Shown: positions 1-64,000 of the stretch, one piece after another
How the letters are laid out: every line of letters begins with the position of its first letter
How positions within the stretch are numbered: the first letter of the stretch is position 1
Source: Polyangium spumosum
GTDB taxonomy: Bacteria > Myxococcota_A > Polyangia > Polyangiales > Polyangiaceae
Reading direction: 5' to 3'
DNA length: 64,000 nucleotides
Assembly (NCBI RefSeq): GCF_009649845.1
Contig: NZ_WJIE01000004.1
Span: forward strand, 248,001-312,000
The notes under the pieces: model-generated
What the model saw: the letters and a program-made list of their open reading frames with translations, nothing else
Databases searched by the model: none
What the model was told of the DNA's origin: nothing
Program-made: the position numbers and the translations under genes

Positions 1-1592
1 CCGAGGCCCGCTCGCCCGTCCTCGGCGGCCTCGCCGTCGCGCTCCTCGTGATCGCGGCCTACGCCGGCGCGGTGGTGTTCTTCCGGTTCGTCGCGCCGAA
101 CCGTCCCCCGTACGTCGCCGAGGTCGGATCCGGGATCGCCGTCGGGATCGTGGTGTTCTTCATGCACGCGCTGCTCGGCGGTCCGCTGACCGAGACGATG
201 CAGACGGGCGAGGAGCGCTTCCGGGCGCTGCTCGGGTTCATCGCGCTGATCGCGCCGTCGTTCGTGCGGTGGATCATCTTCGCTTGCCTCGGCGGCATGC
301 TCGTCGTCGCCTACCAGGATCTGCTCGAGTGGGACCCTTCGCCGATCGCGCGCCTCCGGGTGCTCGGGGCCGCCGCGATGCCCGCGATCCTCGCGGTGTG
401 CTCGGCGATGCTCGTGGAGCGCCGCTTCGCGCGTGGCGATTTCCGGCTGAAGGTGGGCTACGCGCCGGGCACGGGGGTGCGGGACCGGATGGAGCTCCGG
501 GAGAAGGTCGAGCGCATGTGGGCCTACGAGAACGAGCTCATGCGCGAGTCGGTGCAACGCATGGCGCGGCACGCGGCGATCTTCGGGTTCATCGCGTCGG
601 CGATCCTCATCGCCTGCGCGGTGATCCTGCTCCGGTACGCGCGGAGCGAGAACGAGCTCCGGCACCTCGTGGCGCTCGGCGTGGGCGCGGCGTGCACGGT
701 GTCGTTCACCTTGAACCTCGGTCAGATCCTGTTCCGATCGGCCAGCAACGACTCGACCGCGCGCATGATGGCGTTCGCGGCGCGCACGCTGCTCATCGTG
801 AGCGTGGCGACGGTGTTCCTCGGCGTGGCGCTGCTCTCGGGCCCGGAGGAGGCGAGCAGCGCGGAGAAGGGGTACCTGTTCCAGGGCTACAAGGGCGCGC
901 TCATCGTGGGCGTGGCCGTCGCGCTCCTCGGCGAGCGCGTGTTACGCGCCGTGACGGATCGCGCCGCGTCGATGCTCGGCGTGGGGACGGCGGCGCCGAT
1001 GCGCGGCAGCGATCTCGGGATCATCGACGGGCTGAACGAGGAGGACGTGGCGCGCCTCGCGGAGGAGCGGATCGACTCGGCGCACGCGCTCGCCTTCATG
1101 CCGACGCCGCGGATCTTCTTCAACACGACCTACAGCCTGCAGCGGATCTGCGACTGGCAGGATCAAGCGCTCCTGATCGCGCGCGTCGGCCGGACGAACG
1201 CGCAGCTCCTGCGCGAGCAGTACCTCGTGCGGGGCGCGATCGCGGCGCGGCAGATCGCGCGGGAGATCGTGGGCCCGGCGCGGAGCGCGATCTCGGCCTT
1301 GCGGGGGCCCGCGGAGTCGATCTCGGGTGACGCGATCTCGATCCCCTCCGAGGCGCACGAGGACGAGCAGGCCCGGCTCCGCGCGCTGGCGAAGGCGCTC
1401 GGCTTCACGGGCATCAACCAGGCCGTGCTCGGCCTGCGTTGCCTCGTGGACGACGAGGAGATCGAGCGGCTCGAGGTGTTCAGCCGCTCGGTGCCGGTGT
1501 GGAAAGACGCAGGCGTCGAGCACGTGCGTGACGACGCGTCGCCCCCGGGGAACGAGGGCCGCGCCTCTCGCCTGCCGCCCCGCGGGGACTAG
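1..1592 (+). CDS. Polytopic membrane protein, 5' truncated, unknown function
   Basis: The reading frame is already open at the window edge (codons from base 3), and the first in-window start codon (GTG at 48) lies inside a hydrophobic helix, so the true start is upstream. About 530 residues are visible. Several hydrophobic segments occupy the first third and the middle, separated by a charged Arg/Glu-rich stretch around bases 480-560 that looks cytoplasmic. The last ~200 residues (after base ~1000) are soluble and helical. I do not recognise the family. It converges on der: the two stop codons overlap in the palindrome CTAG at 1589-1592. Confident as a gene, with no functional call. Confidence 0.75.
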   Translation, partial: EARSPVLGGLAVALLVIAAYAGAVVFFRFVAPNRPPYVAEVGSGIAVGIVVFFMHALLGGPLTETMQTGEERFRALLGFIALIAPSFVRWIIFACLGGMLVVAYQDLLEWDPSPIARLRVLGAAAMPAILAVCSAMLVERRFARGDFRLKVGYAPGTGVRDRMELREKVERMWAYENELMRESVQRMARHAAIFGFIASAILIACAVILLRYARSENELRHLVALGVGAACTVSFTLNLGQILFRSASNDSTARMMAFAARTLLIVSVATVFLGVALLSGPEEASSAEKGYLFQGYKGALIVGVAVALLGERVLRAVTDRAASMLGVGTAAPMRGSDLGIIDGLNEEDVARLAEERIDSAHALAFMPTPRIFFNTTYSLQRICDWQDQALLIARVGRTNAQLLREQYLVRGAIAARQIAREIVGPARSAISALRGPAESISGDAISIPSEAHEDEQARLRALAKALGFTGINQAVLGLRCLVDDEEIERLEVFSRSVPVWKDAGVEHVRDDASPPGNEGRASRLPPRGD

Positions 1593-2995
1593 TCGCCGCG
1601 GCGGCGCCTCGGCTTGTACTTCACGCGGACCGGCACGCCCTCGAAGCCGAAGTGCTTGCGGAGCTGGTTCTGGACGTAGCGCTGGTAGCTGAAGTGGAGC
1701 TGCTCGGGGGCGCTCGCCATGACCACGAAGAGCGGTGGTGAGGTCTCGGCCTGCGTGATGTAGTAGAGCCGCGGCGCGCGTCCGCCGGAGGTGGGCGGCG
1801 GGCGGTGCTCGAGGACCTGCTCGAAGAAGCGGTTGAGCTCGCCCGTGCCGACGCGCGTGCGGAAGGCCGTGGCGACGCGCGTGATCGTGGAGAGCAGGTT
1901 GCCCACGCCGCGGCCGGTCTTCGCGCTGAGGGGCACGATGGGCGCCCACGGCACGAACGAGAGTTTGTCCCGCGCGTTCTCCTCGGCCTTCGCGAAGGCC
2001 TTCTTGTCGAGCAGGTCGGCCTTGTTGAGGCCGATGACGACGGCGCGGGCGCGATCGACGGCGAGGCCCAGGATCTTCGCGTCCTGCTCGGCCACGCCTT
2101 CGAACGCGTCGCTCAGGAGGACCACGACCTCGGCGCGCTCCATCGCGCGGATCGCGTGGAGCACGCTCACCGCCTCGACGACGCTCTCCTCCTTCGTGAC
2201 CTTCGCCTTGCGCCGGATGCCGGCCGTGTCGATGAACAGGAACGAGTGCTTGCCCTTGGTGACGCGCGTGTCGATGGCGTCGCGCGTGGTGCCGGGGCGC
2301 GAATCGACGATGAGGCGATCCTCGCCGAGCAGGCGGTTGACGAGCGAGGACTTGCCCGCGTTCGGTCGGCCCACGATCGCCACGCGGATGGCCTCGTCCG
2401 GCTCCGCGCCTTCCTGCGGCTCGGGCGGCAGAGGCGGGAGCGCGGACACGATCGCGCCCTCGAGCTCGTCGATGCGCCGGCCGTGGAGGGCGGAGAAGGG
2501 GATGATGTCCTTCGCGCCGAGCCGGTAGAGATCGCTGAGCTCCATCTCGGCGCGCTGCGAGTCGGCCTTGTTCGCGCAGTAGATGACGGGTTTGCCCGCG
2601 CGCCGGAGCAGATCGAGCTCGGCGTGATCGGCCGGCGTCGGAGGCTGGCTCGCGTCGAGCACGCAGACGATGACGTCGGCCTCGCTGATGGCGACGTCGA
2701 TCTGGCGCTTGATCCCCTGGCGCATGGGATCGTCGCTCTCCGGGTCGAAGCCGCCCGTGTCGACGAGCGTGTACCTGCGGCCGCGCGAGGTGACGTCGCT
2801 GTAGTGGCGGTCGCGCGTGACGCCGGGCTCGTCGTGCACGATCGCGGTCTTCTTGCCGACGAGGCGGTTGAACAGGGTGCTCTTGCCGACGTTGGGGCGG
2901 CCGACGATCGCAACGATCGGCAGCGGAGCGCTCATCACCCGCGCGGGGGTCACGCCCTCGTCCGGCTGCTCGATTTGGTCTTCTTGCATCGTCAT
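1589..2995 (-). CDS. der: Ribosome-assembly GTPase Der (EngA)
   Basis: 468 aa. Der is an essential double-GTPase that acts in 50S ribosomal subunit maturation. Two G domains in tandem are plain: the first P-loop GRPNVGKS is at residues 32-39 with DTGG and NKAD following. The second has GRPNAGKSS near 210, the switch PGTTRD, DTAG, NKAD and SAKTG. A C-terminal KH-like domain ends in a basic KPRRRRGD tail. Length is near the family norm with a ~25-residue N-terminal extension. The ATG overlaps the era stop codon as ATGA, preceded by GAGGAGGA, so the two GTPases are co-transcribed and probably translationally coupled. Confidence 0.97.
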   Translation of the reverse strand: MTMQEDQIEQPDEGVTPARVMSAPLPIVAIVGRPNVGKSTLFNRLVGKKTAIVHDEPGVTRDRHYSDVTSRGRRYTLVDTGGFDPESDDPMRQGIKRQIDVAISEADVIVCVLDASQPPTPADHAELDLLRRAGKPVIYCANKADSQRAEMELSDLYRLGAKDIIPFSALHGRRIDELEGAIVSALPPLPPEPQEGAEPDEAIRVAIVGRPNAGKSSLVNRLLGEDRLIVDSRPGTTRDAIDTRVTKGKHSFLFIDTAGIRRKAKVTKEESVVEAVSVLHAIRAMERAEVVVLLSDAFEGVAEQDAKILGLAVDRARAVVIGLNKADLLDKKAFAKAEENARDKLSFVPWAPIVPLSAKTGRGVGNLLSTITRVATAFRTRVGTGELNRFFEQVLEHRPPPTSGGRAPRLYYITQAETSPPLFVVMASAPEQLHFSYQRYVQNQLRKHFGFEGVPVRVKYKPRRRRGD

Positions 2996-4401
2996 TCCTC
3001 CTCGTCCTGGTCTTCTTCCCCCTCGTCGTCGAGGTCTTCGTCGTCGTCGTCGTCGTCGCCCTCGTCCGCTTCTTCGTCGCGCTCGGCGACGATCACGTAC
3101 TCGGTCGCCGCGCCCGCCCCGCCGCGGCCCTTGCCGTAGCCGAGCTCTTCGAGGCGCGGCAGCGACTCGCGCCAGTCCGGCGTCACGCGCACCCAGAGGC
3201 GCAGGACCACCTTGCCGCCGACGAGCTCCTCGATGCGCTCGCGCGCGGCGATGCCGATCCGCTTCATCATGGCCCCGCCCGCGCCGATGAGGATCCGCTT
3301 CTGGCCCTGCCGCTCGACGTGGATCGTGGCGTCGATCTGCACCGCCTGACCCGGGGCGCGTGGCTCGACGTACCGGTCGACGCTGACGGCCGAGGCGTGT
3401 GGCACCTCGTCCTGCGTCGCGCGGAGGATCTGCTCGCGCACGTACTCCGCCGCGAAGTACCGCGCGGGTTTGTCCGTCACGTCGTCGACCCCGTACCGGA
3501 AAGGGCCCTCGGGCAAGAAGCGCGCGACCTCGTCGAGCACGCGCGTGATGCCGTCCTCGCGTTGCGCCGAGACGGGCACGATCGCGTCGAAGTCGCGCAC
3601 CTTCCCGTAGGCCTCGAGCAGCGGCAAGAGGTGCCGTTTGTCCCGGAGCAGGTCGACCTTGTTCACGACGAGCAGCGCGGGCCTGTCCGGGGCGAGGTCC
3701 GAGAGCAGCACGAGATCCCCCGGGTGCGGCAGGAGCGGGCGCGGCTCGATGGGCGTGCCGTCTTCCTTGCGCTTCACGGGGCGCGGCGAGACGTCCGTCA
3801 CGAAGACGACGACGTCCGCTCGACGCGCCGCGTCCCGCGCGGCCTCGTTCATCGCGCGGCCGAGCTGCGTGCGCGGGCGATGCAGGCCCGGCGTGTCGAG
3901 CAGCGCGATCTCCGCGGAGCCGTGGTGCACCACGCCGAGCAGCGCGTCGCGCGTGGTCTGCGGCGTCTTCGACACGATCGAGAGCGGCTGCTGGAGCGCC
4001 GCGTTGAGCAGCGTGGATTTGCCGACGTTCGGCCGGCCGATCAGCGCCACGGTGCCGCTGCGCGAAGGTCCGCTCGCCTCGGGCGCGGGGCGGGGCTCGG
4101 GCCGCGGGCGCGGGGCGCTCGGGCGGCGCCCGTCTCCGTGGCCTCCACGCGGTCCACGCGTGAGATCGTCCGTCGTCGCCGGCCGCCCGCCTCGCGCGCC
4201 GCGCGTCGGCAGAGGCGCGCCCTTCTTCGCCGGCCCCTTCGCTCGCGCCTCGCCCGGTTTTCCCTTCGCTCCGCGCGTCTCCCGGCGAGGGGAGGCGCCG
4301 GCTCGTTCGTCATCGGGCGGTGTTTCGCGCCCCGTCCTGGGCTTCTGGCCGGGACGCTGGCCGGGACGCTCGGCGCGGGGTTCGGATCTGCGGCTCTTCA
4401 C
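2992..4401 (-). CDS. era: GTPase Era with long basic N-terminus and acidic tail
   Basis: 469 aa, against roughly 300 for ordinary Era. Era binds 16S rRNA in 30S assembly. The G domain has GRPNVGKST at 122-130, switch TPQTTRD, DTPG and NKVD. The KH domain carries the GAGG-MMKRIG core that contacts RNA. Unusual are the ~115 N-terminal residues, rich in Arg, Pro, Gly and Lys, and a C-terminal tail of about 27 residues that is nearly all Asp/Glu. The start is GTG at 4401; no better start exists before the P-loop except a GTG inside the first beta strand. A weak promoter lies just upstream. Der follows with a 4-bp overlap. Confidence 0.95.
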   Translation of the reverse strand: MKSRRSEPRAERPGQRPGQKPRTGRETPPDDERAGASPRRETRGAKGKPGEARAKGPAKKGAPLPTRGARGGRPATTDDLTRGPRGGHGDGRRPSAPRPRPEPRPAPEASGPSRSGTVALIGRPNVGKSTLLNAALQQPLSIVSKTPQTTRDALLGVVHHGSAEIALLDTPGLHRPRTQLGRAMNEAARDAARRADVVVFVTDVSPRPVKRKEDGTPIEPRPLLPHPGDLVLLSDLAPDRPALLVVNKVDLLRDKRHLLPLLEAYGKVRDFDAIVPVSAQREDGITRVLDEVARFLPEGPFRYGVDDVTDKPARYFAAEYVREQILRATQDEVPHASAVSVDRYVEPRAPGQAVQIDATIHVERQGQKRILIGAGGAMMKRIGIAARERIEELVGGKVVLRLWVRVTPDWRESLPRLEELGYGKGRGGAGAATEYVIVAERDEEADEGDDDDDDEDLDDEGEEDQDEEE

Positions 4402-4409
4402 AGCGCGGC

Positions 4410-4438
4410 GCGATAGCAGACAGCGCGGTGGGCCTCAA
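4410..4438 (-). promoter_or_regulatory. Possible sigma70 promoter of era-der
   Basis: On the minus strand TTGAGG (4438-4433) is followed after 17 bp by TATCGC (4415-4410), with a TGC extended -10 element. The predicted transcription start falls within a few bases of the era GTG, so the message would be almost leaderless. Matches are partial. Confidence 0.35.
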
Positions 4439-4518
4439 ACTGCTTCGTATCGTTCTCCACGCCGACCGCCCCTCCAAACGCCTTTGGCTACCGGCCCGAG
4501 CAGCGGTAGAAGCCCCCC

Positions 4519-7089
4519 ATGGAAGCCGCCCACGAGAGCGCCCCCGACGGTACGACCCGCGAGCGCGCGCCTTCCCTCGCCGCGTGGTCCCGGCCGTTCG
4601 CCCTCGCGTTCGCCGCCCTGGTCCTCTTCTCGACCCTCGGCAAGAGCGGCATCTGGGATCCGTACGAGCTCGACGCGGCCGATCTGTCGCGCCGCGTCGC
4701 GATCCACGCCTTCCACGCGGACGAGCTCGCGCTCCCCGACGCCGTGAACGGGATGCCCACGCTGAGTGACCTGCGCATGGGCGAGCTGCCGTTCACCTCG
4801 ATGGCGCTCGGCTTCAAGCTCTTCGGGCTCGCGGACTGGTCGGGGCGCTTGCCGCTCGCGATCTGGGCGTTCCTCGGGGTCGTCGCGCTGCACGAGCTGC
4901 TCGCGCGCCTCTCCGGGCGGAGGGCCGCGCTCTACGGCGCCGTCGCGCTCGCCACGACGCCGCTCTACTTCATGCAAGCGCGGACGATGCTCGGCGACAT
5001 CGTCACGATGTCCGCGCTCGCGCTCGCCTTCGCCGGCCTCGTGGGCGCGCTCTTCGACCACGCGCGAGAGGGCCGGGGAGGGGGAGACGTCGAGGAGGTG
5101 GAAGGCGCTCGCACGTGGCTCGTGAAGGGCGCCTGGCTCGTCGTCGGCGCCCTCGGCCTCGTGGCCGGATACATGTCGCGTGGGCTCTTGATCGGCGTCG
5201 CCGTGCCCGCGCTCGCCGCTGGGCTCGCCTGGCTCGTGCTCGTGCTCGGAGGTTTGTCCGAGGGCCGATCCCGCGCCGAGCACGCCCTCGGCGCGCTCTC
5301 GCTCCTCCTCGGGCTCGTGGCGCTGGGCCTCGGTGTGAAGCTCCTCTTCGGCACCTCGCCCGACGCGCCTCTGCCGCGCGCGCTCGCGGTCGCGCTGACG
5401 AAGAAGTCGAGCGTGGACGCGACGTTCGACCGGACGATCCGCCACCTCGGCCACGCGCTGTTCCCGTGGAGCGCGTTCTTGCCCTTCGCCATCGGCCGGC
5501 TCTTCCGCGCGCCCGTCGAGCTCGACGGTCCTTCGCGCAGGCGTGAGGTCGGGCTCCGCGTCGCGCTGCTCGTCGGCGCTGCCGTCGCGTACGCCGCGTA
5601 CGCCTTGCTCGCGCCGCACGTCGTGTTCCTCCCGTGGAGCGGCGTCGCGTTGCTCGCGGGCGTCGCGGGGCTCGCCGTGGCCGACTTCGATCGCGGCGCG
5701 CCTCCGTCGCGGGCCCTCGCGCTCGGCGTCGCCCTGCTCGCGTTCGTGCTCTACCGCGACATGGTGCTCGATCCGGCGCGGTTCTTCAGCGTGTTCGAGG
5801 TGGCCAAACCCTCGTTCCCGAAGAGCTTCGAGGCGACCTCGAAGACGCTCGTGCGCCTCTCCGCCATGGCGTTCGCGGGGCTCGTGGCGATCGCGTGGTT
5901 CGAGGGCCGCACGGACAAACCCGGCGCGTTCTCCAGGTGGATCGACGGGCTCGTCGATGACTACCGCCGCGTCGGCAAGGAGCTCGCCGCGGTCTGGAAC
6001 GGCAACCTCGTCTTCGGCGCGGTCGTCGTGGAGGCTGCGCTCGTTGGCCTCGGCGCGATGCTCTTCCTCGGCACGCGGCTCGGCTGGGCGTCGGTGCTGA
6101 AGCTGCCCCGCAACTTCATCGACGCCGGCTTGAACCTCTGGTGGGCGGTGCCGCTCGTGATCGCCCTCGCGCCGATCTCGCTCGTCGCCTTGCGTGACGG
6201 CTTCCGCGCGGCCCTCGGCCTCACGAAGCTCCCGCGCGGCGCGGGCGTGTTGCTCGCCGCGCTCGCCGCGGGCGCCGTGCTCTCGTTCGGCTACTACCCC
6301 GCGCTCGCCGCGCAGCTCTCGCCGAAGGAGGTCTTCGACGCGTACGCCCGGCTCCAGAAGCCCGGCGAGCCGCTCGGCCTGCTCGGCGTCCGGGCTCGCT
6401 CGATCGCCTACTACCACCAGGGCGGCGAGGTCGCGCAGTTCAACGATCCCGCCGAGGCCTTCGCGTGGCTCACCGAGGGCAAGGACCGCCGCTGGCTCAT
6501 CGTCCGCGCCGATGAGCTGCCGCGCCTGAACTCGCTCCACCGCAAGCACGCCGGCACGAACCTGTTCGTGCTCGACGCGCGCTCGAGCCAGATCCTGCTC
6601 GTCTCCAGCGATCTCGGGGGCCAGCGCAACGAAAATCCCCTCGGCGCGATGGTCCTCGACGAGCCGCCGCCCGAGCTCCACAAGGTCGACGCGGCGTTCG
6701 AGGATCAGCTCGAGGTGCTCGGCTGGGAGGTCCGCGACGGCGCTGGCCGGGTCGTGGACAGCGTGGTGCCGCAGCGCAAGTACCACATGCGCTTTTATTA
6801 CCGGGTCGCGAGTCCCATCCTCGGCAACTGGAAGGCCTTCTTGCACATCGACGGCTTCCAGCGCCGGTACAACGGCGATCACGCGGTGCTCGACGGCAAG
6901 TATGCCATGAACCTTTGGCAGCCAAACGACATCGTCGTGGACGATTACGTCTTCGAGCTCGAGCCGAATTTCACGCCGGGCGACTACACGATCTATTTCG
7001 GCTTCTTCTCCGGAGACACGCGTTTCCGGGTGGTGCGTGGCCCGAACCACGAGAACCGCGTCATCGGAGGTGCGCTCCGCGTGCGTTGA
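4519..7089 (+). CDS. GT39-type (ArnT/PMT-like) membrane glycosyltransferase
   Basis: 856 aa. Glycosyltransferase family 39 proteins transfer sugars from polyprenyl-phosphate donors on the outer face of the inner membrane. After a first TM helix (about 26-42) comes the loop with DPYELD at 47-52 and a nearby Arg pair, the position of the catalytic Asp/Glu in ArnT-like enzymes. About a dozen hydrophobic segments follow to residue ~600. The last ~170 residues form a soluble, beta-rich domain with few charges at its end (RVIGGALRVR), an addition not present in simple ArnT. The gene is divergent from era and followed by a PilZ gene. Sugar and acceptor cannot be told from sequence. Confidence 0.85.
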   Translation: MEAAHESAPDGTTRERAPSLAAWSRPFALAFAALVLFSTLGKSGIWDPYELDAADLSRRVAIHAFHADELALPDAVNGMPTLSDLRMGELPFTSMALGFKLFGLADWSGRLPLAIWAFLGVVALHELLARLSGRRAALYGAVALATTPLYFMQARTMLGDIVTMSALALAFAGLVGALFDHAREGRGGGDVEEVEGARTWLVKGAWLVVGALGLVAGYMSRGLLIGVAVPALAAGLAWLVLVLGGLSEGRSRAEHALGALSLLLGLVALGLGVKLLFGTSPDAPLPRALAVALTKKSSVDATFDRTIRHLGHALFPWSAFLPFAIGRLFRAPVELDGPSRRREVGLRVALLVGAAVAYAAYALLAPHVVFLPWSGVALLAGVAGLAVADFDRGAPPSRALALGVALLAFVLYRDMVLDPARFFSVFEVAKPSFPKSFEATSKTLVRLSAMAFAGLVAIAWFEGRTDKPGAFSRWIDGLVDDYRRVGKELAAVWNGNLVFGAVVVEAALVGLGAMLFLGTRLGWASVLKLPRNFIDAGLNLWWAVPLVIALAPISLVALRDGFRAALGLTKLPRGAGVLLAALAAGAVLSFGYYPALAAQLSPKEVFDAYARLQKPGEPLGLLGVRARSIAYYHQGGEVAQFNDPAEAFAWLTEGKDRRWLIVRADELPRLNSLHRKHAGTNLFVLDARSSQILLVSSDLGGQRNENPLGAMVLDEPPPELHKVDAAFEDQLEVLGWEVRDGAGRVVDSVVPQRKYHMRFYYRVASPILGNWKAFLHIDGFQRRYNGDHAVLDGKYAMNLWQPNDIVVDDYVFELEPNFTPGDYTIYFGFFSGDTRFRVVRGPNHENRVIGGALRVR

Positions 7090-7149
7090 TCGACCGTGAT
7101 GGCCGGATCCCTTGGCGCCCGTGTGGAAAGCGACTACGCGGAAGGTTCA

Positions 7150-7632
7150 ATGGGTGAGCGTCACGGGAGCGATCCGGAGCGCGGGGCGGTCGACGAGGCC
7201 GCCGCGGCGGACAAACCGCCGTCGTCGACGCGCGGAGACGATGTGGCGCCCACGAGCAGCCGGCGCTGGTTCGAGCGCCGTTCGTCCGAGCGATACGACG
7301 TGACCTGGTCGGTGGACTGCGAGACCGAGGAGACCTTCCTCTACGCCGCGATCACGAACATCTCGGAGCTCGGCATCTTCGTGCGGACGACGGAGCCCCT
7401 CCCCGTCGGCACGAGCCTCACGCTCCGGTTTGCCTCGCCGAACAGCGGCGAGCCGTTCGTGCTCGAGGGTTCGGTGCAGTGGGTCAACGTGGTTCGTCCG
7501 CTGCACGACAACCCGAACCCCGGGATGGGCGTGCGCTTCGTGCGCATCACGGCCGCCGAACGCGAGCGGCTCGTCGAGACGATCCGCACGATCGCCTACC
7601 TCCGCGAGAACGCCGGACCCGTGTCGAACTGA
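7150..7632 (+). CDS. PilZ-domain protein (c-di-GMP receptor)
   Basis: 160 aa from the ATG at 7150, which has GGAAGG a few bases upstream; a GTG/ATG pair at 7096/7099 would add 18 residues but has no ribosome site. The N-terminal ~40 residues are low complexity. The PilZ fold shows both c-di-GMP signatures: an RxxxR motif (R-S-S-E-R before YDV) and N-I-S-E-L-G for the (D/N)xSxxG loop. No output domain is attached, so it is a single-domain receptor of the kind abundant in myxobacteria. It follows the glycosyltransferase by 60 bp, and a perfect palindrome follows its stop codon. Confidence 0.9.
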   Translation: MGERHGSDPERGAVDEAAAADKPPSSTRGDDVAPTSSRRWFERRSSERYDVTWSVDCETEETFLYAAITNISELGIFVRTTEPLPVGTSLTLRFASPNSGEPFVLEGSVQWVNVVRPLHDNPNPGMGVRFVRITAAERERLVETIRTIAYLRENAGPVSN

Positions 7633-7635
7633 ACA

Positions 7636-7676
7636 CCCCTCTCCCGCGCGGGAGAGGGGCTGGGCGTGAGGGAGTC
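7636..7676. repeat. REP-like palindrome, probable bidirectional terminator
   Basis: A perfect 12+12 bp inverted repeat (7636-7659) of the form CCCCTCTCCCGC/GCGGGAGAGGGG sits between two convergent genes. Read on the minus strand, it and its flank (CTCACGCCCAG...) closely match the element at 38503-38540. The same stem and the same CTCAC-flank at two distant intergenic sites points to a dispersed repeat, here likely serving as a terminator. Confidence 0.6.
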
Positions 7677-9455
7677 TTACAGCCCGACCGGCAACGGGAA
7701 GCGGCGCACGTAGACGCCGAAGTGGTTCGGGCTGTCGTCCTGCCAGCCGATGGCGACGAACCCGCTGCCTCCGATCGCCACGGCGGGGAGGCTGCGGCTG
7801 CCGATCGTGCCCTCGGGGTCTCTGATGTTCGCGAGGAACGCGTCGTTCTGGCCGGTGACGCTGTTGTACCCGAAGCCCGACGTGCCGCCGATGAAGCGCG
7901 CGCCGATCGTGCCCCCCTCGTCCTCCCAGACCACCGTGAAGAAGCCGAGGCCCGCGGCCACCTTGGGCCTCTGCTGCAGGCCTTCGGTCGTGGTGTTCGC
8001 GGGCTTCTGATCCTCGGTGCCGGGGACGCGGCCCCCGTCCTTGTCGTACCGCTGGAAGAACACGTCGCCGCCCGCGTGCCAGACGACGATGAAGCGGCCG
8101 TCGGGCAACATCGCCACGTCGGGCTGATCTTGCAGGCCCGTCGTCGCGTCGTTCACGAGCGTGGGCGTGCCGAGCTCGCCGCTCGGCGAGACCGTCACCA
8201 TGAAGATGCCGTCGCCGTCGCCGTTGCCCGCGCCCTGGTAGACGACCACCCAGCCATCCTTGTCGCCGGCGACGCGCGGCGCGATGCCGTCGGTCGCGAT
8301 CGGGAGCTCGTTCATCGGCGGCTCGAGCTCGCCGCTCCTCGTCCAGATGCGACCGAAGATGCCCGTGCCGCGGTTCCACACGACGAGCGCGGCGTCGTCG
8401 GGCCCGCCCGCGACGTCGGGCCGGATCGACACGTCGCCGACCGTCGTGCTCACCCTTTGCGGAAGCGCATCCGCGCAGCCCCACTCGTTCTGCGCGCTCA
8501 GGTAGATGTGGTAGTTGTTCGTCCCGAGCTCGTCGCTCGCGTAGACGATGGCCAAGCGATCCAGGCCGACGGCCGCGAGCGCGGGATCCCGCTGGACGAG
8601 CGCGGGGCCCGACTGGGTCAGGTTCGTGCAGCGCGCGGGGATCTGGAGCTGCTGCGAGAGCAGGAAGGGGTCCTCGATCGGGTAGAGATCCGCGGCGAGG
8701 AAGCGCAGCAGGACGTCGCCTCCGCCGACGCCCGTGGTGCTCATGTACGCGGTGCGCAGCGCGTTTGTCGTCGCCTGCGCGCCGGGGGCGAACTCCATCG
8801 CGAGCTGCGTCTTCGTGCCCGGCCCGTCGTTGTAGAGCTCGGGCTTCACCACGTTGTCCACGGAGAGCAGGATCTCCTGCGCCGTGCAGTCGCACCGACA
8901 GACCGCGTCGGGCTTGATGCCGCCGCAGGTCTCGGCGGGGCTTCCGTCACACGCGAGCGCCGCCGCGGGGCCGAGATCGCACTGCTCGCCGGTGCCGAGC
9001 GCGCCGTCGTTGCAACACGCGGGCGGGGTGATCCGCTGGACCTTGATGGTGATCTCGAGCGGGTCCTGATCGACCTTCTCCACGACGCAGCCCTCGGCGA
9101 GGACGCCGGCGCTGCCCTCGGCCGTGATCGCGAAGATCTTCTCGGCGCCGTCGCGGTCGAGCTCGATCTCCTTGCACCAGGCGACGCCCTCGCCGCAGCC
9201 GTTTTTCTGCAGCTCGAAGGTCTGCACGGCGTCGCCCGTGGGGGCGTTCTCGACGTGGCCCGTGGCGGACGTGCACGTCGCGTTGCCCTTGTCGAAGACG
9301 CGCAAGGTGACGCGCGTCGCCGTGTCGAGGAGCCCGAGGGGCGCCTTCATGACGAGGCCCAGGGAGGCGACGGGCGCCTCGGCACAAGCGCCCACGGCGA
9401 TGGCCACGGGCAAGGCGGGGACGAGGCCAAGAAGGAGGCGTGATCGACGACGCAT
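7677..9455 (-). CDS. Exported lipoprotein with Cys-rich segment, unknown function
   Basis: 592 aa. An Arg-rich N-terminus and hydrophobic signal end in the lipobox VGAC with Cys at 23, so it should be lipidated. Residues ~145-195 are Cys-rich with spacings seen in the short metazoan-like repeats common in myxobacterial surface proteins. The rest contains repeated stretches (G-D-VSIRPDVAGG, V-VYQG, FIVVWH, FFTVVWED, FVAIGWQD) spaced ~45-60 residues apart, which suggests a beta-propeller. No enzyme motif is visible. It lies 40 bp downstream of the anti-sigma gene on the same strand and may belong to that operon. A hairpin, not a Shine-Dalgarno, abuts its ATG. Confidence 0.8.
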   Translation of the reverse strand: MRRRSRLLLGLVPALPVAIAVGACAEAPVASLGLVMKAPLGLLDTATRVTLRVFDKGNATCTSATGHVENAPTGDAVQTFELQKNGCGEGVAWCKEIELDRDGAEKIFAITAEGSAGVLAEGCVVEKVDQDPLEITIKVQRITPPACCNDGALGTGEQCDLGPAAALACDGSPAETCGGIKPDAVCRCDCTAQEILLSVDNVVKPELYNDGPGTKTQLAMEFAPGAQATTNALRTAYMSTTGVGGGDVLLRFLAADLYPIEDPFLLSQQLQIPARCTNLTQSGPALVQRDPALAAVGLDRLAIVYASDELGTNNYHIYLSAQNEWGCADALPQRVSTTVGDVSIRPDVAGGPDDAALVVWNRGTGIFGRIWTRSGELEPPMNELPIATDGIAPRVAGDKDGWVVVYQGAGNGDGDGIFMVTVSPSGELGTPTLVNDATTGLQDQPDVAMLPDGRFIVVWHAGGDVFFQRYDKDGGRVPGTEDQKPANTTTEGLQQRPKVAAGLGFFTVVWEDEGGTIGARFIGGTSGFGYNSVTGQNDAFLANIRDPEGTIGSRSLPAVAIGGSGFVAIGWQDDSPNHFGVYVRRFPLPVGL

Positions 9456-9474
9456 GGCCCGAGTCTACCGGGCC
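9456..9474 (-). promoter_or_regulatory. Hairpin directly before the lipoprotein start codon
   Basis: GGCCCG and CGGGCC pair around a 7-base loop and end at the base before the ATG at 9455. No purine-rich ribosome site is seen, so the structure may limit initiation or act as an intra-operon attenuator. Confidence 0.35.
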
Positions 9475-9495
9475 GCGGGTCGGTCTCGAAAGGGC

Positions 9496-10551
9496 TCAGT
9501 ACCCGGTGGCCTTGTCCGGGGCCGGCGCGGGTTGATACGAGCGTTTCGGCGCGGCGTGCACGCTCCCGCCCGGCCCGCCGCCCGGCGCGGCGCGCGCCTT
9601 CTGGGCGTCGGCCTCCATCGCGTCCGCCGCGGCGGGTTTGCCGGCAGGCGCGCTGCCGGCCACCTTCGAGGTCGCGGTCGGCGCCGGCGCCGCAGACCCG
9701 GCGCGGTTCGCGAGGGCGCCGCCCGTGTTCGTCTGCGCCGCTGCGTCGCTCTCCTTCAGCGCCTCCTCGGCGCGCGCCTTGTAACCATCGCTCTGCTTGA
9801 GCGCCGAATAGAGCTCCCTCGCGCGATCCGTGTTGCCGAGGCTCCGCTGGCACTGCGCCGCTTCCCACATCGCGTCCGCGGCCTGGGGCGTGCCCGGGAA
9901 ACGCGCGCCGACGTCGTCGTACAGGCCCAGCGCCGCGTCGCAGCCGGATCCGTCGCGCGTCGCGCGCGCCGCGGCGAGCGCTTTCACGGCGCCGTCCGTG
10001 TCCTTCGTCGTGTCCTTGTCGGCCGCGTCGTCCTTGCCCTTCTTCGCGCCCTCCGAGGCTTCGGCGAGCGCGGCCATCGGCGCGGGCGCTGCGGCCATCG
10101 GCGGGGGCGGGGCCGCGGCCTGCGAGAGATCGACCTCGTCGGGCGCCGGCACGCCGCGCTCGGTCACGCGCACCGGCGTGATCCCCACGGTGCCGGGTTT
10201 GGCGCGGAGCAAGAGCAGGCTCGAGCCGATCACCAGGAAAAAGAGCGCGGCCATCGCGAGCTGCGGCCTCATCGCGTGGCTGCCTGCCCAGGCGAGCGCG
10301 CGCAGTGCCTTGCGGTGCCAGGGCGTCGTGCGTTGCGCGTCGGTCACGGCCGCGAGGATGCGATCTTCGAGGCCGGGGCTCGGCTCGTCGAGCGGGAGCA
10401 TCGCGACCTCGCGCGTCGCGCGGAGCCCGTTCCAAGCCTCGCCGCAGCGCGCGCAGGACTCCACGTGACGGCGGAGCGCCGCGTACGTGAGCTCGTCGAG
10501 CTCCTCGTAGAGCGCATCCATCACGACCTGGTCGAACTTCTGGCAATCCAT
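9496..10551 (-). CDS. Zinc-finger (ZAS-type) anti-sigma factor with periplasmic C-terminal repeat region
   Basis: 351 aa, starting at the ATG at 10551 with AAGG upstream. The N-terminal domain carries the anti-sigma zinc motif H29-x3-C33-x2-C36 with C3 as a further ligand candidate. This should bind the sigma factor encoded 19 bp upstream. One TM helix lies at about 96-117. The outer part begins with a Pro/Ala-rich linker. It continues into helical, tol-pal/YbgF-like TPR sequence (ASC-type D-A-ALGLYDDVGARFPGT) and ends in another Pro/Ala-rich stretch. That layout would let an envelope-side repeat domain control release of the sigma factor. The role of the periplasmic part is inference. Confidence 0.88.
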   Translation of the reverse strand: MDCQKFDQVVMDALYEELDELTYAALRRHVESCARCGEAWNGLRATREVAMLPLDEPSPGLEDRILAAVTDAQRTTPWHRKALRALAWAGSHAMRPQLAMAALFFLVIGSSLLLLRAKPGTVGITPVRVTERGVPAPDEVDLSQAAAPPPPMAAAPAPMAALAEASEGAKKGKDDAADKDTTKDTDGAVKALAAARATRDGSGCDAALGLYDDVGARFPGTPQAADAMWEAAQCQRSLGNTDRARELYSALKQSDGYKARAEEALKESDAAAQTNTGGALANRAGSAAPAPTATSKVAGSAPAGKPAAADAMEADAQKARAAPGGGPGGSVHAAPKRSYQPAPAPDKATGY

Positions 10552-10570
10552 GGGAGCACCTTGCCCGGCG

Positions 10571-11197
10571 TTATCGCAGGGCTCGAGCGTAGTCCTCGTA
10601 CTCGGCGAGCGCTTCCTGCAAGCGCTCGAGGGCGTAACGCATCCTGCTCTTGACAGTATTCTCCGGCACCCCGGTGATCTCGGCGATGTCCTTGAACGGC
10701 ACGTTGCCGAGCTCCCGCAGGAGAAAGACCTCGCGTTGCTCGGGGGGCAGCCGCTCGACGGCGTGGGTGATCCGAACGCCGAGCTCGGCGCCGATCGCGA
10801 CCCTCTCGACCGAGGCGGTGGGGTGCGCGTCGGCCGTGCGCTCGGCGAGCGTCGGGCCCTCCTCGCCGTTTCCCGTGCTCGTGGCCTGATCCAGCGACGG
10901 GTGCCGCCGGAGCGCGGCTTTCCGCAGGTGGTCGATGCACACGTTCCGGGCGATGGTGTACGCCCACGTGGAGAAGCGGGCCTCGTGCTTGAAGTCGGCC
11001 GCGTTCTGCACGATCTTGACGAACACGTCCTGCACCAGATCCTCGGCGATCTGCGGCATGCGGACCTGGCGGAGGATGAAGTTGTAGACGTTCGTCTTGT
11101 GTCGGCGGACGAGACCGGCGAACGCCGCTCGATCACCACCCTGGAACCGCATCATCAGGACCTCGTCGGTCACCTCCTCGCGTGAGATGCTCGCCAT
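10571..11197 (-). CDS. ECF-family RNA polymerase sigma factor
   Basis: 208 aa. The ATG at 11197 is preceded by GAGGAGGTGACG, a strong ribosome site. Region 2 is clear (DLVQDVF, then RFSTWAYTIARN-x-CIDHLRK), as is region 4 with its helix-turn-helix (LPPEQREVF, then FKDIAEITGVPENTVKSR). Region 3 is replaced by a ~40-residue charged linker, as expected for group 4 sigma factors. It is cotranscribed with the anti-sigma gene 19 bp downstream. A candidate autoregulatory ECF promoter lies at 11267-11295. Confidence 0.95.
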   Translation of the reverse strand: MASISREEVTDEVLMMRFQGGDRAAFAGLVRRHKTNVYNFILRQVRMPQIAEDLVQDVFVKIVQNAADFKHEARFSTWAYTIARNVCIDHLRKAALRRHPSLDQATSTGNGEEGPTLAERTADAHPTASVERVAIGAELGVRITHAVERLPPEQREVFLLRELGNVPFKDIAEITGVPENTVKSRMRYALERLQEALAEYEDYARALR

Positions 11198-11266
11198 CGT
11201 CACCTCCTCGTTTCCCGCGCGTCTGCCGGTGCGGGAGCGGGCGAAGCGAGGTCGTGACGCCGGTCC

Positions 11267-11295
11267 TTGGGACGCGCGACGGAGTCCGAAGTTCT
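11267..11295 (-). promoter_or_regulatory. Candidate ECF-type promoter of the sigma operon
   Basis: On the minus strand AGAACTT (11295-11289) and GTCCCAA (11273-11267) are separated by 15 bp. This resembles the GGAACTT...GTC pattern of many ECF promoters, and autoregulation is common for such operons. The site would give a ~60-base leader. A similar site precedes the gene at 21866. Confidence 0.4.
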
Positions 11296-11463
11296 GATCG
11301 GAGGGGGGCGTCGCTGCACGACGCCACCTTACCGGATCGGGACACGAGCGGAGCCGCGAAGTTTGGGTGGGCCGGGTCCTCGGAAAGACCTCGCGCCAGG
11401 GCGGATACCGAGCGCCAGCAAATTCACGCCACGTCACGTCCCGGGTCCGCGCCGGGTCCTCGG

Positions 11464-11493
11464 TTGCATCGGCGCGCCCCCGGAAAGTACACT
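11464..11493 (+). promoter_or_regulatory. Sigma70-like promoter of the envelope operon
   Basis: TTGCAT (11464-11469), an 18-bp spacer and TACACT (11488-11493), about 65 bp before the ATG at 11567. Confidence 0.5.
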
Positions 11494-11566
11494 GCCCACA
11501 AGCCGGCAAGCATGGCCGGGCGACAGCGTGTCCTTCCGCCTTGCTTGGCTGATGGGGTTGGTCTTC

Positions 11567-12478
11567 ATGCGATTCTTCCCGAAGACGCTCGCCGTGACGA
11601 TCGCGGCAACTTGGCTGCTCGCGGCGCCGGCCGGGGCCCAGGCGCCCACGGCGCCGCCGCCGTCGATGGCCCCGGGCGCGCCCCGCGCCGTACCGTCGGG
11701 CCAAACCCCACCACCCGCCGCGCCCACGCAGCCGGGCATGCAGCCGCCGCCGATGCAGCAGCCGCCGGTGCAGCAGCAGCAGCCGATGCAGCCGGGCATG
11801 CAGCCTCAGCCTCCGACGCAGCCCGGCATGCAACCCGCGCCGCCGCCGGCCGTCCCCGGCGCGCAGCCGGCCCCCGGGGCGCAGCCCGCGCCGCCGCCTG
11901 GCATGGATGGCCAGACGTACGCCGTACGCCTGCGTGATCTCGAGCAACGCATCGACGAGCTCAAGGAGCAGATCCGCCGCAGCCACACGCGGCTCTCGTT
12001 GCTCAGCGACACGATCCTCTCGAGCGGCGGCGCCGGCTCCCGCGCGAACCTCAAGTACACGAACGAGCTCTCGGGCGCCTTCAAGATCACGCGGCTGCTC
12101 GTCGTGCTCGACGGCGCGGTCCAGTACAACAAGACCGATCAGACGGGCGCGATCGCCGAGGCCGGCGAGATCCCCATCTTCAACGGCTCGATCCCGCCGG
12201 GGGATCACACGGTGCAGGTCCTCGTGAACCTGCAGGGCAACGGCTTCGGCGTCTTCTCGTACATGCGCGGCTACAGGCTCGAGGTCCGCTCGAACCACTC
12301 GTTCACCGCGCTCGAGGGCAAGACGATGACGCTGCAGATCGTCTCGTTCGAGAAGGGCGGCGTGACCACGCCGATCGAGGAGCGCCCCGCGGTGCGGTTC
12401 GTCGAGAAGGTCACGCAAGGGCTCTCGGATCCGAACGCGCCCGCGGGCGCGCCGGGGCCGCAGGGCGTCGCCAAGTGA
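11567..12478 (+). CDS. Exported Pro/Gln-rich protein with C-terminal beta domain
   Basis: 303 aa from the ATG at 11567 (GGGG ten bases upstream); an in-frame ATG at 11552 is the alternative. A signal peptide ending AGAQA is followed by ~75 residues of Pro, Gln, Met and Gly with repeated QPGMQP units. Next come a short coiled coil (about 120-150) and a compact C-terminal domain of mostly beta character (VVLDGAVQYNK, IPPGDHTVQVLVNLQG). I do not recognise the family. It is the first gene of the plus-strand run and lies 22 bp before the first TPR gene, so it is probably a periplasmic partner of those proteins. Confidence 0.85.
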   Translation: MRFFPKTLAVTIAATWLLAAPAGAQAPTAPPPSMAPGAPRAVPSGQTPPPAAPTQPGMQPPPMQQPPVQQQQPMQPGMQPQPPTQPGMQPAPPPAVPGAQPAPGAQPAPPPGMDGQTYAVRLRDLEQRIDELKEQIRRSHTRLSLLSDTILSSGGAGSRANLKYTNELSGAFKITRLLVVLDGAVQYNKTDQTGAIAEAGEIPIFNGSIPPGDHTVQVLVNLQGNGFGVFSYMRGYRLEVRSNHSFTALEGKTMTLQIVSFEKGGVTTPIEERPAVRFVEKVTQGLSDPNAPAGAPGPQGVAK

Positions 12479-12500
12479 GCGAGCGCCGGAAGGGGCACGC

Positions 12501-14909
12501 ATGAAGAGCACAGGCGGTTCCCGCGTGCGAAAGGCGCTCCTCGCGGGGCTCCTCTCGGCCGCTCTCGCCCTCGCGCCGGGCCTCGCCCACGCGCTCGACG
12601 CCGAGCAGGCGATCACGAGCGCGTCGCAGCAGATCGGCATCGCCGGAAACGGCCTGCGCGCGATCGAGGACGCGATCCAGAAGTCGAAGGGCCGCGAGCG
12701 CACGCCCGCGCAGCGTATCGCCGACGCCATGCTCCTCATGGGCTCGAGGGACTGGGAGCGCGCGGCCACGCTGCTGAACGAGATCCTCGAGAAGTACCCC
12801 GATCACCCCACGGCGTACCCCGACGCGCTCTCGCTGCTCGGCGAGACCTACTTCCAGTCGCGGCAGTACCTCTCGGCGCGCCGCGTCTACTTCAAGATCA
12901 CCGATCGAAACCAGGAGCCGCGTTTCCTCTCGTACCAGAGCAAGGCGCTCGAGCGGCTCGTGGACATCGCGCTGCGGACGAAGGACTACCGGCACCTCGA
13001 CGACGTCTTCGCGGCGATGAACCGCCTGCCGCCCGCGGCGATGACGAGCGGGATCTCGTACGCGCGGGGAAAAGGCCTCGTCGTGAAGAAGGACTGGGCC
13101 GGCGCGAAGGCGGCGCTCGGGGCGGTCGATCCGAAGAGCGCGTACGCGCATCAAGCGGGCTACCTGCTCGGCGTCGTGGCGATGAAGGAGGCGACGCCGC
13201 CGCCCGTCCCGCTCGCCGAGGGCGAGGTGCCGCCGCGGGCGCCGCGGAGCCGTTACGTCGCGGCGATCGAGCAGTTCCGCAAGGTCACGCAGCTCCCGCC
13301 GGATTCGAAGGATCACGAGCGGGTGATCGACATGGCCTGGCTCGCGATCGGGCGGCTCTTCTACGAGTCGGATCAGTGGGCGCAGGCCGTGGACGCGTAC
13401 AACCACATCGATCGCGCCTCGCCGGAGTTCGGGACGATGCTCTACGAGCTCGGCTGGGTGTACGTCCGGCTCGGCGACGTCGAGCGCGCGCAGCGGGCCC
13501 TCGAGGTCCTCTCCGTCGCGGACCCGAACAGCCAGGACATCGCCGACGGCTCGCTCCTGCGCGCCGACCTGATGTTACGCGCGGGCCAGTTCGAAAAATC
13601 GCTCAAGGTCTACGAGGGCGTGCGCGCGAACTACGATCCGATGCGGGCGCGCGTGGACGCCTTCCTCGGCGCGACGAGTGATCCGGCGGTCTATTACGAC
13701 AAACTCAGCGAGGAGCAGCTCGACGTCCTCGACGCGAGCTCGGGCCTGCCGACGCTCGCGATCCAGTGGGCGCGCGAGGCGGAGGACGGCCCGGCCGCGT
13801 TCGCCGTGATCGAGGGCATCTCGCAGTGCCGCACGCTCATCCAGCAGTCGAACGACGTCATCGAGAAGCTGAACGCGGTGATCTCCTCGACGAACCGCGT
13901 CCGCGCGTTCCCCGAGCTCAAGGCGGGCGAGGAGAAGGCGCTCGGGCTCATCAACCGCGTGGGCATCGCGCGGCTCGCGCTCGGACAGGGCATGGACGAG
14001 GTCGAGTCGTCGGCGCTCTCCGGCGAGATCGGGCAGGTGCGCGCGCGGCGTCGCTCGCTCGAGAAGCGGCTCGGCATCATCCCCGTCAACGACGCGGATT
14101 TCCAGGAGCGCGAGGGGCAGGCGCTGCGGCAGTGGAACGGCGCGTCGCAGGCCGTGCAGCGGATGACGCTCGAGGTGGACTCGCTCCAGGCGCAGGTGAA
14201 CGGCCTGCGTCGCATGATTCGCGAGGCGCCGCAGGTGGGCGTCGTGCGGGATCCGGCGTCCGTCGCGCGGTTCGAGCAGGAGCTCGCCGCGCACGAGCGT
14301 GATCTCGCGGCGTACCGCAAGCAGATCGCGAACCTGCGCAAGTGGGTGGGCGCGGGCAAGATGCAGGTCGGCTTCGGGGATCAGCGCTTCATCGAGGACG
14401 GGCAGGTGCGGCAGGCCTACCGCGAGGCGATCGTGCGGGAGGTCCAGCTCGCGATGGCGGGGCAGGGGGGCGCGGAGCTCGCGACGTACGCGAGGCGCAT
14501 CGCGCCGCTCCTGCAGAAAGGCGACGAGACGGACGCGAAGGTCTTCGCCGCGCTGAGTGATCTCGAGCGGGAGGTCGCGCGGCGGACGACGGACGTGCGG
14601 GCGATCCTGGCGCGCGAGACGGCCGCCGTGGTCGGCTACGAGGTCGAGCTCGAGCGGCTGGACAAGGAGGCGCGCGGGGTCGTGGGCGAGGTGGCCATGC
14701 GGAACTTCGGCCTCGTGCGAGATCGGCTGCGGAGCATCGTCTTGCGGGCCGACGTGGGCATCACTGAAGAGGCGTGGGAGGTGCGCGAGGAGCAGATGAC
14801 CCGCGTGCGGAGCCTGCGCGTCGAGCGCGCGCGCGAGGAGAGGCTCTTGCGCGAGGAGCTCGACGAGGTCCTCGACGACAGCGGCCCGACCGAGGCGGAG
14901 GGCAAATGA
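12501..14909 (+). CDS. Exported TPR protein with C-terminal coiled coil
   Basis: 802 aa. A signal peptide (cleavage near AHA, residue ~29) is followed by TPR-like helices to about residue 330. These include a canonical unit W-E-RAATLLNEILEKYPDHP and later ALEVLSVADPNS and DLMLRAGQFEKSLKVYEGV. From ~430 to the end the protein is heptad-rich and strongly charged, so a long coiled coil is likely. A GGAAGGGG site precedes the ATG. The stop codon overlaps the next ATG (ATGA at 14906-14909). Large exported TPR proteins of this kind act as periplasmic scaffolds; that role is inferred from context. Confidence 0.85.
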   Translation: MKSTGGSRVRKALLAGLLSAALALAPGLAHALDAEQAITSASQQIGIAGNGLRAIEDAIQKSKGRERTPAQRIADAMLLMGSRDWERAATLLNEILEKYPDHPTAYPDALSLLGETYFQSRQYLSARRVYFKITDRNQEPRFLSYQSKALERLVDIALRTKDYRHLDDVFAAMNRLPPAAMTSGISYARGKGLVVKKDWAGAKAALGAVDPKSAYAHQAGYLLGVVAMKEATPPPVPLAEGEVPPRAPRSRYVAAIEQFRKVTQLPPDSKDHERVIDMAWLAIGRLFYESDQWAQAVDAYNHIDRASPEFGTMLYELGWVYVRLGDVERAQRALEVLSVADPNSQDIADGSLLRADLMLRAGQFEKSLKVYEGVRANYDPMRARVDAFLGATSDPAVYYDKLSEEQLDVLDASSGLPTLAIQWAREAEDGPAAFAVIEGISQCRTLIQQSNDVIEKLNAVISSTNRVRAFPELKAGEEKALGLINRVGIARLALGQGMDEVESSALSGEIGQVRARRRSLEKRLGIIPVNDADFQEREGQALRQWNGASQAVQRMTLEVDSLQAQVNGLRRMIREAPQVGVVRDPASVARFEQELAAHERDLAAYRKQIANLRKWVGAGKMQVGFGDQRFIEDGQVRQAYREAIVREVQLAMAGQGGAELATYARRIAPLLQKGDETDAKVFAALSDLEREVARRTTDVRAILARETAAVVGYEVELERLDKEARGVVGEVAMRNFGLVRDRLRSIVLRADVGITEEAWEVREEQMTRVRSLRVERAREERLLREELDEVLDDSGPTEAEGK

Positions 14910-17900
14910 GCGTGCTTCGTCGATCCTCCTCGCGATCGGGGCGCGGCGCGTCGTCGATCCTCGCGCTCCTCGTGGCGACGTGCGTCGCGGGCAACGCCGC
15001 GTCGCAGCAGCCGCAGCCCGCTGCGCCTCAGCCCGCTGCGCCTCCTCCCGCTGCGCCTCCGACCGCGACTCCTCCCGCTGCTGCGCCTGCGACTGCGGCT
15101 CCGGTGACGTCCACGAGCGCGCCTCCCATCCCGCCGCCCACGCCTGCGTTCAAGCCGAAGGCGCACGCGCCACCGCCGCCGCCTCCCACGCCCGAGCAGA
15201 TGGCGGTCCTCGCCGAGCTCGAGAAGGAGGCCGCGACGTACGAGAAGGCCGCGCGCGACTACCGCTCGTCGATCACGCGCATCATCCAGCAGCACTACGA
15301 GCAACGTCGCCTCCGCGTCATCGCCGCGCTCGACCGCGAGATCGACATCGAGCACCGGGACCTCAAGAAGGCGCGCGAGGAGGCGATCCGCCGCCTCGAG
15401 AAGTTCGTCGATACGTACAGCGGCCGGAACGCGCACCCCGAGAGCACGCCCACGGCGATGTTCCGCCTCGCGGCGCTCTACGAGGAGCGCGCCCGCGAAG
15501 ACAGCGACCTGTCCGACGATCTCGCGATCGGCCTCCGGCCCGCGATCGCGCTCTACAAGCGCATCATCCGCGAGTTCCCGAGCTACAAGGAGCTCGCCGG
15601 CGTCTACTACTACCTCGGCCACGCCCTGAACGACTCGGCGCGGATCTTCGAGGCCCAGCAGGTCTTCCGGTCGCTCGTCTGCCACGACGGCTACCCGTAC
15701 CCCGTTCCTACGGATCCGAAGGATCCGACGCGGGATCTGGTCGGCAAGCTCCCGCAGGATCACGATCGCGACTACTGGATTGCCTGGGAGTCGCGACACC
15801 CGATCCCCATCGGCGAGGCCACGAAGCGCAAGGCCGCGGAGCCGCCGAAGAAGGGCAAGCCCAGGGGCAAAGGCAAGGCGACCGAGCCCGAGCCGGAGGC
15901 GCCCGCGATCGAGGACGAGCTCGTCTTCGTCAACCCGTACCCGGATGGCTGCAAGCCCATCCCGCAGAAGGTCGTGGAGGGCGCGGAGCCGCGGTACCTC
16001 GCCGAGGTCTGGTGGCTCATCGGCGACTACCACTTCAACGAGGTCGATCCGGGCGGCGGTCCCTTCACCTTGAACCGCGCCGAGGTCGCGTACGCGCGAT
16101 CGCTCCAGTACAAGAAGCCGCCCGTCTACGGCGTCGCGATGTACAAGCTCGCCTGGACGTACTTCAAGCAGCTCCGCTACGAGACGAGCGTCCGGCAGTT
16201 CGTGAAGCTGCTCGACTACACCGACGAGCAGGAGAAGCTCACGGGTGATCCGGGCACGGATTTCCGCGGCGAGGCGTACACGTACATGGCCGGCGCGCTC
16301 ACGTTCCTCGACTTCACGGGGCCGGCCGCCGACGAGCCCTTCGTCCCGCGCAGCGACATCCTCGACCTCGAGCAGGACCCGCGGATCCGCGAGCAGAAGA
16401 TGCGCATCGCGATCGACCGCGTGCAAAACGCCTCGCTGATCCCCCAGGATCGCAAGTGGACCGTGGACGTCTACAAGGCGCTCGCGGCCGAGTTCAAGGA
16501 GCTCAACCAGTACCGGAACACCGTCGAGGTCTCCGAGCTCATCCTCAAGAAGTGGCCCATGCACCGCGACGCGCCGGTCATGCAGGCGCAGATCGCGGAC
16601 ATCTACGACACGCTCGCCGGGCAGTCGCGCGAGGGCACGGCCGAGCGCGCCGAGAACTCGGCGAAGGCCCTCGAGGCGCGCACGAAGCTCGCGAACTACG
16701 TCGGCAAGACGCCGTGGGTCGAGGCGAACAAGGACGATCCGGAGGCCATCCAGACCGCCGAGCGCCTCGTGCGCGGTGGCCTCCGGCGCGCGGCGGCCGA
16801 TCACACGAACAGGGGCAGCGCGCTCGTGAACGCCGCGATCCAGAGCGGCGAGCAGGAGACGCGCACGAAGCTCTTCGAGCGCGCGCTCTCGGAGTACCGC
16901 ATGGCGGCGCTCGGCTGGCAGGGCGTGCTGCAGGAGGACGAGAACGCCCCCGACGCCTACGACAGCCGCTACTGGCTCGCCGACGCGAACCACATGGTCG
17001 TCGTGATCCAGGTGGCGATGGATCGCTCGCCGACGGCCGAGGAGATCGAGACCGCGCGGCGCACCGCCGTCGACGTACGCGACTCGAACGAGGACGACAA
17101 ACACCTCCAGCCGGCGGCGTTCATGGTCGTCGACACCGCGTACCAGGCGCTGCTCGACCAGTACAAGCTGCACAAGCGCAGCGGCGGTCAGCAGGGGATC
17201 GAGCAACGCACGGGGCTCCAGATCGTCACGGAGAACGACAAGCCGAAGGTCGTCGCCGAGGAGCTGCCGAAGGTCGTCAAGGACGCGGTCGCGGCGCGCG
17301 ACGAGTACATCCAGCGCGTGCCTCCGTCTGCGGATCTCTCGACGCGTGATCCGCAGACGAACCAGGACCAGAAGAACAGCGATCTCTACGCCTACCAGTC
17401 GGCCGAGTTCTTCTTCCTCTACGGCAACTTCGCCGAGGCGCGGCGCAGGCTCGAGCCGATCTACGCCGAGCAGTGCGGCAAGACGCCGTTCGGCTACCTC
17501 GCGTGGGAGAAGCTCACGACGATGGCGAACCTCGAGAACGACGTGCCGCGGTCCCGCGCGCTCGCCGAGGCCGCGATGACGAAGAGCTGCGCCGTGAGCG
17601 AGGAGCAGAAGCTCAAGGAGACGGACATCGCCCAGCCCACGATTTCGCGCGGCTACTACGTCGACGCCGCGGCGAAGTTCGAGAAGGCCGAGAAGATGCC
17701 CGACGGCCCCGAGCGCGTGCAGGCGTGGCGCGAGGCGGCGGCGCTCTACCGCGTGGCGCTGGAGAAGGCCCCGGCGCGGGACGAGGCGCCCGAGGCCGCG
17801 ATGAACGGCGCGTACTGCTACAAGCAGGTCGGCGACTACGACCAGGCCATCGAGATGTACACGCTCTTCATCAAGGAGTACGGGAGCGAGGCGAACCTCT

Positions 17901-19219
17901 CGAAGCTGGAGAAGGGCGACGAGGCTGCGAAGCCGCCGAAGCCGGCGGATCCGAAGCGTTACGGCGAGCGCGTGAAGTACCTGAAGCAGGCCTACGACGC
18001 GCTCAGCGCCGCGTACGTCCTCTTCTTCAACTACCGCGCCGCGGCCGAGACGTACGACACGATCTCGCGCAACGTTCGCTTCGAGAAGCCCGCGCGGCGC
18101 GAGGCGGCCCGGGCTGCCGTGTTGCTCTACGCGAACGTCGGCGAGCGGGATCGGATGATCGCCTCGCGGAGCGCGTTCCTCGGCCTCGACGCCCCGATCG
18201 AGCAGAAGGTCGAGATCGACTACATCGTCGCGTCGGCCGACCTCAAGACCTGGGACGAGAAGGGCCTCGACGAGGGCGCGAACAAGGCCGCGCGGGTCAA
18301 GGCCATGGACGCGATGGAGGACTACTACGAGATGAACCGCCTCACGCCGGCGGCCACCCCGTACCTCGTGCAGGCGGCCTACCACGCATCGAAGATGCGC
18401 AAGGCGGGAAGCGATCCGAAGGCGTTCGAGTGGTGCCGCAACACCATCAGCGCCTTCGACAAGTTCAAGGCGTTCGCCGCCGTCGACGGCAAGAAGGCGC
18501 TCGGCACGGCGCAGGCCGACATGGCCGCCGAGTGCGCCTACGGCACCATCAACGACCGGCTGAAGCAGTCCTGGGACTACGAGACCGGCCACCACCGCTA
18601 TGCAGGCGTCATCGACAAGGTCGTCAAGACGTTCGCCGACGAGCTCAAGAAGGCGGGTGACACGCACTTCAACGACCTGCAGTCCGTGATCAAGACGTAC
18701 GAGTCGCGCGCCTTGTCCGTCGCGGCCTTCGCGCGCCAGGGATCGCTCTACGACGCGTGCCGCACGGGCCTCTACTACACCGCGCCTCCGGCTCTGAAGC
18801 TCTACAATGAAAAAGAGGAGCGGCTCATCAAGCTCGCCGAGACGAGCGACCGCGAGGATCTGCAAGAGGTCGCCGACGGTTATCGCCAGAGGCGCCGCGA
18901 GCAGTGGCGCGAGGCGCGCGAGCGGCTCCTCAACGACGCCGATCGCGTCATGATCAAGTTCTACGTGCAGGCCGTCGTCTACGCGCGGGCCTGGAACGTA
19001 CGAAACCCGGAGGTCGACCACGCGATCCAGAGGCTCGCGTTCTTCACGGACATCCTCGGCGACGCGAAGATCCGCGACATGAGCCAGGGGATCATCGATC
19101 CCGAGACGGGGCAGCCGTTCCAGTACGCGGACGGCATGTTCCTGCGCACGCGGCCCGGCATGGCGCCCGCGCTCGAGCCCGACGGCCTGCCCGCCCCGCT
19201 CCCGGTGAGCCTGCCATGA
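14906..19219 (+). CDS. Very large exported TPR protein, GltD/AgmU-like
   Basis: 1437 aa, started at the ATG overlapping the previous stop. A signal peptide precedes a low-complexity Pro/Ala tract (residues ~33-90, with a repeated PQPAAP unit). The rest is almost entirely helical TPR-type repeats: for example RLAALYEERAR, LAGVYYYLGHALNDSARIFEAQQVFR, MYKLAWTYFKQLRYE and NGAYCYKQVGDYDQAIEMYTLFIKE (quoted in parts). An insertion near 310 is Lys/Pro/Gly-rich. Position before a TPR lipoprotein and an AgmX-type protein matches GltD (AgmU) of the Myxococcus gliding complex, a periplasmic TPR scaffold. Orthology is inferred from order and architecture, not alignment. Confidence 0.85.
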   Translation: MSVLRRSSSRSGRGASSILALLVATCVAGNAASQQPQPAAPQPAAPPPAAPPTATPPAAAPATAAPVTSTSAPPIPPPTPAFKPKAHAPPPPPPTPEQMAVLAELEKEAATYEKAARDYRSSITRIIQQHYEQRRLRVIAALDREIDIEHRDLKKAREEAIRRLEKFVDTYSGRNAHPESTPTAMFRLAALYEERAREDSDLSDDLAIGLRPAIALYKRIIREFPSYKELAGVYYYLGHALNDSARIFEAQQVFRSLVCHDGYPYPVPTDPKDPTRDLVGKLPQDHDRDYWIAWESRHPIPIGEATKRKAAEPPKKGKPRGKGKATEPEPEAPAIEDELVFVNPYPDGCKPIPQKVVEGAEPRYLAEVWWLIGDYHFNEVDPGGGPFTLNRAEVAYARSLQYKKPPVYGVAMYKLAWTYFKQLRYETSVRQFVKLLDYTDEQEKLTGDPGTDFRGEAYTYMAGALTFLDFTGPAADEPFVPRSDILDLEQDPRIREQKMRIAIDRVQNASLIPQDRKWTVDVYKALAAEFKELNQYRNTVEVSELILKKWPMHRDAPVMQAQIADIYDTLAGQSREGTAERAENSAKALEARTKLANYVGKTPWVEANKDDPEAIQTAERLVRGGLRRAAADHTNRGSALVNAAIQSGEQETRTKLFERALSEYRMAALGWQGVLQEDENAPDAYDSRYWLADANHMVVVIQVAMDRSPTAEEIETARRTAVDVRDSNEDDKHLQPAAFMVVDTAYQALLDQYKLHKRSGGQQGIEQRTGLQIVTENDKPKVVAEELPKVVKDAVAARDEYIQRVPPSADLSTRDPQTNQDQKNSDLYAYQSAEFFFLYGNFAEARRRLEPIYAEQCGKTPFGYLAWEKLTTMANLENDVPRSRALAEAAMTKSCAVSEEQKLKETDIAQPTISRGYYVDAAAKFEKAEKMPDGPERVQAWREAAALYRVALEKAPARDEAPEAAMNGAYCYKQVGDYDQAIEMYTLFIKEYGSEANLSKLEKGDEAAKPPKPADPKRYGERVKYLKQAYDALSAAYVLFFNYRAAAETYDTISRNVRFEKPARREAARAAVLLYANVGERDRMIASRSAFLGLDAPIEQKVEIDYIVASADLKTWDEKGLDEGANKAARVKAMDAMEDYYEMNRLTPAATPYLVQAAYHASKMRKAGSDPKAFEWCRNTISAFDKFKAFAAVDGKKALGTAQADMAAECAYGTINDRLKQSWDYETGHHRYAGVIDKVVKTFADELKKAGDTHFNDLQSVIKTYESRALSVAAFARQGSLYDACRTGLYYTAPPALKLYNEKEERLIKLAETSDREDLQEVADGYRQRRREQWREARERLLNDADRVMIKFYVQAVVYARAWNVRNPEVDHAIQRLAFFTDILGDAKIRDMSQGIIDPETGQPFQYADGMFLRTRPGMAPALEPDGLPAPLPVSLP

Positions 19220-20859
19220 CGCGAGTCGTTCGTTTTCATCCGGCCCTCTTCGCGCTCACCTGCGCGCTCGTGCCGCTCGCCCTCGCCGCCTGCGAGGAGA
19301 CGACCTCGCAGCAGAAGCCGCAGACGCCGCCGCAACCCTCGGCCGCGTATCCGTACCCCTACCCGAACGGGATGAACTCGTGGGGCCAGCCGATGGGTCA
19401 GCCCGCGCCGATCGTGGGCATGAGCCCGACGCCGAGCCTCCCGCAGAGCGCGCCGCCGCCCGTCACGGCCGTGCCGCCTGCCCCTCCGCCGCAGGCCCTC
19501 CCGCCTGCCGCGACCGGGCCGTATCAGCAAGGCATGGCCGCGTTCGCCGCGGGGGACCTCAGCGCCGCGAAGGGGCTCTTCCAGCAGGTCATCCAGGCCG
19601 ACGCGCGCGCGCACCACGCTCACTACTCGCTCGGCGCCGTGCAGGAGCGCCTGCGCGAGCCCGAGGCTGCGTCGAGCTACCAGAAGGCCCTCTCCATCAC
19701 GCCCGACTACGAGCCTGCGATCATCGCCTACGCGATGCTCCTCGCGCGGCAGGGCAAGCTCGGCGAGGCCGAGAAGCTCCTCACGGAGAAGCGCGCGATC
19801 ATGCCGCGATCGGCCGCGGTCACGGCCACGCTCGCCGAGGTGAAGAGCCTGCAGAAGGACACCGGATCGGCGCAACGCCTCGCCCAGGAGGCGCTCAAGA
19901 TCAACCCGGACTACCGGCCTGCGATGGTCGTGATCGCCCGCGACCACTACCGCAACCGCAGGCTCGATCTCGCCCTCTACGCGCTGCAGGCGATCCTCGA
20001 CGGGTTCGGCGCGGACAACCCTCCACGCGACAAGGAGAACCCCGAGGCGCTCCTCTTGCGTGGCCTCATCCTGCGCGAGCAATCAGAGCGCGCCGGCGCC
20101 ATGGACAACTTCCGCCGCGCCGTGCAGCGGAGGCCCGATCTCGTCGAGGCGCGCGTGCAGCTCGCCGCCATGCTCCTCGAGGCCGGCAACGGCCAGGACG
20201 CGCTCCCGCTCCTCGAGGGCGCGGTCAAGTTCGACAGCGACAACCTCCCCGCGCACCTCGCGCTTGGTGACACGTATCGCCTGCTCGGCCGTTATGGCGA
20301 CGCGAAGCGCGAGTTCGAGTGGGTGCTCGCGCGGGACGCCTCGATGCCGCAGGTCCACTACGATCTCAGCCTGCTTTACCTCTTCGCGCCGAGCGTCCCT
20401 GGCATGACGGCCAAGCAGCAGGTCGCCGAGGCGATCAGCGAGCTCAAGAAGTACCAGGAGCTCCGCCGCAAGGGCGTACGTGACGACTCCGACGAGCTCC
20501 TCCAGCGCGCGAAGCTCAAGGAGGGCGAGCTCGCCGCCGCCGCCGCTGCCGCCGTCGAGGCCCCTGCGCCCGTGGCGACGCTCCCGAGCCCGCCCAGCGC
20601 CGAGGATGCCGGTGCTCCGGACGCCGCCGCGCCCGCGCCGAGCCCGCCGCCTGCGACGCCGCCGAGCACGCCGCCCACGACCTCCGCGGCCCCGCCGCCC
20701 GCGCCTGCGCCTTCGGACAGCTCCGCGGCGCCCGCGCCTCCACCCGCGCCTCCGCCCACGGACTCCGCCGCGCCGCCGCCCGCGCCCGCGCCTGCGCCTG
20801 CGCCCACGCCGACGAGCTCCATCGTCGTGCCCTTCTCCGCGCCGCCCCCGGGCCTCTAG
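19216..20859 (+). CDS. TPR lipoprotein, GltE/AglT-like
   Basis: 547 aa, with the ATG overlapping the upstream stop as ATGA. The signal peptide ends in lipobox LAAC with Cys26, so it is a lipoprotein, probably of the outer membrane. A Pro-rich linker (to ~95) leads into at least eight TPRs (GMAAFAAGDLSAAKGLFQQVI, HYSLGAVQERL, ALSITPDYEP and so on) to ~420. The last ~110 residues are an Ala/Pro/Ser tract. In Myxococcus, AglT/GltE is the TPR outer-membrane lipoprotein encoded directly after AgmU/GltD; the same order is seen here. Function is inferred from that parallel. Confidence 0.85.
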   Translation: MTRVVRFHPALFALTCALVPLALAACEETTSQQKPQTPPQPSAAYPYPYPNGMNSWGQPMGQPAPIVGMSPTPSLPQSAPPPVTAVPPAPPPQALPPAATGPYQQGMAAFAAGDLSAAKGLFQQVIQADARAHHAHYSLGAVQERLREPEAASSYQKALSITPDYEPAIIAYAMLLARQGKLGEAEKLLTEKRAIMPRSAAVTATLAEVKSLQKDTGSAQRLAQEALKINPDYRPAMVVIARDHYRNRRLDLALYALQAILDGFGADNPPRDKENPEALLLRGLILREQSERAGAMDNFRRAVQRRPDLVEARVQLAAMLLEAGNGQDALPLLEGAVKFDSDNLPAHLALGDTYRLLGRYGDAKREFEWVLARDASMPQVHYDLSLLYLFAPSVPGMTAKQQVAEAISELKKYQELRRKGVRDDSDELLQRAKLKEGELAAAAAAAVEAPAPVATLPSPPSAEDAGAPDAAAPAPSPPPATPPSTPPTTSAAPPPAPAPSDSSAAPAPPPAPPPTDSAAPPPAPAPAPAPTPTSSIVVPFSAPPPGL

Positions 20860-20912
20860 GGACATGGACGGCGCGCGTCGGACGAGGCATCTTGGAGCAC
20901 GGAGGCGCGCCC

Positions 20913-21164
20913 ATGCGTAGAGCGATGCTGATCCTCGTCGGGCTCGTGGTCCTCGGTTCGTCCGTACGAACCGCGGAGGCTCAGGAGAAGGACAAGAAAC
21001 CTCGCGGCGCGATCACGCTCTCGGAGGTCACGATCACCGGCCGCATCGAGAAGCCGATCGCCGCCGTCGACGTGAGCCGCATCCAGCCGAAGCTCACCCT
21101 CGCCGAGCTCCGGCAGCCCTTCCTCGATCGCATCGAGGAGGCCATCTTCAAGGATCCTTTCTGA
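20913..21164 (+). CDS. Small exported protein, GltF-position
   Basis: 83 aa. ATG at 20913 with GGAGG ten bases upstream. A clear signal peptide (to AEAQ, residue ~24) is followed by a single ~55-residue unit with ITLSEVTITGRIEKP and an acidic/aromatic end EEAIFKDPF. I recall similar short proteins next to AgmX/PglI-type genes in other deltaproteobacteria, but cannot align them here. Its position between the TPR lipoprotein and the AgmX-domain protein corresponds to gltF in the Myxococcus cluster. Confidence 0.75.
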   Translation: MRRAMLILVGLVVLGSSVRTAEAQEKDKKPRGAITLSEVTITGRIEKPIAAVDVSRIQPKLTLAELRQPFLDRIEEAIFKDPF

Positions 21165-21186
21165 TCCAACGATCTCCCCGAGGCGC

Positions 21187-21768
21187 TTGATCCTCGCGCT
21201 CGGCGCCCTGCTCACCCTCGCCTCCGTGCTGCTCGCGTGGTCGCACCTCGCGCGCGTGCGGCGGGCGACCTCCGGAAAGACCGCCGAGCTCGTCGTCGCG
21301 CTGAAGCGCCTCCCCGCGAGCGAGCGCGCCGCGGCCCTCGCCACGCGTGCGCCCGAAGGCAGCGCCGAGCGCCGCCTCGCCGCGCTGATCCAGCCGACCG
21401 ACGAGGCCACAGGCGAAGCCCGCAGCGCCGCCGTCGACGAGCTGCTCGCCGAGATCGAACGCGCGCTCGAGGCGAGCGCCTCCTGGCCCGGCGCCGCGAC
21501 GCGCATCGCGGCTCATGGAGGCCTGCTCCTCGCGGTGATCACCGTCCTCGTTCGCCCCGGCTCCATCTCGTTCGTCGCGCCTGCGCTCCTCGTCCTCGGC
21601 CTCGGCGGCGCGGCCACCTGCGCGGCCCTCGGGCGCCGCGCGCGTGAGCTCGCCGAGGCGCAACGCAAGGCCGTGGACGCGCTCGTCGACGCCCTCGGCT
21701 TGCGCGAGCCGCTCGCCCCGGGCGCTTTGCCGAGGGCGCCTCGTCCGGGCCGAAGGCGCGGCGTTTGA
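21187..21768 (+). CDS. Small integral membrane protein, unknown
   Basis: 193 aa from a TTG start at 21187 with CCGAGG four bases upstream; no ATG or GTG fits. One hydrophobic helix is at the N-terminus, then a ~90-residue charged helical segment, then one or two helices around 110-150, and a basic tail. The layout (helix, cytoplasmic loop, helix pair) faintly recalls ExbB/MotA-type proteins, but no signature residues are visible, so I make no such call. It lies 22 bp after the small exported gene and ~100 bp before the AgmX-type gene. Confidence 0.7.
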   Translation: MILALGALLTLASVLLAWSHLARVRRATSGKTAELVVALKRLPASERAAALATRAPEGSAERRLAALIQPTDEATGEARSAAVDELLAEIERALEASASWPGAATRIAAHGGLLLAVITVLVRPGSISFVAPALLVLGLGGAATCAALGRRARELAEAQRKAVDALVDALGLREPLAPGALPRAPRPGRRRGV

Positions 21769-21812
21769 GCCGCGGGCTTTACCGATCTGGCGGCCTTGTG
21801 TACGCTTCCCTT

Positions 21813-21840
21813 GAAACTTCCGTGTCGGCTGGGCGTCTTC
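21813..21840 (+). promoter_or_regulatory. Candidate ECF-type promoter before the AgmX-domain gene
   Basis: GAAACTT (21813-21819), a 15-bp spacer and GTCTTC (21835-21840), placed about 25 bp before the ATG at 21866. Same geometry as the site upstream of the sigma gene at 11267-11295. Confidence 0.4.
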
Positions 21841-21865
21841 AGCGCTCCAGGCGGAGGCCCTTTTC

Positions 21866-23296
21866 ATGACGCAGACGACGACGCAGACGGGGTCCGGGAC
21901 GAAGCCCGGTCAGATGACCGCGGTCATGCGGGCCATGAACCAGGCGCCGGGACCGAAGGTCCTGCGCGTCGGGGTCGTCCTCGGCGGCAAGGTGATCGAG
22001 GAGCGCATCATCAAGCAGCGCACCCACGTCACCATCGGCCCCAGCGAAAAGAGCATGTTCGTCACGCCGAACAAGAACGTGCCGCCGAGCTTCCGGCTCT
22101 TCGAACTGGTCGGCGACGAGTACGCGCTGAACTTCCTCGAAGGCATGAGCGGTCGCGTCGCGCTGAAGACCGGCGTGACCGACCTCGCCTCGCTGAAATC
22201 GCAGGCCAAGAAGGTCTCGTTCGGCAACACGCAGGCGTTCCAGGTGCCGCTCAGCGACGACGCGCGCGGCAAGATCGTCGTCGGTGACACGACCTTCCTC
22301 TTCCAGTTCGTCGCGGCGCCGCCGCCTCAGCCGAAGCCGCAGCTCCCCGCGTCGGTGCGCGGCGGGTTCGTCCAGTCGATCGACTGGACCACCACGATCA
22401 TCGCGGCCTTCTCGTTCCTCCTGCACTTCGGCGCGGTCGGCACGATTTACTCGGACTGGATGGATCCGCTCGTCAACGACGAGGTCGACGTCGCGCAGAT
22501 CCTCGAGAGCGTGCGTAGCCTGCCTCCTCCGCCGCCGGTCGAGCAGCCGAAGGAGACGGACACGACGCCCACGCAGGCCTCGACCGCGCAGGCCGAGGCG
22601 CCCAAGCCTTCGGCGGGCGCGTCTGCAGCGAAGGGCGCGGGGGGCGGCAAGATCAGCGACGCGCGCGCCTCGGCGATCGCCAACGAGCTCGCGCAGCTCG
22701 ACATGCAGATGCTCGGCGCCCTGAACGCCTCGGGCAACGCGACGGCCGGCGTCCTCGATCGTGGCGACGTCCCGCTCGGCCTGCTCGACAACGCGGCGGC
22801 CTCGGGCGCGGGCGCGGGGCTCGGCGGCATCGCGGGCCTGAACCTCGGCGCGGCGGGCGGCGGGACGGTCCGGCCCGGCGCGGCGGGCGGCGGCGGGCTC
22901 GCGAGTATCGGCGACACGCAGGCCGCCACGGCGGCGAGCGCGCAGGGCGCGGTGAAGACGGTCAAGGGCCCGACGGGCAGCGCGAACGTCGGCGGCGCGG
23001 CGGTCTCGGGTGGCAACGTCGCGAACGCCTCGTCCGTCGTGGCCGGCATGGCCGCGGGCTTCCGCCGTTGTTACAACCGCGGCCTGCAGAGCGACCCGAC
23101 GATGAAGGGCTCGGTGCGCATCACCGCGAAGATCGGCCCGAACGGCGAGGTCCTCTCCGCGTCGCCCTCGGGCGGCGGCGGCCTCTCGGGCGAGGTCATC
23201 TCCTGCGTCGTGGCGCGCGTGCAGAGCGCGCAGTTCGCGCCTCCCGAGGGTGGCGGCGCGACCGTCGTCATCCCCGTCTCGTTCGTCAGCCAGTGA
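21866..23296 (+). CDS. One-pass protein with FHA-like N-terminus and AgmX/PglI C-terminal domain (GltG-like)
   Basis: 476 aa, with GGAGG nine bases before the ATG. Residues ~35-150 look like an FHA or FHA-derived beta domain (THVTIGPSEKSMF, FRLFELVGDEYALNF). A TM helix follows near 172-192, then Pro-rich and Gly/Ala-rich periplasmic linkers. The last ~85 residues form the AgmX/PglI (TonB-like) C-terminal domain: GFRRCYNRGLQSDP, VRITAKIGPNGEV and SCVVARVQSAQFAPP, with paired Cys. In Myxococcus, GltG (PglI) has this plan and spans the periplasm to connect the inner-membrane motor with outer-membrane partners. The matching motor genes are not in the window. Confidence 0.88.
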   Translation: MTQTTTQTGSGTKPGQMTAVMRAMNQAPGPKVLRVGVVLGGKVIEERIIKQRTHVTIGPSEKSMFVTPNKNVPPSFRLFELVGDEYALNFLEGMSGRVALKTGVTDLASLKSQAKKVSFGNTQAFQVPLSDDARGKIVVGDTTFLFQFVAAPPPQPKPQLPASVRGGFVQSIDWTTTIIAAFSFLLHFGAVGTIYSDWMDPLVNDEVDVAQILESVRSLPPPPPVEQPKETDTTPTQASTAQAEAPKPSAGASAAKGAGGGKISDARASAIANELAQLDMQMLGALNASGNATAGVLDRGDVPLGLLDNAAASGAGAGLGGIAGLNLGAAGGGTVRPGAAGGGGLASIGDTQAATAASAQGAVKTVKGPTGSANVGGAAVSGGNVANASSVVAGMAAGFRRCYNRGLQSDPTMKGSVRITAKIGPNGEVLSASPSGGGGLSGEVISCVVARVQSAQFAPPEGGGATVVIPVSFVSQ

Positions 23297-23433
23297 TCGA
23301 TCGCCTCGATCCTGCGGCTCCTGTCCGGGGCGCGTGAATGTCCGTGCCCCGCGGCGCAACGAACCCCCCGAGAGACCCTCCACGCCGGCCGTAAAAACGG
23401 CGGGATTTCCCGGGGTTTCTCCGCCTGCCCGCG

Positions 23434-23463
23434 TTGACAGGTGCGCTCGCCCGCTTCTATAGT
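23434..23463 (+). promoter_or_regulatory. Strong sigma70-like promoter
   Basis: TTGACA (23434-23439), an 18-bp spacer and TATAGT (23458-23463), 30 bp before the ATG at 23493. This is the best consensus match in the window. It separates the exported coiled-coil/barrel/export group from the AgmX-type operon. Confidence 0.7.
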
Positions 23464-23492
23464 GACCCCGTCTGGCCCTTCGGAGGACTTCG

Positions 23493-24071
23493 ATGCAGCG
23501 AGAACGGATGCTCGGCTTCGGCGCGCTTTGCGCGCTTTCGCTGTTCGTGGCGGCCGGCATCGCGTCTGCACAGGCGCAAGGCGCGCCTCCGCCGCCGCCC
23601 GACACGAACGCGGGCCTTCAGCGTCAGGTCACGCTCACGCCTGCGCAGCAGCTCCAGGAGACGGACACCTACCTCGCGCGGATGGAGAGCGCGCGCAGCG
23701 TCGTGCGTCGCCTGCTCGAGGAGGCGCGATCGCAGCGCGACGTGGTGAAGACGCTCTGCCTGAACGACAAACTCAACCAGATCGACGTGACGCTGCGCAG
23801 CGCGCGAGAGCGTCGGCAGTCGCTCGATCTCGCGGTGAAGCGTGACGACGCGGAGATGTCGTCCCACGAGTTCACGATCCTCGGCGTCCTGCGGCAGCGC
23901 GTCGAGCAGCTCACGGCCGAGGCGAACCAGTGCATCGGGAAAGACGCCGACATCCTCGGCGAGACGTCGACGGTCACGCAGATCGATCCTGGCATCCCCG
24001 ACGATCCTGCGTTTTTCCCGCCTCCCATCATCATCCAGGAGCCCGCGCCCTCCGCGAGCGTGATCAAGTGA
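23493..24071 (+). CDS. Small exported coiled-coil protein
   Basis: 192 aa; CGGAGG lies seven bases before the ATG. A signal peptide ends near ASAQA, followed by a short Pro-rich stretch. Then comes a long amphipathic helix region (about 48-155: ARMESARSVVRRLLEEAR, RRQSLDLAVKRD) and a Pro-rich tail. Two Cys (near 90 and 150) could form a disulfide. No family recognised. It opens a three-gene group with a beta-barrel and a polysaccharide export lipoprotein. Confidence 0.8.
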   Translation: MQRERMLGFGALCALSLFVAAGIASAQAQGAPPPPPDTNAGLQRQVTLTPAQQLQETDTYLARMESARSVVRRLLEEARSQRDVVKTLCLNDKLNQIDVTLRSARERRQSLDLAVKRDDAEMSSHEFTILGVLRQRVEQLTAEANQCIGKDADILGETSTVTQIDPGIPDDPAFFPPPIIIQEPAPSASVIK

Positions 24072-24108
24072 CGCGTTCGGTAGGTCCGTCGGAGCATCGC
24101 CCGATCCC

Positions 24109-25500
24109 ATGAAGAAGCGTGGTCTGCTGATCGCGGCGCTCTCTCTGACGAGCCTCGCGCCTGCCACGGCGTTCGGTCAGGACCAACCCTGGCTCTCCGA
24201 TCGTCGCTTCACGGTGGGCCCGGGGTACCGCGTCGGCGACTACGAGCTACACCCGGGCGTCGCGCTCGAGTTCGGCTACGACTCGAACTTCTTTTTGCGC
24301 GCGAGTGAAGGTGACGCGCCTGGTGATCCCGTGGGCGCGATGCGCCTGCGCGTCACGCCGTCGTTCTCGTTCTCGACGCTCGGCCCGCAGCGCCGGGCCG
24401 GCGGCGGCGCCTCGCAGGCCGCGCCCACGGCGGAGTTCTCGGGCGGTTTGTCCGTCACCTACAACGAGTTCTTCCCGGTCTCCGGCCCGCAGGAGGGCAA
24501 GGATCGGATGTGGCAGCAGCGCAACGTCAGCGGCCTCTTCGACGTGCGCCTCAACATCCTGCCCACGCGCCCCTGGTCGGGCGTGCTCTATGCGAGCGTC
24601 GGGCGCCTCATCCAGGCCACGCAAGAGGGCGTGATCCGCGACGACGCCCCGAACGATAGTTACAACCGCTTCACGCCGAACGCTGGCGCCGAGCTCGTGT
24701 GGAACCCGAACGGCGGCCTTCTCGACTGGCGCCTCGGCTACAACTTCGCCGGCACCGTCTTCGAGTCGAACCGCTTCGGCGGCCTGACGAACATCCACCA
24801 CACCTTCCAGACGCGGGGCCGCTGGCGCTTCCTGCCGCGCTCGGCGCTCCTCTACGACGCGCGCGTCGGCATCATCCACTACCTCGATCCGAGCGAGAAG
24901 ACGGGCTCGACGCCGCTCCGCGTGCAGATCGGCTACAACGGCCTCATCACGAAGAACTTCGGCGCGTTGATCATGGCGGGCTGGGGCGCGAGCTTCTACG
25001 ACCCGTCCGCCAGCGAGACCGAAGAGACCGTTCAGGATTTCGACAGCCTCATCGGCCAGGCCGAGATCCGTTACTTCCTCACGCCGAACCCGAGCACCGA
25101 TCCGCAGGCCGCGAGCACCACGCTCTCGTCGGTCTCGCTCGGCTTCACGCGCGACTTCCATGACGCGTACGTCGGCTCGTACTTCGAGCGTGATCGCGGG
25201 TACCTGAAGCTCACGTATTTCTTCGGCGGCCGCTTCGTCGTGATCGTCGACGCCGGCGTCGGCGCCCTCGTGAACCCGGCGATCAACACGCCGAGCCTCC
25301 AGGAGAACCCCTGGACCGACATCCGCGTCGACGCCGCGGGCTTCGCCGAGTACCGCTTCAAGGACGCGTTCGGCATCAACACGACGCTGCGCTACAACAC
25401 GCGCATCAGCGACAACTCCTTCACCATCCCCGGCATCGGCGAGGACAAGCTCCAGTGGCAGCAGTTCGAGGCCTACCTGGGCGCCCGCTGGCTCATGTGA
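24109..25500 (+). CDS. Outer-membrane beta-barrel protein
   Basis: 463 aa. Signal peptide to AFGQ (residue ~25). The mature chain has alternating hydrophobic/aromatic strands with Tyr, Phe and Trp girdles (ALEFGYDSNFFLR, DWRLGYNFAGTVFESNRF, YFFGGRFVVIVDAG, FEAYLGARW) and short polar turns. This is typical of surface barrels found beside Wza-like genes in myxobacterial polysaccharide loci. The next gene starts within its stop codon (TGATG). An equivalent of GltH, the barrel of the gliding complex, is possible because of the nearby Glt-like genes, but cannot be shown here. Confidence 0.85.
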   Translation: MKKRGLLIAALSLTSLAPATAFGQDQPWLSDRRFTVGPGYRVGDYELHPGVALEFGYDSNFFLRASEGDAPGDPVGAMRLRVTPSFSFSTLGPQRRAGGGASQAAPTAEFSGGLSVTYNEFFPVSGPQEGKDRMWQQRNVSGLFDVRLNILPTRPWSGVLYASVGRLIQATQEGVIRDDAPNDSYNRFTPNAGAELVWNPNGGLLDWRLGYNFAGTVFESNRFGGLTNIHHTFQTRGRWRFLPRSALLYDARVGIIHYLDPSEKTGSTPLRVQIGYNGLITKNFGALIMAGWGASFYDPSASETEETVQDFDSLIGQAEIRYFLTPNPSTDPQAASTTLSSVSLGFTRDFHDAYVGSYFERDRGYLKLTYFFGGRFVVIVDAGVGALVNPAINTPSLQENPWTDIRVDAAGFAEYRFKDAFGINTTLRYNTRISDNSFTIPGIGEDKLQWQQFEAYLGARWLM

Positions 25501-26084
25501 TGCGGAGGCGCGACCTCCTCGCGACGCTCGCGTTCCTGCTCGTCGCCTGTGGCGGACGCCCGCGCCCCGTGGATCTCCCGGCCCCCGTGAGCAACGCGAC
25601 CGTGGGCGTGGGCGACGTCTTCGAGATGCGCATCGTGCGCGAGGACAACCTGCCCACGATGTTCACGGTCGCGCCCGACGGCACGGTCGATCTGCCCTAC
25701 ATCAAGCGCGTCAAGGTCGCGGGCCTCGAGCCGCAGCAGATCGCGGAGATCGTCCGCAAGCGGCTGGTCGAAGCAGAGATCCTGACCGACCCGATCGTGA
25801 GCGTGAGCATCAAGGAGTACAACTCCAAGCGCGTCGAGGTGCTCGGCGAGGTGCAGCGCTCGGGCTCCTTGCGCTTCGAGTCCGGCATGACGCTCCTCCG
25901 CGCGATCTCGCTCGCCGGCGGCTTCAACCAGATGGCCGCGCGTGACAAGGTCACGATCCGCCGTCAGGTCGGCGACAAGACGCGCGCCGTCACGGTGAGC
26001 GTCGAGGACATCATCGACAACGCGATCCCCGACGTCCCGCTCCAGGCAGGCGACTCGATCAACATCCCGCAGCGTGTGTGGTAG
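25500..26084 (+). CDS. Wza-like polysaccharide export lipoprotein
   Basis: 194 aa from the ATG sharing its A with the previous TGA. The lipobox LVAC places Cys at 17. A Poly_export domain (GVGDVFEMRIVREDNLPTMF, APDGTVDLPYIKRVKVAGL) and one SLBB domain (KRVEVLGEVQRSGSLRF, LLRAISLAGGF, LQAGDSINIPQ) fill the rest. This is the minimal architecture of outer-membrane polysaccharide export proteins. Wza proper is longer, with further domains. No Wzc-like co-polymerase or Wzx/Wzy gene is near, so it would need partners elsewhere. Convergent with the PPC gene across a strong hairpin. Confidence 0.92.
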   Translation: MRRRDLLATLAFLLVACGGRPRPVDLPAPVSNATVGVGDVFEMRIVREDNLPTMFTVAPDGTVDLPYIKRVKVAGLEPQQIAEIVRKRLVEAEILTDPIVSVSIKEYNSKRVEVLGEVQRSGSLRFESGMTLLRAISLAGGFNQMAARDKVTIRRQVGDKTRAVTVSVEDIIDNAIPDVPLQAGDSINIPQRVW

Positions 26085-26090
26085 GCGGCG

Positions 26091-26113
26091 GACGCCCGGT
26101 TCGTCCGGGCGTC
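26091..26113. terminator. Bidirectional terminator hairpin
   Basis: A perfect 9-bp stem, GACGCCCGG paired with CCGGGCGTC around loop TTCGT, sits between the convergent genes ending at 26084 and 26112. No T-tract on either side. Confidence 0.6.
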
Positions 26114-26938
26114 AGTGCTTGCGGGACAAATGGAAGTGGCGCTTGCCCGTGGCCGGATCGGTCGTCGGGGCCTCGATCTTGAGCATGCCGAGCGCGACCT
26201 CGCGGACGCGGCCGTCCTTCTCCTGCCGCAGCCGGATGCGCTCGCCGTCGGAGCTCATCACCTCGCACTCGCCGAAGTGGAAGTGGCTCACGAGATCCCC
26301 CGTCTCCGGGTACACCTCCACGTCGTCGCGGTGCTGCATCGGGCGCGCGACCGGCGTGGGCGCCGTAGGCAGATCGGACGCGGCATGCGCGGCCGCGGGG
26401 AACGGGGAGACCGCGCGAGGCGCCTCGGGATGCGTGATCCGCGGCGCGGGCGCCGCCGTGCGGGCAGGGGAGGGCACCTGCGCCTGCACCTGCGCCTGCA
26501 CCTGCGCCTGCGCCTGCGCGCCGTTGACGGCGAACGAACGATCGTCGCCCTGCCGCACGAGCGCGACGTCGTCGAGCGCGGTCGCGAAGATCTCGAGCGA
26601 GAGCGCGCGCGCCGCGACGATCTCCCCGGCGAACGTCTGCAGGCCGAACGGACCCTCCTGCACGAGCGTGGCGAAGAGCCGCACGCTCACGCCTGCACCC
26701 TCCGTCGCGATGTTGCCGGTGACGGAGACGGCCATCACGGGCGCGTCGATCCGCCGCGTCACGCGCGCGCCGCCCGCGTCCACGCTCGCGAGCTCCACGC
26801 TGTCGAGCACGCCCGTACCCGACAGCCGACCGGCCCTGGCGGAGGCCTCCTCGAGCGCGCGCGCGAGCTCGCGTGGCACCACCTCGCCGCTCTCGGCCCT
26901 GACGACCAGATGGCGAATCCCTCTCGATTCGACGACGT

Positions 26939-26942
<4 letters not shown>
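26112..26942 (-). CDS. PPC (DUF296) domain protein with C-terminal Tudor-like module
   Basis: 276 aa from the ATG at 26942, which overlaps the stop of the OmpA-family gene (ATGA). Residues ~8-125 match the PPC/DUF296 fold: HLVVRAESGEVVP at the start, LSGTGVLDSVEL, and VMAVSVTGNIA in the core, with LFATLVQEG...GLQTFAGEIV toward the end. In plants this domain is fused to AT-hooks; in bacteria its role is poorly known. A Gln/Ala/Val repeat (QAQVQA type, residues ~142-155) and a Pro-rich linker lead to a ~65-residue C-terminal domain (GDLVSHFHFGECEVMSSDGERI, quoted to 20: GDLVSHFHFGECEVMSSDGE) like small Tudor or CarD-type beta barrels. Confidence 0.8.
26474..26519 (-). repeat. In-frame 12-bp tandem repeat
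   Basis: Three near-perfect copies of GCACCTGCGCCT plus partial units encode the QAQVQAQV linker of the PPC protein. Repeat number is likely variable between strains. Confidence 0.8.
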
Positions 26943-28933
<1,991 letters not shown>

Positions 28934-29112
28934 GGCAGGTGGAATCCGGTCGCGGTCCCAGCGCCTTCCGTGCCCGCGGAAGCGGACGGCCCATGGCGCG
29001 ACCGCACGTCTACTCCTTTCCCGTCCGGAGTCAAAACGGCAAACGCGGCGTAGCTGCCAGGTCGACACGAGCCGTGGTAGGACAGGCGCGAAAGGAAGGC
29101 GCTGGGCTCGCC

Positions 29113-29730
29113 ATGATCGACGAAACGCACCCCTTGCTGCTGGGCTCGGCGTCGCCGCGGCGCCGCGAGATCCTCGGCACGCTCGGCCTGCCCCTGCGGG
29201 TCGTGTCGCTCGACATCGACGAGCGGCTGCGGCCGAGGGAGGGGCCGCTGCCCTACCTCGAGCGTGTCGTGTCGGACAAGCTCGCCGCGGCGACGCCACA
29301 CGCGGTGGGCGTGGGCGCGGTGCTCGTGGCCGACACCTCGGTGATCCTGGGCGACGTCGCGCTCGGCAAGCCCGCGGACGACGCCGAAGCGCGCGCCATG
29401 CTCGCGGCCCTCGCGGGTCGCGAGCACGAGGTCTGGACCCGCTTCGTGATCGCCGCGGGCGCCGATCCCACGCGCCCCGTCCACGCCGAGACCGTACGGA
29501 CCCGTGTCTTCTTCCGCGCGCTCGACGCGGCCGAGATCCAGGCCTACGCCGCGACGGGCGAGGGCCTCGACAAGGCGGGCGCCTACGCGATCCAGGGCAT
29601 CGGCAGCTTCGCCGTCGAGCGCATCGAGGGCTCGTACTCCAACGTCGTGGGCCTTCCGGCGTGTGAGGTCATCGTCGCCTTGCGCCGCGCGGGCCTGCTC
29701 GGGCGATTCCCGCGCCCCACGCACGCGTGA
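29113..29730 (+). CDS. maf: Maf-family nucleotide pyrophosphatase
   Basis: 205 aa from the ATG at 29113. Maf/YhdE proteins hydrolyse nucleoside triphosphates, including modified or canonical pyrimidines. Visible family motifs are GSASPRR at 11-17, the catalytic-Asp region VADTSV (Asp74), RTRVFFR, DKAGAYAIQG (~148-157) and GSYSNVVGLP. Length is normal. It is divergent from the OmpA-family gene and its stop overlaps the next start as GTGA, so it is coupled to a membrane glycosyltransferase. Confidence 0.95.
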   Translation: MIDETHPLLLGSASPRRREILGTLGLPLRVVSLDIDERLRPREGPLPYLERVVSDKLAAATPHAVGVGAVLVADTSVILGDVALGKPADDAEARAMLAALAGREHEVWTRFVIAAGADPTRPVHAETVRTRVFFRALDAAEIQAYAATGEGLDKAGAYAIQGIGSFAVERIEGSYSNVVGLPACEVIVALRRAGLLGRFPRPTHA

Positions 29731-31157
29731 CGGCCCCGAGCACCTCGCCCCGCCGACGGGACACCCTGATCGTCCTCGCGGCCGCGCTGCTCGCGCGCCT
29801 CGCCGTCGTGGCCTGGGCTGCGCCACGTTTCCCGCCGACCGCGGACGGCACCTTCTATCACCGCATCGCCGAGCGCGTGGCCGCGGGCCTCGGCTACACG
29901 TGGCTCTGGCCCGACGGCGTCGTCACCTACGCCGCGCATTACCCCGTCGGGTACCCGGCGCTCATCGGCGGCGCGTACGCGCTCTTCGGCGCGCATCCGG
30001 GCGTCGCGATGCTGATGAACGCCGTGCTCGGCGCGCTCGCCGCGGTCGCCGTCCATCGCCTCGCGGCGCGCGCGGTCTCCCCGGGCCCTGCGCTCGCTGC
30101 GGGTTTGCTCGTCGCGCTGCATCCGGGCCTCGTCGCGTACACGCCGGCGCTCATGAGTGAAGGCGTCACGGCCGCGCTCGTCACGTGCGCCGCGTGGGCG
30201 GCCGCGTGGCTGCGCGACGCCGTGCCTCTCGGCGCGCCGCGTACGATCGTGGCGCGCGTCGTGGTCCTCGGCGTCGTCGTCGGCCTCGCCACGCTCGTCC
30301 GTCCGCAGAGCCTCGTCTTCGCGCCTCTCTTCGCGCTGCTCGCGCTCGCGCCGCTCGCGGGACGACGCGCGGGCTGGAAGGCGCTTGGCTTCGCTGCGCT
30401 CGCCACGGCTTTTGCGCTCGCCGTGTGTGCTCCCTGGACCGCGCGTAACTGCGAGCGCATGAACCGCTGCGCGCTCGTCAGCGTCAACGGCGGCTGGAAC
30501 CTGCTCATCGGCGCGGATCCCGCGTCCACCGGGGCGTGGTCACCGATCAAGGTCCCGGACGCGTGCCGCGAGGTCTGGGACGAAGCGGGCAAGGACGCGT
30601 GTTTTGGCCGCGCGGCCGCGCTCTACATCACGGAGCACCCGGGCGCCTGGCTCTCGCTCGTCCCGCGCAAGCTCGCGGCGACGTTCGACTACTGCGGCGC
30701 GGCTGGCTGGTACCTGCACGAGTCGAACGGCGCGGCTTGCGACGACACGTGCAAGCTCGTTCTCGGCGTCGTCGAGACCCTCTACGAGCGCCTCGTCCTC
30801 GCGCTCTCCCTCGTGGGCCTCGCCCTCGCGGCGCCGGCAGCGCGCGGCCGCAAGATCGCGACACGCCTCGTCGTGGCGCTCGGGATCGTCTTCCTGTTCC
30901 AGACGCACGCGTGGGTCGCCTACCTCGCGCTCGTCGTGGCGGCGCTCTTCGGCGGACGTTCTTTGTTACGAGGCCCCGTCTTGCCTGCGGCTGCGGTGAT
31001 CGTCCTCGGCGCGACCTTGCTGACGCACGCGGTGTTCTTCGGCGCGGGGCGTTACGGGCTCGTGACGTTTCCGCTGATCGCGGGGATGGCGGGGATGGTG
31101 TTTGCGTGGAGGCGCGAGCCGGAGCGGTCGTCGGCGGTCGCCGCGGACCCTGCGTGA
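29727..31157 (+). CDS. GT39-like membrane glycosyltransferase
   Basis: 476 aa from GTG overlapping the maf stop (GTGA). About ten hydrophobic helices. The first outer loop has PPTADGTFYHRIAERVAAG, with Asp and Arg placed as in dolichyl-phosphate-mannose-type transferases, and the YPVGYPALIGG motif follows. Much smaller than the GT39 protein at 4519. A soluble loop near 225-320 holds several Cys (CDDTCK type). Substrate unknown; a role in cell-surface polysaccharide or protein glycosylation is inferred. Confidence 0.85.
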   Translation: MTAPSTSPRRRDTLIVLAAALLARLAVVAWAAPRFPPTADGTFYHRIAERVAAGLGYTWLWPDGVVTYAAHYPVGYPALIGGAYALFGAHPGVAMLMNAVLGALAAVAVHRLAARAVSPGPALAAGLLVALHPGLVAYTPALMSEGVTAALVTCAAWAAAWLRDAVPLGAPRTIVARVVVLGVVVGLATLVRPQSLVFAPLFALLALAPLAGRRAGWKALGFAALATAFALAVCAPWTARNCERMNRCALVSVNGGWNLLIGADPASTGAWSPIKVPDACREVWDEAGKDACFGRAAALYITEHPGAWLSLVPRKLAATFDYCGAAGWYLHESNGAACDDTCKLVLGVVETLYERLVLALSLVGLALAAPAARGRKIATRLVVALGIVFLFQTHAWVAYLALVVAALFGGRSLLRGPVLPAAAVIVLGATLLTHAVFFGAGRYGLVTFPLIAGMAGMVFAWRREPERSSAVAADPA

Positions 31158-31163
31158 AGCTTT

Positions 31164-32021
31164 TCAGCTTGGCTCGTCGAGCACGTCCGCGAGCGTCTTG
31201 GCGCTGAGCACCCGCTCGCCCCACAGCTCGAGCTGGTTGCTCTCCGCGCTCTCGATCCGGGCGATCGCGCTCGCCGGCAGATCACCGAAGCGGGCACGAA
31301 GCTGTCGAAGCAGCATGGTGCGTTCTCCCTGTGCGACACCCTCCGCGACATACTTCCTGGCGAAGTCGCTCTGGTACACGTAGCCCTTCATCATCGCCTC
31401 CAGGGCCCGACGGGCCGCGTCGTTGAGAGAATTGTATACGAGATCGTAGTAGAGGCGCGCGCGCTCGTCATCGAGCCCCTCGATCACGGGCAGCACCGCC
31501 GCGGCGATCCTCGCCCCATGTTCCGTCTCGCCGTGCGCCATGGCCGAGAGCACGCCGAGCTCGGGCCGCCTGGCCGCGTCCTCGAGGTCCGTCACGACCG
31601 GAACCGCCTCGCGCCCCAGCACCGGTGGGCGCAGAACGAACCCGGGCACGCCCGTTTCGATCGGCTCCGCGCACCACGCCGCGACGGCGGGGTCCGGTGC
31701 GACCACGAGCAGACAGGCCGGGCAGCCGTGAATCGATCGCGAGACCGTCACATACGCGGGCCAACTGAAGCGCTTCCGAGCGGCGATCGCGAGCTGGACC
31801 TCGACGATGAGGACCAGGACCGGCACGTCACGGTCGAGCAAGAGGACGACGACGTCGGCGCGGTACTCCGCGGGCTGAACCCGGGTCAGGTCGATCGAGG
31901 CGAGGCGCGCATCGGTGTACGAGGGGAGGATGATGCCCAGCGTTTCGACCAGGATCTCGGGCGCGAGCGAGGGGCGATTTCGGAAGAGATCCACGAGGAC
32001 CTCGTGGGCCATGGAGACCAT
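31164..32021 (-). CDS. Rpn/PD-(D/E)XK-like protein with DUF4351 C-terminus
   Basis: 285 aa from the ATG at 32021 (an in-frame ATG at 32012 is the alternative). The first half resembles the nuclease-like proteins of the Rpn/PDDEXK transposase-associated group: a hydrophobic core DVVVLLLDRDVPVLVLIVEVQ with D-x(n)-E-V-Q. This fits a degenerate PD-(D/E)XK site. The last ~50 residues (LLRQLRARFGDLP, IESAESNQLELWGERVLSA) match the DUF4351 signature. Such genes occur in many copies in large myxobacterial genomes. Catalytic activity is not certain. A 16-bp spaced inverted repeat sits upstream. Confidence 0.75.
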   Translation of the reverse strand: MVSMAHEVLVDLFRNRPSLAPEILVETLGIILPSYTDARLASIDLTRVQPAEYRADVVVLLLDRDVPVLVLIVEVQLAIAARKRFSWPAYVTVSRSIHGCPACLLVVAPDPAVAAWCAEPIETGVPGFVLRPPVLGREAVPVVTDLEDAARRPELGVLSAMAHGETEHGARIAAAVLPVIEGLDDERARLYYDLVYNSLNDAARRALEAMMKGYVYQSDFARKYVAEGVAQGERTMLLRQLRARFGDLPASAIARIESAESNQLELWGERVLSAKTLADVLDEPS

Positions 32022-32337
32022 GGCGGCGAGGTTCGCACGAGCGCGCGTCCGAGGACAAACCTCAGGGCGAACCCTCCCCCCTCCATTCCGGGGTCGCGTC
32101 TCCCTCTGCACAGCGCAGACACCGACCTGTGTGCGATCGGAAACACTTCTGCGCAGTGCAGAGGTTCTCGCCTGTTCGCCCTCGGCGGCCTGATCACCGC
32201 GTCTTTGACATGCCTCGCGAAGCCGAGCATTCTTGCGCCCGAGGGCTCTACTTGGCGCCCCCAGTTCTACGATGGGGCTCCGCCCGCCGAGCGGGCTTCG
32301 CCCCAAGCTCCAGTCGAGGTTCGGAGGAGACGACCCG
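32022..32337. other. Divergent intergenic region with spaced inverted repeat
   Basis: 316 bp without a convincing gene. It contains the inverted repeat at 32104-32163; the rest shows only GC-rich shadow frames. Confidence 0.6.
32104..32163. repeat. Spaced 16-bp inverted repeat, operator-like
   Basis: CTCTGCACAGCGCAGA (32104-32119) and TCTGCGCAGTGCAGAG (32148-32163) are reverse complements with one mismatch, 28 bp apart. Each arm has its own internal dyad. It lies 83-142 bp before the DUF4351 gene and 175 bp before the gene on the other side. Confidence 0.6.
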
Positions 32338-32601
32338 ATGCCGCTGATCGAGACCGAGGAGGCCGCACGCCGCTTGGCGCGCGCCATCGCGAGCGACCTC
32401 TCTCTCTACAACGAAGAGAAGATCGTCCAGGGGATCCAGAACGACGATCTCTTCACCGTCCTCGCTGAGGAGATCGAGGAGGGGCGCGCCCTCTACAAGA
32501 GCCGCGTCTCGCCCGACCTCTACATCAAGAACTTCTACGATCGCGCCATCGTCGACATCCTCGTGAAGTCGAAGGGGCACGTAAAATCCAAAATCTGGTA
32601 G
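32338..32601 (+). CDS. Small conserved-looking protein, unknown
   Basis: 87 aa from the ATG at 32338, preceded by GGAGGAGA at a good distance. The chain is charged and helical (EEAARRLARAIASDLSLYNEEKI, quoted in part: ARRLARAIASDLSLYNEE). It ends in a basic SKGHVKSKIW. No signal, TM or known motif. It is divergent from the DUF4351 gene and followed by a block of four hairpins. Confidence 0.7.
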   Translation: MPLIETEEAARRLARAIASDLSLYNEEKIVQGIQNDDLFTVLAEEIEEGRALYKSRVSPDLYIKNFYDRAIVDILVKSKGHVKSKIW

Positions 32602-32611
32602 CTCGACCTCC

Positions 32612-32722
32612 TGGATGAACTGCGCATCGCGCAGTTCATCCACCTTCGGTCCAGGCCGTGCCTGGTCCGGGTCCAGGGGTGGACAACCCCTGGTGGGGTG
32701 AAGGGGCAACGCCCCTTCTCAC
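32612..32722. repeat. Array of four consecutive hairpins between convergent genes
   Basis: Four inverted repeats follow one another: 32612-32642 (14-bp stem, 3-base loop), 32651-32665 (6-bp stem, loop CGT), 32673-32693 (8-bp stem, loop GGACA) and 32700-32718 (GAAGGGGC/GCCCCTTC, loop AAC). They occupy nearly the whole gap between the small gene and rluD and reach into the rluD stop. They could be a terminator cluster or a mobile palindromic repeat. Confidence 0.65.
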
Positions 32723-33708
32723 GCCTTCCTGATCGCCTCGATCGCGCCTGCCATGTCCGCGGGGATCGGGCTCTCGAAGTGCACATGCCTCCGCGTCGCG
32801 GGGTGCTCGAAGCCGAGCACCCGCGCGTGTAGCGCTTGCCGGCCGAGCGCCTCTGCCACCTCGCGCAGGGCCTTCTCCTTCGGCGTCTTCCCGTAGAGCG
32901 TGTCCCCGAGGATCGGCGTCTTCCCTCGCTCCGCGAGGTGCACGCGGATCTGATGCGTGCGCCCCGTCTCCAGACGACACGCGACGAGTGTCGCCGGCCC
33001 CAGACGCTCGAGCACCACCACACGCGTCACCGCGCGCTTGCCCTCCTCCACGTGTGTCGTGAAGCGCAGCCGATCCGTCGGGTGACGGCCGTGCAGGGTC
33101 GCGAAGGTCGCTTCCTTCGCCGCGCCCACCACCACGGCCACGTACTCGCGCTCGATGGCGTGCTTTGCGAACTGCGCCTTCAGCGCCTCGCGGGTCTCCG
33201 CGTCCTTCGCCACCACGAGTAGACCGCTCGTGTCCTTGTCGAGGCGGTGCACGATGCCGGGACGCAGGTGCCCCTCGGGATCGAGAGGATCGGCGCCTGC
33301 GCGTTCGAAGCCGCCGCGGCCGAGCAGCGCGTTGACCAGTGTCCCGCTCGCGTGACCCTTCGCTGGATGCACCACGAGCCCGGCGGGCTTGTCCACCACG
33401 AGCAGGTGCGCGTCCTCGTACACCACGGCGAGCTCGATCGAGCTGTCCGGCTCGGCGCGTGTTGGTTCGGGGGGCTCGGGGGTCACGTCGATGCGCGCGC
33501 CTTCGGCGACGGACATCGACGCGCGGCCTGGCTTGCCGTCGACGAGGACGCGGCCGTTTTCGATCCAGCGTTGCACCGCGGCGCGTGACGCGGCCGTGCC
33601 TGCCTTCTCCAGCAGCCGCACGACGAGCTTGTCCAGCCGGTCGCGCGGATCGGCCGCGCTCGCTTCGAACGTGGAGGTCACGAGGGGCTCGGGCGCGCTT
33701 CGTATCAC
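32719..33708 (-). CDS. rluD: Large-subunit rRNA pseudouridine synthase, RluD family
   Basis: 329 aa from a GTG at 33708. An S4 RNA-binding domain covers ~22-80 (RLDKLVVRLLEKAG, RAAVQRWIENGRVLVDG). The catalytic domain holds HRLDKDTSGLL at 154-164 with nucleophile Asp157, plus LETGRTHQIRVHL and GDTLYG. The family makes pseudouridines in 23S rRNA helix 69 (RluD) or related sites (RluC); RluD is the better guess by domain order. It ends within the hairpin array. A SUKH-like gene lies 10 bp upstream on the same strand. Confidence 0.93.
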   Translation of the reverse strand: MIRSAPEPLVTSTFEASAADPRDRLDKLVVRLLEKAGTAASRAAVQRWIENGRVLVDGKPGRASMSVAEGARIDVTPEPPEPTRAEPDSSIELAVVYEDAHLLVVDKPAGLVVHPAKGHASGTLVNALLGRGGFERAGADPLDPEGHLRPGIVHRLDKDTSGLLVVAKDAETREALKAQFAKHAIEREYVAVVVGAAKEATFATLHGRHPTDRLRFTTHVEEGKRAVTRVVVLERLGPATLVACRLETGRTHQIRVHLAERGKTPILGDTLYGKTPKEKALREVAEALGRQALHARVLGFEHPATRRHVHFESPIPADMAGAIEAIRKA

Positions 33709-33718
33709 GGACCGTGGA

Positions 33719-34318
33719 TCAGTAGTCCGAGCTCTCGTCCTCGTCCTCTTCTCGCGAGTGCAGCTCGGGGTTGGCCGCGAGGTGCGAGTCGAGGTCGTCG
33801 AGCATCGCGCTCTCGCGCAGCTTGAGCAGGCCGAGCTGATGCGCGAGGTAGAGGTCGAAGGCCGTGTAACGCGGGAAGACGCGTACGTTCGTCTCGTCGT
33901 TCTCCAGGCCGAGGATCAGGAGCTCGCCGTCGCGCCTCGCCTCGCCGAGGTAGAGCGCGTTCCAGGGCTGGCCCGGCTTGTTCGGCAGGCGCACGACCTT
34001 GCCGCGGACGCGCGAGTCGGTCCATCCGAGCTCCACCATCGCCTCGGCGAGCTTGCGGACCGAGGTGATCTTCGGCTGCGGTGAGCGCGGGTCTGCGCCG
34101 AAGCGGTGCTTGCCTTTGAAGCGCTTGCCGAAGCTCGCGAACGTGAAGTCGTACGCGAGGAAGGTCCGGAGCGTGGGCGGCAGCTCCACCATCAGCTTCG
34201 ACTCGAGGGCGTCGAGCGCGGCCGAGCTCGCGCCGACGACGCTCGCTCCCTCCGGGCGCTTCGAAAGCTCCGCGATGACGCGCTGTACAAGCCCGATGCC
34301 TCGTTCGATGGTCGCCAT
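33719..34318 (-). CDS. SMI1/KNR4-like (SUKH) family protein
   Basis: 199 aa from the ATG at 34318. The pattern ALDALESKLMVELPPTLRTFLAYDF, quoted in part as LESKLMVELPPTLRTFLAYD, followed by a W-N-ALYLGE segment and a long helical C-terminus, suits the SUKH superfamily. That superfamily contains immunity proteins of polymorphic toxins and housekeeping regulators. No toxin gene is adjacent, so an immunity role is not supported by context. The C-terminus is acidic (EEDEDESSDY). Probably in one transcript with rluD. Confidence 0.65.
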   Translation of the reverse strand: MATIERGIGLVQRVIAELSKRPEGASVVGASSAALDALESKLMVELPPTLRTFLAYDFTFASFGKRFKGKHRFGADPRSPQPKITSVRKLAEAMVELGWTDSRVRGKVVRLPNKPGQPWNALYLGEARRDGELLILGLENDETNVRVFPRYTAFDLYLAHQLGLLKLRESAMLDDLDSHLAANPELHSREEDEDESSDY

Positions 34319-34338
34319 GTCGTAGGCGTACACGACCG

Positions 34339-35364
34339 TCAAGGCGTGCGTTCTGTCAAGAGATTCCGTTGACTTTCGGACGGGGAGGGCGCTGGCTCGC
34401 CCCCGAGCACGGCCGCTCCATGCTTGGCACGGAGCAGGGCGAGCGCCGCGAAGCCGACCGCGACGGCGAACCACAAGGTGGCGAACCGCACGAGGATCAT
34501 GGCCGCCGTCGCCGTCGCCGGCTCCACGCCGCCGAGGCGCGCCATCTGCTCCTCGAGCAGCTTCTCCGTCACGCCGAGGCCGCCCGGGACAGGCACGAGC
34601 GCGCCGGCGAGCGTGGCCGTCGAGTAGAAAAACATCGTCAGCGGCATCGACGCTTGCTCGGCGAACCCGCGCAGGATGACCCAGAGGCCGATGCCTTCGA
34701 GGGACCACGCGCCGATCGAGAGCAGCGTCGGCCACACGAGCTGCGCGGGCGAGACGATCGTCCGCAGGCCGCCGAGCGCCTCGTTGATCTTCGGCGCGAG
34801 TTTCCCGCCGACGCGCCCGAGCGGACCGGGGAGCCTCGGCAAGAGCCGTATGACGGCGCCGTTCACGGCGGGGACGGAGACGAAGACGAGGAGCGCGATC
34901 ACGGTGAAGGCGCCGAAGCCGGCCCAGATCGCGCCGCCGGGGAAGCTCGCGCTGCCGACCGCGATGATGGTGATGACGCCGATGAGATCCGTGACGCGCT
35001 CGGCGATGACGATGGGCGCGGTGCGCTCGATGGGGATCTTGCGGAGCTGGAAGAGGATCAGCGACTTGAAGACCTCGCCGACCTTGCCCGGCGTGACCGT
35101 CAGGACGAACCCCGACAGGAAGACGAGCAGGCTCTCGAGCTTGGGCACGCCGCGGATGTCGAGCCGCGCGAGGTAGTACTCCCACTTGAGGTAACGCAGG
35201 AGGTAGTTGCCGAACGCGAGCGCGCAGGCGATCACGAACGTCGACCAGGCGTAGACGGAGAGGCGCGCGGCGATGAGGTTCGCGTCGCGGTAGAGGACGA
35301 GCGCGCCGTAGAGGACGACGCCGAGCAGCATCACCAGCACGACGCGGCGGACCAGGTTGTTCAA
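34339..35364 (-). CDS. Lysylphosphatidylglycerol synthase TM-like (UPF0104/flippase-like) membrane protein
   Basis: 341 aa from a TTG at 35364 with GGAG seven bases upstream; the frame is open further 5' but that part is not protein-like. About eight TM helices. Family signatures include YLLRYLKWEYYLA near the start, LTVTPGKVGEVFKSLIL, ERVTDLIGV and VPVPGGLGVTEKLL. The family (DUF/UPF0104, AglD-like) is thought to move or modify polyprenyl- or phospholipids. A small TM protein gene ends 13 bp upstream. Confidence 0.88.
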   Translation of the reverse strand: MNNLVRRVVLVMLLGVVLYGALVLYRDANLIAARLSVYAWSTFVIACALAFGNYLLRYLKWEYYLARLDIRGVPKLESLLVFLSGFVLTVTPGKVGEVFKSLILFQLRKIPIERTAPIVIAERVTDLIGVITIIAVGSASFPGGAIWAGFGAFTVIALLVFVSVPAVNGAVIRLLPRLPGPLGRVGGKLAPKINEALGGLRTIVSPAQLVWPTLLSIGAWSLEGIGLWVILRGFAEQASMPLTMFFYSTATLAGALVPVPGGLGVTEKLLEEQMARLGGVEPATATAAMILVRFATLWFAVAVGFAALALLRAKHGAAVLGGEPAPSPSESQRNLLTERTP

Positions 35365-35377
35365 GGAGCCGCTCCGA

Positions 35378-35548
35378 TCATGGGGACTTCGCGCGCTTGC
35401 TGGCGCGCCTCGCGCGCAGGGCGAGGTAGACGATCGCGCCGAGCACCACGGCGGCGCCGAGCGCGGCGACGGCCCACCAGGGCGCGACCAAAACACCGCG
35501 GGCGAGGCCCTCGGGGGGCCGCTCGGTTTTCGTCTGCACGAAGCTCAC
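35378..35548 (-). CDS. Short single-TM protein
   Basis: 56 aa from a GTG at 35548. Layout: a ~18-residue polar head (MSFVQTKTERPPEGLARGV), a TM helix (WWAVAALGAAVVLGAIVYLAL, quoted to 20: WAVAALGAAVVLGAIVYLAL) and a very basic tail (RARRASKRAKSP), consistent with the positive-inside rule. It ends 13 bp before the flippase-like gene. Ribosome site is weak. Plausible small operon partner; could also be spurious. Confidence 0.5.
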   Translation of the reverse strand: MSFVQTKTERPPEGLARGVLVAPWWAVAALGAAVVLGAIVYLALRARRASKRAKSP

Positions 35549-35634
35549 GCGGGCTCGTCGTTACACGGGCCTAGGGGGAAGGGCAAGAAGCGGTATTGTT
35601 CGCGCACGCGAGAGGTCGCGAGGAGGAGGACGGG

Positions 35635-36480
35635 ATGGGTCTGCTCGACGGCAAGGTGGCAATCATCACGGGCGCAGGCGGCGGGATCGGCCGCGCGGAG
35701 GCGCTGCTCTTCGCCCGGGAGGGCGCGAAGGTGGTCGTCAACGACGTCGGCGGCGCGCGCGACGGAAGCGGCGGAAGTGACGCCATGGCGCGGAAGGTCG
35801 TGGAGGAGATCACGGCGGAGGGCGGCGTCGCCGTGCCGAACTTCGACACGGTGGCGACGGCCGCGGGCGCGGCGGGCATCGTGAAGAGCGCGCTCGACGC
35901 GTTTGGCCGGATCGACGTGCTCGTGAACAACGCGGGCATCCTGCGAGACAAGACGCTGCTCAAGCTCGACGAGGAGCTCTGGGACAGCGTGATCGCCGTG
36001 CACTTGAAGGGCACGTTCCTCGTCACGCAGGCGGTGGTGAAGCAGATGGTCGCGCAGGGCGGCGGGGGCCGCGTCGTCAACACGACGAGCGTCTCGGGCA
36101 TGGTCGGCAACTTCGGCCAATCGAACTACGCGGCCGCGAAGGCCGGGATTTACGGCTTCACGCGCACGGCGGCGATCGAGCTGCAGAAGCACCGCATCAC
36201 GGTGAACGCGCTCGCGCCGGTGGCCAAGACGCGCATGACCGAGGATCTCCCGATGTTCCAGGCCGGCATGGAGTCGCTCACGCCCGAGCACATCGCGCCG
36301 GCGGCGCTCTTTCTGGGCTCGGATCTCTGCGGGGATCGCACGGGGCACGTCCTCGCGGTCACGGGCTCGCAGGTCTTCGCGTACAAGGTCGTGCAAAGCG
36401 CGGGAAAGTTCAAAGACGAGGGCGCGGCGTGGACGGCCCAGGAGATCGCCGATCACTGGGACGTGATCACCAAGGTCTGA
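35635..36480 (+). CDS. SDR-family dehydrogenase, MFE-2 hydroxyacyl-CoA dehydrogenase-like
   Basis: 281 aa; AGGAGGAGGA is four bases before the ATG. NAD-binding motif TGAGGGIG at 12-19, NNAG near 100, and the catalytic Ser, YAAAK pair near 150-165 are all intact. The segment VNDVGGARDGSGGS after beta-2 is the hallmark of the (3R)-hydroxyacyl-CoA dehydrogenase domain of multifunctional enzyme type 2, so a role in beta-oxidation or related acyl metabolism is likely. It is a stand-alone dehydrogenase here, with no hydratase domain. Confidence 0.92.
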   Translation: MGLLDGKVAIITGAGGGIGRAEALLFAREGAKVVVNDVGGARDGSGGSDAMARKVVEEITAEGGVAVPNFDTVATAAGAAGIVKSALDAFGRIDVLVNNAGILRDKTLLKLDEELWDSVIAVHLKGTFLVTQAVVKQMVAQGGGGRVVNTTSVSGMVGNFGQSNYAAAKAGIYGFTRTAAIELQKHRITVNALAPVAKTRMTEDLPMFQAGMESLTPEHIAPAALFLGSDLCGDRTGHVLAVTGSQVFAYKVVQSAGKFKDEGAAWTAQEIADHWDVITKV

Positions 36481-36605
36481 AGCCGGGCGGGCGGCCGACG
36501 ATCACGCGCTGGTCTCCGGGTTGGCCCTGCGCCGCGGCTCACGGACCGCGCTCGTTCTCCGCGAAAGATCCCGCCCGGAACGGCCCGTTTCGGCCATCCC
36601 GGCCG

Positions 36606-36634
36606 TTGCTGGGCTGGGACACGGATGCTAGTTT
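36606..36634 (+). promoter_or_regulatory. Possible sigma70 promoter of the TonB-like gene
   Basis: TTGCTG (36606-36611), 17 bp, TAGTTT (36629-36634) with a TGC extended -10, about 77 bp before the ATG at 36711. Partial matches only. Confidence 0.35.
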
Positions 36635-36710
36635 CGATCTTCAGCGGCGGCCGTCGTGAGCCTTGATCCCACGATCTGCCCCTTCCGCTCCGGGAGCCTC
36701 ACGAACCGGC

Positions 36711-38501
36711 ATGTCGCGCGAAGCCCAAATCCCCCTGCTGCTCTGGATCTCCGCGGCCATCGTCGTCCACTGGATGGGCGGGAACGGTGCTGTGGAGGTC
36801 GCGCAGGTCGTCGAGGATCGCGCGCAGATCCGAGCTCTCGTCGATTCCGTTCGTGAGGGGCTGCGTCCCGAGGACACGCAGTTCGAGATCCTCGTCGATG
36901 CGCCCCCGACGCCCTCGCCGCAAGCGGCCGAGCCGCCCGAGGAGAAGGCCGACGAGACGAACGACGACGAGGAGTCGGATCCGGACGCCGTCCCGGAGCC
37001 GCCGAAGACGCCCAAGATCAAGCCGCCGAAGCCGGAGAAGAAAGAAGAGCCGAAGGTCGAGCCGCCCAAGGTCGAGCCTCCCAAGGAGGAGCCGAAGGTG
37101 GTCCCGCCGCCTCCGTTGATGCAGCCTCCGCCGCCGCCTCCACCGCCTCCGCCTCCGCCGCCGCCGACGCCGGAGGAGGTCGCGAAGCAGGAGCCGCCGA
37201 AGCCGATCCAGCCGGATCGCCGCATCTCGGTGCGCCAGCACGTCGAGCCGAACCAGAAGGACAACCCGTCGGCGAACCGCATCGCGGATCAGGCGAACAC
37301 CGTGAAGGAAGAGACGGTCGCGCGCCTGCGGTCCCACGATCACGATCACGCCGAGACGAACGCGGGCGCGATGAAGAAACCCGCGACCTCGGGCGAGGGG
37401 AACGACGACCACGAGAAGGTCGCCGACAGCGAAGAGAAGGCCGGCTCGGACAAGGCGCCGGGCGAGTCGAAGGATCGCAGCGAGAGCGCCGAGCATCACC
37501 ACACGGCGAAGCCCGCGCCGCCCGCGGCCGCGATCGCGAAGGCGTCACCGCCTCCGTCGGCGCCCGGTGGAACGACGGGTGGAGGCGCGAACGCGCCGAA
37601 GACGCCCGCAGCTCCGCCCCCGAGCCCCGGCGGCGCAGGTCCCGCGTCACCCGAGGTCGTCGCAGGCGCAGGGCCGGGCGGGTTCACCATGGATCCGGCG
37701 AACCCCGGCGGAGACGGCAAGAGCCGGAGGGCCGGAAAGAAGCGGCGACCGGCGCCGTATCAGAGCCCGGTCAAGGTCGGCTCCGTGGGCCTCGGCGCGC
37801 CCGGGATCGCCGGCGGGCCGAACCTGAACCTCTCCCACGCGGGCTTCGAGGCCTCGGTCGGTCGGGAAAAACTCCAGGCCGAGCGCGCGGCCGACGGCGC
37901 GGCGCGGCGCAGCGCGCATCGCGGCAAGTGGGACAAGAACAACTTCGGCAAGTACAAGGCCGCGATCGAGAACTACGAGCCGACGGTGAAGGTCGGCAAC
38001 CAGACGGCGCTGAACGCCGCGCAGTCCGTGTTCGCCACGTACCTGAACACGATCCACAACCGCCTGCACCCGATCTTCGCCGAGGAGTTCCTCGCGTCGC
38101 TCGACAACCTCCCGCAGCAGCACAAGCTGAACACGAAGCTCGTCACGCACCTCGAGATCGTGCTGAGCAAGGACGAGGGGAAGATCGTCCGGATGGGCGT
38201 GACCCGAGCGAGCGGGACGACGGTCTTCGACATCGTGGCGCTGAACTCGATGAACCGCGCCTCGCCCTTCGGGAAGGCGCCCGACGCGATCGTGTCGCAC
38301 GACGGCAAGGTCTACCTGCACTGGGAGTTCCACCGCGATCCGGTGGACGCATGCAGCACGCGGAACGCGTATCCGTACCTCCTGTCCGCGCCGAAGGGCG
38401 GCGGAGGCATCTCGCCGGTGGGGCCGCCGCGCGCGCCGACGCCGACGCACTCGGACGAGCGACGCGGTCCGCCTCCGCTCTTGCCTGTCCCGACGCGCTG
38501 A
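36711..38501 (+). CDS. TonB-like envelope-spanning protein with polyproline spacer
   Basis: 596 aa from the ATG at 36711; a TTG at 36663 would add 16 residues without support. A single TM helix (about 9-27) is followed by a Glu/Lys/Pro-rich region including a run of fourteen Pro (about 139-152). After it come a His/Asp/Glu-rich stretch and Gly-rich linkers. The C-terminal ~150 residues (NKLVTHLEIVLS, GTTVFDIVALNSMNRASPF, VYLHWEFHRDP) match the TonB C-terminal fold. It would reach from the inner membrane across the periplasm. No ExbB/ExbD gene is adjacent. Two Cys-poor domains; one Cys near the end. Confidence 0.82.
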   Translation: MSREAQIPLLLWISAAIVVHWMGGNGAVEVAQVVEDRAQIRALVDSVREGLRPEDTQFEILVDAPPTPSPQAAEPPEEKADETNDDEESDPDAVPEPPKTPKIKPPKPEKKEEPKVEPPKVEPPKEEPKVVPPPPLMQPPPPPPPPPPPPPPTPEEVAKQEPPKPIQPDRRISVRQHVEPNQKDNPSANRIADQANTVKEETVARLRSHDHDHAETNAGAMKKPATSGEGNDDHEKVADSEEKAGSDKAPGESKDRSESAEHHHTAKPAPPAAAIAKASPPPSAPGGTTGGGANAPKTPAAPPPSPGGAGPASPEVVAGAGPGGFTMDPANPGGDGKSRRAGKKRRPAPYQSPVKVGSVGLGAPGIAGGPNLNLSHAGFEASVGREKLQAERAADGAARRSAHRGKWDKNNFGKYKAAIENYEPTVKVGNQTALNAAQSVFATYLNTIHNRLHPIFAEEFLASLDNLPQQHKLNTKLVTHLEIVLSKDEGKIVRMGVTRASGTTVFDIVALNSMNRASPFGKAPDAIVSHDGKVYLHWEFHRDPVDACSTRNAYPYLLSAPKGGGGISPVGPPRAPTPTHSDERRGPPPLLPVPTR

Positions 38502-38502
38502 G

Positions 38503-38540
38503 CCTCACCCCCGGCCCCTCTCCCTCGCGGGAGAGGGGGG
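38503..38540. repeat. REP-like palindrome, probable terminator
   Basis: CCCCTCTCCC (38515-38524) and GGGAGAGGGG (38529-38538) pair around TCGC, with left flank CTCACCCCCGG. Its sequence matches, on the opposite strand, the element at 7636-7676. It begins right after the stop of the TonB-like gene. Confidence 0.6.
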
Positions 38541-38610
38541 AAGATGTGGAGCAGGGTTTGTCGAGGACAGGCCGAGACGACCCGCCCCTGAACTGGTAGT
38601 ATCGGCCCCG

Positions 38611-39120
38611 ATGTCCAAGGACGCTGCATCCGCAGCTCGCGTGAGCATCGCGCGGATCGAGCAAACGCTCGCGGACTCGCCGGCTTTCGTCCGTGTCGAG
38701 CCGCGTTTCTACGTGGTCCGGCAGGGGACGGCGTACATCTACATCCAGATCCTCCCGTGGGAGCCGGACCGCGCCGTCGTGCGGTTCGTGGCGCAGCTCG
38801 TCCGCGGCGTCGAGATGACGCCCGACCTCGCGATGAAGCTCCTGCGCATGAACGCGCGCCTCCGGTTCGGGGCCTTCGGCTACGTCGCGCAGGGCGCGTG
38901 TGTGGTCCTCGTGCACACGTTGCTCGGCGGCGAGACGCTCGATCCGGACGAGATCCTCGCGGCCCTTCGTGACATGTCCGTCATCGCCGACGAGTACGAC
39001 GACCGGATCTTCGAGGAGTTCGGCGGCCACCGCATGCAGGACCTGATCGACGCGTCCGCGGCGTCGTCGTTCTTCGACGGCATGGCCCAGCCGCGCGATT
39101 GCGACTGGAGCGACGCGTGA
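38611..39120 (+). CDS. YbjN-like (type III chaperone-fold) protein
   Basis: 169 aa. The alpha/beta pattern FYVVRQGTAYIYIQILPWE, EMTPDLAMKLLRMNARLRFGAFGY and CVVLVHTLLGGETLDPDEI (short extracts) matches YbjN/secretion-chaperone-like proteins, a fold of about 130 residues. No signal peptide. Function in this lineage is unknown; family members are often stress or motility regulators. No Shine-Dalgarno sequence is visible before the ATG. Confidence 0.75.
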   Translation: MSKDAASAARVSIARIEQTLADSPAFVRVEPRFYVVRQGTAYIYIQILPWEPDRAVVRFVAQLVRGVEMTPDLAMKLLRMNARLRFGAFGYVAQGACVVLVHTLLGGETLDPDEILAALRDMSVIADEYDDRIFEEFGGHRMQDLIDASAASSFFDGMAQPRDCDWSDA

Positions 39121-39163
39121 GCGAGCGTCTCTCCGGGTGCCGCTCGCGACGAGCCCGAGCGCG

Positions 39164-40240
39164 ATGAGCACGGAAGGCGAAAGCGTCGAAGCTCCCGGAG
39201 CGCGTGGCTCGGCGCCCCCTCCGCCGCCCGCGCCCGCCGAGGCGCCGAGCAGCTTCGGCGCGCTCGTGTTCGTGCGTCCGCTCGCCGCGTTTGCGGTGAT
39301 CGCCATGCTCCTCGGGCGCGTGATCGGGCCCTCCGTGCGAGGCCTGGCCGTCGGGCTCGGCAGGACGGGGGATGTCGTCGAGCTCGTGGGCGCCGCGATG
39401 TCGCAGTTTTTCCTGATCGTCGCGACGGTCGGCGCCATGGCGCTCGGCCTCTCCGCGCTGCGCGCAGGGTTGCCTTCGATCGTGCGCTTCGGGGCCGTCT
39501 TCGCGAGTGGCCTCGTCGTGCTCGTGACGCTCTCGGCGTCGGCTTCGCGTGTGCCGGAGGGCTCGCTCGTGCTCGTCGGGGGCGTGGCGTGCGCGCTCGC
39601 GCTGCTCGCGGCCTGGGACACGATGCGGACGCCGTTCGCGCGGGCGACCGCGGTGATGCTCGGGCTGCTCGGGCTCGGCGGGCTCATGCGGGTCGTGTCG
39701 GTGCTCATCGTGATGCGCGAAGGCGTGGCGCCGGCGGCGCTCGCGCGGATGGCGCGTGGCGTGTCGACGGTGGGGCTCTTGCTCGACGGCGCGGCGATGG
39801 CCGTGGCCGTGGGGGTCGTCTCGTCGCGCGGCAAGAAGCTCACGAGCCCGGCCACGCTCGTGGCGCTCGCGGCGGCGCTGTTCGCGACGCGGCAAGCGCT
39901 CGCGGGCTCGTCCGTCGACGCGGCGGCGATGAGCGTGCTCCTCTCGCGCGCGGCGAAGAACCTGATCTTGCGCCCCGAGCCTCTCGTCTCGCCCGCGATC
40001 GCCACGTTCGTCGCCTTCGCGGCGCCGGCGATCGCGTTGGCGGCGCTGTCGACGCGGACGCTCACGCCGGCGCTCTCCGGGGCGATCGCGCTCCTCCTGG
40101 TGGCGCGGGGCGCGCCCGACGTCCCGCTCTGCGCGCTCGCGCTGGTGCTCGCCTCGCTCGCGACCGTGCTCGCGTCGCGGGATCATCGAGGCCTCTGGGC
40201 CGCGCTCGCGGGAGAGGCGAAGGGCGCGCGGCCGGGCTGA
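39164..40240 (+). CDS. Multipass membrane protein, unknown
   Basis: 358 aa from the ATG at 39164 (a GTG at 39137 would add nine residues). After a Pro/Ala-rich N-terminus there are nine or ten hydrophobic segments, very rich in Ala, Val and Leu, with a short cytoplasmic basic tail. No conserved polar motif that I recognise. It lies between the YbjN-like gene (44 bp) and the cupredoxin-like lipoprotein gene. Confidence 0.75.
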   Translation: MSTEGESVEAPGARGSAPPPPPAPAEAPSSFGALVFVRPLAAFAVIAMLLGRVIGPSVRGLAVGLGRTGDVVELVGAAMSQFFLIVATVGAMALGLSALRAGLPSIVRFGAVFASGLVVLVTLSASASRVPEGSLVLVGGVACALALLAAWDTMRTPFARATAVMLGLLGLGGLMRVVSVLIVMREGVAPAALARMARGVSTVGLLLDGAAMAVAVGVVSSRGKKLTSPATLVALAAALFATRQALAGSSVDAAAMSVLLSRAAKNLILRPEPLVSPAIATFVAFAAPAIALAALSTRTLTPALSGAIALLLVARGAPDVPLCALALVLASLATVLASRDHRGLWAALAGEAKGARPG

Positions 40241-40326
40241 ACGTGGCGGATTTTCTTCCGACCGACGGGACGAACCGGCGCGCTCCGTTGACGTGCCGCC
40301 GGGCGTTCACTACGACGCGGGGGCCC

Positions 40327-41142
40327 ATGCAGCCTCGTCGAATCACCTGGATCGTCCCTTCGTTCGTGGCTGTGCTCGCGCTCGCGGCCGGCTGCCAGAA
40401 GGAGGCGGGGACCTCGCCTTCACCCGCGGCGTCCGCGACGGCGAGCGCCGCGCCGGCGGGCAAGCTCGGCAGCGCGACGATCGCCGGCGGCGTGAAATTC
40501 ACGGGAGAGCCGCCCGCGATGAAGGTGCCGACGAAGCGCGCGCAAGCGACCGACGTCTGCAAGGACAAACAGCTCGTCCACGACGCCGTGATCGTGAACG
40601 ACGGCAAGCTGAAGGACGTGCTCGTCCGTATCGCGCCGAAGAGCTTCGACGGTCGTTACGAGGTGCCTGCGGCTGCGACCGTGGATCAGGTCGACTGCGT
40701 GTACGTGCCGCGGATCCAGGGTGTCCTCAGCGGGCAGGAGATCCTCGTGAAGAACAGCGACCGGACGCTGCACAACGTGCACACGTACCTCGGCGCCGAG
40801 ACGGTCTTCAACGAGGCGACGGCGATGGGATCGGCGCCGATCGCGAAGCGCTTGCCGCCCGGCGGCATCGTACGGTTTGGATGCGACATCCACCCGTGGA
40901 TGCGGAGCTTCGTCGTGGTCACCGATCACCCGTTCTTCGCGGTGACCGGCGCGGACGGCGCCTTCCGCATCTCGCGTGTCCCTGCGGGCACGTATCGGCT
41001 CGAGGCGTTTCACGCCCGGTACGGCCTGAAGTCGCAGGAGGTCAAGGTGACCGACGGCCAGACGCTCGAGGTCGCCTTCTCGTACGACGGCGCCGAGCCG
41101 GAGCCGCCCGAGAACCAGGGCGAGCTCCAGGGGCTTTGGTAG
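40327..41142 (+). CDS. Cupredoxin-like lipoprotein
   Basis: 271 aa. Signal peptide with lipobox LAAGC (Cys23). The core domain (about 50-200) has the ligands expected of a blue-copper or related site: HNVH at 149-152 and CDIHPWM at 186-192 (Cys186, His189, Met192). The C-terminal ~70 residues look like a carboxypeptidase-regulatory beta sandwich (ADGAFRISRVPAGTYRLEAF). It sits just before ctaB, DUF420 and SCO1 genes, so an electron-transfer or copper role for the respiratory chain is likely but not shown. A hairpin at 41169-41188 follows. Confidence 0.75.
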   Translation: MQPRRITWIVPSFVAVLALAAGCQKEAGTSPSPAASATASAAPAGKLGSATIAGGVKFTGEPPAMKVPTKRAQATDVCKDKQLVHDAVIVNDGKLKDVLVRIAPKSFDGRYEVPAAATVDQVDCVYVPRIQGVLSGQEILVKNSDRTLHNVHTYLGAETVFNEATAMGSAPIAKRLPPGGIVRFGCDIHPWMRSFVVVTDHPFFAVTGADGAFRISRVPAGTYRLEAFHARYGLKSQEVKVTDGQTLEVAFSYDGAEPEPPENQGELQGLW

Positions 41143-41168
41143 GGGCGCGCGCAGTGGCCCCGTGTTCC

Positions 41169-41188
41169 GGCGCGAAGGGCTTCGCGCC
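41169..41188 (+). terminator. Hairpin after the cupredoxin-like gene
   Basis: GGCGCGAA and TTCGCGCC form an 8-bp stem with loop GGGC, 27 bases after the stop; no T-tract follows. Confidence 0.45.
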
Positions 41189-41376
41189 TCGACCCTGTTG
41201 CCTCGAACGCGAGTTGACCCCACGACATCGCTGGGCTTTCCTCCCGCGCACGGCGCAAAGACGCCAGGTTCTCCCCGCTTCATGACGTCGCTCTGTATGG
41301 TCGCTGCTCCTGCTGCCTTGTTTCCTGGCCCCGCGCGCGTGCCGGCCGGTGCTGCATCTGCTATCGAGGTGCGCAC

Positions 41377-42333
41377 ATGACGATCCCCGCGGAGCCGCTC
41401 GGCGACGTGCACGTGAACCGACGTGACTCCGGGCACGAGCAACACGAGCGTTCGTGCGTGGCCGTTGCGCGTGATCTCGTCGCGCTGACCAAGCCTCGCG
41501 TGACGGTCATCGTGGTCGCGACGATGCTCGGCGGGGCGTGGGTCGCGAACCGTTTCGCGCGGGAGCAAGGCCTGACCGGCGTGTCTCCGGGGGTCGTCAT
41601 GCTCTCGCTGCTCGCGACGGTGCTCGTCGTCGGCGGCGCGAACACGCTGAACATGTACCTGGAGCGCGACACGGACGGGCTCATGGCCCGGACGAAGAAC
41701 CGGCCGCTGCCCGCGGGTCGGATCTCGCCGAGGCTCGCGCTCTGGTTCGGCCTCGCGATCTCCGCGCTCTCGCTCGTCTTGTTCGGGCTCGCGGTGAACA
41801 TGACGACGACGCTGCTCGGGGCGTTCGCGTTGTTCTCGTACGTGCTCATCTACACGCCGCTGAAGCGAAAGACGACGCTGGCGCTGCTCATCGGCTCGGT
41901 GCCCGGCGCGATCCCGCCGCTGCTCGGCTGGACGACGGTGACCGATCGCGTCGACGGCCCTGGCGCGGCGCTCTTCGGCATCCTGTTCCTGTGGCAGGTG
42001 CCGCATTTCCTGGCCATCTCCATGTTCCGCAGCCGCGACTACCACCGCGCGGGCCTGAAGGTGCTCCCGATCGAGCGCGGTGATCGCCACACGCGGCACC
42101 AGATCGTCGGTTACCTCGTCGCGCTCGTGCTGGTCTCGCTGCTGCTCGTCCCGCTCGGCGTCGCCGGCCCCGTGTATCTCGCGGCGGCCGCGCTGCTCGG
42201 CCTCGGCTTCCTCGGCTTCGGCGTGTACGGCCTCCGCCCGACGGTGCTCGGGACGCGATGGGCGCACAGGCTCTTCGCCATCTCCATCGTGTACCTCATG
42301 CTGCTGCAGGCCGCGCTGCTCATCGGCGCTTGA
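41377..42333 (+). CDS. ctaB: Protoheme IX farnesyltransferase (heme O synthase)
   Basis: 318 aa. CtaB/CyoE converts haem B to haem O for haem-copper oxidases. The prenyltransferase signature lies at 89-115: N92, D98, D100, M103 and the RT-KNRPLPAGR basic run; the second Asp-rich loop is replaced by YTPLKRKT as in the family. About eight TM helices. The N-terminal ~35 residues are polar. It begins an assembly-factor group with the DUF420 and SCO1 genes. Confidence 0.96.
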   Translation: MTIPAEPLGDVHVNRRDSGHEQHERSCVAVARDLVALTKPRVTVIVVATMLGGAWVANRFAREQGLTGVSPGVVMLSLLATVLVVGGANTLNMYLERDTDGLMARTKNRPLPAGRISPRLALWFGLAISALSLVLFGLAVNMTTTLLGAFALFSYVLIYTPLKRKTTLALLIGSVPGAIPPLLGWTTVTDRVDGPGAALFGILFLWQVPHFLAISMFRSRDYHRAGLKVLPIERGDRHTRHQIVGYLVALVLVSLLLVPLGVAGPVYLAAAALLGLGFLGFGVYGLRPTVLGTRWAHRLFAISIVYLMLLQAALLIGA

Positions 42334-42343
42334 GCTCCTCACG

Positions 42344-42802
42344 ATGAGCGCCGAGAGCATCGGTCGGATCCTCGCGCCGCTGAACGCGCTCCTCAACGCG
42401 ACGAGCGCGGCGCTCCTGTTCTCGGGCTTCGTCGCCATCAAGCAGCGGAACATCGAGGCACACCGGCGGCGGATGCAGGGCGCGTTCATCGCGTCGGGCG
42501 TCTTCCTCGTGAGCTATGTGGCGCGCTTCGCGCTCACGGGGACGCATCGGTTCCCCGACGTCGGCGTCGTCCGCACGATCTACCTCGTCATCCTCGCGAC
42601 CCACACGTTGCTCGCGATGGTGGCGCTGCCGCTGGTGATCGTGACCTTGCGGCTCGGCCGGCAGGGTCGCTTCGAGAAGCACCGCAAGCTCGCGAAGATC
42701 ACGTTCCCGATCTGGGCGTACGTGTCGGTGACGGGGATCGTCGTGTATCTCATGCTCTACCACCTCGCGCCGGCGCTCGCGCCCGCGGCGCACGCGCCTT
42801 GA
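42344..42802 (+). CDS. DUF420 (CtaM-like) oxidase assembly protein
   Basis: 152 aa from the ATG at 42344, eleven bases after the ctaB stop. Four TM helices with conserved LNALLNATSAALLFSGF, a His at HRRRMQGAFI, TIYLVILATHTLLA and the final YVSVTGIVVYLMLYH segments fit DUF420. DUF420 proteins (CtaM) are needed for cytochrome caa3/aa3 maturation in some bacteria. Neighbours support that role. Confidence 0.9.
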   Translation: MSAESIGRILAPLNALLNATSAALLFSGFVAIKQRNIEAHRRRMQGAFIASGVFLVSYVARFALTGTHRFPDVGVVRTIYLVILATHTLLAMVALPLVIVTLRLGRQGRFEKHRKLAKITFPIWAYVSVTGIVVYLMLYHLAPALAPAAHAP

Positions 42803-42836
42803 CCATGCGCGGAGCGCCGCCTACACCACGCTCGTC

Positions 42837-43523
42837 GTGACGTCGCGTGTACCGGCCAAAGGCGAGGGTGGAACGGACGTGGAGGCCGCTGCCCCGCAGC
42901 AAGCTCTACCGGCGGCGCCGCCGCGACGCGCGAGGCGGCTGCCGTGGATCGTCTTCGGGCTCGTGTTCGCCGCGCTGCTCGTCACGCGTATCGCGCTCAC
43001 GCCACGCGCGTCGGCGCCGAAGCCGCTGCTCGAGCTGCCCGCGTACACGCTCACCGACCACCACGGAAAACCCTTCGGCGCGGCCGATCTGCGCGGGAAA
43101 CCGTACGTCGCGGACTTCGTGTTCACGAGCTGCCCGAGCGTCTGTCCGCGTCTCACGAAGCGTATGGCCGAGGTGCAGAAGCGCACGGAGGACGTCGGCG
43201 ATGAGCTCCGGCTCGTGACGTTCTCGGTCGATCCGGAGAACGACACGCCCGAGGTGCTGGCCGCCTACGCGCGCAAGTACGGCGCGAACGAGGGGCGATG
43301 GACGTTCCTCACGGGGCCGCTCGGCGAGGTGGAGACGGTGGTCCTGCGCGGCTTCAAGATCGCGATGGGCAAGAAGGAGAACGTCGAGGGCATCCTCGAG
43401 ATCTTCCACGGCGAGCGCTTCGTGCTCGTCGACGGCGAAGGCAAGATCCGCGGCTTCTACGACGCCGACGACGCGGGGATCGAGGCGATCGTGCGCGACG
43501 CGCGGCTCCTCGTCGATCGCTGA
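42837..43523 (+). CDS. SCO1/SenC copper chaperone of cytochrome oxidase
   Basis: 228 aa from a GTG at 42837 (ribosome site weak). A membrane anchor at 36-53 is followed by the thioredoxin-like SCO domain. It has TSCPSVCP with the copper pair Cys99 and Cys103, VDPENDTPEVL, and His191 (EIFHGERFVLVDG) completing the site. SCO proteins deliver copper to the CuA centre of oxidase subunit II. It converges with the regulator gene, with one base between the stop codons. Confidence 0.94.
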   Translation: MTSRVPAKGEGGTDVEAAAPQQALPAAPPRRARRLPWIVFGLVFAALLVTRIALTPRASAPKPLLELPAYTLTDHHGKPFGAADLRGKPYVADFVFTSCPSVCPRLTKRMAEVQKRTEDVGDELRLVTFSVDPENDTPEVLAAYARKYGANEGRWTFLTGPLGEVETVVLRGFKIAMGKKENVEGILEIFHGERFVLVDGEGKIRGFYDADDAGIEAIVRDARLLVDR

Positions 43524-43524
43524 A

Positions 43525-46500
43525 TCAGGACGAGACCGAGAGCCGCTTCATCATCTTCTGCAGGCCGAAGCGCGAGAGGCCGAGTAGCTTCGCGGCCTGG
43601 GTCTGGTTGCCCTTCGTGCGCTCGAGCGCCTCACGCACGAGCTGCGCCTCGAGGGCGTCGACACGCGGGCGGACACGCAAGCCGAGATCCGCCGGGACGG
43701 GCGGCGCGACGTTCGCGATCTCGGGGGAGAGGTGCTCGCGCTCGATGACGCCGTCACAGAGCAAGAGCGCGCGCCGGATCTCGTTCTCGAGCTGGCGGAT
43801 GTTGCCGGGCCAGGGAAACGCCATGAGCCGATCCATGGCGGCGCGCGTGACGCGCACCTCGGGACGTCCGTACTTGGCGAGCAGGTGCTTCACGAGGAGC
43901 GGGACGTCGCTCGCGCGCTCGCGGAGCGGCGGGATGCGTACCGTGATGATGTTGAGGCGGTAGTAGAGATCCTCGCGGAACGTGCGCGCGCGGACCATGG
44001 CCTCGAGGTCGCGGTGGGTCGCGGCGACGATACGCACGTCGACCTTGCGCGCGCGCTCCGTGCCGAGCGGGCGCACCATGCCGTCCTGGAGGATCCGCAG
44101 GAGCTTGGCCTGCATGCCGAGGCTCATCTCGCCGATCTCGTCGAGGAAGAGCGTGCCGCGATCGGCCGCCTCGAAGAGGCCGGAGCGTGGCCTGTCAGCG
44201 CCCGTGAACGCGCCACGCACGTGGCCGAAGAGCGTCGACTCGAGCAGGCCCTCCGGGATCGCACCGCAGTTCTCGCCCACGAACGGGCGCCCCGCGCGAG
44301 GACCGTTGTCATGGATGGCGCGCGCCACGAGCTCCTTGCCGCTGCCCGACTCGCCGTGGACGAGGACGGGCACGTCGGCGGTCGTGACGCGATCGACCAG
44401 GCGAAGCATCGCGCGGACGGGCTCACTCTCGCCGATGATCGAGCCGTACTCGAAGCGGGTCTCGCGCGCGCCGCGGGTCCGGCTGAGCTCGCGCTCGGCC
44501 ACGTCGAGCGCGGCCTCCCGCTTCGCCAGCGTCTCCTCGAGCGCCGCGCTCGCGCGCTTCGCCTTGCGCGCCGCTCGCCGCAAGAGCGCCTGATCCCGAG
44601 CGTCTGCGATCGCCAGGGCCGCGATCGTCGCCACCGTGCGGGTCCACGCGAGCTCGCGGGGCCCGAAGGCTCCGCGCCGCACGCGATCGTCGAGGTAGAC
44701 CACCCCGAGCGCCTCGCCGCGCGCGATGAGCGGGACGACGAGCACGCTCCGCAACTTGAGCGCGTGGACGCTGACGTGCACCGCCGGCATCTCGCCCGCC
44801 GCGTCCACGGCGACGACCGGCTCCAGCGCCGCGAGCGCGCGCCGCGCGAGCGTCTGGGAGAGCGAGAGCTGCTCGTCGCGGAGATCGGCGCGCGCGAGGT
44901 TCCGCGCGGCCCGCGCGACGAGACGACCGTCGGGCGCGCGCAGGAGGAGCAGCCCTCGCTCGACGCCCGTCCACAGCACGAGCGCGTCGACCACACGCTC
45001 GAGCAGGGAGCGGAGCCGCTCGCGATCACTCAGCGAGACGATGAGCTGTTCGAGCTCCCGCGCTTGCTCCGCGCGCATGCCTTCTTGCGGTGCGGCCGCG
45101 GCTTGCGCGACCCACGGGAGCGCGCGGATCGAGGGCGCGAGCTCGGGGGAAGCCCGCGAGAGGAGATCCCGCGCAGCGTCGCCGAGGGACGAGAGGAGTC
45201 GGACCGCGACGTCACCACGGCCGAGCCGCGCCGCGAGTGAATACCCCGCCGCGAGCGTGGGGCCCCGCGCCCAGACGGGCGCGCGTGCATCCGAGAGCGC
45301 GACGATCGCGCCGAGCACGCGCTCTGCCGCGCGCGCTTCAGGATCGCCCGAGGCCGCGAGCAGCACCTCGGCGCGCGCGCGCCACCAGTCGAGCCGCGCG
45401 CCCGCGGCCAGGCTCGGCGTGTCGGCGAGCCGATCGAGCTCGAGGCACGCTTCAACGTCGAGCGCCGCCTCCGCGTGACGGAAGAGCCGCGCCGAGGCGC
45501 GCAGCGTGTCGTCTCCGCCCGCGTCCGCGAGGAGCACGCGCGCTTGCTCCGCGGCGCGTCGCCCCTCCGTCGAGCCGCGCGGCGACACGTCCGCGATGGC
45601 CCAGAGCGCGTACGCCTCGGCCCGCGTGTCACGACCTTCCCGCGCTCGGGCGATCGCCTCGCGCGCGACCCGTTCGGCCTCGTGCACGACGCCCGCCGTC
45701 GCGTGCGCCGCCGCGCGCGCGAGGAGCGCGCGGGCCGCGAGCGCCGGCCTGCCGAGGTGCTCCCAGAGCAGCGCCGCGCGCCTCGCCGTGGCGATCGCGC
45801 CGCCGAGATCCCCGAGATCCACCGCGGCCGCCGCCTCACCCGTCCTGTACGTCGCCTCCTCGACCACGGCCCCTGCGCGCGTCGCGTGCTCGACCGCTGC
45901 GGCGAAAGCGCTCCGCGTCCGCGCCGGATCTCCTCCGTGCTCCACGTACCCCCGGAGCGCCGCGATCCGCGCGTGCTCCTCGGCGCGACGCGCGATCGCC
46001 TCGCCGCGCGTGATCGCCGCGAGCGCTCGCTCCGTGTCGCCCTTCATCGCGGCGACGAGCGCCGCCACCTCGCACGCGAGCACGCTCGTCGCGCCTTGCA
46101 CGAGCGCATCGGCGTCCTCGTAACGCCGCTCGTCGAAGGCGATCCGCGCCAGGATCGCGCGTGCTCTCCCGTCCGGATCCGCGCCGCTTCGATCCGCCTC
46201 CGCCGCGATCTCGCGCGCGACGCCGAGCTCTCCGGCGCGTCGCAGGATCTCCGCCGCCAGCGCGTCCGCCCCCTTCGCGCGGCGCTCGCGTGCGCGCAGC
46301 ACGAGGCTCCTCGCGCGCCCGAGCTCTCCCGACAGCCGGAGCGCGTCCGCGGCCGCGACCAGGAGCGACGCCGGCGCGTTGTCTCCGCGCTCGACACGCT
46401 CGATCGCGATCGGATCCGGCGGCACCGCGGCGATCGCGATCGACAGCCGCGCCACCTCCTCCATATCGAATGCGGCCGACACCGGGCGGCGGTCCAGCGC

Positions 46501-47739
46501 CAGGGTCGTGGGCGCTCGTCCGAGCGCGGCGCCTTCGACGTCGGCGAACGTCCATGCCGCGGGCGGGAGCCGCCGCGCCAGATCCACGAGCGCCGCGGCG
46601 AGCGACGCCTCTCCGATCTTGCCGAGCGGGCCCGTCGGCCACGCGGCGGCCGGGCTCCCCACGAGTGACGTCATCCACCGCGCGATCCCTTCGGGGCCGA
46701 GCGGACCGATCGTGGCTCCTCCCTCGCCGCGCGCCGACGAGCTCTCCTCGACGATGAGTGATCGTGCTCGCCGCGCCCACGCGAGCGCGTCTCCGAGCCA
46801 AGGCGCCGTGCTCGCTGCTGCGGATGCGTGGAGCGCGAGCTCGTCGCGTCGCGCCGAGAGGTAGGCTGCACGCACGCGCCGCGCGTCGCGCTCGCCTCGC
46901 TCTTCGCGCTCGCGACCCGAGCCTGCTTCGCGCGCGGCGAGCGCGGCTCGTGCTGTCTCCGCGACCCACGAAGCCGGCGGACGCGCGCCCGCGCTCGGCG
47001 ACAGGAGCGCCGAACAGAGGAGCGCGATCGGCTCGGGCAGGCGAGCCGCGCGTGCCGCTTCGATCGGCTGATTCGAGGACGCCACGGCGTCGTCCACGAG
47101 CTCCGCGAGCAGCGCTCCGAGCGCCACGAGATCCCGCGCGCGCGCGTCTCCCAGATCGGAGTCTCCGCGCGCCAGGTACCGCGGCGTTCCGCCCTCGATC
47201 CGCGCCGTGTACACCGGGCACGCGAGCCCGAGATCGATCACGTGTGCGCGGCCGCTCTGCCCGATGAGCACGTTCTCCGGCTTGATGTCGCCGTGCGCGA
47301 GCCCGACGTCGTGCAGATCCGAGAGCGCTTCGCCCACGTCACGCGCCACCGAGAGCGCGAGCGTCGTTCGATCGGCGCCTGCCTCGCGCGCCCGCTCCCG
47401 CAGCGTCGTCCCCTCGACCCAGCGCAGCGCCACGAAGGCGAAGCGTGCTTCGTCTCGATCGTCGCTCGCTTCGACTGCGCGCGCGACGTCACCTTCTCGC
47501 ACGAACCATCCGACGTCGACGAGCTCGGGCAAGCGTGGCGACAGCGCGAGGATCGCGTGCTTCGCTTCGCGTGCGATCGCCTCGCGCGCCGCTGCGTCAC
47601 GCGCGACCTTCAGCGCCACGAGCGAGCCGCCGTGCCGCGCGCGCGCCTTCCACACCTCGCCCGCGCCGCCGCTCCCGGCCGCCTTGAGGATCTCGAAGCT
47701 TCGATCCGTCAACTCCGATGCCGGTTCGCGCTCGTTCAT
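43525..47739 (-). CDS. Single-chain Ser/Thr kinase, GAF and sigma54-activator hybrid
   Basis: 1404 aa from the ATG at 47739. Domains in order: protein kinase (about 12-270: G-loop GSGGAGEVW 22-30, Lys44, AHGDIKPEN 148-156, IDLG); a long TPR-like helical region (~330-880); GAF (~910-1050); short coiled coil; sigma54 AAA+ (GESGSGKE near 1128, GAFTGAD near 1177, LFLDEIGEM, PWPGNIRQL); Fis-type HTH (NQTQAAKLLGLSRFGLQKM near the end). GAFTGA is intact, so it should activate sigma54 promoters. The kinase lacks the HRD Arg (HGD) and has DLG for DFG, so its activity is uncertain. A weak TTGACA (47777-47772) lies upstream. Confidence 0.95.
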   Translation of the reverse strand: MNEREPASELTDRSFEILKAAGSGGAGEVWKARARHGGSLVALKVARDAAAREAIAREAKHAILALSPRLPELVDVGWFVREGDVARAVEASDDRDEARFAFVALRWVEGTTLRERAREAGADRTTLALSVARDVGEALSDLHDVGLAHGDIKPENVLIGQSGRAHVIDLGLACPVYTARIEGGTPRYLARGDSDLGDARARDLVALGALLAELVDDAVASSNQPIEAARAARLPEPIALLCSALLSPSAGARPPASWVAETARAALAAREAGSGREREERGERDARRVRAAYLSARRDELALHASAAASTAPWLGDALAWARRARSLIVEESSSARGEGGATIGPLGPEGIARWMTSLVGSPAAAWPTGPLGKIGEASLAAALVDLARRLPPAAWTFADVEGAALGRAPTTLALDRRPVSAAFDMEEVARLSIAIAAVPPDPIAIERVERGDNAPASLLVAAADALRLSGELGRARSLVLRARERRAKGADALAAEILRRAGELGVAREIAAEADRSGADPDGRARAILARIAFDERRYEDADALVQGATSVLACEVAALVAAMKGDTERALAAITRGEAIARRAEEHARIAALRGYVEHGGDPARTRSAFAAAVEHATRAGAVVEEATYRTGEAAAAVDLGDLGGAIATARRAALLWEHLGRPALAARALLARAAAHATAGVVHEAERVAREAIARAREGRDTRAEAYALWAIADVSPRGSTEGRRAAEQARVLLADAGGDDTLRASARLFRHAEAALDVEACLELDRLADTPSLAAGARLDWWRARAEVLLAASGDPEARAAERVLGAIVALSDARAPVWARGPTLAAGYSLAARLGRGDVAVRLLSSLGDAARDLLSRASPELAPSIRALPWVAQAAAAPQEGMRAEQARELEQLIVSLSDRERLRSLLERVVDALVLWTGVERGLLLLRAPDGRLVARAARNLARADLRDEQLSLSQTLARRALAALEPVVAVDAAGEMPAVHVSVHALKLRSVLVVPLIARGEALGVVYLDDRVRRGAFGPRELAWTRTVATIAALAIADARDQALLRRAARKAKRASAALEETLAKREAALDVAERELSRTRGARETRFEYGSIIGESEPVRAMLRLVDRVTTADVPVLVHGESGSGKELVARAIHDNGPRAGRPFVGENCGAIPEGLLESTLFGHVRGAFTGADRPRSGLFEAADRGTLFLDEIGEMSLGMQAKLLRILQDGMVRPLGTERARKVDVRIVAATHRDLEAMVRARTFREDLYYRLNIITVRIPPLRERASDVPLLVKHLLAKYGRPEVRVTRAAMDRLMAFPWPGNIRQLENEIRRALLLCDGVIEREHLSPEIANVAPPVPADLGLRVRPRVDALEAQLVREALERTKGNQTQAAKLLGLSRFGLQKMMKRLSVSS

Positions 47740-47849
47740 CGCAAATCGAGCGTGCGACCTCTGCTTCGAGGTGTCAACGCCGGTGGCATGAGGACCCCTT
47801 TCGAGGGCGCCGCCGCGGGGCAGGGGAGGGGCGGAGGACGGCGCGCAGG

Positions 47850-48515
47850 CTACTTGGCCGGGCAGTCCGGCGGCGCCGCCTCGACGTCCACGCCGTCGAA
47901 ACAGGTCGCCTCGGGCCCCTTGCCGTACACCTCGGACACGAACGCCGCGAGCGACGCCGTGTCGATGCACGTCGCCGTGTACGTCGCGCCCCACGCGGCC
48001 GCGGCGATGGGCGCCTCGAGCTCCGCGTCCGGCGTCAGCACGAGCCTCGCCTTCGGCCCCGCGCCTCCCGACAAGCACAGCGGATCCGCCGCGGCTTCGT
48101 CGAACACCTTCTCGAGCGCCGCGACGACCTCGGGACACGCATCCTCGCAGCGATACGACAGCACCACGGCTCCGTGCTCCAGGTCGTGCACGTACATCTC
48201 GCGCGGCACGGGCGTCGTGTACTTCTTGAACGCCGCCCACTGGCCCCAGTGATCTCCTCCGCTCGGCGGGTTCGTCTCGTACGTGACGTCCGCGCAGAGC
48301 TCGACGTGGTTCGCCGAGGCGACCGGGATGTTCGTCGTCTTCACGACGCGGCACTCCGTCTCGCCGGGCAGCGGCGGCGCGTCGGGCGTCAGCACCTCCG
48401 TCTCCGCGGGGCCCGTGGGCCCGAGCGGCGGATCCTCGCCGCAGCCGGCGCTCCCGAGGGACACGAAGACGAGCGCGCAGGCGAGCGCGTCACGCGAAAA
48501 CAGATGCGAAGGCAT
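47850..48515 (-). CDS. DUF3105 lipoprotein
   Basis: 221 aa. Signal peptide with GSAGC lipobox (Cys ~25). The domain has YETNPPSGGDHWGQWAAF and YVHDLEHGAVVLSYRC, the hallmark pattern of DUF3105 (TNPPTSG-HW, HxLEHG). Several additional Cys near the C-terminus may form disulfides. Function unknown. It lies 110 bp upstream of the kinase hybrid on the same strand. Confidence 0.88.
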   Translation of the reverse strand: MPSHLFSRDALACALVFVSLGSAGCGEDPPLGPTGPAETEVLTPDAPPLPGETECRVVKTTNIPVASANHVELCADVTYETNPPSGGDHWGQWAAFKKYTTPVPREMYVHDLEHGAVVLSYRCEDACPEVVAALEKVFDEAAADPLCLSGGAGPKARLVLTPDAELEAPIAAAAWGATYTATCIDTASLAAFVSEVYGKGPEATCFDGVDVEAAPPDCPAK

Positions 48516-48547
48516 GGCGACAACCTACCACGCCGAGGGGCGTGTCC

Positions 48548-49675
48548 TCAGGGGCAGGCCGGCGTCTCTGCGCCCGTGCTGATCCACGCGCTGAGCGCCT
48601 CGAGGCTCGACTGCGGGGCTGCGTAGAGATCGTACGGCGGCATCGGCAAGCCCACGACGACCGACGCGCGCAGCCTGTCGATCTCGCCCGGCGCGAGCCC
48701 CGCTGCGGCGGCCATGCGCGTGTAGATCGGGCTCGCGAGCATCTTGTAGAGCAGGTAGCTGTTGCCCGCGTTTCCCGGGTCGACGTGCGGCATCGCCCGA
48801 CCGAATCGGCGCGGCCGGAGGTCTGCCTCGTCGGCTTGCTCGCCCGTCTGCGTCTGGTTCGCGACGCGCCCGATCATCGCCGGGATCCGCTCCACGCCCG
48901 ACAGATCGAGCCCCATCACGGCGGCCCCGAGCTCCATCGGCCCGTGACATCCGCCGCAGCCGATCGTCAGGCTCTTCGAGACGGGGCACTTGTCGATGCA
49001 GAGCTGATCATCCACGGCGCACGACGCCACGCACGCGCTCGCCGCGCAGAAGAGCTCCTCGGACGCCGCGCGCTGCGCCGCCTCGTCGAGCGCCGGATCC
49101 ACGGGCCCGCCGGGCGGATCCATCGCGGCCGTCGTGAACTGCAGGACCACGTTTGCTTCGAACGGCGCGCCGTCGAACGCGCGCACGCCGAACGGCGACG
49201 TCTCCGTCGGCGCGAGCACCGTCAGCCAGTACTTCGTGTCGGGCACGAGCGTCGCCGACGCCGGCAGTCGATACGTGATGCGCCGGAACACCGGGTCGTA
49301 GCTCGGCTCGAGGAACACGCCCATCGTGCACTGCTGCAGCACCGGCACCGGCTCGGCGCTCGGCTGCAGGCAGATCGCTTGCCGGATCGCCTCTCCCGGC
49401 AAGAGGAACCGATCAAACGTGATTCGCAGGCTCGTCGTGGAGAGCGCGCGGCTCCCGTCGACGGGCGCCGGCGCGCTCGGCGTGAGCGTCAGCGTCGTGG
49501 GCTGACCGCCGGCGTCGACGCCTGACAGCTCGACTTCGACCAGGTGGACGGGGGGGGCGTCGATGGCCTCGCGCTCCGGGCTGCCCACGTCACAGGCGAC
49601 GAGGGGCAGGGCCGTGGCGAGCAGGGCGGCGCCGAGGGCGCGCGGGGCGAAAAAAAGGCCGCTGGAGCCGATCAG
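48548..49675 (-). CDS. c-type-haem lipoprotein with CTG start overlapping the previous stop
   Basis: 375 aa if started at the CTG at 49675, which overlaps the stop of the 84-aa gene as CTGA. No ATG, GTG or TTG is available in this frame before the signal sequence. A hydrophobic signal with lipobox VAC gives a lipoprotein. The first half is a beta-type domain (Ig-like; LVEVELSGVDAGGQP, SLRITFDRFLLPGEA). The second has a Cys-rich segment and the haem c motif CGGCH, followed by LPMPPYDLY near the end with possible Met ligand, as in planctomycete-type cytochromes. It may belong with the multihaem cytochrome encoded upstream. Confidence 0.75.
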   Translation of the reverse strand: MIGSSGLFFAPRALGAALLATALPLVACDVGSPEREAIDAPPVHLVEVELSGVDAGGQPTTLTLTPSAPAPVDGSRALSTTSLRITFDRFLLPGEAIRQAICLQPSAEPVPVLQQCTMGVFLEPSYDPVFRRITYRLPASATLVPDTKYWLTVLAPTETSPFGVRAFDGAPFEANVVLQFTTAAMDPPGGPVDPALDEAAQRAASEELFCAASACVASCAVDDQLCIDKCPVSKSLTIGCGGCHGPMELGAAVMGLDLSGVERIPAMIGRVANQTQTGEQADEADLRPRRFGRAMPHVDPGNAGNSYLLYKMLASPIYTRMAAAAGLAPGEIDRLRASVVVGLPMPPYDLYAAPQSSLEALSAWISTGAETPACP

Positions 49676-49926
49676 CTCTCGGAGTAGGTCGACAGTTGTT
49701 CCTGGAGCACCCTTTCGTTCACGCCGGTCCGGATGTGCTCCTTCAAGCAGTCGGCCAGGGTGATGAGCATGTCGTCGACGCCCTTCTCCTCGATGAGCTT
49801 CGCGAGCAACTGCCGCGCTTCCCGGCCGTCGTCTTCCCGGAGGAAATTCCGCACGGTCTCCAGCGTGATTTCGCCCTGGAAGTCGAGGTAAAGATTGTCG
49901 AGCAGGTACTTGATCAGCTCCTTCAC
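49672..49926 (-). CDS. 84-aa conserved-looking cytoplasmic protein
   Basis: 84 aa from a GTG at 49926, preceded by AAGGAG. The sequence is soluble, helical and acidic (KELIKYLLDNLYLDFQGEIT, then REARQLLAKLIEEKGVDD). One Cys. No known motif. Its stop codon overlaps the CTG that seems to start the haem lipoprotein gene, so the two are likely translated together. A good promoter match lies ~60 bp upstream. Confidence 0.75.
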   Translation of the reverse strand: MKELIKYLLDNLYLDFQGEITLETVRNFLREDDGREARQLLAKLIEEKGVDDMLITLADCLKEHIRTGVNERVLQEQLSTYSES

Positions 49927-49987
49927 GCCCGTTCTCCTTGACGACGCGCGCGACCTCCGCGGAGGAGGAGGCGCTCCGTCGCCCTTC

Positions 49988-50017
49988 GCTATACCCGTCG
50001 CTAGAAGGGCAGCGCAA
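49988..50017 (-). promoter_or_regulatory. Sigma70-like promoter of the small-protein/haem-lipoprotein operon
   Basis: TTGCGC (50017-50012), 18 bp, TATAGC (49993-49988), with a predicted leader of about 55 bases before the GTG at 49926. Confidence 0.5.
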
Positions 50018-50100
50018 GGAATATGTCGGAGCTTTCGGGAGCCCGGCCCCGTCCGGCGGAGCTCCGCCGCTCCGCGTGGACCAAGACGGACGACGCATCT

Positions 50101-51531
50101 TCATTGGCACGCCCTCACGAGCGGGTCGCTCGACTGGTGGCAAACCAGGCAAGGACGAGGGTTTCGCGCGAACGCCACGGCGCATTTGTCGCGGAAACCG
50201 AGCGGATGCGGGTTCACGCCGTGCCCGCCCGAGAGGCCCTTCGTCGCGTGGCATGTCGCACAATCACGCTCCGTGTGGCAGGAGACACAGGCGTTCAAGT
50301 TCCGCATCGCCTCCCAGGCGTGGTGGTTCGGTCCGCGCGGCGCCGTGGTGAACTCGGCCGCGGGCGGGTGGAAGCGGCGGCCCGTGAGGCGGTTGCCGCT
50401 CGCCGTGTCCCGCGCGACGCCGACGCGGCGGTGGCAGTCGCCGCAGAACGTCTGGGCCTGATGGCAGCTCGAGCAGCGCGGGTTGTCCTGACGCGCGGAC
50501 TGAGCGTGGATCGAGAGCCAGTCGTTCGGATGGACCTTGCGGGGACGGACGCGGCCGTCGTGGCAGTCGGTGCACTCGTTGACCGTGTGGCAGCTCCCGC
50601 AGAAGGCGCTGTCGTTCGCGGCGACCGACTTGTGCCGCTCGATGAAGTCCGGCGTGTGCGCCGCGTTGTGCATCCACTGCGGCGGCACGAGGTTGCCCGT
50701 CGTGAAGCTCGTGAGCATGCGGCCGTCGTTCCGCGCCGTGTGGCACGTCGTGCACGCGCCCTTCGCCTGGCCTTGCGCCGCGCCGCTCATGTTGTGGCAC
50801 GCGAAGCAGCCGGCCATGCGCGGGAGCTGATCCCGCGTCGCGAGCTCGAGCTCGCCGACCTGACCGTGGCACTGCCCGCACTGGATGTTCCGGTCGAGGT
50901 GCTTCTTGTGCGTGAACACGAGGTTCGCGTTCGGCAGCACCATCGGCGCGACGGCGCCGTTCGCGCCGGCCTTGTCGCCGATGTGGCAGAAGACGCACTG
51001 CCCGTTCGCGTCCGTCCCCGCCTTCACCGCGTTCAGGTCCGAGTGATCGACGTCGTGGCAGGCGTCGCACTGCTCGGCCTTCGGCATCAGACGATCGGCG
51101 ACCTTGTCGCTCGTGTACGCGGCCGCGTGGCAGGACTTGCAGGTCTGCTTGAGATCCTTCGTGTGCTTCTTGTGGTTGAAGCGGATCGTGATCGTCTGCG
51201 GCGGGTAGATCTCCTCGCTCGGGACGGGGCTCGCCCCGCTGCCGGGAGGCATGAACGCGAGCGGCGTCTCGGCGTCGTTCGGCATCGGATGCAGGCCGCT
51301 CTTGTAGCCACCCGGAGGCGGCGCGGGCGGCGCCGCGCTCTCCGCGGGGGCGTCCTCGGGAGGCGGCGTCTCGGGGACCGGCTGCGCCGAGGCGTCGGGG
51401 CCCACGAGGCCGAGCACGAGCGCCGACAGGCACGCCACGAGGGCGAGCCAACCCGGCAGCGGTCGTCCGTTCGATCGACGATCGTTGCGCGCGCGTGACG
51501 CGTTTCCCTTGGAGGCGTTCATCATCATCAT
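50101..51531 (-). CDS. Periplasmic multihaem cytochrome c (13 CxxCH motifs)
   Basis: 476 aa from the ATG at 51531; four ATG codons in a row make the exact start ambiguous by up to three residues. A signal peptide and a Pro/Ala-rich linker are followed by 13 CxxCH haem motifs (CKSCH, CDACH, CVFCH, CGQCH, CFACH, CTTCH, CGSCH, CTDCH, CSSCH, CGDCH, CVSCH, CATCH, CLVCH). Many extra His are available as distal ligands (HKKH pairs). It is coupled by an ATGA overlap to the porin-like gene, which suggests an electron conduit across the outer membrane similar in concept to MtrAB or Geobacter Omb/Oma pairs. Confidence 0.92.
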   Translation of the reverse strand: MMMMNASKGNASRARNDRRSNGRPLPGWLALVACLSALVLGLVGPDASAQPVPETPPPEDAPAESAAPPAPPPGGYKSGLHPMPNDAETPLAFMPPGSGASPVPSEEIYPPQTITIRFNHKKHTKDLKQTCKSCHAAAYTSDKVADRLMPKAEQCDACHDVDHSDLNAVKAGTDANGQCVFCHIGDKAGANGAVAPMVLPNANLVFTHKKHLDRNIQCGQCHGQVGELELATRDQLPRMAGCFACHNMSGAAQGQAKGACTTCHTARNDGRMLTSFTTGNLVPPQWMHNAAHTPDFIERHKSVAANDSAFCGSCHTVNECTDCHDGRVRPRKVHPNDWLSIHAQSARQDNPRCSSCHQAQTFCGDCHRRVGVARDTASGNRLTGRRFHPPAAEFTTAPRGPNHHAWEAMRNLNACVSCHTERDCATCHATKGLSGGHGVNPHPLGFRDKCAVAFARNPRPCLVCHQSSDPLVRACQ

Positions 51532-53174
51532 CCGCCGAGCCTCAAGTTGAGCAGCGCCACGATGCGGAAGCGCTGCCCGACGAGCCGGTTCATGTCGTGC
51601 TCCCACTCGACGCGAAAGTCGGCTTGTTGCACGGGCCGCACGCCCGCGCCGAGCACGTAGCCGAACGACGTCGCGCCGCGGTCGGGCCGCAGCGGGTCGC
51701 TCCAGTCGTAGAGCGAGACGCGCCCGCCGACGCGGTAACGCCCGCCGTCGAAGCGCTTCTCGCCCGAGAGATCCGCGCCTCCCGTGTGCCCACGCGCGCC
51801 GGCTTGCACCATGCCGCGCAGCCCCACCTCGGCCGTGCCGAAGCGATACCGCCCCGACACGTTCGCGAGCGCGTCGACGGTCGTGGAGATCGCTCGATTG
51901 TCGGGATCACGCGTGAACGCCTTCGTGTTCGCGGGATCGATCTCCTGGTCGCCGCTGCAGAGCCCCGAGGCCCTGCACTGCTCGGCGCCGAACGTCTCGG
52001 GATCGCCGTCGGCCATCCAGAGCCGCACGCCGCCGTAGGCCGAGAGATCGAGCCTGCGCGTCGGCGCGACCCAGACGCGCGCCGTGGCCGTGGTGATGGG
52101 GCTCTTCGTGAACCAGTTGAAGATCGAGTCCGCGTCGAACGTGGGCACGAAGTAGTCGATGTCCGCGCCGATCGTCGCGCGTTTGCCCAGGTACGCCTCG
52201 ACCCCGCCGTAATACGAGCCGACGATCTGGTTGTAGAAGTCGTACGTGAAGCCGCCCTTGATCGCGCCGAGGTCGCTCTTGTTCAGATCGAGCGCGTACC
52301 CCAGCCGATCTTGCGACACGCGCAGCCCCTCCGCGGTGCGGTAGCCGCCCGTCGGATCGGGGAACTGCTGCGTCACCGACGTGCCCGTGTTGTAGACGCG
52401 TCGATACGAGAGCCGCCCGTGGATCCAGCTCGGCCCGTTGCTCTCGAGCGCGACGCCGAACGCCGGCGCGGGTTGCGTGAACTGGTACGACGGCAAGTCC
52501 GTCACGCTCGGCTGATCTCCCGCCGTGCCGAAGCCGGCGTGGTTGCCGCGCCAGACGCCCTGCCGCTCGAAACGCGAGGTCGACAGGGGCAAACCCCCGC
52601 GCTGCTCGAGGCCGCCGTAGAGCTCGGCTCGCACGAAGTACGGCGTCGTCACGCGCGCGAGCGCGCCGTCGAACGACCACCAGCCGAGCGAGTCGACCAC
52701 GTACTGCCGGCCCGCGCGAAAGCCGAGCCAGCCCTTCAAGAGGTTCCGGCCTTCGACGTACGCGTACATGAGATCGACCGGCGCCTGCTGCAGGCCCGGC
52801 ACGAACCGCACGCCGGGCCCCGCCTCGATCTGATAGGCCGTCTCGCCGCCGCGATCGGCGGCGCCGAGGTGCGCGTTGATGCCGAAGTCGGCGTCGAGGC
52901 GCATGCGGAGCACGACCGAAAAATCGGCGCTGCCCGGCTTGTGATCGCCCTGCAGGTTGTACACGCCGAGCGACAGCGTCTGCATGAGGCGACGCCGATC
53001 GAGGATCGTGTCGCCCCACGGGCTCGAGACCTGGTAGGCCTGCGCGGCCGTGTCGCTCTGCACCTCGAAGTCGAGGGCGCGCGCGTCGCGCGGATGCGCG
53101 GTGATCGCCGTGGCAAGTGCGGCGAGCCCGGATGCAACCACGCGCGGAAGGCGCGTCGATCGATGTCCCCTCAC
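51528..53174 (-). CDS. Porin-like outer-membrane barrel coupled to the multihaem cytochrome
   Basis: 548 aa from a GTG at 53174 (weak ribosome site). Signal peptide ending ARAL. The rest is amphipathic beta strands with aromatic girdles (SFDGALARVTTPYFVRAELYG, quoted in part: ALARVTTPYFVRAELYG; AIKGGFTYDFYNQIVGSYYGG; RIVALLNLRLGG at the C-terminus). At this length it could form 20 or more strands. Coupling to a 13-haem cytochrome makes a MtrB-like sheath role possible. It has no CxxC motif of Shewanella MtrB near its N-terminus. Confidence 0.82.
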   Translation of the reverse strand: MRGHRSTRLPRVVASGLAALATAITAHPRDARALDFEVQSDTAAQAYQVSSPWGDTILDRRRLMQTLSLGVYNLQGDHKPGSADFSVVLRMRLDADFGINAHLGAADRGGETAYQIEAGPGVRFVPGLQQAPVDLMYAYVEGRNLLKGWLGFRAGRQYVVDSLGWWSFDGALARVTTPYFVRAELYGGLEQRGGLPLSTSRFERQGVWRGNHAGFGTAGDQPSVTDLPSYQFTQPAPAFGVALESNGPSWIHGRLSYRRVYNTGTSVTQQFPDPTGGYRTAEGLRVSQDRLGYALDLNKSDLGAIKGGFTYDFYNQIVGSYYGGVEAYLGKRATIGADIDYFVPTFDADSIFNWFTKSPITTATARVWVAPTRRLDLSAYGGVRLWMADGDPETFGAEQCRASGLCSGDQEIDPANTKAFTRDPDNRAISTTVDALANVSGRYRFGTAEVGLRGMVQAGARGHTGGADLSGEKRFDGGRYRVGGRVSLYDWSDPLRPDRGATSFGYVLGAGVRPVQQADFRVEWEHDMNRLVGQRFRIVALLNLRLGG

Positions 53175-53256
53175 GGCCTGGGATGCTCGCTTTCCGTCGA
53201 GTGGTGCCGGGGAGCGTGCGCGGATCACGCGCGGCTGCCGCTGGGCGTTCGACACA

Positions 53257-53273
53257 CCCCGAACACGTCGGGG
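53257..53273 (-). promoter_or_regulatory. Hairpin in the leader of the porin gene
   Basis: CCCCGA and TCGGGG flank a five-base loop between the candidate promoter (53282-53311) and the GTG. Confidence 0.3.
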
Positions 53274-53281
53274 CAGCACGG

Positions 53282-53311
53282 ATCCTCTTTCAGCGTGGGC
53301 CGCGCTGTCAA
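53282..53311 (-). promoter_or_regulatory. Possible promoter of the porin-cytochrome operon
   Basis: Perfect TTGACA (53311-53306), 18-bp spacer, poor -10 GAGGAT (53287-53282). An activator may be needed. Confidence 0.35.
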
Positions 53312-53383
53312 CACGGACGAGGAGCGAGCATGTTGCTCTGCGCCGGCAGGGCAGGGGGAGCGCGCAATCCGCTACGCGTCGGA

Positions 53384-54163
53384 TCAACCGAAGCGGAGCG
53401 AGCGCTTCACGATCTTGCCACCTTCGCCGACGGTGTAGCCGCCGGTGTCGCCGAGCGCGTCCGCGACGGCATCCCGACGGTCCTCGGGGATCGCCCATCC
53501 GCGCACCAGGAGGCCCTCGGCGGCCTTGTTCTTCACGCGGACCGACTCCTCGTTCACGAGCATGTCGATGAGCGGCTTGACGCTCTCGGGCATCGCCTGC
53601 GCGAACGTCGTCTGCACCGCGTGGAAGCGCACGGTCTCGTTGACGTCCTCGAAGAAGCGCTCCACGGCCGTGCGCACGTCCTCGTGCACGATCTCCTCGA
53701 GCGCCTGGATGATCTGAATCTTGGGCTCGACGTTGCGCGCGTACTCCGTGTCGAAGCCCTCGAGCAGATCGAGCAGCTCCTCGCGATACTCGTCCTCGTC
53801 GAGCACGGCGCCGAGCACCTTGAGCGGCCACGTCAGCGCCTCGGCCTTCGTGCAGAACTCGATGACGGCGGGGACCACGTCCTTGCCCGCGGCGACGATG
53901 CCCCGGAACGCCAGGTCCTTTTCTTCCGCGTCCGTGATCGATGGATCGATCGTGAAGTTGAAGCGCTTGAGGAGCGCGGCGGCTGCCTCCGGCGTCTTCA
54001 GGTCGACGAGGGCCTGAATGGCCTCCAGACGGTCGTAGGTCTGGGCGCGTTTGTCTGCGACGACCTTGGCGGGGCCGGCGATCTTCTTGTCGACGGCGGG
54101 CGCGCTGCCCGACGGAGGCGCGCTCTTGGCGCCCTTGCTACGGAGGAAGTCGAAAATGCCCAC
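53384..54163 (-). CDS. HEAT-repeat-like cytoplasmic protein
   Basis: 259 aa from a GTG at 54163 with GAGG ten bases before; the frame continues upstream without coding character. Repeated helix pairs such as RLEAIQALVDLKTPEAAAALLKRF and SVKPLIDMLVNEESVRVKNKAAEGLL (extracts) indicate HEAT-like repeats. The N-terminal ~40 residues are Lys/Pro/Ala-rich. No signal or TM. Function unknown. Ends on YTVGEGGKIVKRSLRFG, a conserved-looking tail. Confidence 0.82.
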   Translation of the reverse strand: MGIFDFLRSKGAKSAPPSGSAPAVDKKIAGPAKVVADKRAQTYDRLEAIQALVDLKTPEAAAALLKRFNFTIDPSITDAEEKDLAFRGIVAAGKDVVPAVIEFCTKAEALTWPLKVLGAVLDEDEYREELLDLLEGFDTEYARNVEPKIQIIQALEEIVHEDVRTAVERFFEDVNETVRFHAVQTTFAQAMPESVKPLIDMLVNEESVRVKNKAAEGLLVRGWAIPEDRRDAVADALGDTGGYTVGEGGKIVKRSLRFG

Positions 54164-54404
54164 CTCTACCTCGCGCTCCGGCCCGAAGGGTAGGGCTGGA
54201 GCAGGCTTCGCATAGGCCCTCATCACGGACAAAGCAAGTGTTCGGCCTGCTGACGAGCGCTCCCGGCGTTTCGCGGGCGGCCTCTCGTGCTTCGAAAGCG
54301 ACACGCCCCGTGATGCCTGGGCGACCTCGCGGAGGTTGATCTCCGTCTCGGCCGCCCGCATCCCGGGGCGTGTCCGCGGCTCTTTCGAGCCGGCTTCGTC
54401 TCCG

Positions 54405-55328
54405 TCAGTCGCTGTTCTTCACCTTCATGGGGAGGGAGAACATCAGGTTGACCGAGATCATGCTGTTGAAGCGGAACTGCCGATCTTTGTTGTTGACGGC
54501 GGTGTCGGGGAACGCCTCATCGTTGCCCGCGCCGGCGTTGTCGAAGCCGGACGTGTTCCACGCGAAGGGCAGCGCCCGGTACTCCGCGCCGAAGCCGAAG
54601 AACGACGTCGGGTAGAAGTTCCAGCCGACGCCGAACGTGGGCGCGAAGGCGATGCGGCTCTCGAGCTGGAACGACTCCTGCGAGGCGCAGGGCCGCTCGG
54701 TGAGCTGGTTGCCGTCGTTGTCTGCACCGCAGGGCGCGCGCTCTTGCACGCCGATGACGGCCGGGCCCACGAAGAAGCTGATGTCGGTGTCGACGAACAA
54801 CGACGCGAACAGCGCCAGCTTCCCGCGGAACGGAACGACCGTGACCTGCGGCGCCGCGACCCACTGCATGCGGCCAAGCTGATCCTGAGCGAGGTTGCCG
54901 CGCGTCAGGTTGACGGCCGTCAGCTTGCAGGCGGAGTCGTTCGGGTTCGCGCTGCAGTTGCGGTCGTCGATGGCCTTCACCTGAAGCTCGTCGGTGAGCG
55001 ACGTCGTCGTCTGGATGCCGTAGCCTCCCCAGACGCCGAACCCGATCCAGTCGGTCGGGTGGTACATCACGCGCAGACCAGGCATGATCGTGCGCTGATA
55101 CTCGTCGAGCAGGGTGAAGGACGCGCTCGGTGTTATTTCGATGCGACCTGCCCGATGCAGGCGCAACTTCCGCACGGCCGGGGCCCCCGCGAGGGGACCC
55201 GTGAGCTGAATCTCCTGCGCTTCGGCGCCCGCGCTCATGGCGAGCGCTGCACATCCCGTGAGCGCCGCGAGCATGCCCCTGCGGAGCAGGCGAGACGCGC
55301 AAAGGCTATTCACGAATCGACGCATCAT
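54405..55328 (-). CDS. Outer-membrane beta-barrel domain protein
   Basis: 307 aa from the first of two ATGs (55328 or 55325). Signal peptide to AEAQ (~38). About eight amphipathic strands with Phe/Tyr/Trp (IGFGVWGGYGIQT, KLALFASLFVDTDISFFVG, FGVGWNFYPTSFFGFGAEYR, NSMISVNLMFSLP). Such eight-strand barrels often occur as tandem copies in myxobacteria. The next gene upstream (55392) encodes a similar protein, so both may be in one transcript. Four Cys in two close pairs may form disulfides at extracellular turns. Confidence 0.85.
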   Translation of the reverse strand: MMRRFVNSLCASRLLRRGMLAALTGCAALAMSAGAEAQEIQLTGPLAGAPAVRKLRLHRAGRIEITPSASFTLLDEYQRTIMPGLRVMYHPTDWIGFGVWGGYGIQTTTSLTDELQVKAIDDRNCSANPNDSACKLTAVNLTRGNLAQDQLGRMQWVAAPQVTVVPFRGKLALFASLFVDTDISFFVGPAVIGVQERAPCGADNDGNQLTERPCASQESFQLESRIAFAPTFGVGWNFYPTSFFGFGAEYRALPFAWNTSGFDNAGAGNDEAFPDTAVNNKDRQFRFNSMISVNLMFSLPMKVKNSD

Positions 55329-55391
55329 GCATGTCCCCGTACTTGGCTGAATCGTCCCGGATGTTCCTTGCACGCCACGCTGCCCCTCGGC

Positions 55392-56363
55392 TCACTTGGG
55401 CAGCCGGTATTCCCAGCTGAACGGCAGGAAGACCGAAAACCCGACCTGCGCCTGGACGTTGTTGGTGAAGCTCGTCTCGGGCGCGGTCCAGGTCGTCGGA
55501 TCCTGTGCTCTCGGATTGTTGTTGGCGTCGACGCCGGTCGCGATACCCGGGTTCTCGAGCTCGTCGAAGAAGATGTAGTCGCTGAGCTCCGCCACCACCG
55601 CGAACCAGCGGTTGAAGAAGATGCGGAGGCCACCGCCGACGTGGAACGACAGCCGAGGCTTGAACTCGAACGTGCGGTTGTCGGGGTCGACAACGGCGAT
55701 CGGGCGCGTAGCGATCGCACCCACGCCGCCGAGCACGTAGAAGTCGTAGTGGAAGATGAAGTCGCCGAACCCGGCGAACTTGCCGTACGCAGGCACGTAC
55801 GAGAAGTTCGCGTTCGCGTTCCAGGCGTACTCCGTGATCGGAACACCGACGCGCGCCGCGCGGCTCGTCTGGAAGTTGAAGTTCGAAGGCGAGTTCAACC
55901 CGGCGTAGAAGTTGCCGTTGACCCCGACCGCGAGCACGTTGGTGATGTAGAAGTTGAGACCGAGCCCGGGCGCGGGGTGCGCGACGAACTGGTCGTTCAT
56001 CGTGATCCCGAAGTAGGGCGTGATCTCGAAGCGGAACCGGCGCAGCGCGTAGATCTGCTGCACCGCGTACATCTCGGCGTTGATGTCCCGCTTCGCGGCC
56101 TCATCCATGTTGATGCTCGGGCAGGCCGAGGGGTCGATCTTGCAGATGTCCCCTAGTCCTTCACCCTCGCCGCCGGGAATCTCACCCTCGCCCTCACCCT
56201 CGCCTGTGCCGGCGCCCTCGCCCTCGGTAGGGGCTTCAGCAGGCGCGGCTCCCTCCTCGTCGAGGTTGATCTCCTTCGGTTGTCCTTGCTGCTGCGCTGC
56301 CGCCGTCAACGGCATGGCCAGCAGCGCAGCCGCTACGAGGAGCCCCACGCGAACCTGGTTCAT
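55392..56363 (-). CDS. Outer-membrane beta-barrel protein with acidic Gly/Glu linker
   Basis: 323 aa; the ATG at 56363 has GGAAGGG eight bases upstream, better placed than the ATG at 56369. Signal peptide to AAAQ (~24), then a Glu/Gly-rich segment with a repeated GEGE pattern (~45-70) and a barrel from ~105: FRFEITPYFGITMNDQF, LGLNFYITNVLAVGVNGNFY, FVVAELSDYIFF-like strand, and QVGFSVFLPFSWEYRL at the end. It resembles the neighbour at 54405 in strand plan. Upstream is a good promoter with an extended -10. Confidence 0.85.
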   Translation of the reverse strand: MNQVRVGLLVAAALLAMPLTAAAQQQGQPKEINLDEEGAAPAEAPTEGEGAGTGEGEGEGEIPGGEGEGLGDICKIDPSACPSINMDEAAKRDINAEMYAVQQIYALRRFRFEITPYFGITMNDQFVAHPAPGLGLNFYITNVLAVGVNGNFYAGLNSPSNFNFQTSRAARVGVPITEYAWNANANFSYVPAYGKFAGFGDFIFHYDFYVLGGVGAIATRPIAVVDPDNRTFEFKPRLSFHVGGGLRIFFNRWFAVVAELSDYIFFDELENPGIATGVDANNNPRAQDPTTWTAPETSFTNNVQAQVGFSVFLPFSWEYRLPK

Positions 56364-56743
56364 CGCCATCCCTTCCGCAGTCCGTGCGACGTGAGCATCG
56401 ATCGGTCCGGTCCGTCCGTACAAGTCTAACTGCGCGACTTCATTCAAAAAAACGGTCTACCGACAAGCGGGACGGACTATATCACGCGTAAAATCAGGGA
56501 ATCAACAACCAAATCGGTTCTTCTGACGGATCGGATGGGGCAGGACCGTCCCCACTGCTCGCGTAGCGACACGCGCCGCGACACGATCCACGCCCATCCA
56601 ACCACGAGACGCTCGCGTACGAGCAAGAAAATCAAACGATATCCACGTAGTTTGCGCCGTACGTCCGGAACGTGCTCGACGCGGCCCCGTCTCCGATCCC
56701 GGTCGGGGCCCCGTCGCGCGTGTTTCGTGCTCGGCGCAGAGGT
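56364..56743. other. Intergenic region between the barrel genes and ftsY
   Basis: 380 bp. It carries the promoter at 56476-56505 and an AT-richer patch around 56430-56515. Nothing else was convincing; frames through it are shadows. Confidence 0.6.
56476..56505 (-). promoter_or_regulatory. Sigma70-like promoter with extended -10 for the barrel genes
   Basis: TTGATT (56505-56500), 18-bp spacer, TGA-TATAGT with the -10 at 56481-56476. Leader about 105 bases to the ATG at 56363. Confidence 0.6.
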
Positions 56744-58147
56744 TCACGCCGCCGCGTCCGTTGACTCGTCGGCCTGACCAAGCAGCGCTTCGACAAACTC
56801 GTCGGCGTTGAAGTCGCGCAGCTCGTCGGGACGCTCGCCGATGCCGATGTAGCGCACCGGGAGCGAGTGCTCCGCGCAGATGCCCAGCACGACGCCGCCC
56901 TTCGCCGTGCCGTCGAGCTTCGTCAACACGATGCCCGAGAGCGGCAGCGCCTCCTTGAACATCGCCGCCTGTTGCAGCGCGTTCTGTCCGTTCGTCGCGT
57001 CGAGCACGAGCAGCGTCTCGTGCGGAGCTCCCGGCAGCGCCTTGTCGATCGTGCGCGCGACCTTCTTGAGCTCGTCCATCAGGTTCGTCTTCGTGTGCAA
57101 GCGACCCGCGGTGTCTGCGAGCACGACGTCCGCGCCGATCTCCGCAGCCTTCTGGATCGCGTCGTAGATGACCGCGCCCGGGTTCGCGCCATCCTTGCCG
57201 CTCACGACCTCGCAACCGACGCGCTTGCCCCACACGACGAGCTGCTGCACCGCCGCCGCGCGGAACGTGTCACCCGCGGCGAGCACGACCGTGCGGCCCT
57301 CGGCCTTGAGCTTCGTCGCGAGCTTGCCGATCGTCGTCGTCTTGCCCGCGCCGTTGACGCCCACGAACATCACCACGGTCGGGCGCGCGGGGAACTTGAT
57401 GCCACCGCCGCTGCCACCGAGCAGGTCACGCGCGCGACGACGCAAGGCATCCCAGACGTGCTCGTCCTTGACGAGCTTCTTCTCCTTGATGCCCGTGCGG
57501 ATCTCCTCGAGCAGCGCCTCGGTCGTCTTGACGCCGACGTCGGAGGTCAAGAGCACCTCCTCGATCTGATCGACGAGGCCGGGATCGACCTCGCTGCGGC
57601 CGACGAAGAGCGCCTTCAAGCGACCGAAGAAGCCCTCGCTCTCGCGCGCCTTCGTGAGGCCGCGGCGCAGACCCTCGACGTCCTTCTTGCGCGGAGCCGA
57701 AGGCGCCGGAGGTTCACGCGCCGCGATCGGCTTGATCGCGCCCGCCTCCCCAGCCTTCGGCGCGGCCTCTGCCGCGGGCGTGGGAGCTTGCACCGGCGCA
57801 GGCTCGGGCTGCTTCGCCTCGGGCTGCTTCGCGTCGGGCGCGGGCTCGGGCTGCTTCTCCACGACGGCCGACGCAGGCTCGGCAGCCTTCTTGTCCTCCT
57901 TCTTGGCCTCCTTGGCCTCTTCGACCGGCTTGGCCTTTGCCGGAGCAGCCTGCTTCGGCTCCTCCTTCCCGGGTTTCCCCGCGGCCTTGGCCGGCTCTTC
58001 GCGCTCGGGCGCCTTCTTCTCCGAAAGCTTCTTCGGCTCCGGCGGCGTCTCGAGCTTCTTGGGCGCCTCCGGCTTCTTCCTCGTGAGGAAGAAGGCGACG
58101 AGCGCCACCACGACGAGACCAATGATGACGATGTAGAGGGGGTCCAC
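56744..58147 (-). CDS. ftsY: Signal recognition particle receptor FtsY
   Basis: 467 aa from a GTG at 58147 with GGAG upstream. An N-terminal TM helix (about 4-21) is followed by ~130 residues rich in Lys, Pro, Glu and Ala. The NG domain then has GVNGAGKTTT near 263-272, DTAGRLHTKTNLM, TKLDGTAKGG and the ending GERPDELRDF. FtsY docks SRP-ribosome complexes at the inner membrane. The TM anchor before the A domain is seen in several delta- and actinobacterial FtsY proteins. Promoter TTGACG-16-TATAGT is adjacent. Confidence 0.96.
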   Translation of the reverse strand: MDPLYIVIIGLVVVALVAFFLTRKKPEAPKKLETPPEPKKLSEKKAPEREEPAKAAGKPGKEEPKQAAPAKAKPVEEAKEAKKEDKKAAEPASAVVEKQPEPAPDAKQPEAKQPEPAPVQAPTPAAEAAPKAGEAGAIKPIAAREPPAPSAPRKKDVEGLRRGLTKARESEGFFGRLKALFVGRSEVDPGLVDQIEEVLLTSDVGVKTTEALLEEIRTGIKEKKLVKDEHVWDALRRRARDLLGGSGGGIKFPARPTVVMFVGVNGAGKTTTIGKLATKLKAEGRTVVLAAGDTFRAAAVQQLVVWGKRVGCEVVSGKDGANPGAVIYDAIQKAAEIGADVVLADTAGRLHTKTNLMDELKKVARTIDKALPGAPHETLLVLDATNGQNALQQAAMFKEALPLSGIVLTKLDGTAKGGVVLGICAEHSLPVRYIGIGERPDELRDFNADEFVEALLGQADESTDAAA

Positions 58148-58184
58148 GATGTGCGTTCTCCAGCGGTCGGCGAACTGGTTCGCG

Positions 58185-58212
58185 ACTATATGGGACGGTA
58201 CCCGTACGTCAA
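58185..58212 (-). promoter_or_regulatory. Sigma70-like promoter of ftsY
   Basis: TTGACG (58212-58207), 16-bp spacer, TATAGT (58190-58185); leader about 30 bases. Confidence 0.6.
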
Positions 58213-58275
58213 CGTGTGTGCTCGGCGGCGAGCGCCGACGGAGCGCACGGGTGGGGGGTTCGGGGGCGGCTCACG

Positions 58276-60069
58276 TCATCCTCCCGGCTTTCGGCCGCCC
58301 TTGGGTTCGTCGTTGAGGAGCGACGCTTCGACCCCCTCGTCGACGACGGAGGGGCCGTAAGCGGCGTGCTCGAGGGCCCTCGCCCAGGACTCGATCTCCG
58401 CGTTGTTCGCGCGGAAAGCGGCCCGCCGGACGTGTCCGGGCGTCGGCTCGGGTTGCGTGTCGAAAGGCGCTCCGGTGCGTCGCGCCCATCGCACGAGCCG
58501 ATCGAGCAACGCTCGGCGGCGGGTGATCAGGGCAACGCGCAGCACCCCCGGCGGGGGGAGCGTCTGCTCGTATCTGCTGTGCACCTTCGCCTCGATCACG
58601 AGACGCGCATCGCTGCGGTAGGGCACATCCAGCACGAAGCTGCCGCGCTCGTCGGCCGTCGCGCGCGCGATGACACCGTCACCTTGGAACGCGGGCGCCA
58701 CCACGGCGAGCTGCGCGCCGGCGATCGGAGTTCCATCATGCGCGTCGAGCACCGAGCCACGGTAACCACCCTGCCCGGCCGACGCTCGCACGACCTCGAC
58801 ACCAGCGCGCCCCGAGGGCACGGGATGCTGTTCGTCGTCCTCGTCCTTCTTCGGAGGCATCGGCGCGCGGCGCCAGCCGATGACGATCCACGCCGTCACC
58901 GCCAGCACCACGAGCGCGATCAGGATCTGTCGCGCGATGCCCGGCCCCTTGACGTTCACGTCGACATTCAGGTTCGCCCCGGCCTTGTAGAAGGGCGCGG
59001 CCGGCACGTAGCGCAGCGTGAGTGGTACGACGCCGGCGCGCTCGAGCGCGAACGAAGCGATGACGTGCGCCTTGCCGCCTTGCACCGCCCCCGCGCCCAC
59101 GCTCTCCTTCCCGCGGAGCGCTTCGACCACGCCGCCCGTCACCGGACCTCGCGACGTCGTGACATCCACGTCGATGCCGACGCCATCCTCGGGATCACCC
59201 GTGTCGACGGGATGAGAGAGCTCGAGCCGCACCTCCGCGCGCCGCACGATCGGCTGCGTCGTGGTCGCCTTCGCGAGCGCCGTCGTACCCTCGAAGCGCA
59301 AGCGCAGCTCGCCCGATCCAGGGTCGGGGAACGACGCGGTCGGGATCTCGAAGCGCACGCGCCCGTCGCCGCCGGTCTGCCCCTCTGCGATGCGCGTGCC
59401 GCGCTCGTCCTCGAGCTTGATCGCGAGCCCCTCGCGCCGCGCGGCGCCGGATCGAGGCGACCCGGCGCGATCGACGCGCAGCGACGCCGTGAGCAGGACG
59501 TTCTCGCGATCGAGATCGATCACGTCGGGCGCGGGCTCGAAGCGGAGGATCGTGCGCGCGAGCGGAGCGTCTGCCGTATCGAGTCGGACCACGCTCTCGG
59601 CTGGATCCCTGAGCTCGTCGCCGTCGAAGCGGAGCGTGATCGAGGCCTGCCCGAGCGGCGCGCCGGCGCGCACGCAGAACGCGCCGCGGTCGTCGGTCTG
59701 CACTTCGTACGCGTCCGTGCCCAAGAGCCGAACGGACCGCCGCGACCGCCGCGACGTCGCGTCACACGTCGAGGGCGTCGGCAGGCTGACGGCGGCTCCG
59801 CCCTCTGCGATCGCACGGAGCGTGAGCGTCGCGCCTGCCACGGCGGCCCCTGCGTCGTCGAGCAGCTCGCCGCGCACGATCGTACCGGACGGCTCGACGG
59901 TCGCGGCGGCGCTGATCTGCGCGCCGCCTCGCACCTGGATCCGGATCGTGCCCCCGGATCCTCGTGTCTGCGCCGCGACGGGCGCCGAGAGGAGGAGGAC
60001 GAGCAAGGCGACGAGCGCGCACAGCGGGCGCGACGAGGCTCTCGCCTGGGCACCTCGGCTGCGGGACAT
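58276..60069 (-). CDS. Exported/membrane protein with carboxypeptidase-regulatory-like domains
   Basis: 597 aa from the ATG at 60069, preceded by GGAAGGGG. A cleavable signal peptide (to VAAQ, ~34) is followed by at least three beta-sandwich domains of the carboxypeptidase-regulatory or big-Ig type (GTIVRGELLDDAGAAVAGAT, GRVRFEIPTASF). A TM helix near 420 (RQILIALVVLAVTAWIVIGW) is followed by RRAP and a cytoplasmic part. That part contains another regulatory-type unit (SVLDAHDGTPIAGAQLAVVA) and a basic C-terminus. A mixed extracytoplasmic/cytoplasmic topology is thus likely. No enzymatic motif; the family is unknown to me. Ends 130 bp from ftsY. Confidence 0.8.
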   Translation of the reverse strand: MSRSRGAQARASSRPLCALVALLVLLLSAPVAAQTRGSGGTIRIQVRGGAQISAAATVEPSGTIVRGELLDDAGAAVAGATLTLRAIAEGGAAVSLPTPSTCDATSRRSRRSVRLLGTDAYEVQTDDRGAFCVRAGAPLGQASITLRFDGDELRDPAESVVRLDTADAPLARTILRFEPAPDVIDLDRENVLLTASLRVDRAGSPRSGAARREGLAIKLEDERGTRIAEGQTGGDGRVRFEIPTASFPDPGSGELRLRFEGTTALAKATTTQPIVRRAEVRLELSHPVDTGDPEDGVGIDVDVTTSRGPVTGGVVEALRGKESVGAGAVQGGKAHVIASFALERAGVVPLTLRYVPAAPFYKAGANLNVDVNVKGPGIARQILIALVVLAVTAWIVIGWRRAPMPPKKDEDDEQHPVPSGRAGVEVVRASAGQGGYRGSVLDAHDGTPIAGAQLAVVAPAFQGDGVIARATADERGSFVLDVPYRSDARLVIEAKVHSRYEQTLPPPGVLRVALITRRRALLDRLVRWARRTGAPFDTQPEPTPGHVRRAAFRANNAEIESWARALEHAAYGPSVVDEGVEASLLNDEPKGGRKPGG

Positions 60070-60398
60070 CCCCTTCCTATATGCGGGAACTCCCCGCGCG
60101 ACCAGCGCTTCTGCTGCGGCATCGTCAATGCCTGCCGTTGAAGCGAGTTCGGGCGAGGCCCGTCCAAGTCTCCACGGTTCCTCCGCGCCTCGTAGCCGCG
60201 GCGGATCTCGGCGACCGAGGTCACTCCACGTCCCCCCGGGGCGGAGCGACCTGCATCGTGCCGCTTTGCGTCGAGGCACGGGAGAGGTGCAGGATGAAGA
60301 TGACGACGGGTGATCGCGTGATCGAGAACTCCACGACCGTTGATTCGGATCGAGCTCCCTCCATTCGCACGCGGACCTCGTGTATCTTCGGACCTCGA
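60070..60398. other. Divergent intergenic region
   Basis: 329 bp between start codons of the genes at 60069 (minus) and 60399 (plus). I found no promoter pair with acceptable spacing and no RNA-like structure of note. Confidence 0.5.
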
Positions 60399-61202
60399 AT
60401 GCGAAAGAGCGTCCCCGTCGTCGCGGCCCTCTCGTTGTTCGTGCTCACCCCCGAGGTCGTGCGAGCCGATCCTCGCACCGGTTATCTCGTCCAGCAGCTC
60501 AAGACGAGCGACGACTTCCGCGTGCGGACGCAGGCAGCGCTCGCGCTCGGCGCTTCGGGGGACGACGCCGCCGTCAAGCCTCTCTGCGACGCGCTCGCGG
60601 ACGGCAACGAGTCGGTGAAGGTCGCCGCGGCGGCCGCGCTCGGCAAGCTCGGCAAGCCCGCGGGCCTGCCGTGCCTGCAGGCGGCGCTCAAGAAGGAGAA
60701 GGGCGGCTCCACGAAGACGCAGATGCAGAAGTCGATCGACACGCTGAAGAGCGGCGGCGTGTCTGCACCTCCACCGCCCGGCCCCGACGCGAAGTACTAC
60801 GTGGCGATCGAGATCTCGAACAAGACGAAGCGACCCGCGGCCGAGGTCGAGGCGATCGTGCGCTCGGCGATGCAGTCGAAGCTCCTCGGCAAGGCCGGTT
60901 ATGCCGTCGCGCCGAAGGGCGAGAAGCCTGCACAAGGCGGCAAGGTCGTCAACTCGAAAAAGCTGAAGGGTTTTTATCTCATCGCCAGCGTCGAGCCGCC
61001 GGTCTACGAGAACGGGAACCTCACGCAGATCGTGCGCGTGAGTATGTGGACGTACCCGGGCAAGGCGCTGCAAGGCGAGTTTTCGCCGAAGCTCACGCAA
61101 TCCGACACGCCCAAGACCGACGTGCAGAGCGAGAACGTGCTCATGAAGATGTGCGTGGAGAACGCCATCGACAGCTTTGCGAAGGTCGTCGCGTCGATGT
61201 GA
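60399..61202 (+). CDS. Exported HEAT-repeat protein
   Basis: 267 aa from the ATG at 60399. Signal peptide to VRAD (~21). Residues ~25-110 carry HEAT/PBS-lyase-type repeats (TSDDFRVRTQAALALGASGD, ESVKVAAAAALGKLGKP). The C-terminal half is a distinct alpha/beta domain (KYYVAIEISNKTKRP, EAIVRSAMQSKLLGK, FYLIASVEPPVYEN) with one Cys near the end. Function unknown. It is followed after ~90 bp by the HAMP-type gene. Confidence 0.82.
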   Translation: MRKSVPVVAALSLFVLTPEVVRADPRTGYLVQQLKTSDDFRVRTQAALALGASGDDAAVKPLCDALADGNESVKVAAAAALGKLGKPAGLPCLQAALKKEKGGSTKTQMQKSIDTLKSGGVSAPPPPGPDAKYYVAIEISNKTKRPAAEVEAIVRSAMQSKLLGKAGYAVAPKGEKPAQGGKVVNSKKLKGFYLIASVEPPVYENGNLTQIVRVSMWTYPGKALQGEFSPKLTQSDTPKTDVQSENVLMKMCVENAIDSFAKVVASM

Positions 61203-61293
61203 TATCGCAGCGAGGGGGAGCGGATCCGGCGCGCCGCCCCTCCTCATGGGCAAACAACTCGCGCCGTTGCAACAGACGCGCAAGGTCCCCCCG

Positions 61294-62130
61294 ATGAGCG
61301 AGGCTTCTGGCTCCGTCAACACGCCCTCCGCCACGAGCGGCCGCGAGCAGCGCCGCATCCGTAACTTCCTCCTCGACAAGCGCTTCCAGCTCAAATACGC
61401 GGGGTACCTCGCGGCGATCGCGCTCGTCGTTTCTGCTCTCCTCGGCGTGGTCCTCTGGTGGACGAGCAACAAGCTGATCGATCAGAGCCGGCAGGCCGTC
61501 GTGCAGCAAAAGGCGCTCGTCACGCAAGGACAGGAGACCGTCAAGCGCGGCCAGCTCGCGCTCGCCGAGCGGAAGAAGAACGACGAGCTCGTCAAGATGA
61601 ACATCGCGAAGGCGTACGAGGACTCGCCCGAGCTCGCGAAGCAGTTCAGCAAGGACGCGGAGAGCGACGGGGCGAAGCTCAAGGAAGAACAAGCGAGCCT
61701 CGAGAAGGACGCCGACTCCTTGAAGCAGCAGGCCGCCGAGCTCGAGCGTCAGGCCGCCGCGGTGGAGACCCAGCAGCGCAACCTGATCGTCGGCCTCGTG
61801 CTCGCGCTCGGCTTGCTCGTCGCGTGCATCTGGATCGCGGGCATCGTCGTCACGCACAAGATCGCGGGCCCCGTCTTCAAGATGAAGCGCATGTTCAGTC
61901 GCGTCGGCGAGGGACACCTCGCCCTGCACGAGCGCCTGCGCAAGGGCGACGAGATGCAGGACTTCTTCGAGTCGTTCGATCAGATGCTCGGCAACCTGCG
62001 CGCGCAGAAGCAGCGCGAGATCGCGCAGATCGACGAAGTGATCACGCGCATGGAGGCGGACGCTTCGAGCGACGGCGTGGCGACGTTGAAGAAGCTGCGC
62101 GCCGAGATGCAGGCCCAGGTCGACGGCTGA
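61294..62130 (+). CDS. Two-TM protein with periplasmic coiled coil and HAMP domain
   Basis: 278 aa from the ATG at 61294 (ATG at 61246 would add 16). TM1 ~34-55 and TM2 ~165-185 enclose a ~110-residue periplasmic coiled coil (LKEEQASLEKDADSLKQQAA). After TM2 comes a HAMP-like linker (THKIAGPVFKMKRMFSRVGEG, quoted in part: HKIAGPVFKMKRMFSRVGEG) and a short helical end. There is no kinase, cyclase or methyl-accepting domain, so it is a signal-transducing fragment or scaffold. Partners unknown. Confidence 0.82.
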   Translation: MSEASGSVNTPSATSGREQRRIRNFLLDKRFQLKYAGYLAAIALVVSALLGVVLWWTSNKLIDQSRQAVVQQKALVTQGQETVKRGQLALAERKKNDELVKMNIAKAYEDSPELAKQFSKDAESDGAKLKEEQASLEKDADSLKQQAAELERQAAAVETQQRNLIVGLVLALGLLVACIWIAGIVVTHKIAGPVFKMKRMFSRVGEGHLALHERLRKGDEMQDFFESFDQMLGNLRAQKQREIAQIDEVITRMEADASSDGVATLKKLRAEMQAQVDG

Positions 62131-62203
62131 CGTCTCGCGCTTCTCGAGCGGCGTCGCCGTCCTGCCGAAGGATCACGCGACGCCGCGCGAAGCGTGTTTC
62201 CCC

Positions 62204-62656
62204 TCAGAACGCTGCCTTGATGTGCTCGACGAGCGGCTCGCCTTCGGGCGTGAACACGACGGCAACAGCGTCGAAGCGCATGCGCTCGATCGCCTCGTCG
62301 CGCGCGAACTTCGAGATCCAGAGCCGCTGTCCAGCGAGGCGCAAGCGCGCGCGTTTCCGTGCGTCGATGCTGTCGAGCGCGCGCTGATAACTCCGAGGGC
62401 CACGCGTGCGCACCTCGACGACCACGATCACGGCGCCGTCGCGGACGAGCAGATCGATCTCGGCGCGACCCACGCGCACGTTGCGGCCGAGGATCGTGTT
62501 GCCCATGCGAACGAAATGATCGGCGGCTGCGTCCTCGGCGCGCGCACCTGCGCGATGGCGCGCATCACGCGGGGGGAGAGCTCGGACGTGAGGTGAAGGA
62601 GAGCGCGCCGAGGAAGAGGCGGGCGGGGGGCGAGGGAGACGAGGAGGACGCGTCAC
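62204..62656 (-). CDS. YraN/UPF0102-family endonuclease-like protein
   Basis: 150 aa from a GTG at 62656; the start could be later. The PD-(D/E)XK-type core has Glu66 and Asp68 (RAEIDLL) and Glu81 in VVVEVR, then a basic helix (RKRARLRLAGQRLW). UPF0102 proteins are often near processing and Holliday-junction genes, but not here. N-terminal 30 residues are Pro/Arg/Ser-rich and may not be translated. Confidence 0.82.
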   Translation of the reverse strand: MTRPPRLPRPPPASSSARSPSPHVRALPPRDARHRAGARAEDAAADHFVRMGNTILGRNVRVGRAEIDLLVRDGAVIVVVEVRTRGPRSYQRALDSIDARKRARLRLAGQRLWISKFARDEAIERMRFDAVAVVFTPEGEPLVEHIKAAF

Positions 62657-62679
62657 GGGCGCGCGCGTCGCGGCTCGTC

Positions 62680-63339
62680 TCAGCTATCGGTGGTGAAACC
62701 GACGCCCTTGCACTGGGTCGCGTTGTAGTGACCCTTGACGGTGCCGCAGGAGCCTTCGGTGACGAACTTCGTGTCCTGCTTGATGCAGTACTTGCCGGTG
62801 AGCTGCTTGTCGCCGAGGCCCACGTCGGGACGGATCTCCTCGCAGGTGTAGCCGGTCGGGCACTCGCAGAAGTTGAAGTTCGGATCGGGGTCCGCGCCCT
62901 CGGCGACGCCGCAGCGGCACGAGCAGTACACGGCCTGCGCGGCGTCACGCTGCGAGTCTTCCGCGCACTGGCCGCAGACCTCGGCCTCGACGACCGTGTC
63001 GGTGCCGGGGACGCAGCAGGCCTTGTTCGCGTCGTCCGGCCCGGAGGTGGACGTCTGGCAGCCGCCCGTGGCGGTCCCGCCGGTCGTGGGCTTCGTTTGC
63101 CCGTAGGGGCAGCTCACGCGGCCCTGGAAGTGGTTCACGAGGCAGATACGGGTCTGGCACTGGAAGGAGCGCGACTCGATGTTCTCCTCGGTCACTTTGA
63201 AGCCGGCGAAGTCGGTTTTGTACTCGTCCTCGGGGATGCAGGGGTCGCCGACGCCGCCGCTCTGACAGGCGACCGGGAGGCCGCCCAGGGCGAGTACGCT
63301 GATCAGACCAAGCATGCCGGACAGGATCGAACGGGTCAT
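62680..63339 (-). CDS. Cys-rich lipoprotein, unknown
   Basis: 219 aa from the ATG at 63339, with AAGGAG nine bases upstream. Signal peptide with lipobox PVAC (Cys25). The mature protein has about 20 Cys in clusters (CQTRICLV, CCVPG, CSCRCG, CECPTGYTCEE), with an EGF- or follistatin-like spacing. It is likely an extracellular disulfide-rich protein of the outer membrane. A promoter candidate is at 63449-63478. Function unknown. Confidence 0.8.
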   Translation of the reverse strand: MTRSILSGMLGLISVLALGGLPVACQSGGVGDPCIPEDEYKTDFAGFKVTEENIESRSFQCQTRICLVNHFQGRVSCPYGQTKPTTGGTATGGCQTSTSGPDDANKACCVPGTDTVVEAEVCGQCAEDSQRDAAQAVYCSCRCGVAEGADPDPNFNFCECPTGYTCEEIRPDVGLGDKQLTGKYCIKQDTKFVTEGSCGTVKGHYNATQCKGVGFTTDS

Positions 63340-63901
63340 CAGATCGTGCTCCTTGGGCCGGGGCGCCCCTGCTCCATGCGGGGCGCGCGAGCGCGACGCG
63401 CCGCCCGCGTCCACGTCGCGGACTCAGCGAACGACGCCAGCAGCGTGGACGCTAATCGAAGGGGAGACGGACCGTCAACCTCTCGATGCACGCCGTGATG
63501 GACTGCCGCCGGTTTTCGACGGACGGCCGCCGGTCGGCGCCCCGGGGGGGTCGGTCCGGGTGGACCCGCGATCGAGCCGAGAGCCCGAGAGTCCCTTGGC
63601 GGGTCGAAGGCGAGCCCCAAGGCACTCCCTGGAGAGGTGTCGGAAGCAGCACCAGGACTCGTGCTGCTTCAAAACCCGCCGCTTGACAAGCCAACCGTCA
63701 TAATTTTACCATCCGCGGCCAGACGTAAGTATCCGCTGATTCTCATTGAAGTTTTTGGTCATCGCTCCCGGTACACGACACGCGGGGAGCCGCGACTGCG
63801 AAGGGCCCCGTCCACTGCGGATCAAGCAGCTAACGAACGGTATCTGGGCCGGTTCGGGTCGCCTTCATCGACCTCAACCTCCGAACGACGAGGAACGACG
63901 A
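63340..63901. other. Large divergent intergenic region, partly AT-richer
   Basis: 562 bp between two start codons pointing apart. It holds a promoter-like pair at 63449-63478 facing left and an AT-rich stretch (63675-63760) with TTGACA at 63683-63688 but no proper -10. Short frames inside are shadows. Confidence 0.55.
63449..63478 (-). promoter_or_regulatory. Possible promoter of the Cys-rich lipoprotein gene
   Basis: TTGACG (63478-63473), 18-bp spacer, TAGCGT (63454-63449); leader about 100 bases. Confidence 0.4.
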
Positions 63902-64000
63902 ATGCGGAAAGGGCTGGCTACTCTCTGTCTTCTTGCTTCTGCCATGCTCGTGGCGCCGACCGCCTGGGCCCAAAAGGGCCCGGCGCCGACGGCGAAGGCT
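63902..64000 (+). CDS. Start of an exported protein, 3' truncated
   Basis: Only 33 codons lie in the window. The ATG at 63902 follows GAGGAACGACGA. A basic start (MRKG), a hydrophobic core and a cleavage site AWAQK form a clean signal peptide, then an Ala/Pro/Lys-rich mature start. The protein continues past the window edge; identity unknown. Confidence 0.75.
   Translation, partial: MRKGLATLCLLASAMLVAPTAWAQKGPAPTAKA

Follow-up and report, generated by a model that had tools for sequence, protein, structure and literature searches.

A Glt-type trans-envelope module with an ExbB-like protein in its motor slot and a polysaccharide export pair downstream in Polyangium spumosum

The stretch of DNA analysed here (the window, 64,000 nucleotides of the Polyangium spumosum contig NZ_WJIE01000004.1) raises the question of what a set of Glt-like envelope proteins does where no motor is encoded among them. 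The initial annotation described five genes (12501-23296) with 4-bp overlaps, in an order resembling gltD-E-F-G of Myxococcus gliding, and proposed an ancestral or repurposed envelope machine without a motor. The five open reading frames (12501-14909, 14906-19219, 19216-20859, 20913-21164 and 21866-23296) do lie in one direction, all on the + strand with coding-type GC3, while the overlaps are confined to the C/D and D/E junctions. The unit runs instead from 11567 to 26084 and comprises ten co-directional genes, all on the + strand, including one between F and G (21187-21768) that had been overlooked. The features are listed below; signal peptides and the lipobox of 19216 were read by eye from the sequence.

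11567-12478, +: gene 0, exported protein with a Pro-rich linker followed by a highly conserved C-terminal domain
12501-14909, +: C, GltC-like exported TPR protein (NF033756 and profile-profile comparison)
14906-19219, +: D, GltD-like large exported protein with weak TPR (pairwise and profile-profile comparison)
19216-20859, +: E, GltE-like TPR lipoprotein (NF033758 and profile-profile comparison)
20913-21164, +: F, small exported protein in the gltF position (position only)
21187-21768, +: X, 3-TM protein of predicted ExbB/TolQ fold, 193 aa, TTG start, between F and G
21866-23296, +: G, GltG-like protein with an N-terminal domain, one TM segment, a Pro-rich/Gly-rich part and an AgmX/PglI (TonB-like) C-terminus
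23493-24071, +: H, small exported protein (synteny)
24109-25500, +: I, 18-stranded outer-membrane beta-barrel in Wzp-type position (structure model)
25500-26084, +: J, short OPX lipoprotein, Poly_export and SLBB, 194 aa (Pfam)
63746-64000, +: start of the canonical glt cluster (gltC), which runs on past the window end

The order 0-C-D-E-F-X-G-H-I-J is kept across the taxonomic order of the host with few exceptions; the barrel gene is present in 58 of 59 loci of the order with at least 1.5 kb after G, and among the 14 with at least 3.5 kb, 13 carry the OPX gene. Gene 0, found in 200 of 284 Myxococcota genomes and without a Pfam family, forms a distinct, highly conserved family (24 aligned rows, mean column identity 62%). 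It was initially described as having no clear equivalent, and it matched none of the six profiles built from the canonical cluster of the host's order, which cover GltC to GltG and the open reading frame after gltG. The latter, labelled cH by position only, may not be GltH since it behaves like a TPR protein.

Homology to Glt proteins was evaluated by hhalign with profiles of canonical Glt proteins from the host's own order as reference. The proteins encoded at 14906, 19216 and 21866, for which such a comparison had been proposed, match GltD (prob 99.9, E 4.7e-33, 906 columns; pairwise 27% over 87 aa, E 8e-4), GltE (prob 99.9, E 9.9e-33; NF033758, 90 bits) and GltG (prob 99.9, E 2e-31; NF033760, 73.5 bits), respectively. 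In addition, 12501, thought to be without clear equivalent, is GltC-like (NF033756, 59 bits, E 3e-16; hhalign prob 99.6, E 4e-24, 329 columns), so that the reported absence of gltA-C was wrong for gltC. Linked homologues of GltC, GltD, GltE and GltG, the core of an Agl/Glt system, thus occur at this locus (prob 99.6-99.9, E 4e-24 to 4.7e-33). The predicted gltD-E-F-G order stands by profile for D, E and G; 20913 did not match the canonical GltF profile significantly (prob 1.9, E 0.025) and occupies the F place by position only. The description of 21866 as an FHA-like/TM/AgmX-type protein is borne out at the C-terminus, where the AgmX/PglI model NF033768 scores 51 bits, over its curated cut-off of 40; the Pfam search gave no FHA match, and the alignment to canonical GltG begins at position 248, leaving out the N-terminal FHA part.

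These homologies could be taken to indicate a second gliding machine, or part of one, a reading that we consider hardly tenable. A canonical glt cluster lies about 40 kb downstream of the module, from 63746 and beyond the window end, and the module proteins fall far under the curated equivalog cut-offs for gliding Glt proteins (GltC 59 versus 450, GltE 90 versus 225 and GltG 73.5 versus 650 bits). The NCBIfam search of the block listed no GltD model for 14906, and among the other Glt models only weak GltJ matches (E 0.0054 and 0.9). Moreover, the M. xanthus mutant in the gltD homologue of cluster G4 (MXAN_1922) is described as having normal motility (PMC3169522), and the neighbours of the module are an OPX/barrel pair.

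This pair, encoded by I and J, is a polysaccharide export pair. J is a short OPX protein (PF02563, 60.5 bits, and SLBB within 194 aa) in which the Pfam search detected no Wza C-terminal domain, its only other listing being DUF7109 at E 0.19. The model of the adjacent I shows 18 long strands (mean pLDDT 74.5), and AlgE, OprD/Occ and PgaA barrels are among its best structure matches. Among 20 loci from elsewhere in the phylum, a barrel gene was recognised in 14 and an OPX gene in 11, some of the stretches ending early; both are absent from about 5 kb after G in two of them (L252, L257), and L255 has its OPX gene 3.6 kb away from the barrel. Within 6 kb after J, kinase-fused Wzc is encoded in 3 of 11 downstream stretches together with Wzy and/or nucleotide-sugar dehydrogenase genes (the Wzc gene of L314 being on the strand opposite to the module), a count based on Pfam analysis of chosen open reading frames in five stretches (L314, L317, L319, L320, L323), the gene caller having returned nothing in L316 and L321 and few genes in L322. 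Just beside the module of the window itself, no gene for a PCP, Wzx or Wzy was recognised. In M. xanthus, WzaB (MXAN_1915) and the barrel MXAN_1916 are reported to adjoin (PMC9603273), wzaB mutants to show phenotypes of the biosurfactant polysaccharide (BPS) pathway, and WzcB to be a kinase-fused Wzc (PMC7310880). The gene content of the three relatives, together with this literature, suggests that the J/I pair may export BPS.

The place of the motor is occupied by X. Its structure model is closest to ExbB/TolQ, reaching Z 12.9 across 174 of the 193 residues, and the first 15 rows of the structure comparison (VIA) are all ExbB or TolQ at Z 11.0-12.9, although an unrelated helical protein is level with the fifteenth (115 aa at Z 11.0) and chance alone may take helical bundles to Z 13. 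In a Foldseek search the top match of the model, at 8.5e-3, did not reach E<=0.001, and PF01618 matched 2 of 17 orthologues (best E 1.2e-4) and not the window protein. Of 74 readable slots in the order, 68 yielded an X-type open reading frame rather than a motor, the candidate being the gap open reading frame with most predicted TM segments, which biases the choice towards membrane proteins. From the 74 loci 70 candidates were picked (none in L071, L072, L080 and L126), 68 were kept after dropping the 491-aa misfits of L086 and L087, and 58 remained distinct once identical copies were dropped. An AglR-type HMM recognised 8 of the 68 at E<=3e-4, the window X not among them.

The two ion-path threonines, present in 82/82 AglR-type motors, are missing from 57 of the 58 distinct X proteins in TM2 (retained in 1/58) and from all 58 in TM3 (0/58), a loss that hinges on a distant alignment. 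With a tolerance of one column either way the counts rise to 11/58 and 4/58, against a mean over columns of 6.2, and none carries both. A divergent slot protein (G037), examined separately, has Val and Ala at these positions. No ExbD gene lies beside X in the window. Compared with ExbB/TolQ/MotA stators, X shares the predicted fold and topology and differs in missing both threonines and an ExbD partner at the locus; it looks like a pseudo-stator and, if so, would be an unusual fossil, a motor subunit retained in place after loss of the ion path. The missing threonines, the missing ExbD and the prevalence of X over a motor in the order could also fit a static trans-envelope scaffold that has no motor and holds the OPX/barrel translocon in position, X being structural and conducting no ions. 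We regard this alternative as distinctly improbable, in view of the motors found in the same slot in other families and of the related motor retained in most genomes with the module.

In other families, an AglRQS-type motor (a MotA/ExbB gene and two ExbD genes) is encoded between F and G at 11 of 18 loci (the 20 phylum loci minus L256 and L259, where no G gene was found; the first ExbD of L251 was recognised by eye). Because related operons carry a motor in the slot of X and a canonical glt cluster lies nearby, both a gliding machine and an ancestral motorless state are rejected; the motorless state looks derived, not ancestral, since an ExbB-like protein still marks the motor slot. Of the initial proposals, that of a repurposed Glt-like envelope machine is supported, and absence of a motor describes the locus, not the lineage. 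None of six MotA/ExbB matches in the genome falls within the window, where aglRQS genes are lacking from the cluster. The search of the remaining genome that had been suggested recovered two AglRQS-type sets on another contig besides the canonical glt cluster. One set, motA2 (C2:182.8-184.7 kb; PF01618, 87.7 bits), lies beside the gliding-type motor, unlinked to the module, and its next two open reading frames have a TM aspartate (FLD, MLD) and are ExbD-like by eye.

One clade of the ExbB tree (98/93) unites 10 embedded motors with 18 motA2 rows from the order and 7 unlinked motors, and an eleventh embedded motor joins it at 93/92; motA1 rows fall in a different clade (100/99), and 15 more unlinked rows, from 10 genomes with an embedded motor, all fall outside the embedded/motA2 clade. 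An earlier tree supported the embedded and motA2 grouping less (84/86). With X rows included the grouping is not settled, the one-clade test (p 0.0005) having rejected a tested group that omitted nested rows, and X is long-branched, its placement likewise not settled. For both later trees near-identical rows were thinned, and L182 and L183, neither of them Agl-type, were removed together with the divergent G037 slot protein; the extra unlinked motors are a selection from next-best matches.

Among 30 genomes of the order, including the host, 26 have the module and motA2, 3 the module only and 1 (G009) neither; a second genome of G009's genus also has neither, both keep motA1, and G009 keeps canonical GltG. 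The co-occurrence is statistically weak within the order, as the genomes without both belong to one genus. Thus 26 of the 29 module-bearing genomes of the order retain the related motor, and the motor genes of the module most likely sit elsewhere in the genome.

The module could otherwise borrow the gliding, motA1-type AglRQS motor as Nfs does, motA2 serving another purpose and the polymer being moved along the surface after export. There is precedent, as Nfs is reported to run on the gliding AglRQS with the second motor, MXAN_3003-5, dispensable (PMC3858216); furthermore, G129 has the module, with no embedded or motA2-type motor detected, and G028 lacks motA2 and the barrel gene and has one of the most motor-like X proteins (48.6 bits). 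We nevertheless consider it unlikely: embedded and motA2 motors group in one clade apart from motA1, and both sampled genomes of the genus without the module lack motA2 and keep motA1. Conversely, G061 has a motA2-type motor and no gene 0.

The probable explanation, in our assessment, is that the locus encodes an Agl-Glt-type, proton-driven trans-envelope machine for Wzx/Wzy-dependent polysaccharide secretion, most likely of the BPS type, the motor genes of which have been relocated leaving a pseudo-stator. The GltG-like protein (21866) would cross the inner membrane and couple to a proton-driven AglRQS-type motor, the GltC/D/E-like proteins and F would pass force or contact across the periplasm, and the polymer would exit via the OPX lipoprotein (25500) and the 18-stranded barrel (24109) of the same block. 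The motor genes would formerly have stood between F and G, as in other families, and in the host lineage would have moved beside the gliding-type motor (C2:182.8-184.7 kb), the ExbB-like protein (21187) being left behind and possibly retained as a docking ring. Physical coupling, force direction and polymer identity are what we infer here, and motor work could either drive export itself or handle exported polymer; related Agl machines act after export, since slime and Exo polymer export is reported to continue in M. xanthus agl mutants (PMC3858216). Tentatively, and with less confidence, the proposal may be extended to a proton-motor-powered machine found phylum-wide, with a Glt-type transducer built into the export apparatus for a released polymer, the chain being pushed or pulled, with the help of motor work, through the periplasm or the OPX/barrel pore; the motor genes of one order would have moved out of the operon, and a dead stator ring would have been kept as a docking part for GltG. 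If the proposed reading is true, polymer secretion or release would join motility and spore-coat wrapping among the uses of Agl-Glt systems.

Agl-Glt gliding of M. xanthus (Luciano et al., 2011, PMC3169522) shares with the module the GltC, GltD, GltE and GltG homologues and an AglRQS-type motor; the module adds gene 0, H, the outer-membrane barrel and the OPX protein, and has its probable motor unlinked and a putative pseudo-stator in the motor slot. The Agl-Nfs spore-coat machinery (Wartel et al., 2013, PMC3858216) is likewise described as a Glt paralogue acting on a Wza-type-exported polysaccharide; there, the exo export locus and the nfs genes are listed as distinct loci and the motor is the one also used for gliding, whereas in the module a single gene block encodes both translocon and transducer, and its motor belongs to a separate lineage.

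By locus-tag order rather than sequence, the module probably corresponds to cluster G4 of M. xanthus, which by its numbers adjoins WzpB/WzaB (MXAN_1916/1915), fitting the arrangement seen here. The proposed reading would thereby offer a testable job for this orphan cluster, and for the M2 motor (MXAN_3003-5), a second AglRQS set without known partner, if it is motA2-type. Its MXAN_3003 protein reportedly binds neither GltG nor NfsG. In the titles, abstracts and passages searched, no tie of G4 or M2 to BPS was found. MglA/MglB (MXAN_1925/1926; PMC4316618) are next to G4 by number; inspection by eye of the region preceding gene 0 recognised no mglBA in any of the 20 phylum loci. Composite OPX/beta-barrel translocons (EpsY/EpsX, ExoA/ExoB and WzaB/WzpB) are likewise described as a short OPX lipoprotein beside an 18-stranded barrel (PMC9601211, PMC9603273), whereas here a Glt-type transducer precedes the pair in one co-directional block.

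The window, at C4:248001-312000 (contig C4) of the 10.76 Mb Polyangium spumosum genome, contains ten co-directional genes spanning 11567 to 26084, with intergenic distances of -4 to 196 bp and 4-bp overlaps at C/D and D/E. The locus probably encodes a Glt-type machine integrated with genes for polysaccharide secretion, its motor displaced and a pseudo-stator present; the function of the machine is inferred. The genes are:

11567, + strand: gene 0
12501, + strand: C, GltC-like protein
14906, + strand: D, GltD-like protein
19216, + strand: E, GltE-like protein
20913, + strand: F
21187, + strand: X, 3-TM protein of predicted ExbB/TolQ fold, between F and G
21866, + strand: G, GltG-like protein
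23493, + strand: H
24109, + strand: I, predicted outer-membrane barrel
25500, + strand: J, short OPX lipoprotein

The Glt homology of the block is solid. NCBIfam models gave weak yet specific matches to GltC, GltE and GltG, each far under the equivalog cut-off, and a match to the AgmX/PglI tail that exceeds its own cut-off. Profiles of the module proteins were compared with profiles of the canonical Glt proteins, for which 16 canonical loci of the window's order (Polyangiales) were used: C, which the initial annotation had left without a clear equivalent, matched GltC (E 4e-24), and D, E and G matched GltD (E 4.7e-33, 906 columns), GltE (E 9.9e-33) and GltG (E 2e-31). Off-diagonal TPR cross-matches (E with the ORF after gltG, probability 99.2; C with GltD, 96, and with the ORF after gltG, 95) were all weaker than the diagonal ones. 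F gave no significant profile-profile match to GltF, and gene 0 none among six canonical-cluster profiles. The canonical cluster starts at window position 63746 and runs on downstream (C4:311746 onward; L009, L010); it comprises gltC to gltG, gltC lying immediately before gltD, and two more TPR-like ORFs, one of them very large (>3000 aa) and by eye similar to GltI/AgmK.

With just 194 residues, J is an OPX lipoprotein that has Poly_export and SLBB domains, and the model of I (mean pLDDT 74.5) forms a barrel with 18 long strands and matches the AlgE, OprD/Occ and PgaA barrels; the folds of I and X are predictions from models. In M. xanthus the composite translocon for EPS, MASC/SPS and BPS is reported to consist of a short OPX protein and an 18-stranded barrel (PMC9603273, PMC9601211), and J and I of the window are such a pair. 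Kinase-fused Wzc is encoded within 6 kb past J in 3 of 11 fetched stretches (L314, L320, L323), accompanied by Wzy and/or nucleotide-sugar dehydrogenase genes, and a nucleotide-sugar dehydrogenase gene lies near the start of the downstream stretch in L317 and L319; the window has no Wzc, Wzy or nucleotide-sugar dehydrogenase genes after J. Wzc is described as kinase-fused in the BPS pathway and not so in the EPS and MASC pathways, and WzaB (MXAN_1915) as unlinked in M. xanthus to the BPS cluster, with which it is contiguous in Sandaracinus (Islam et al.; PMC7310880).

Synteny is strong within the order and patchier beyond it. To the extent that the individual stretches reach, the arrangement 0-C-D-E-F-X-G-H-I-J recurs in 20 neighbourhoods of relatives and in the named loci of a contig scan, from which the best 80 of 131 relatives were kept (Polyangium, Sorangium, Minicystis, Labilithrix, Sandaracinaceae and others). 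X is absent from four readable F-G slots (L071, L072, L080, L126), I from one of 59 loci having at least 1.5 kb past G (L069), and J from one of 14 having at least 3.5 kb (L071). Gene 0 is present in 200 of 284 sampled phylum genomes, mostly in single copy. Among 20 loci of the class and phylum that belong to other families, some with stretches that end early, I was found in 14 and J in 11; H, I and J are all absent within about 5 kb past G in L252 and L257, I is present and J not found in L262 and L263, and J lies 3.6 kb beyond I in L255. These counts and exceptions indicate that the unit includes the barrel and OPX genes throughout most of the window's order and, elsewhere, in many lineages but not in all. 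An obgE-like gene, named by eye, precedes the module in 8 of the 20 phylum loci (L244-L247, L254-L256, L259), with rplU and/or rpmA ahead of it in six of these, also by eye.

Of the 20 class and phylum loci, 18 yielded F as well as G. The slot between them holds an embedded motor, MotA/ExbB + ExbD + ExbD, in 11 (one ExbD of L251 recognised by eye), a very divergent ExbB-like ORF in one (L263), and neither in six. X occupies this slot in the window's order: 74 slots were readable and 70 gave a candidate ORF, two of these candidates being misfits. ExbB and TolQ are the top Foldseek matches of the window's X model (mean pLDDT 87.9; best E 8.5e-3, probability 1.00), none reaching E 0.001. With VIA every one of the first 15 rows is ExbB or TolQ (Z from 12.9 down to 11.0), the best covering 174 of 193 residues, and the next is an unrelated helical protein (Z 11.0 over 115 residues). 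Sequence kinship to motors is visible only in the less degenerate members: PF01618 matches 2 of 17 X proteins, an AglR-type HMM 8 of 68 (E<=3e-4), and a whole-genome search with motA2, an ExbB-type motor protein encoded elsewhere in the genome, recovered the X of G028 (E 3.8e-7).

The TM2 and TM3 threonines of the motors, which we take to be equivalents of ExbB T148 and T181 with a role in the ion path, occur in all 82 motor proteins; among 58 distinct X proteins threonine occurs once in TM2 and never in TM3. Allowing one column to either side, it is found in 11 (TM2) and 4 (TM3) of the 58, where the column average is 6.2, and in none at both positions; of the eight X proteins that most resemble motors, three have it one place off in TM3. 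The L263 slot protein (genome G037) has Val and Ala at the two positions. Given the threonine loss and the ExbB/TolQ-like fold, X is best read as a non-conducting motor remnant. L263 is an independent case, outside the order, of a divergent ExbB-like slot protein without the threonines; a single-TM ORF, possibly a decayed ExbD, follows it, and a motor of the ExbB clade described below lies elsewhere (L293). In the three embedded motors examined (L245, L248, L251), the first ExbD carries Asn at the position of the second one's TM aspartate.

At C2:179-185 kb the genome has a divergent pair of AglRQS-type motor operons, with motA1 and motA2 as ExbB-type proteins. The ExbB tree with the best sampling (87 rows) places ten embedded motors together with 18 motA2 rows from the order and seven unlinked motors in one clade (98/93); the eleventh embedded motor attaches to it at 93/92, and motA1 rows fall in a separate clade (100/99). 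Of the seven unlinked motors in the first clade, six belong to genomes that lack a complete embedded motor (G184, G106, G097, G265, G089 and G037, the last carrying the divergent slot protein), and the seventh to G061, which is without gene 0. Fifteen other unlinked ExbB rows, taken from ten genomes that carry an embedded motor, all lie outside the clade. The embedded/motA2 grouping received 84/86 in an earlier tree; a tree including X rows did not resolve it, and a one-clade test in that tree (p 0.0005) rejected a group whose definition had omitted the rows nested in it. Module and motA2 occur together in 26 of 30 order genomes, the module only in three (two 80-83% complete, G028 99%), and neither in G009; G110, of the same genus, has neither, both keep motA1, and G009 retains canonical GltG. 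With G129 (module, no such motor found), G028 and G061 as counter-cases, the pairing of the module with a motA2-type motor is well supported but not absolute. The two operons are adjacent and divergent in the 26 order genomes having motA2 (here L023, C2:176000-189000), with an additional 343-aa gene on the motA1 side in the window's genome, where the displaced motor has, by eye, Asp in both ExbD proteins. Tandem AglR-type genes occur in three phylum genomes (L270, L286, L288; G265, G061, G089).

A motA2-type AglRQS motor would drive the module's GltG, which C, D, E and F would connect to the outer membrane; the target may be the OPX/barrel pore or a polymer emerging from it, and X might, as a guess, be a docking part. 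AglR of M. xanthus reportedly touches GltG and NfsG, MXAN_3003 does not, and AglRQS proton-conducting activity is required for motility and sporulation (PMC3858216). Since agl mutants are described there as still exporting slime and Exo (PMC3858216), motor work on the polymer after export would be favoured over aid to export.

The M. xanthus cluster G4 includes the gltD homologue MXAN_1922, whose mutant is reported to be motile (PMC3169522); by locus numbering it falls immediately above MXAN_1916/1915, in agreement with the arrangement in the window. Cluster M2 (MXAN_3003-5) is reported as dispensable for motility and sporulation (PMC3169522, PMC3858216). A search of openly available literature found nothing in titles, abstracts or passages that links G4 or M2 to BPS or the OPX pair.

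Near the block lie a PilZ (c-di-GMP binding) gene (7096-7632) and two PMT_2-type mannosyltransferase-like genes (4519-7089, 29727-31157). A zf-HC2 anti-sigma-like protein with TPR is encoded upstream of gene 0 on the opposite strand (9496-10545, -), and a query from this region, partly in the wrong frame, scored in 55 of 101 loci. The genome encodes another GltG at L012:19-2055 (C1:1382919-1384952), which shares 90% identity with the canonical protein, has no other glt gene recognised by eye in its flanks, and has counterparts of 91-92% identity in the five other genomes of the genus.
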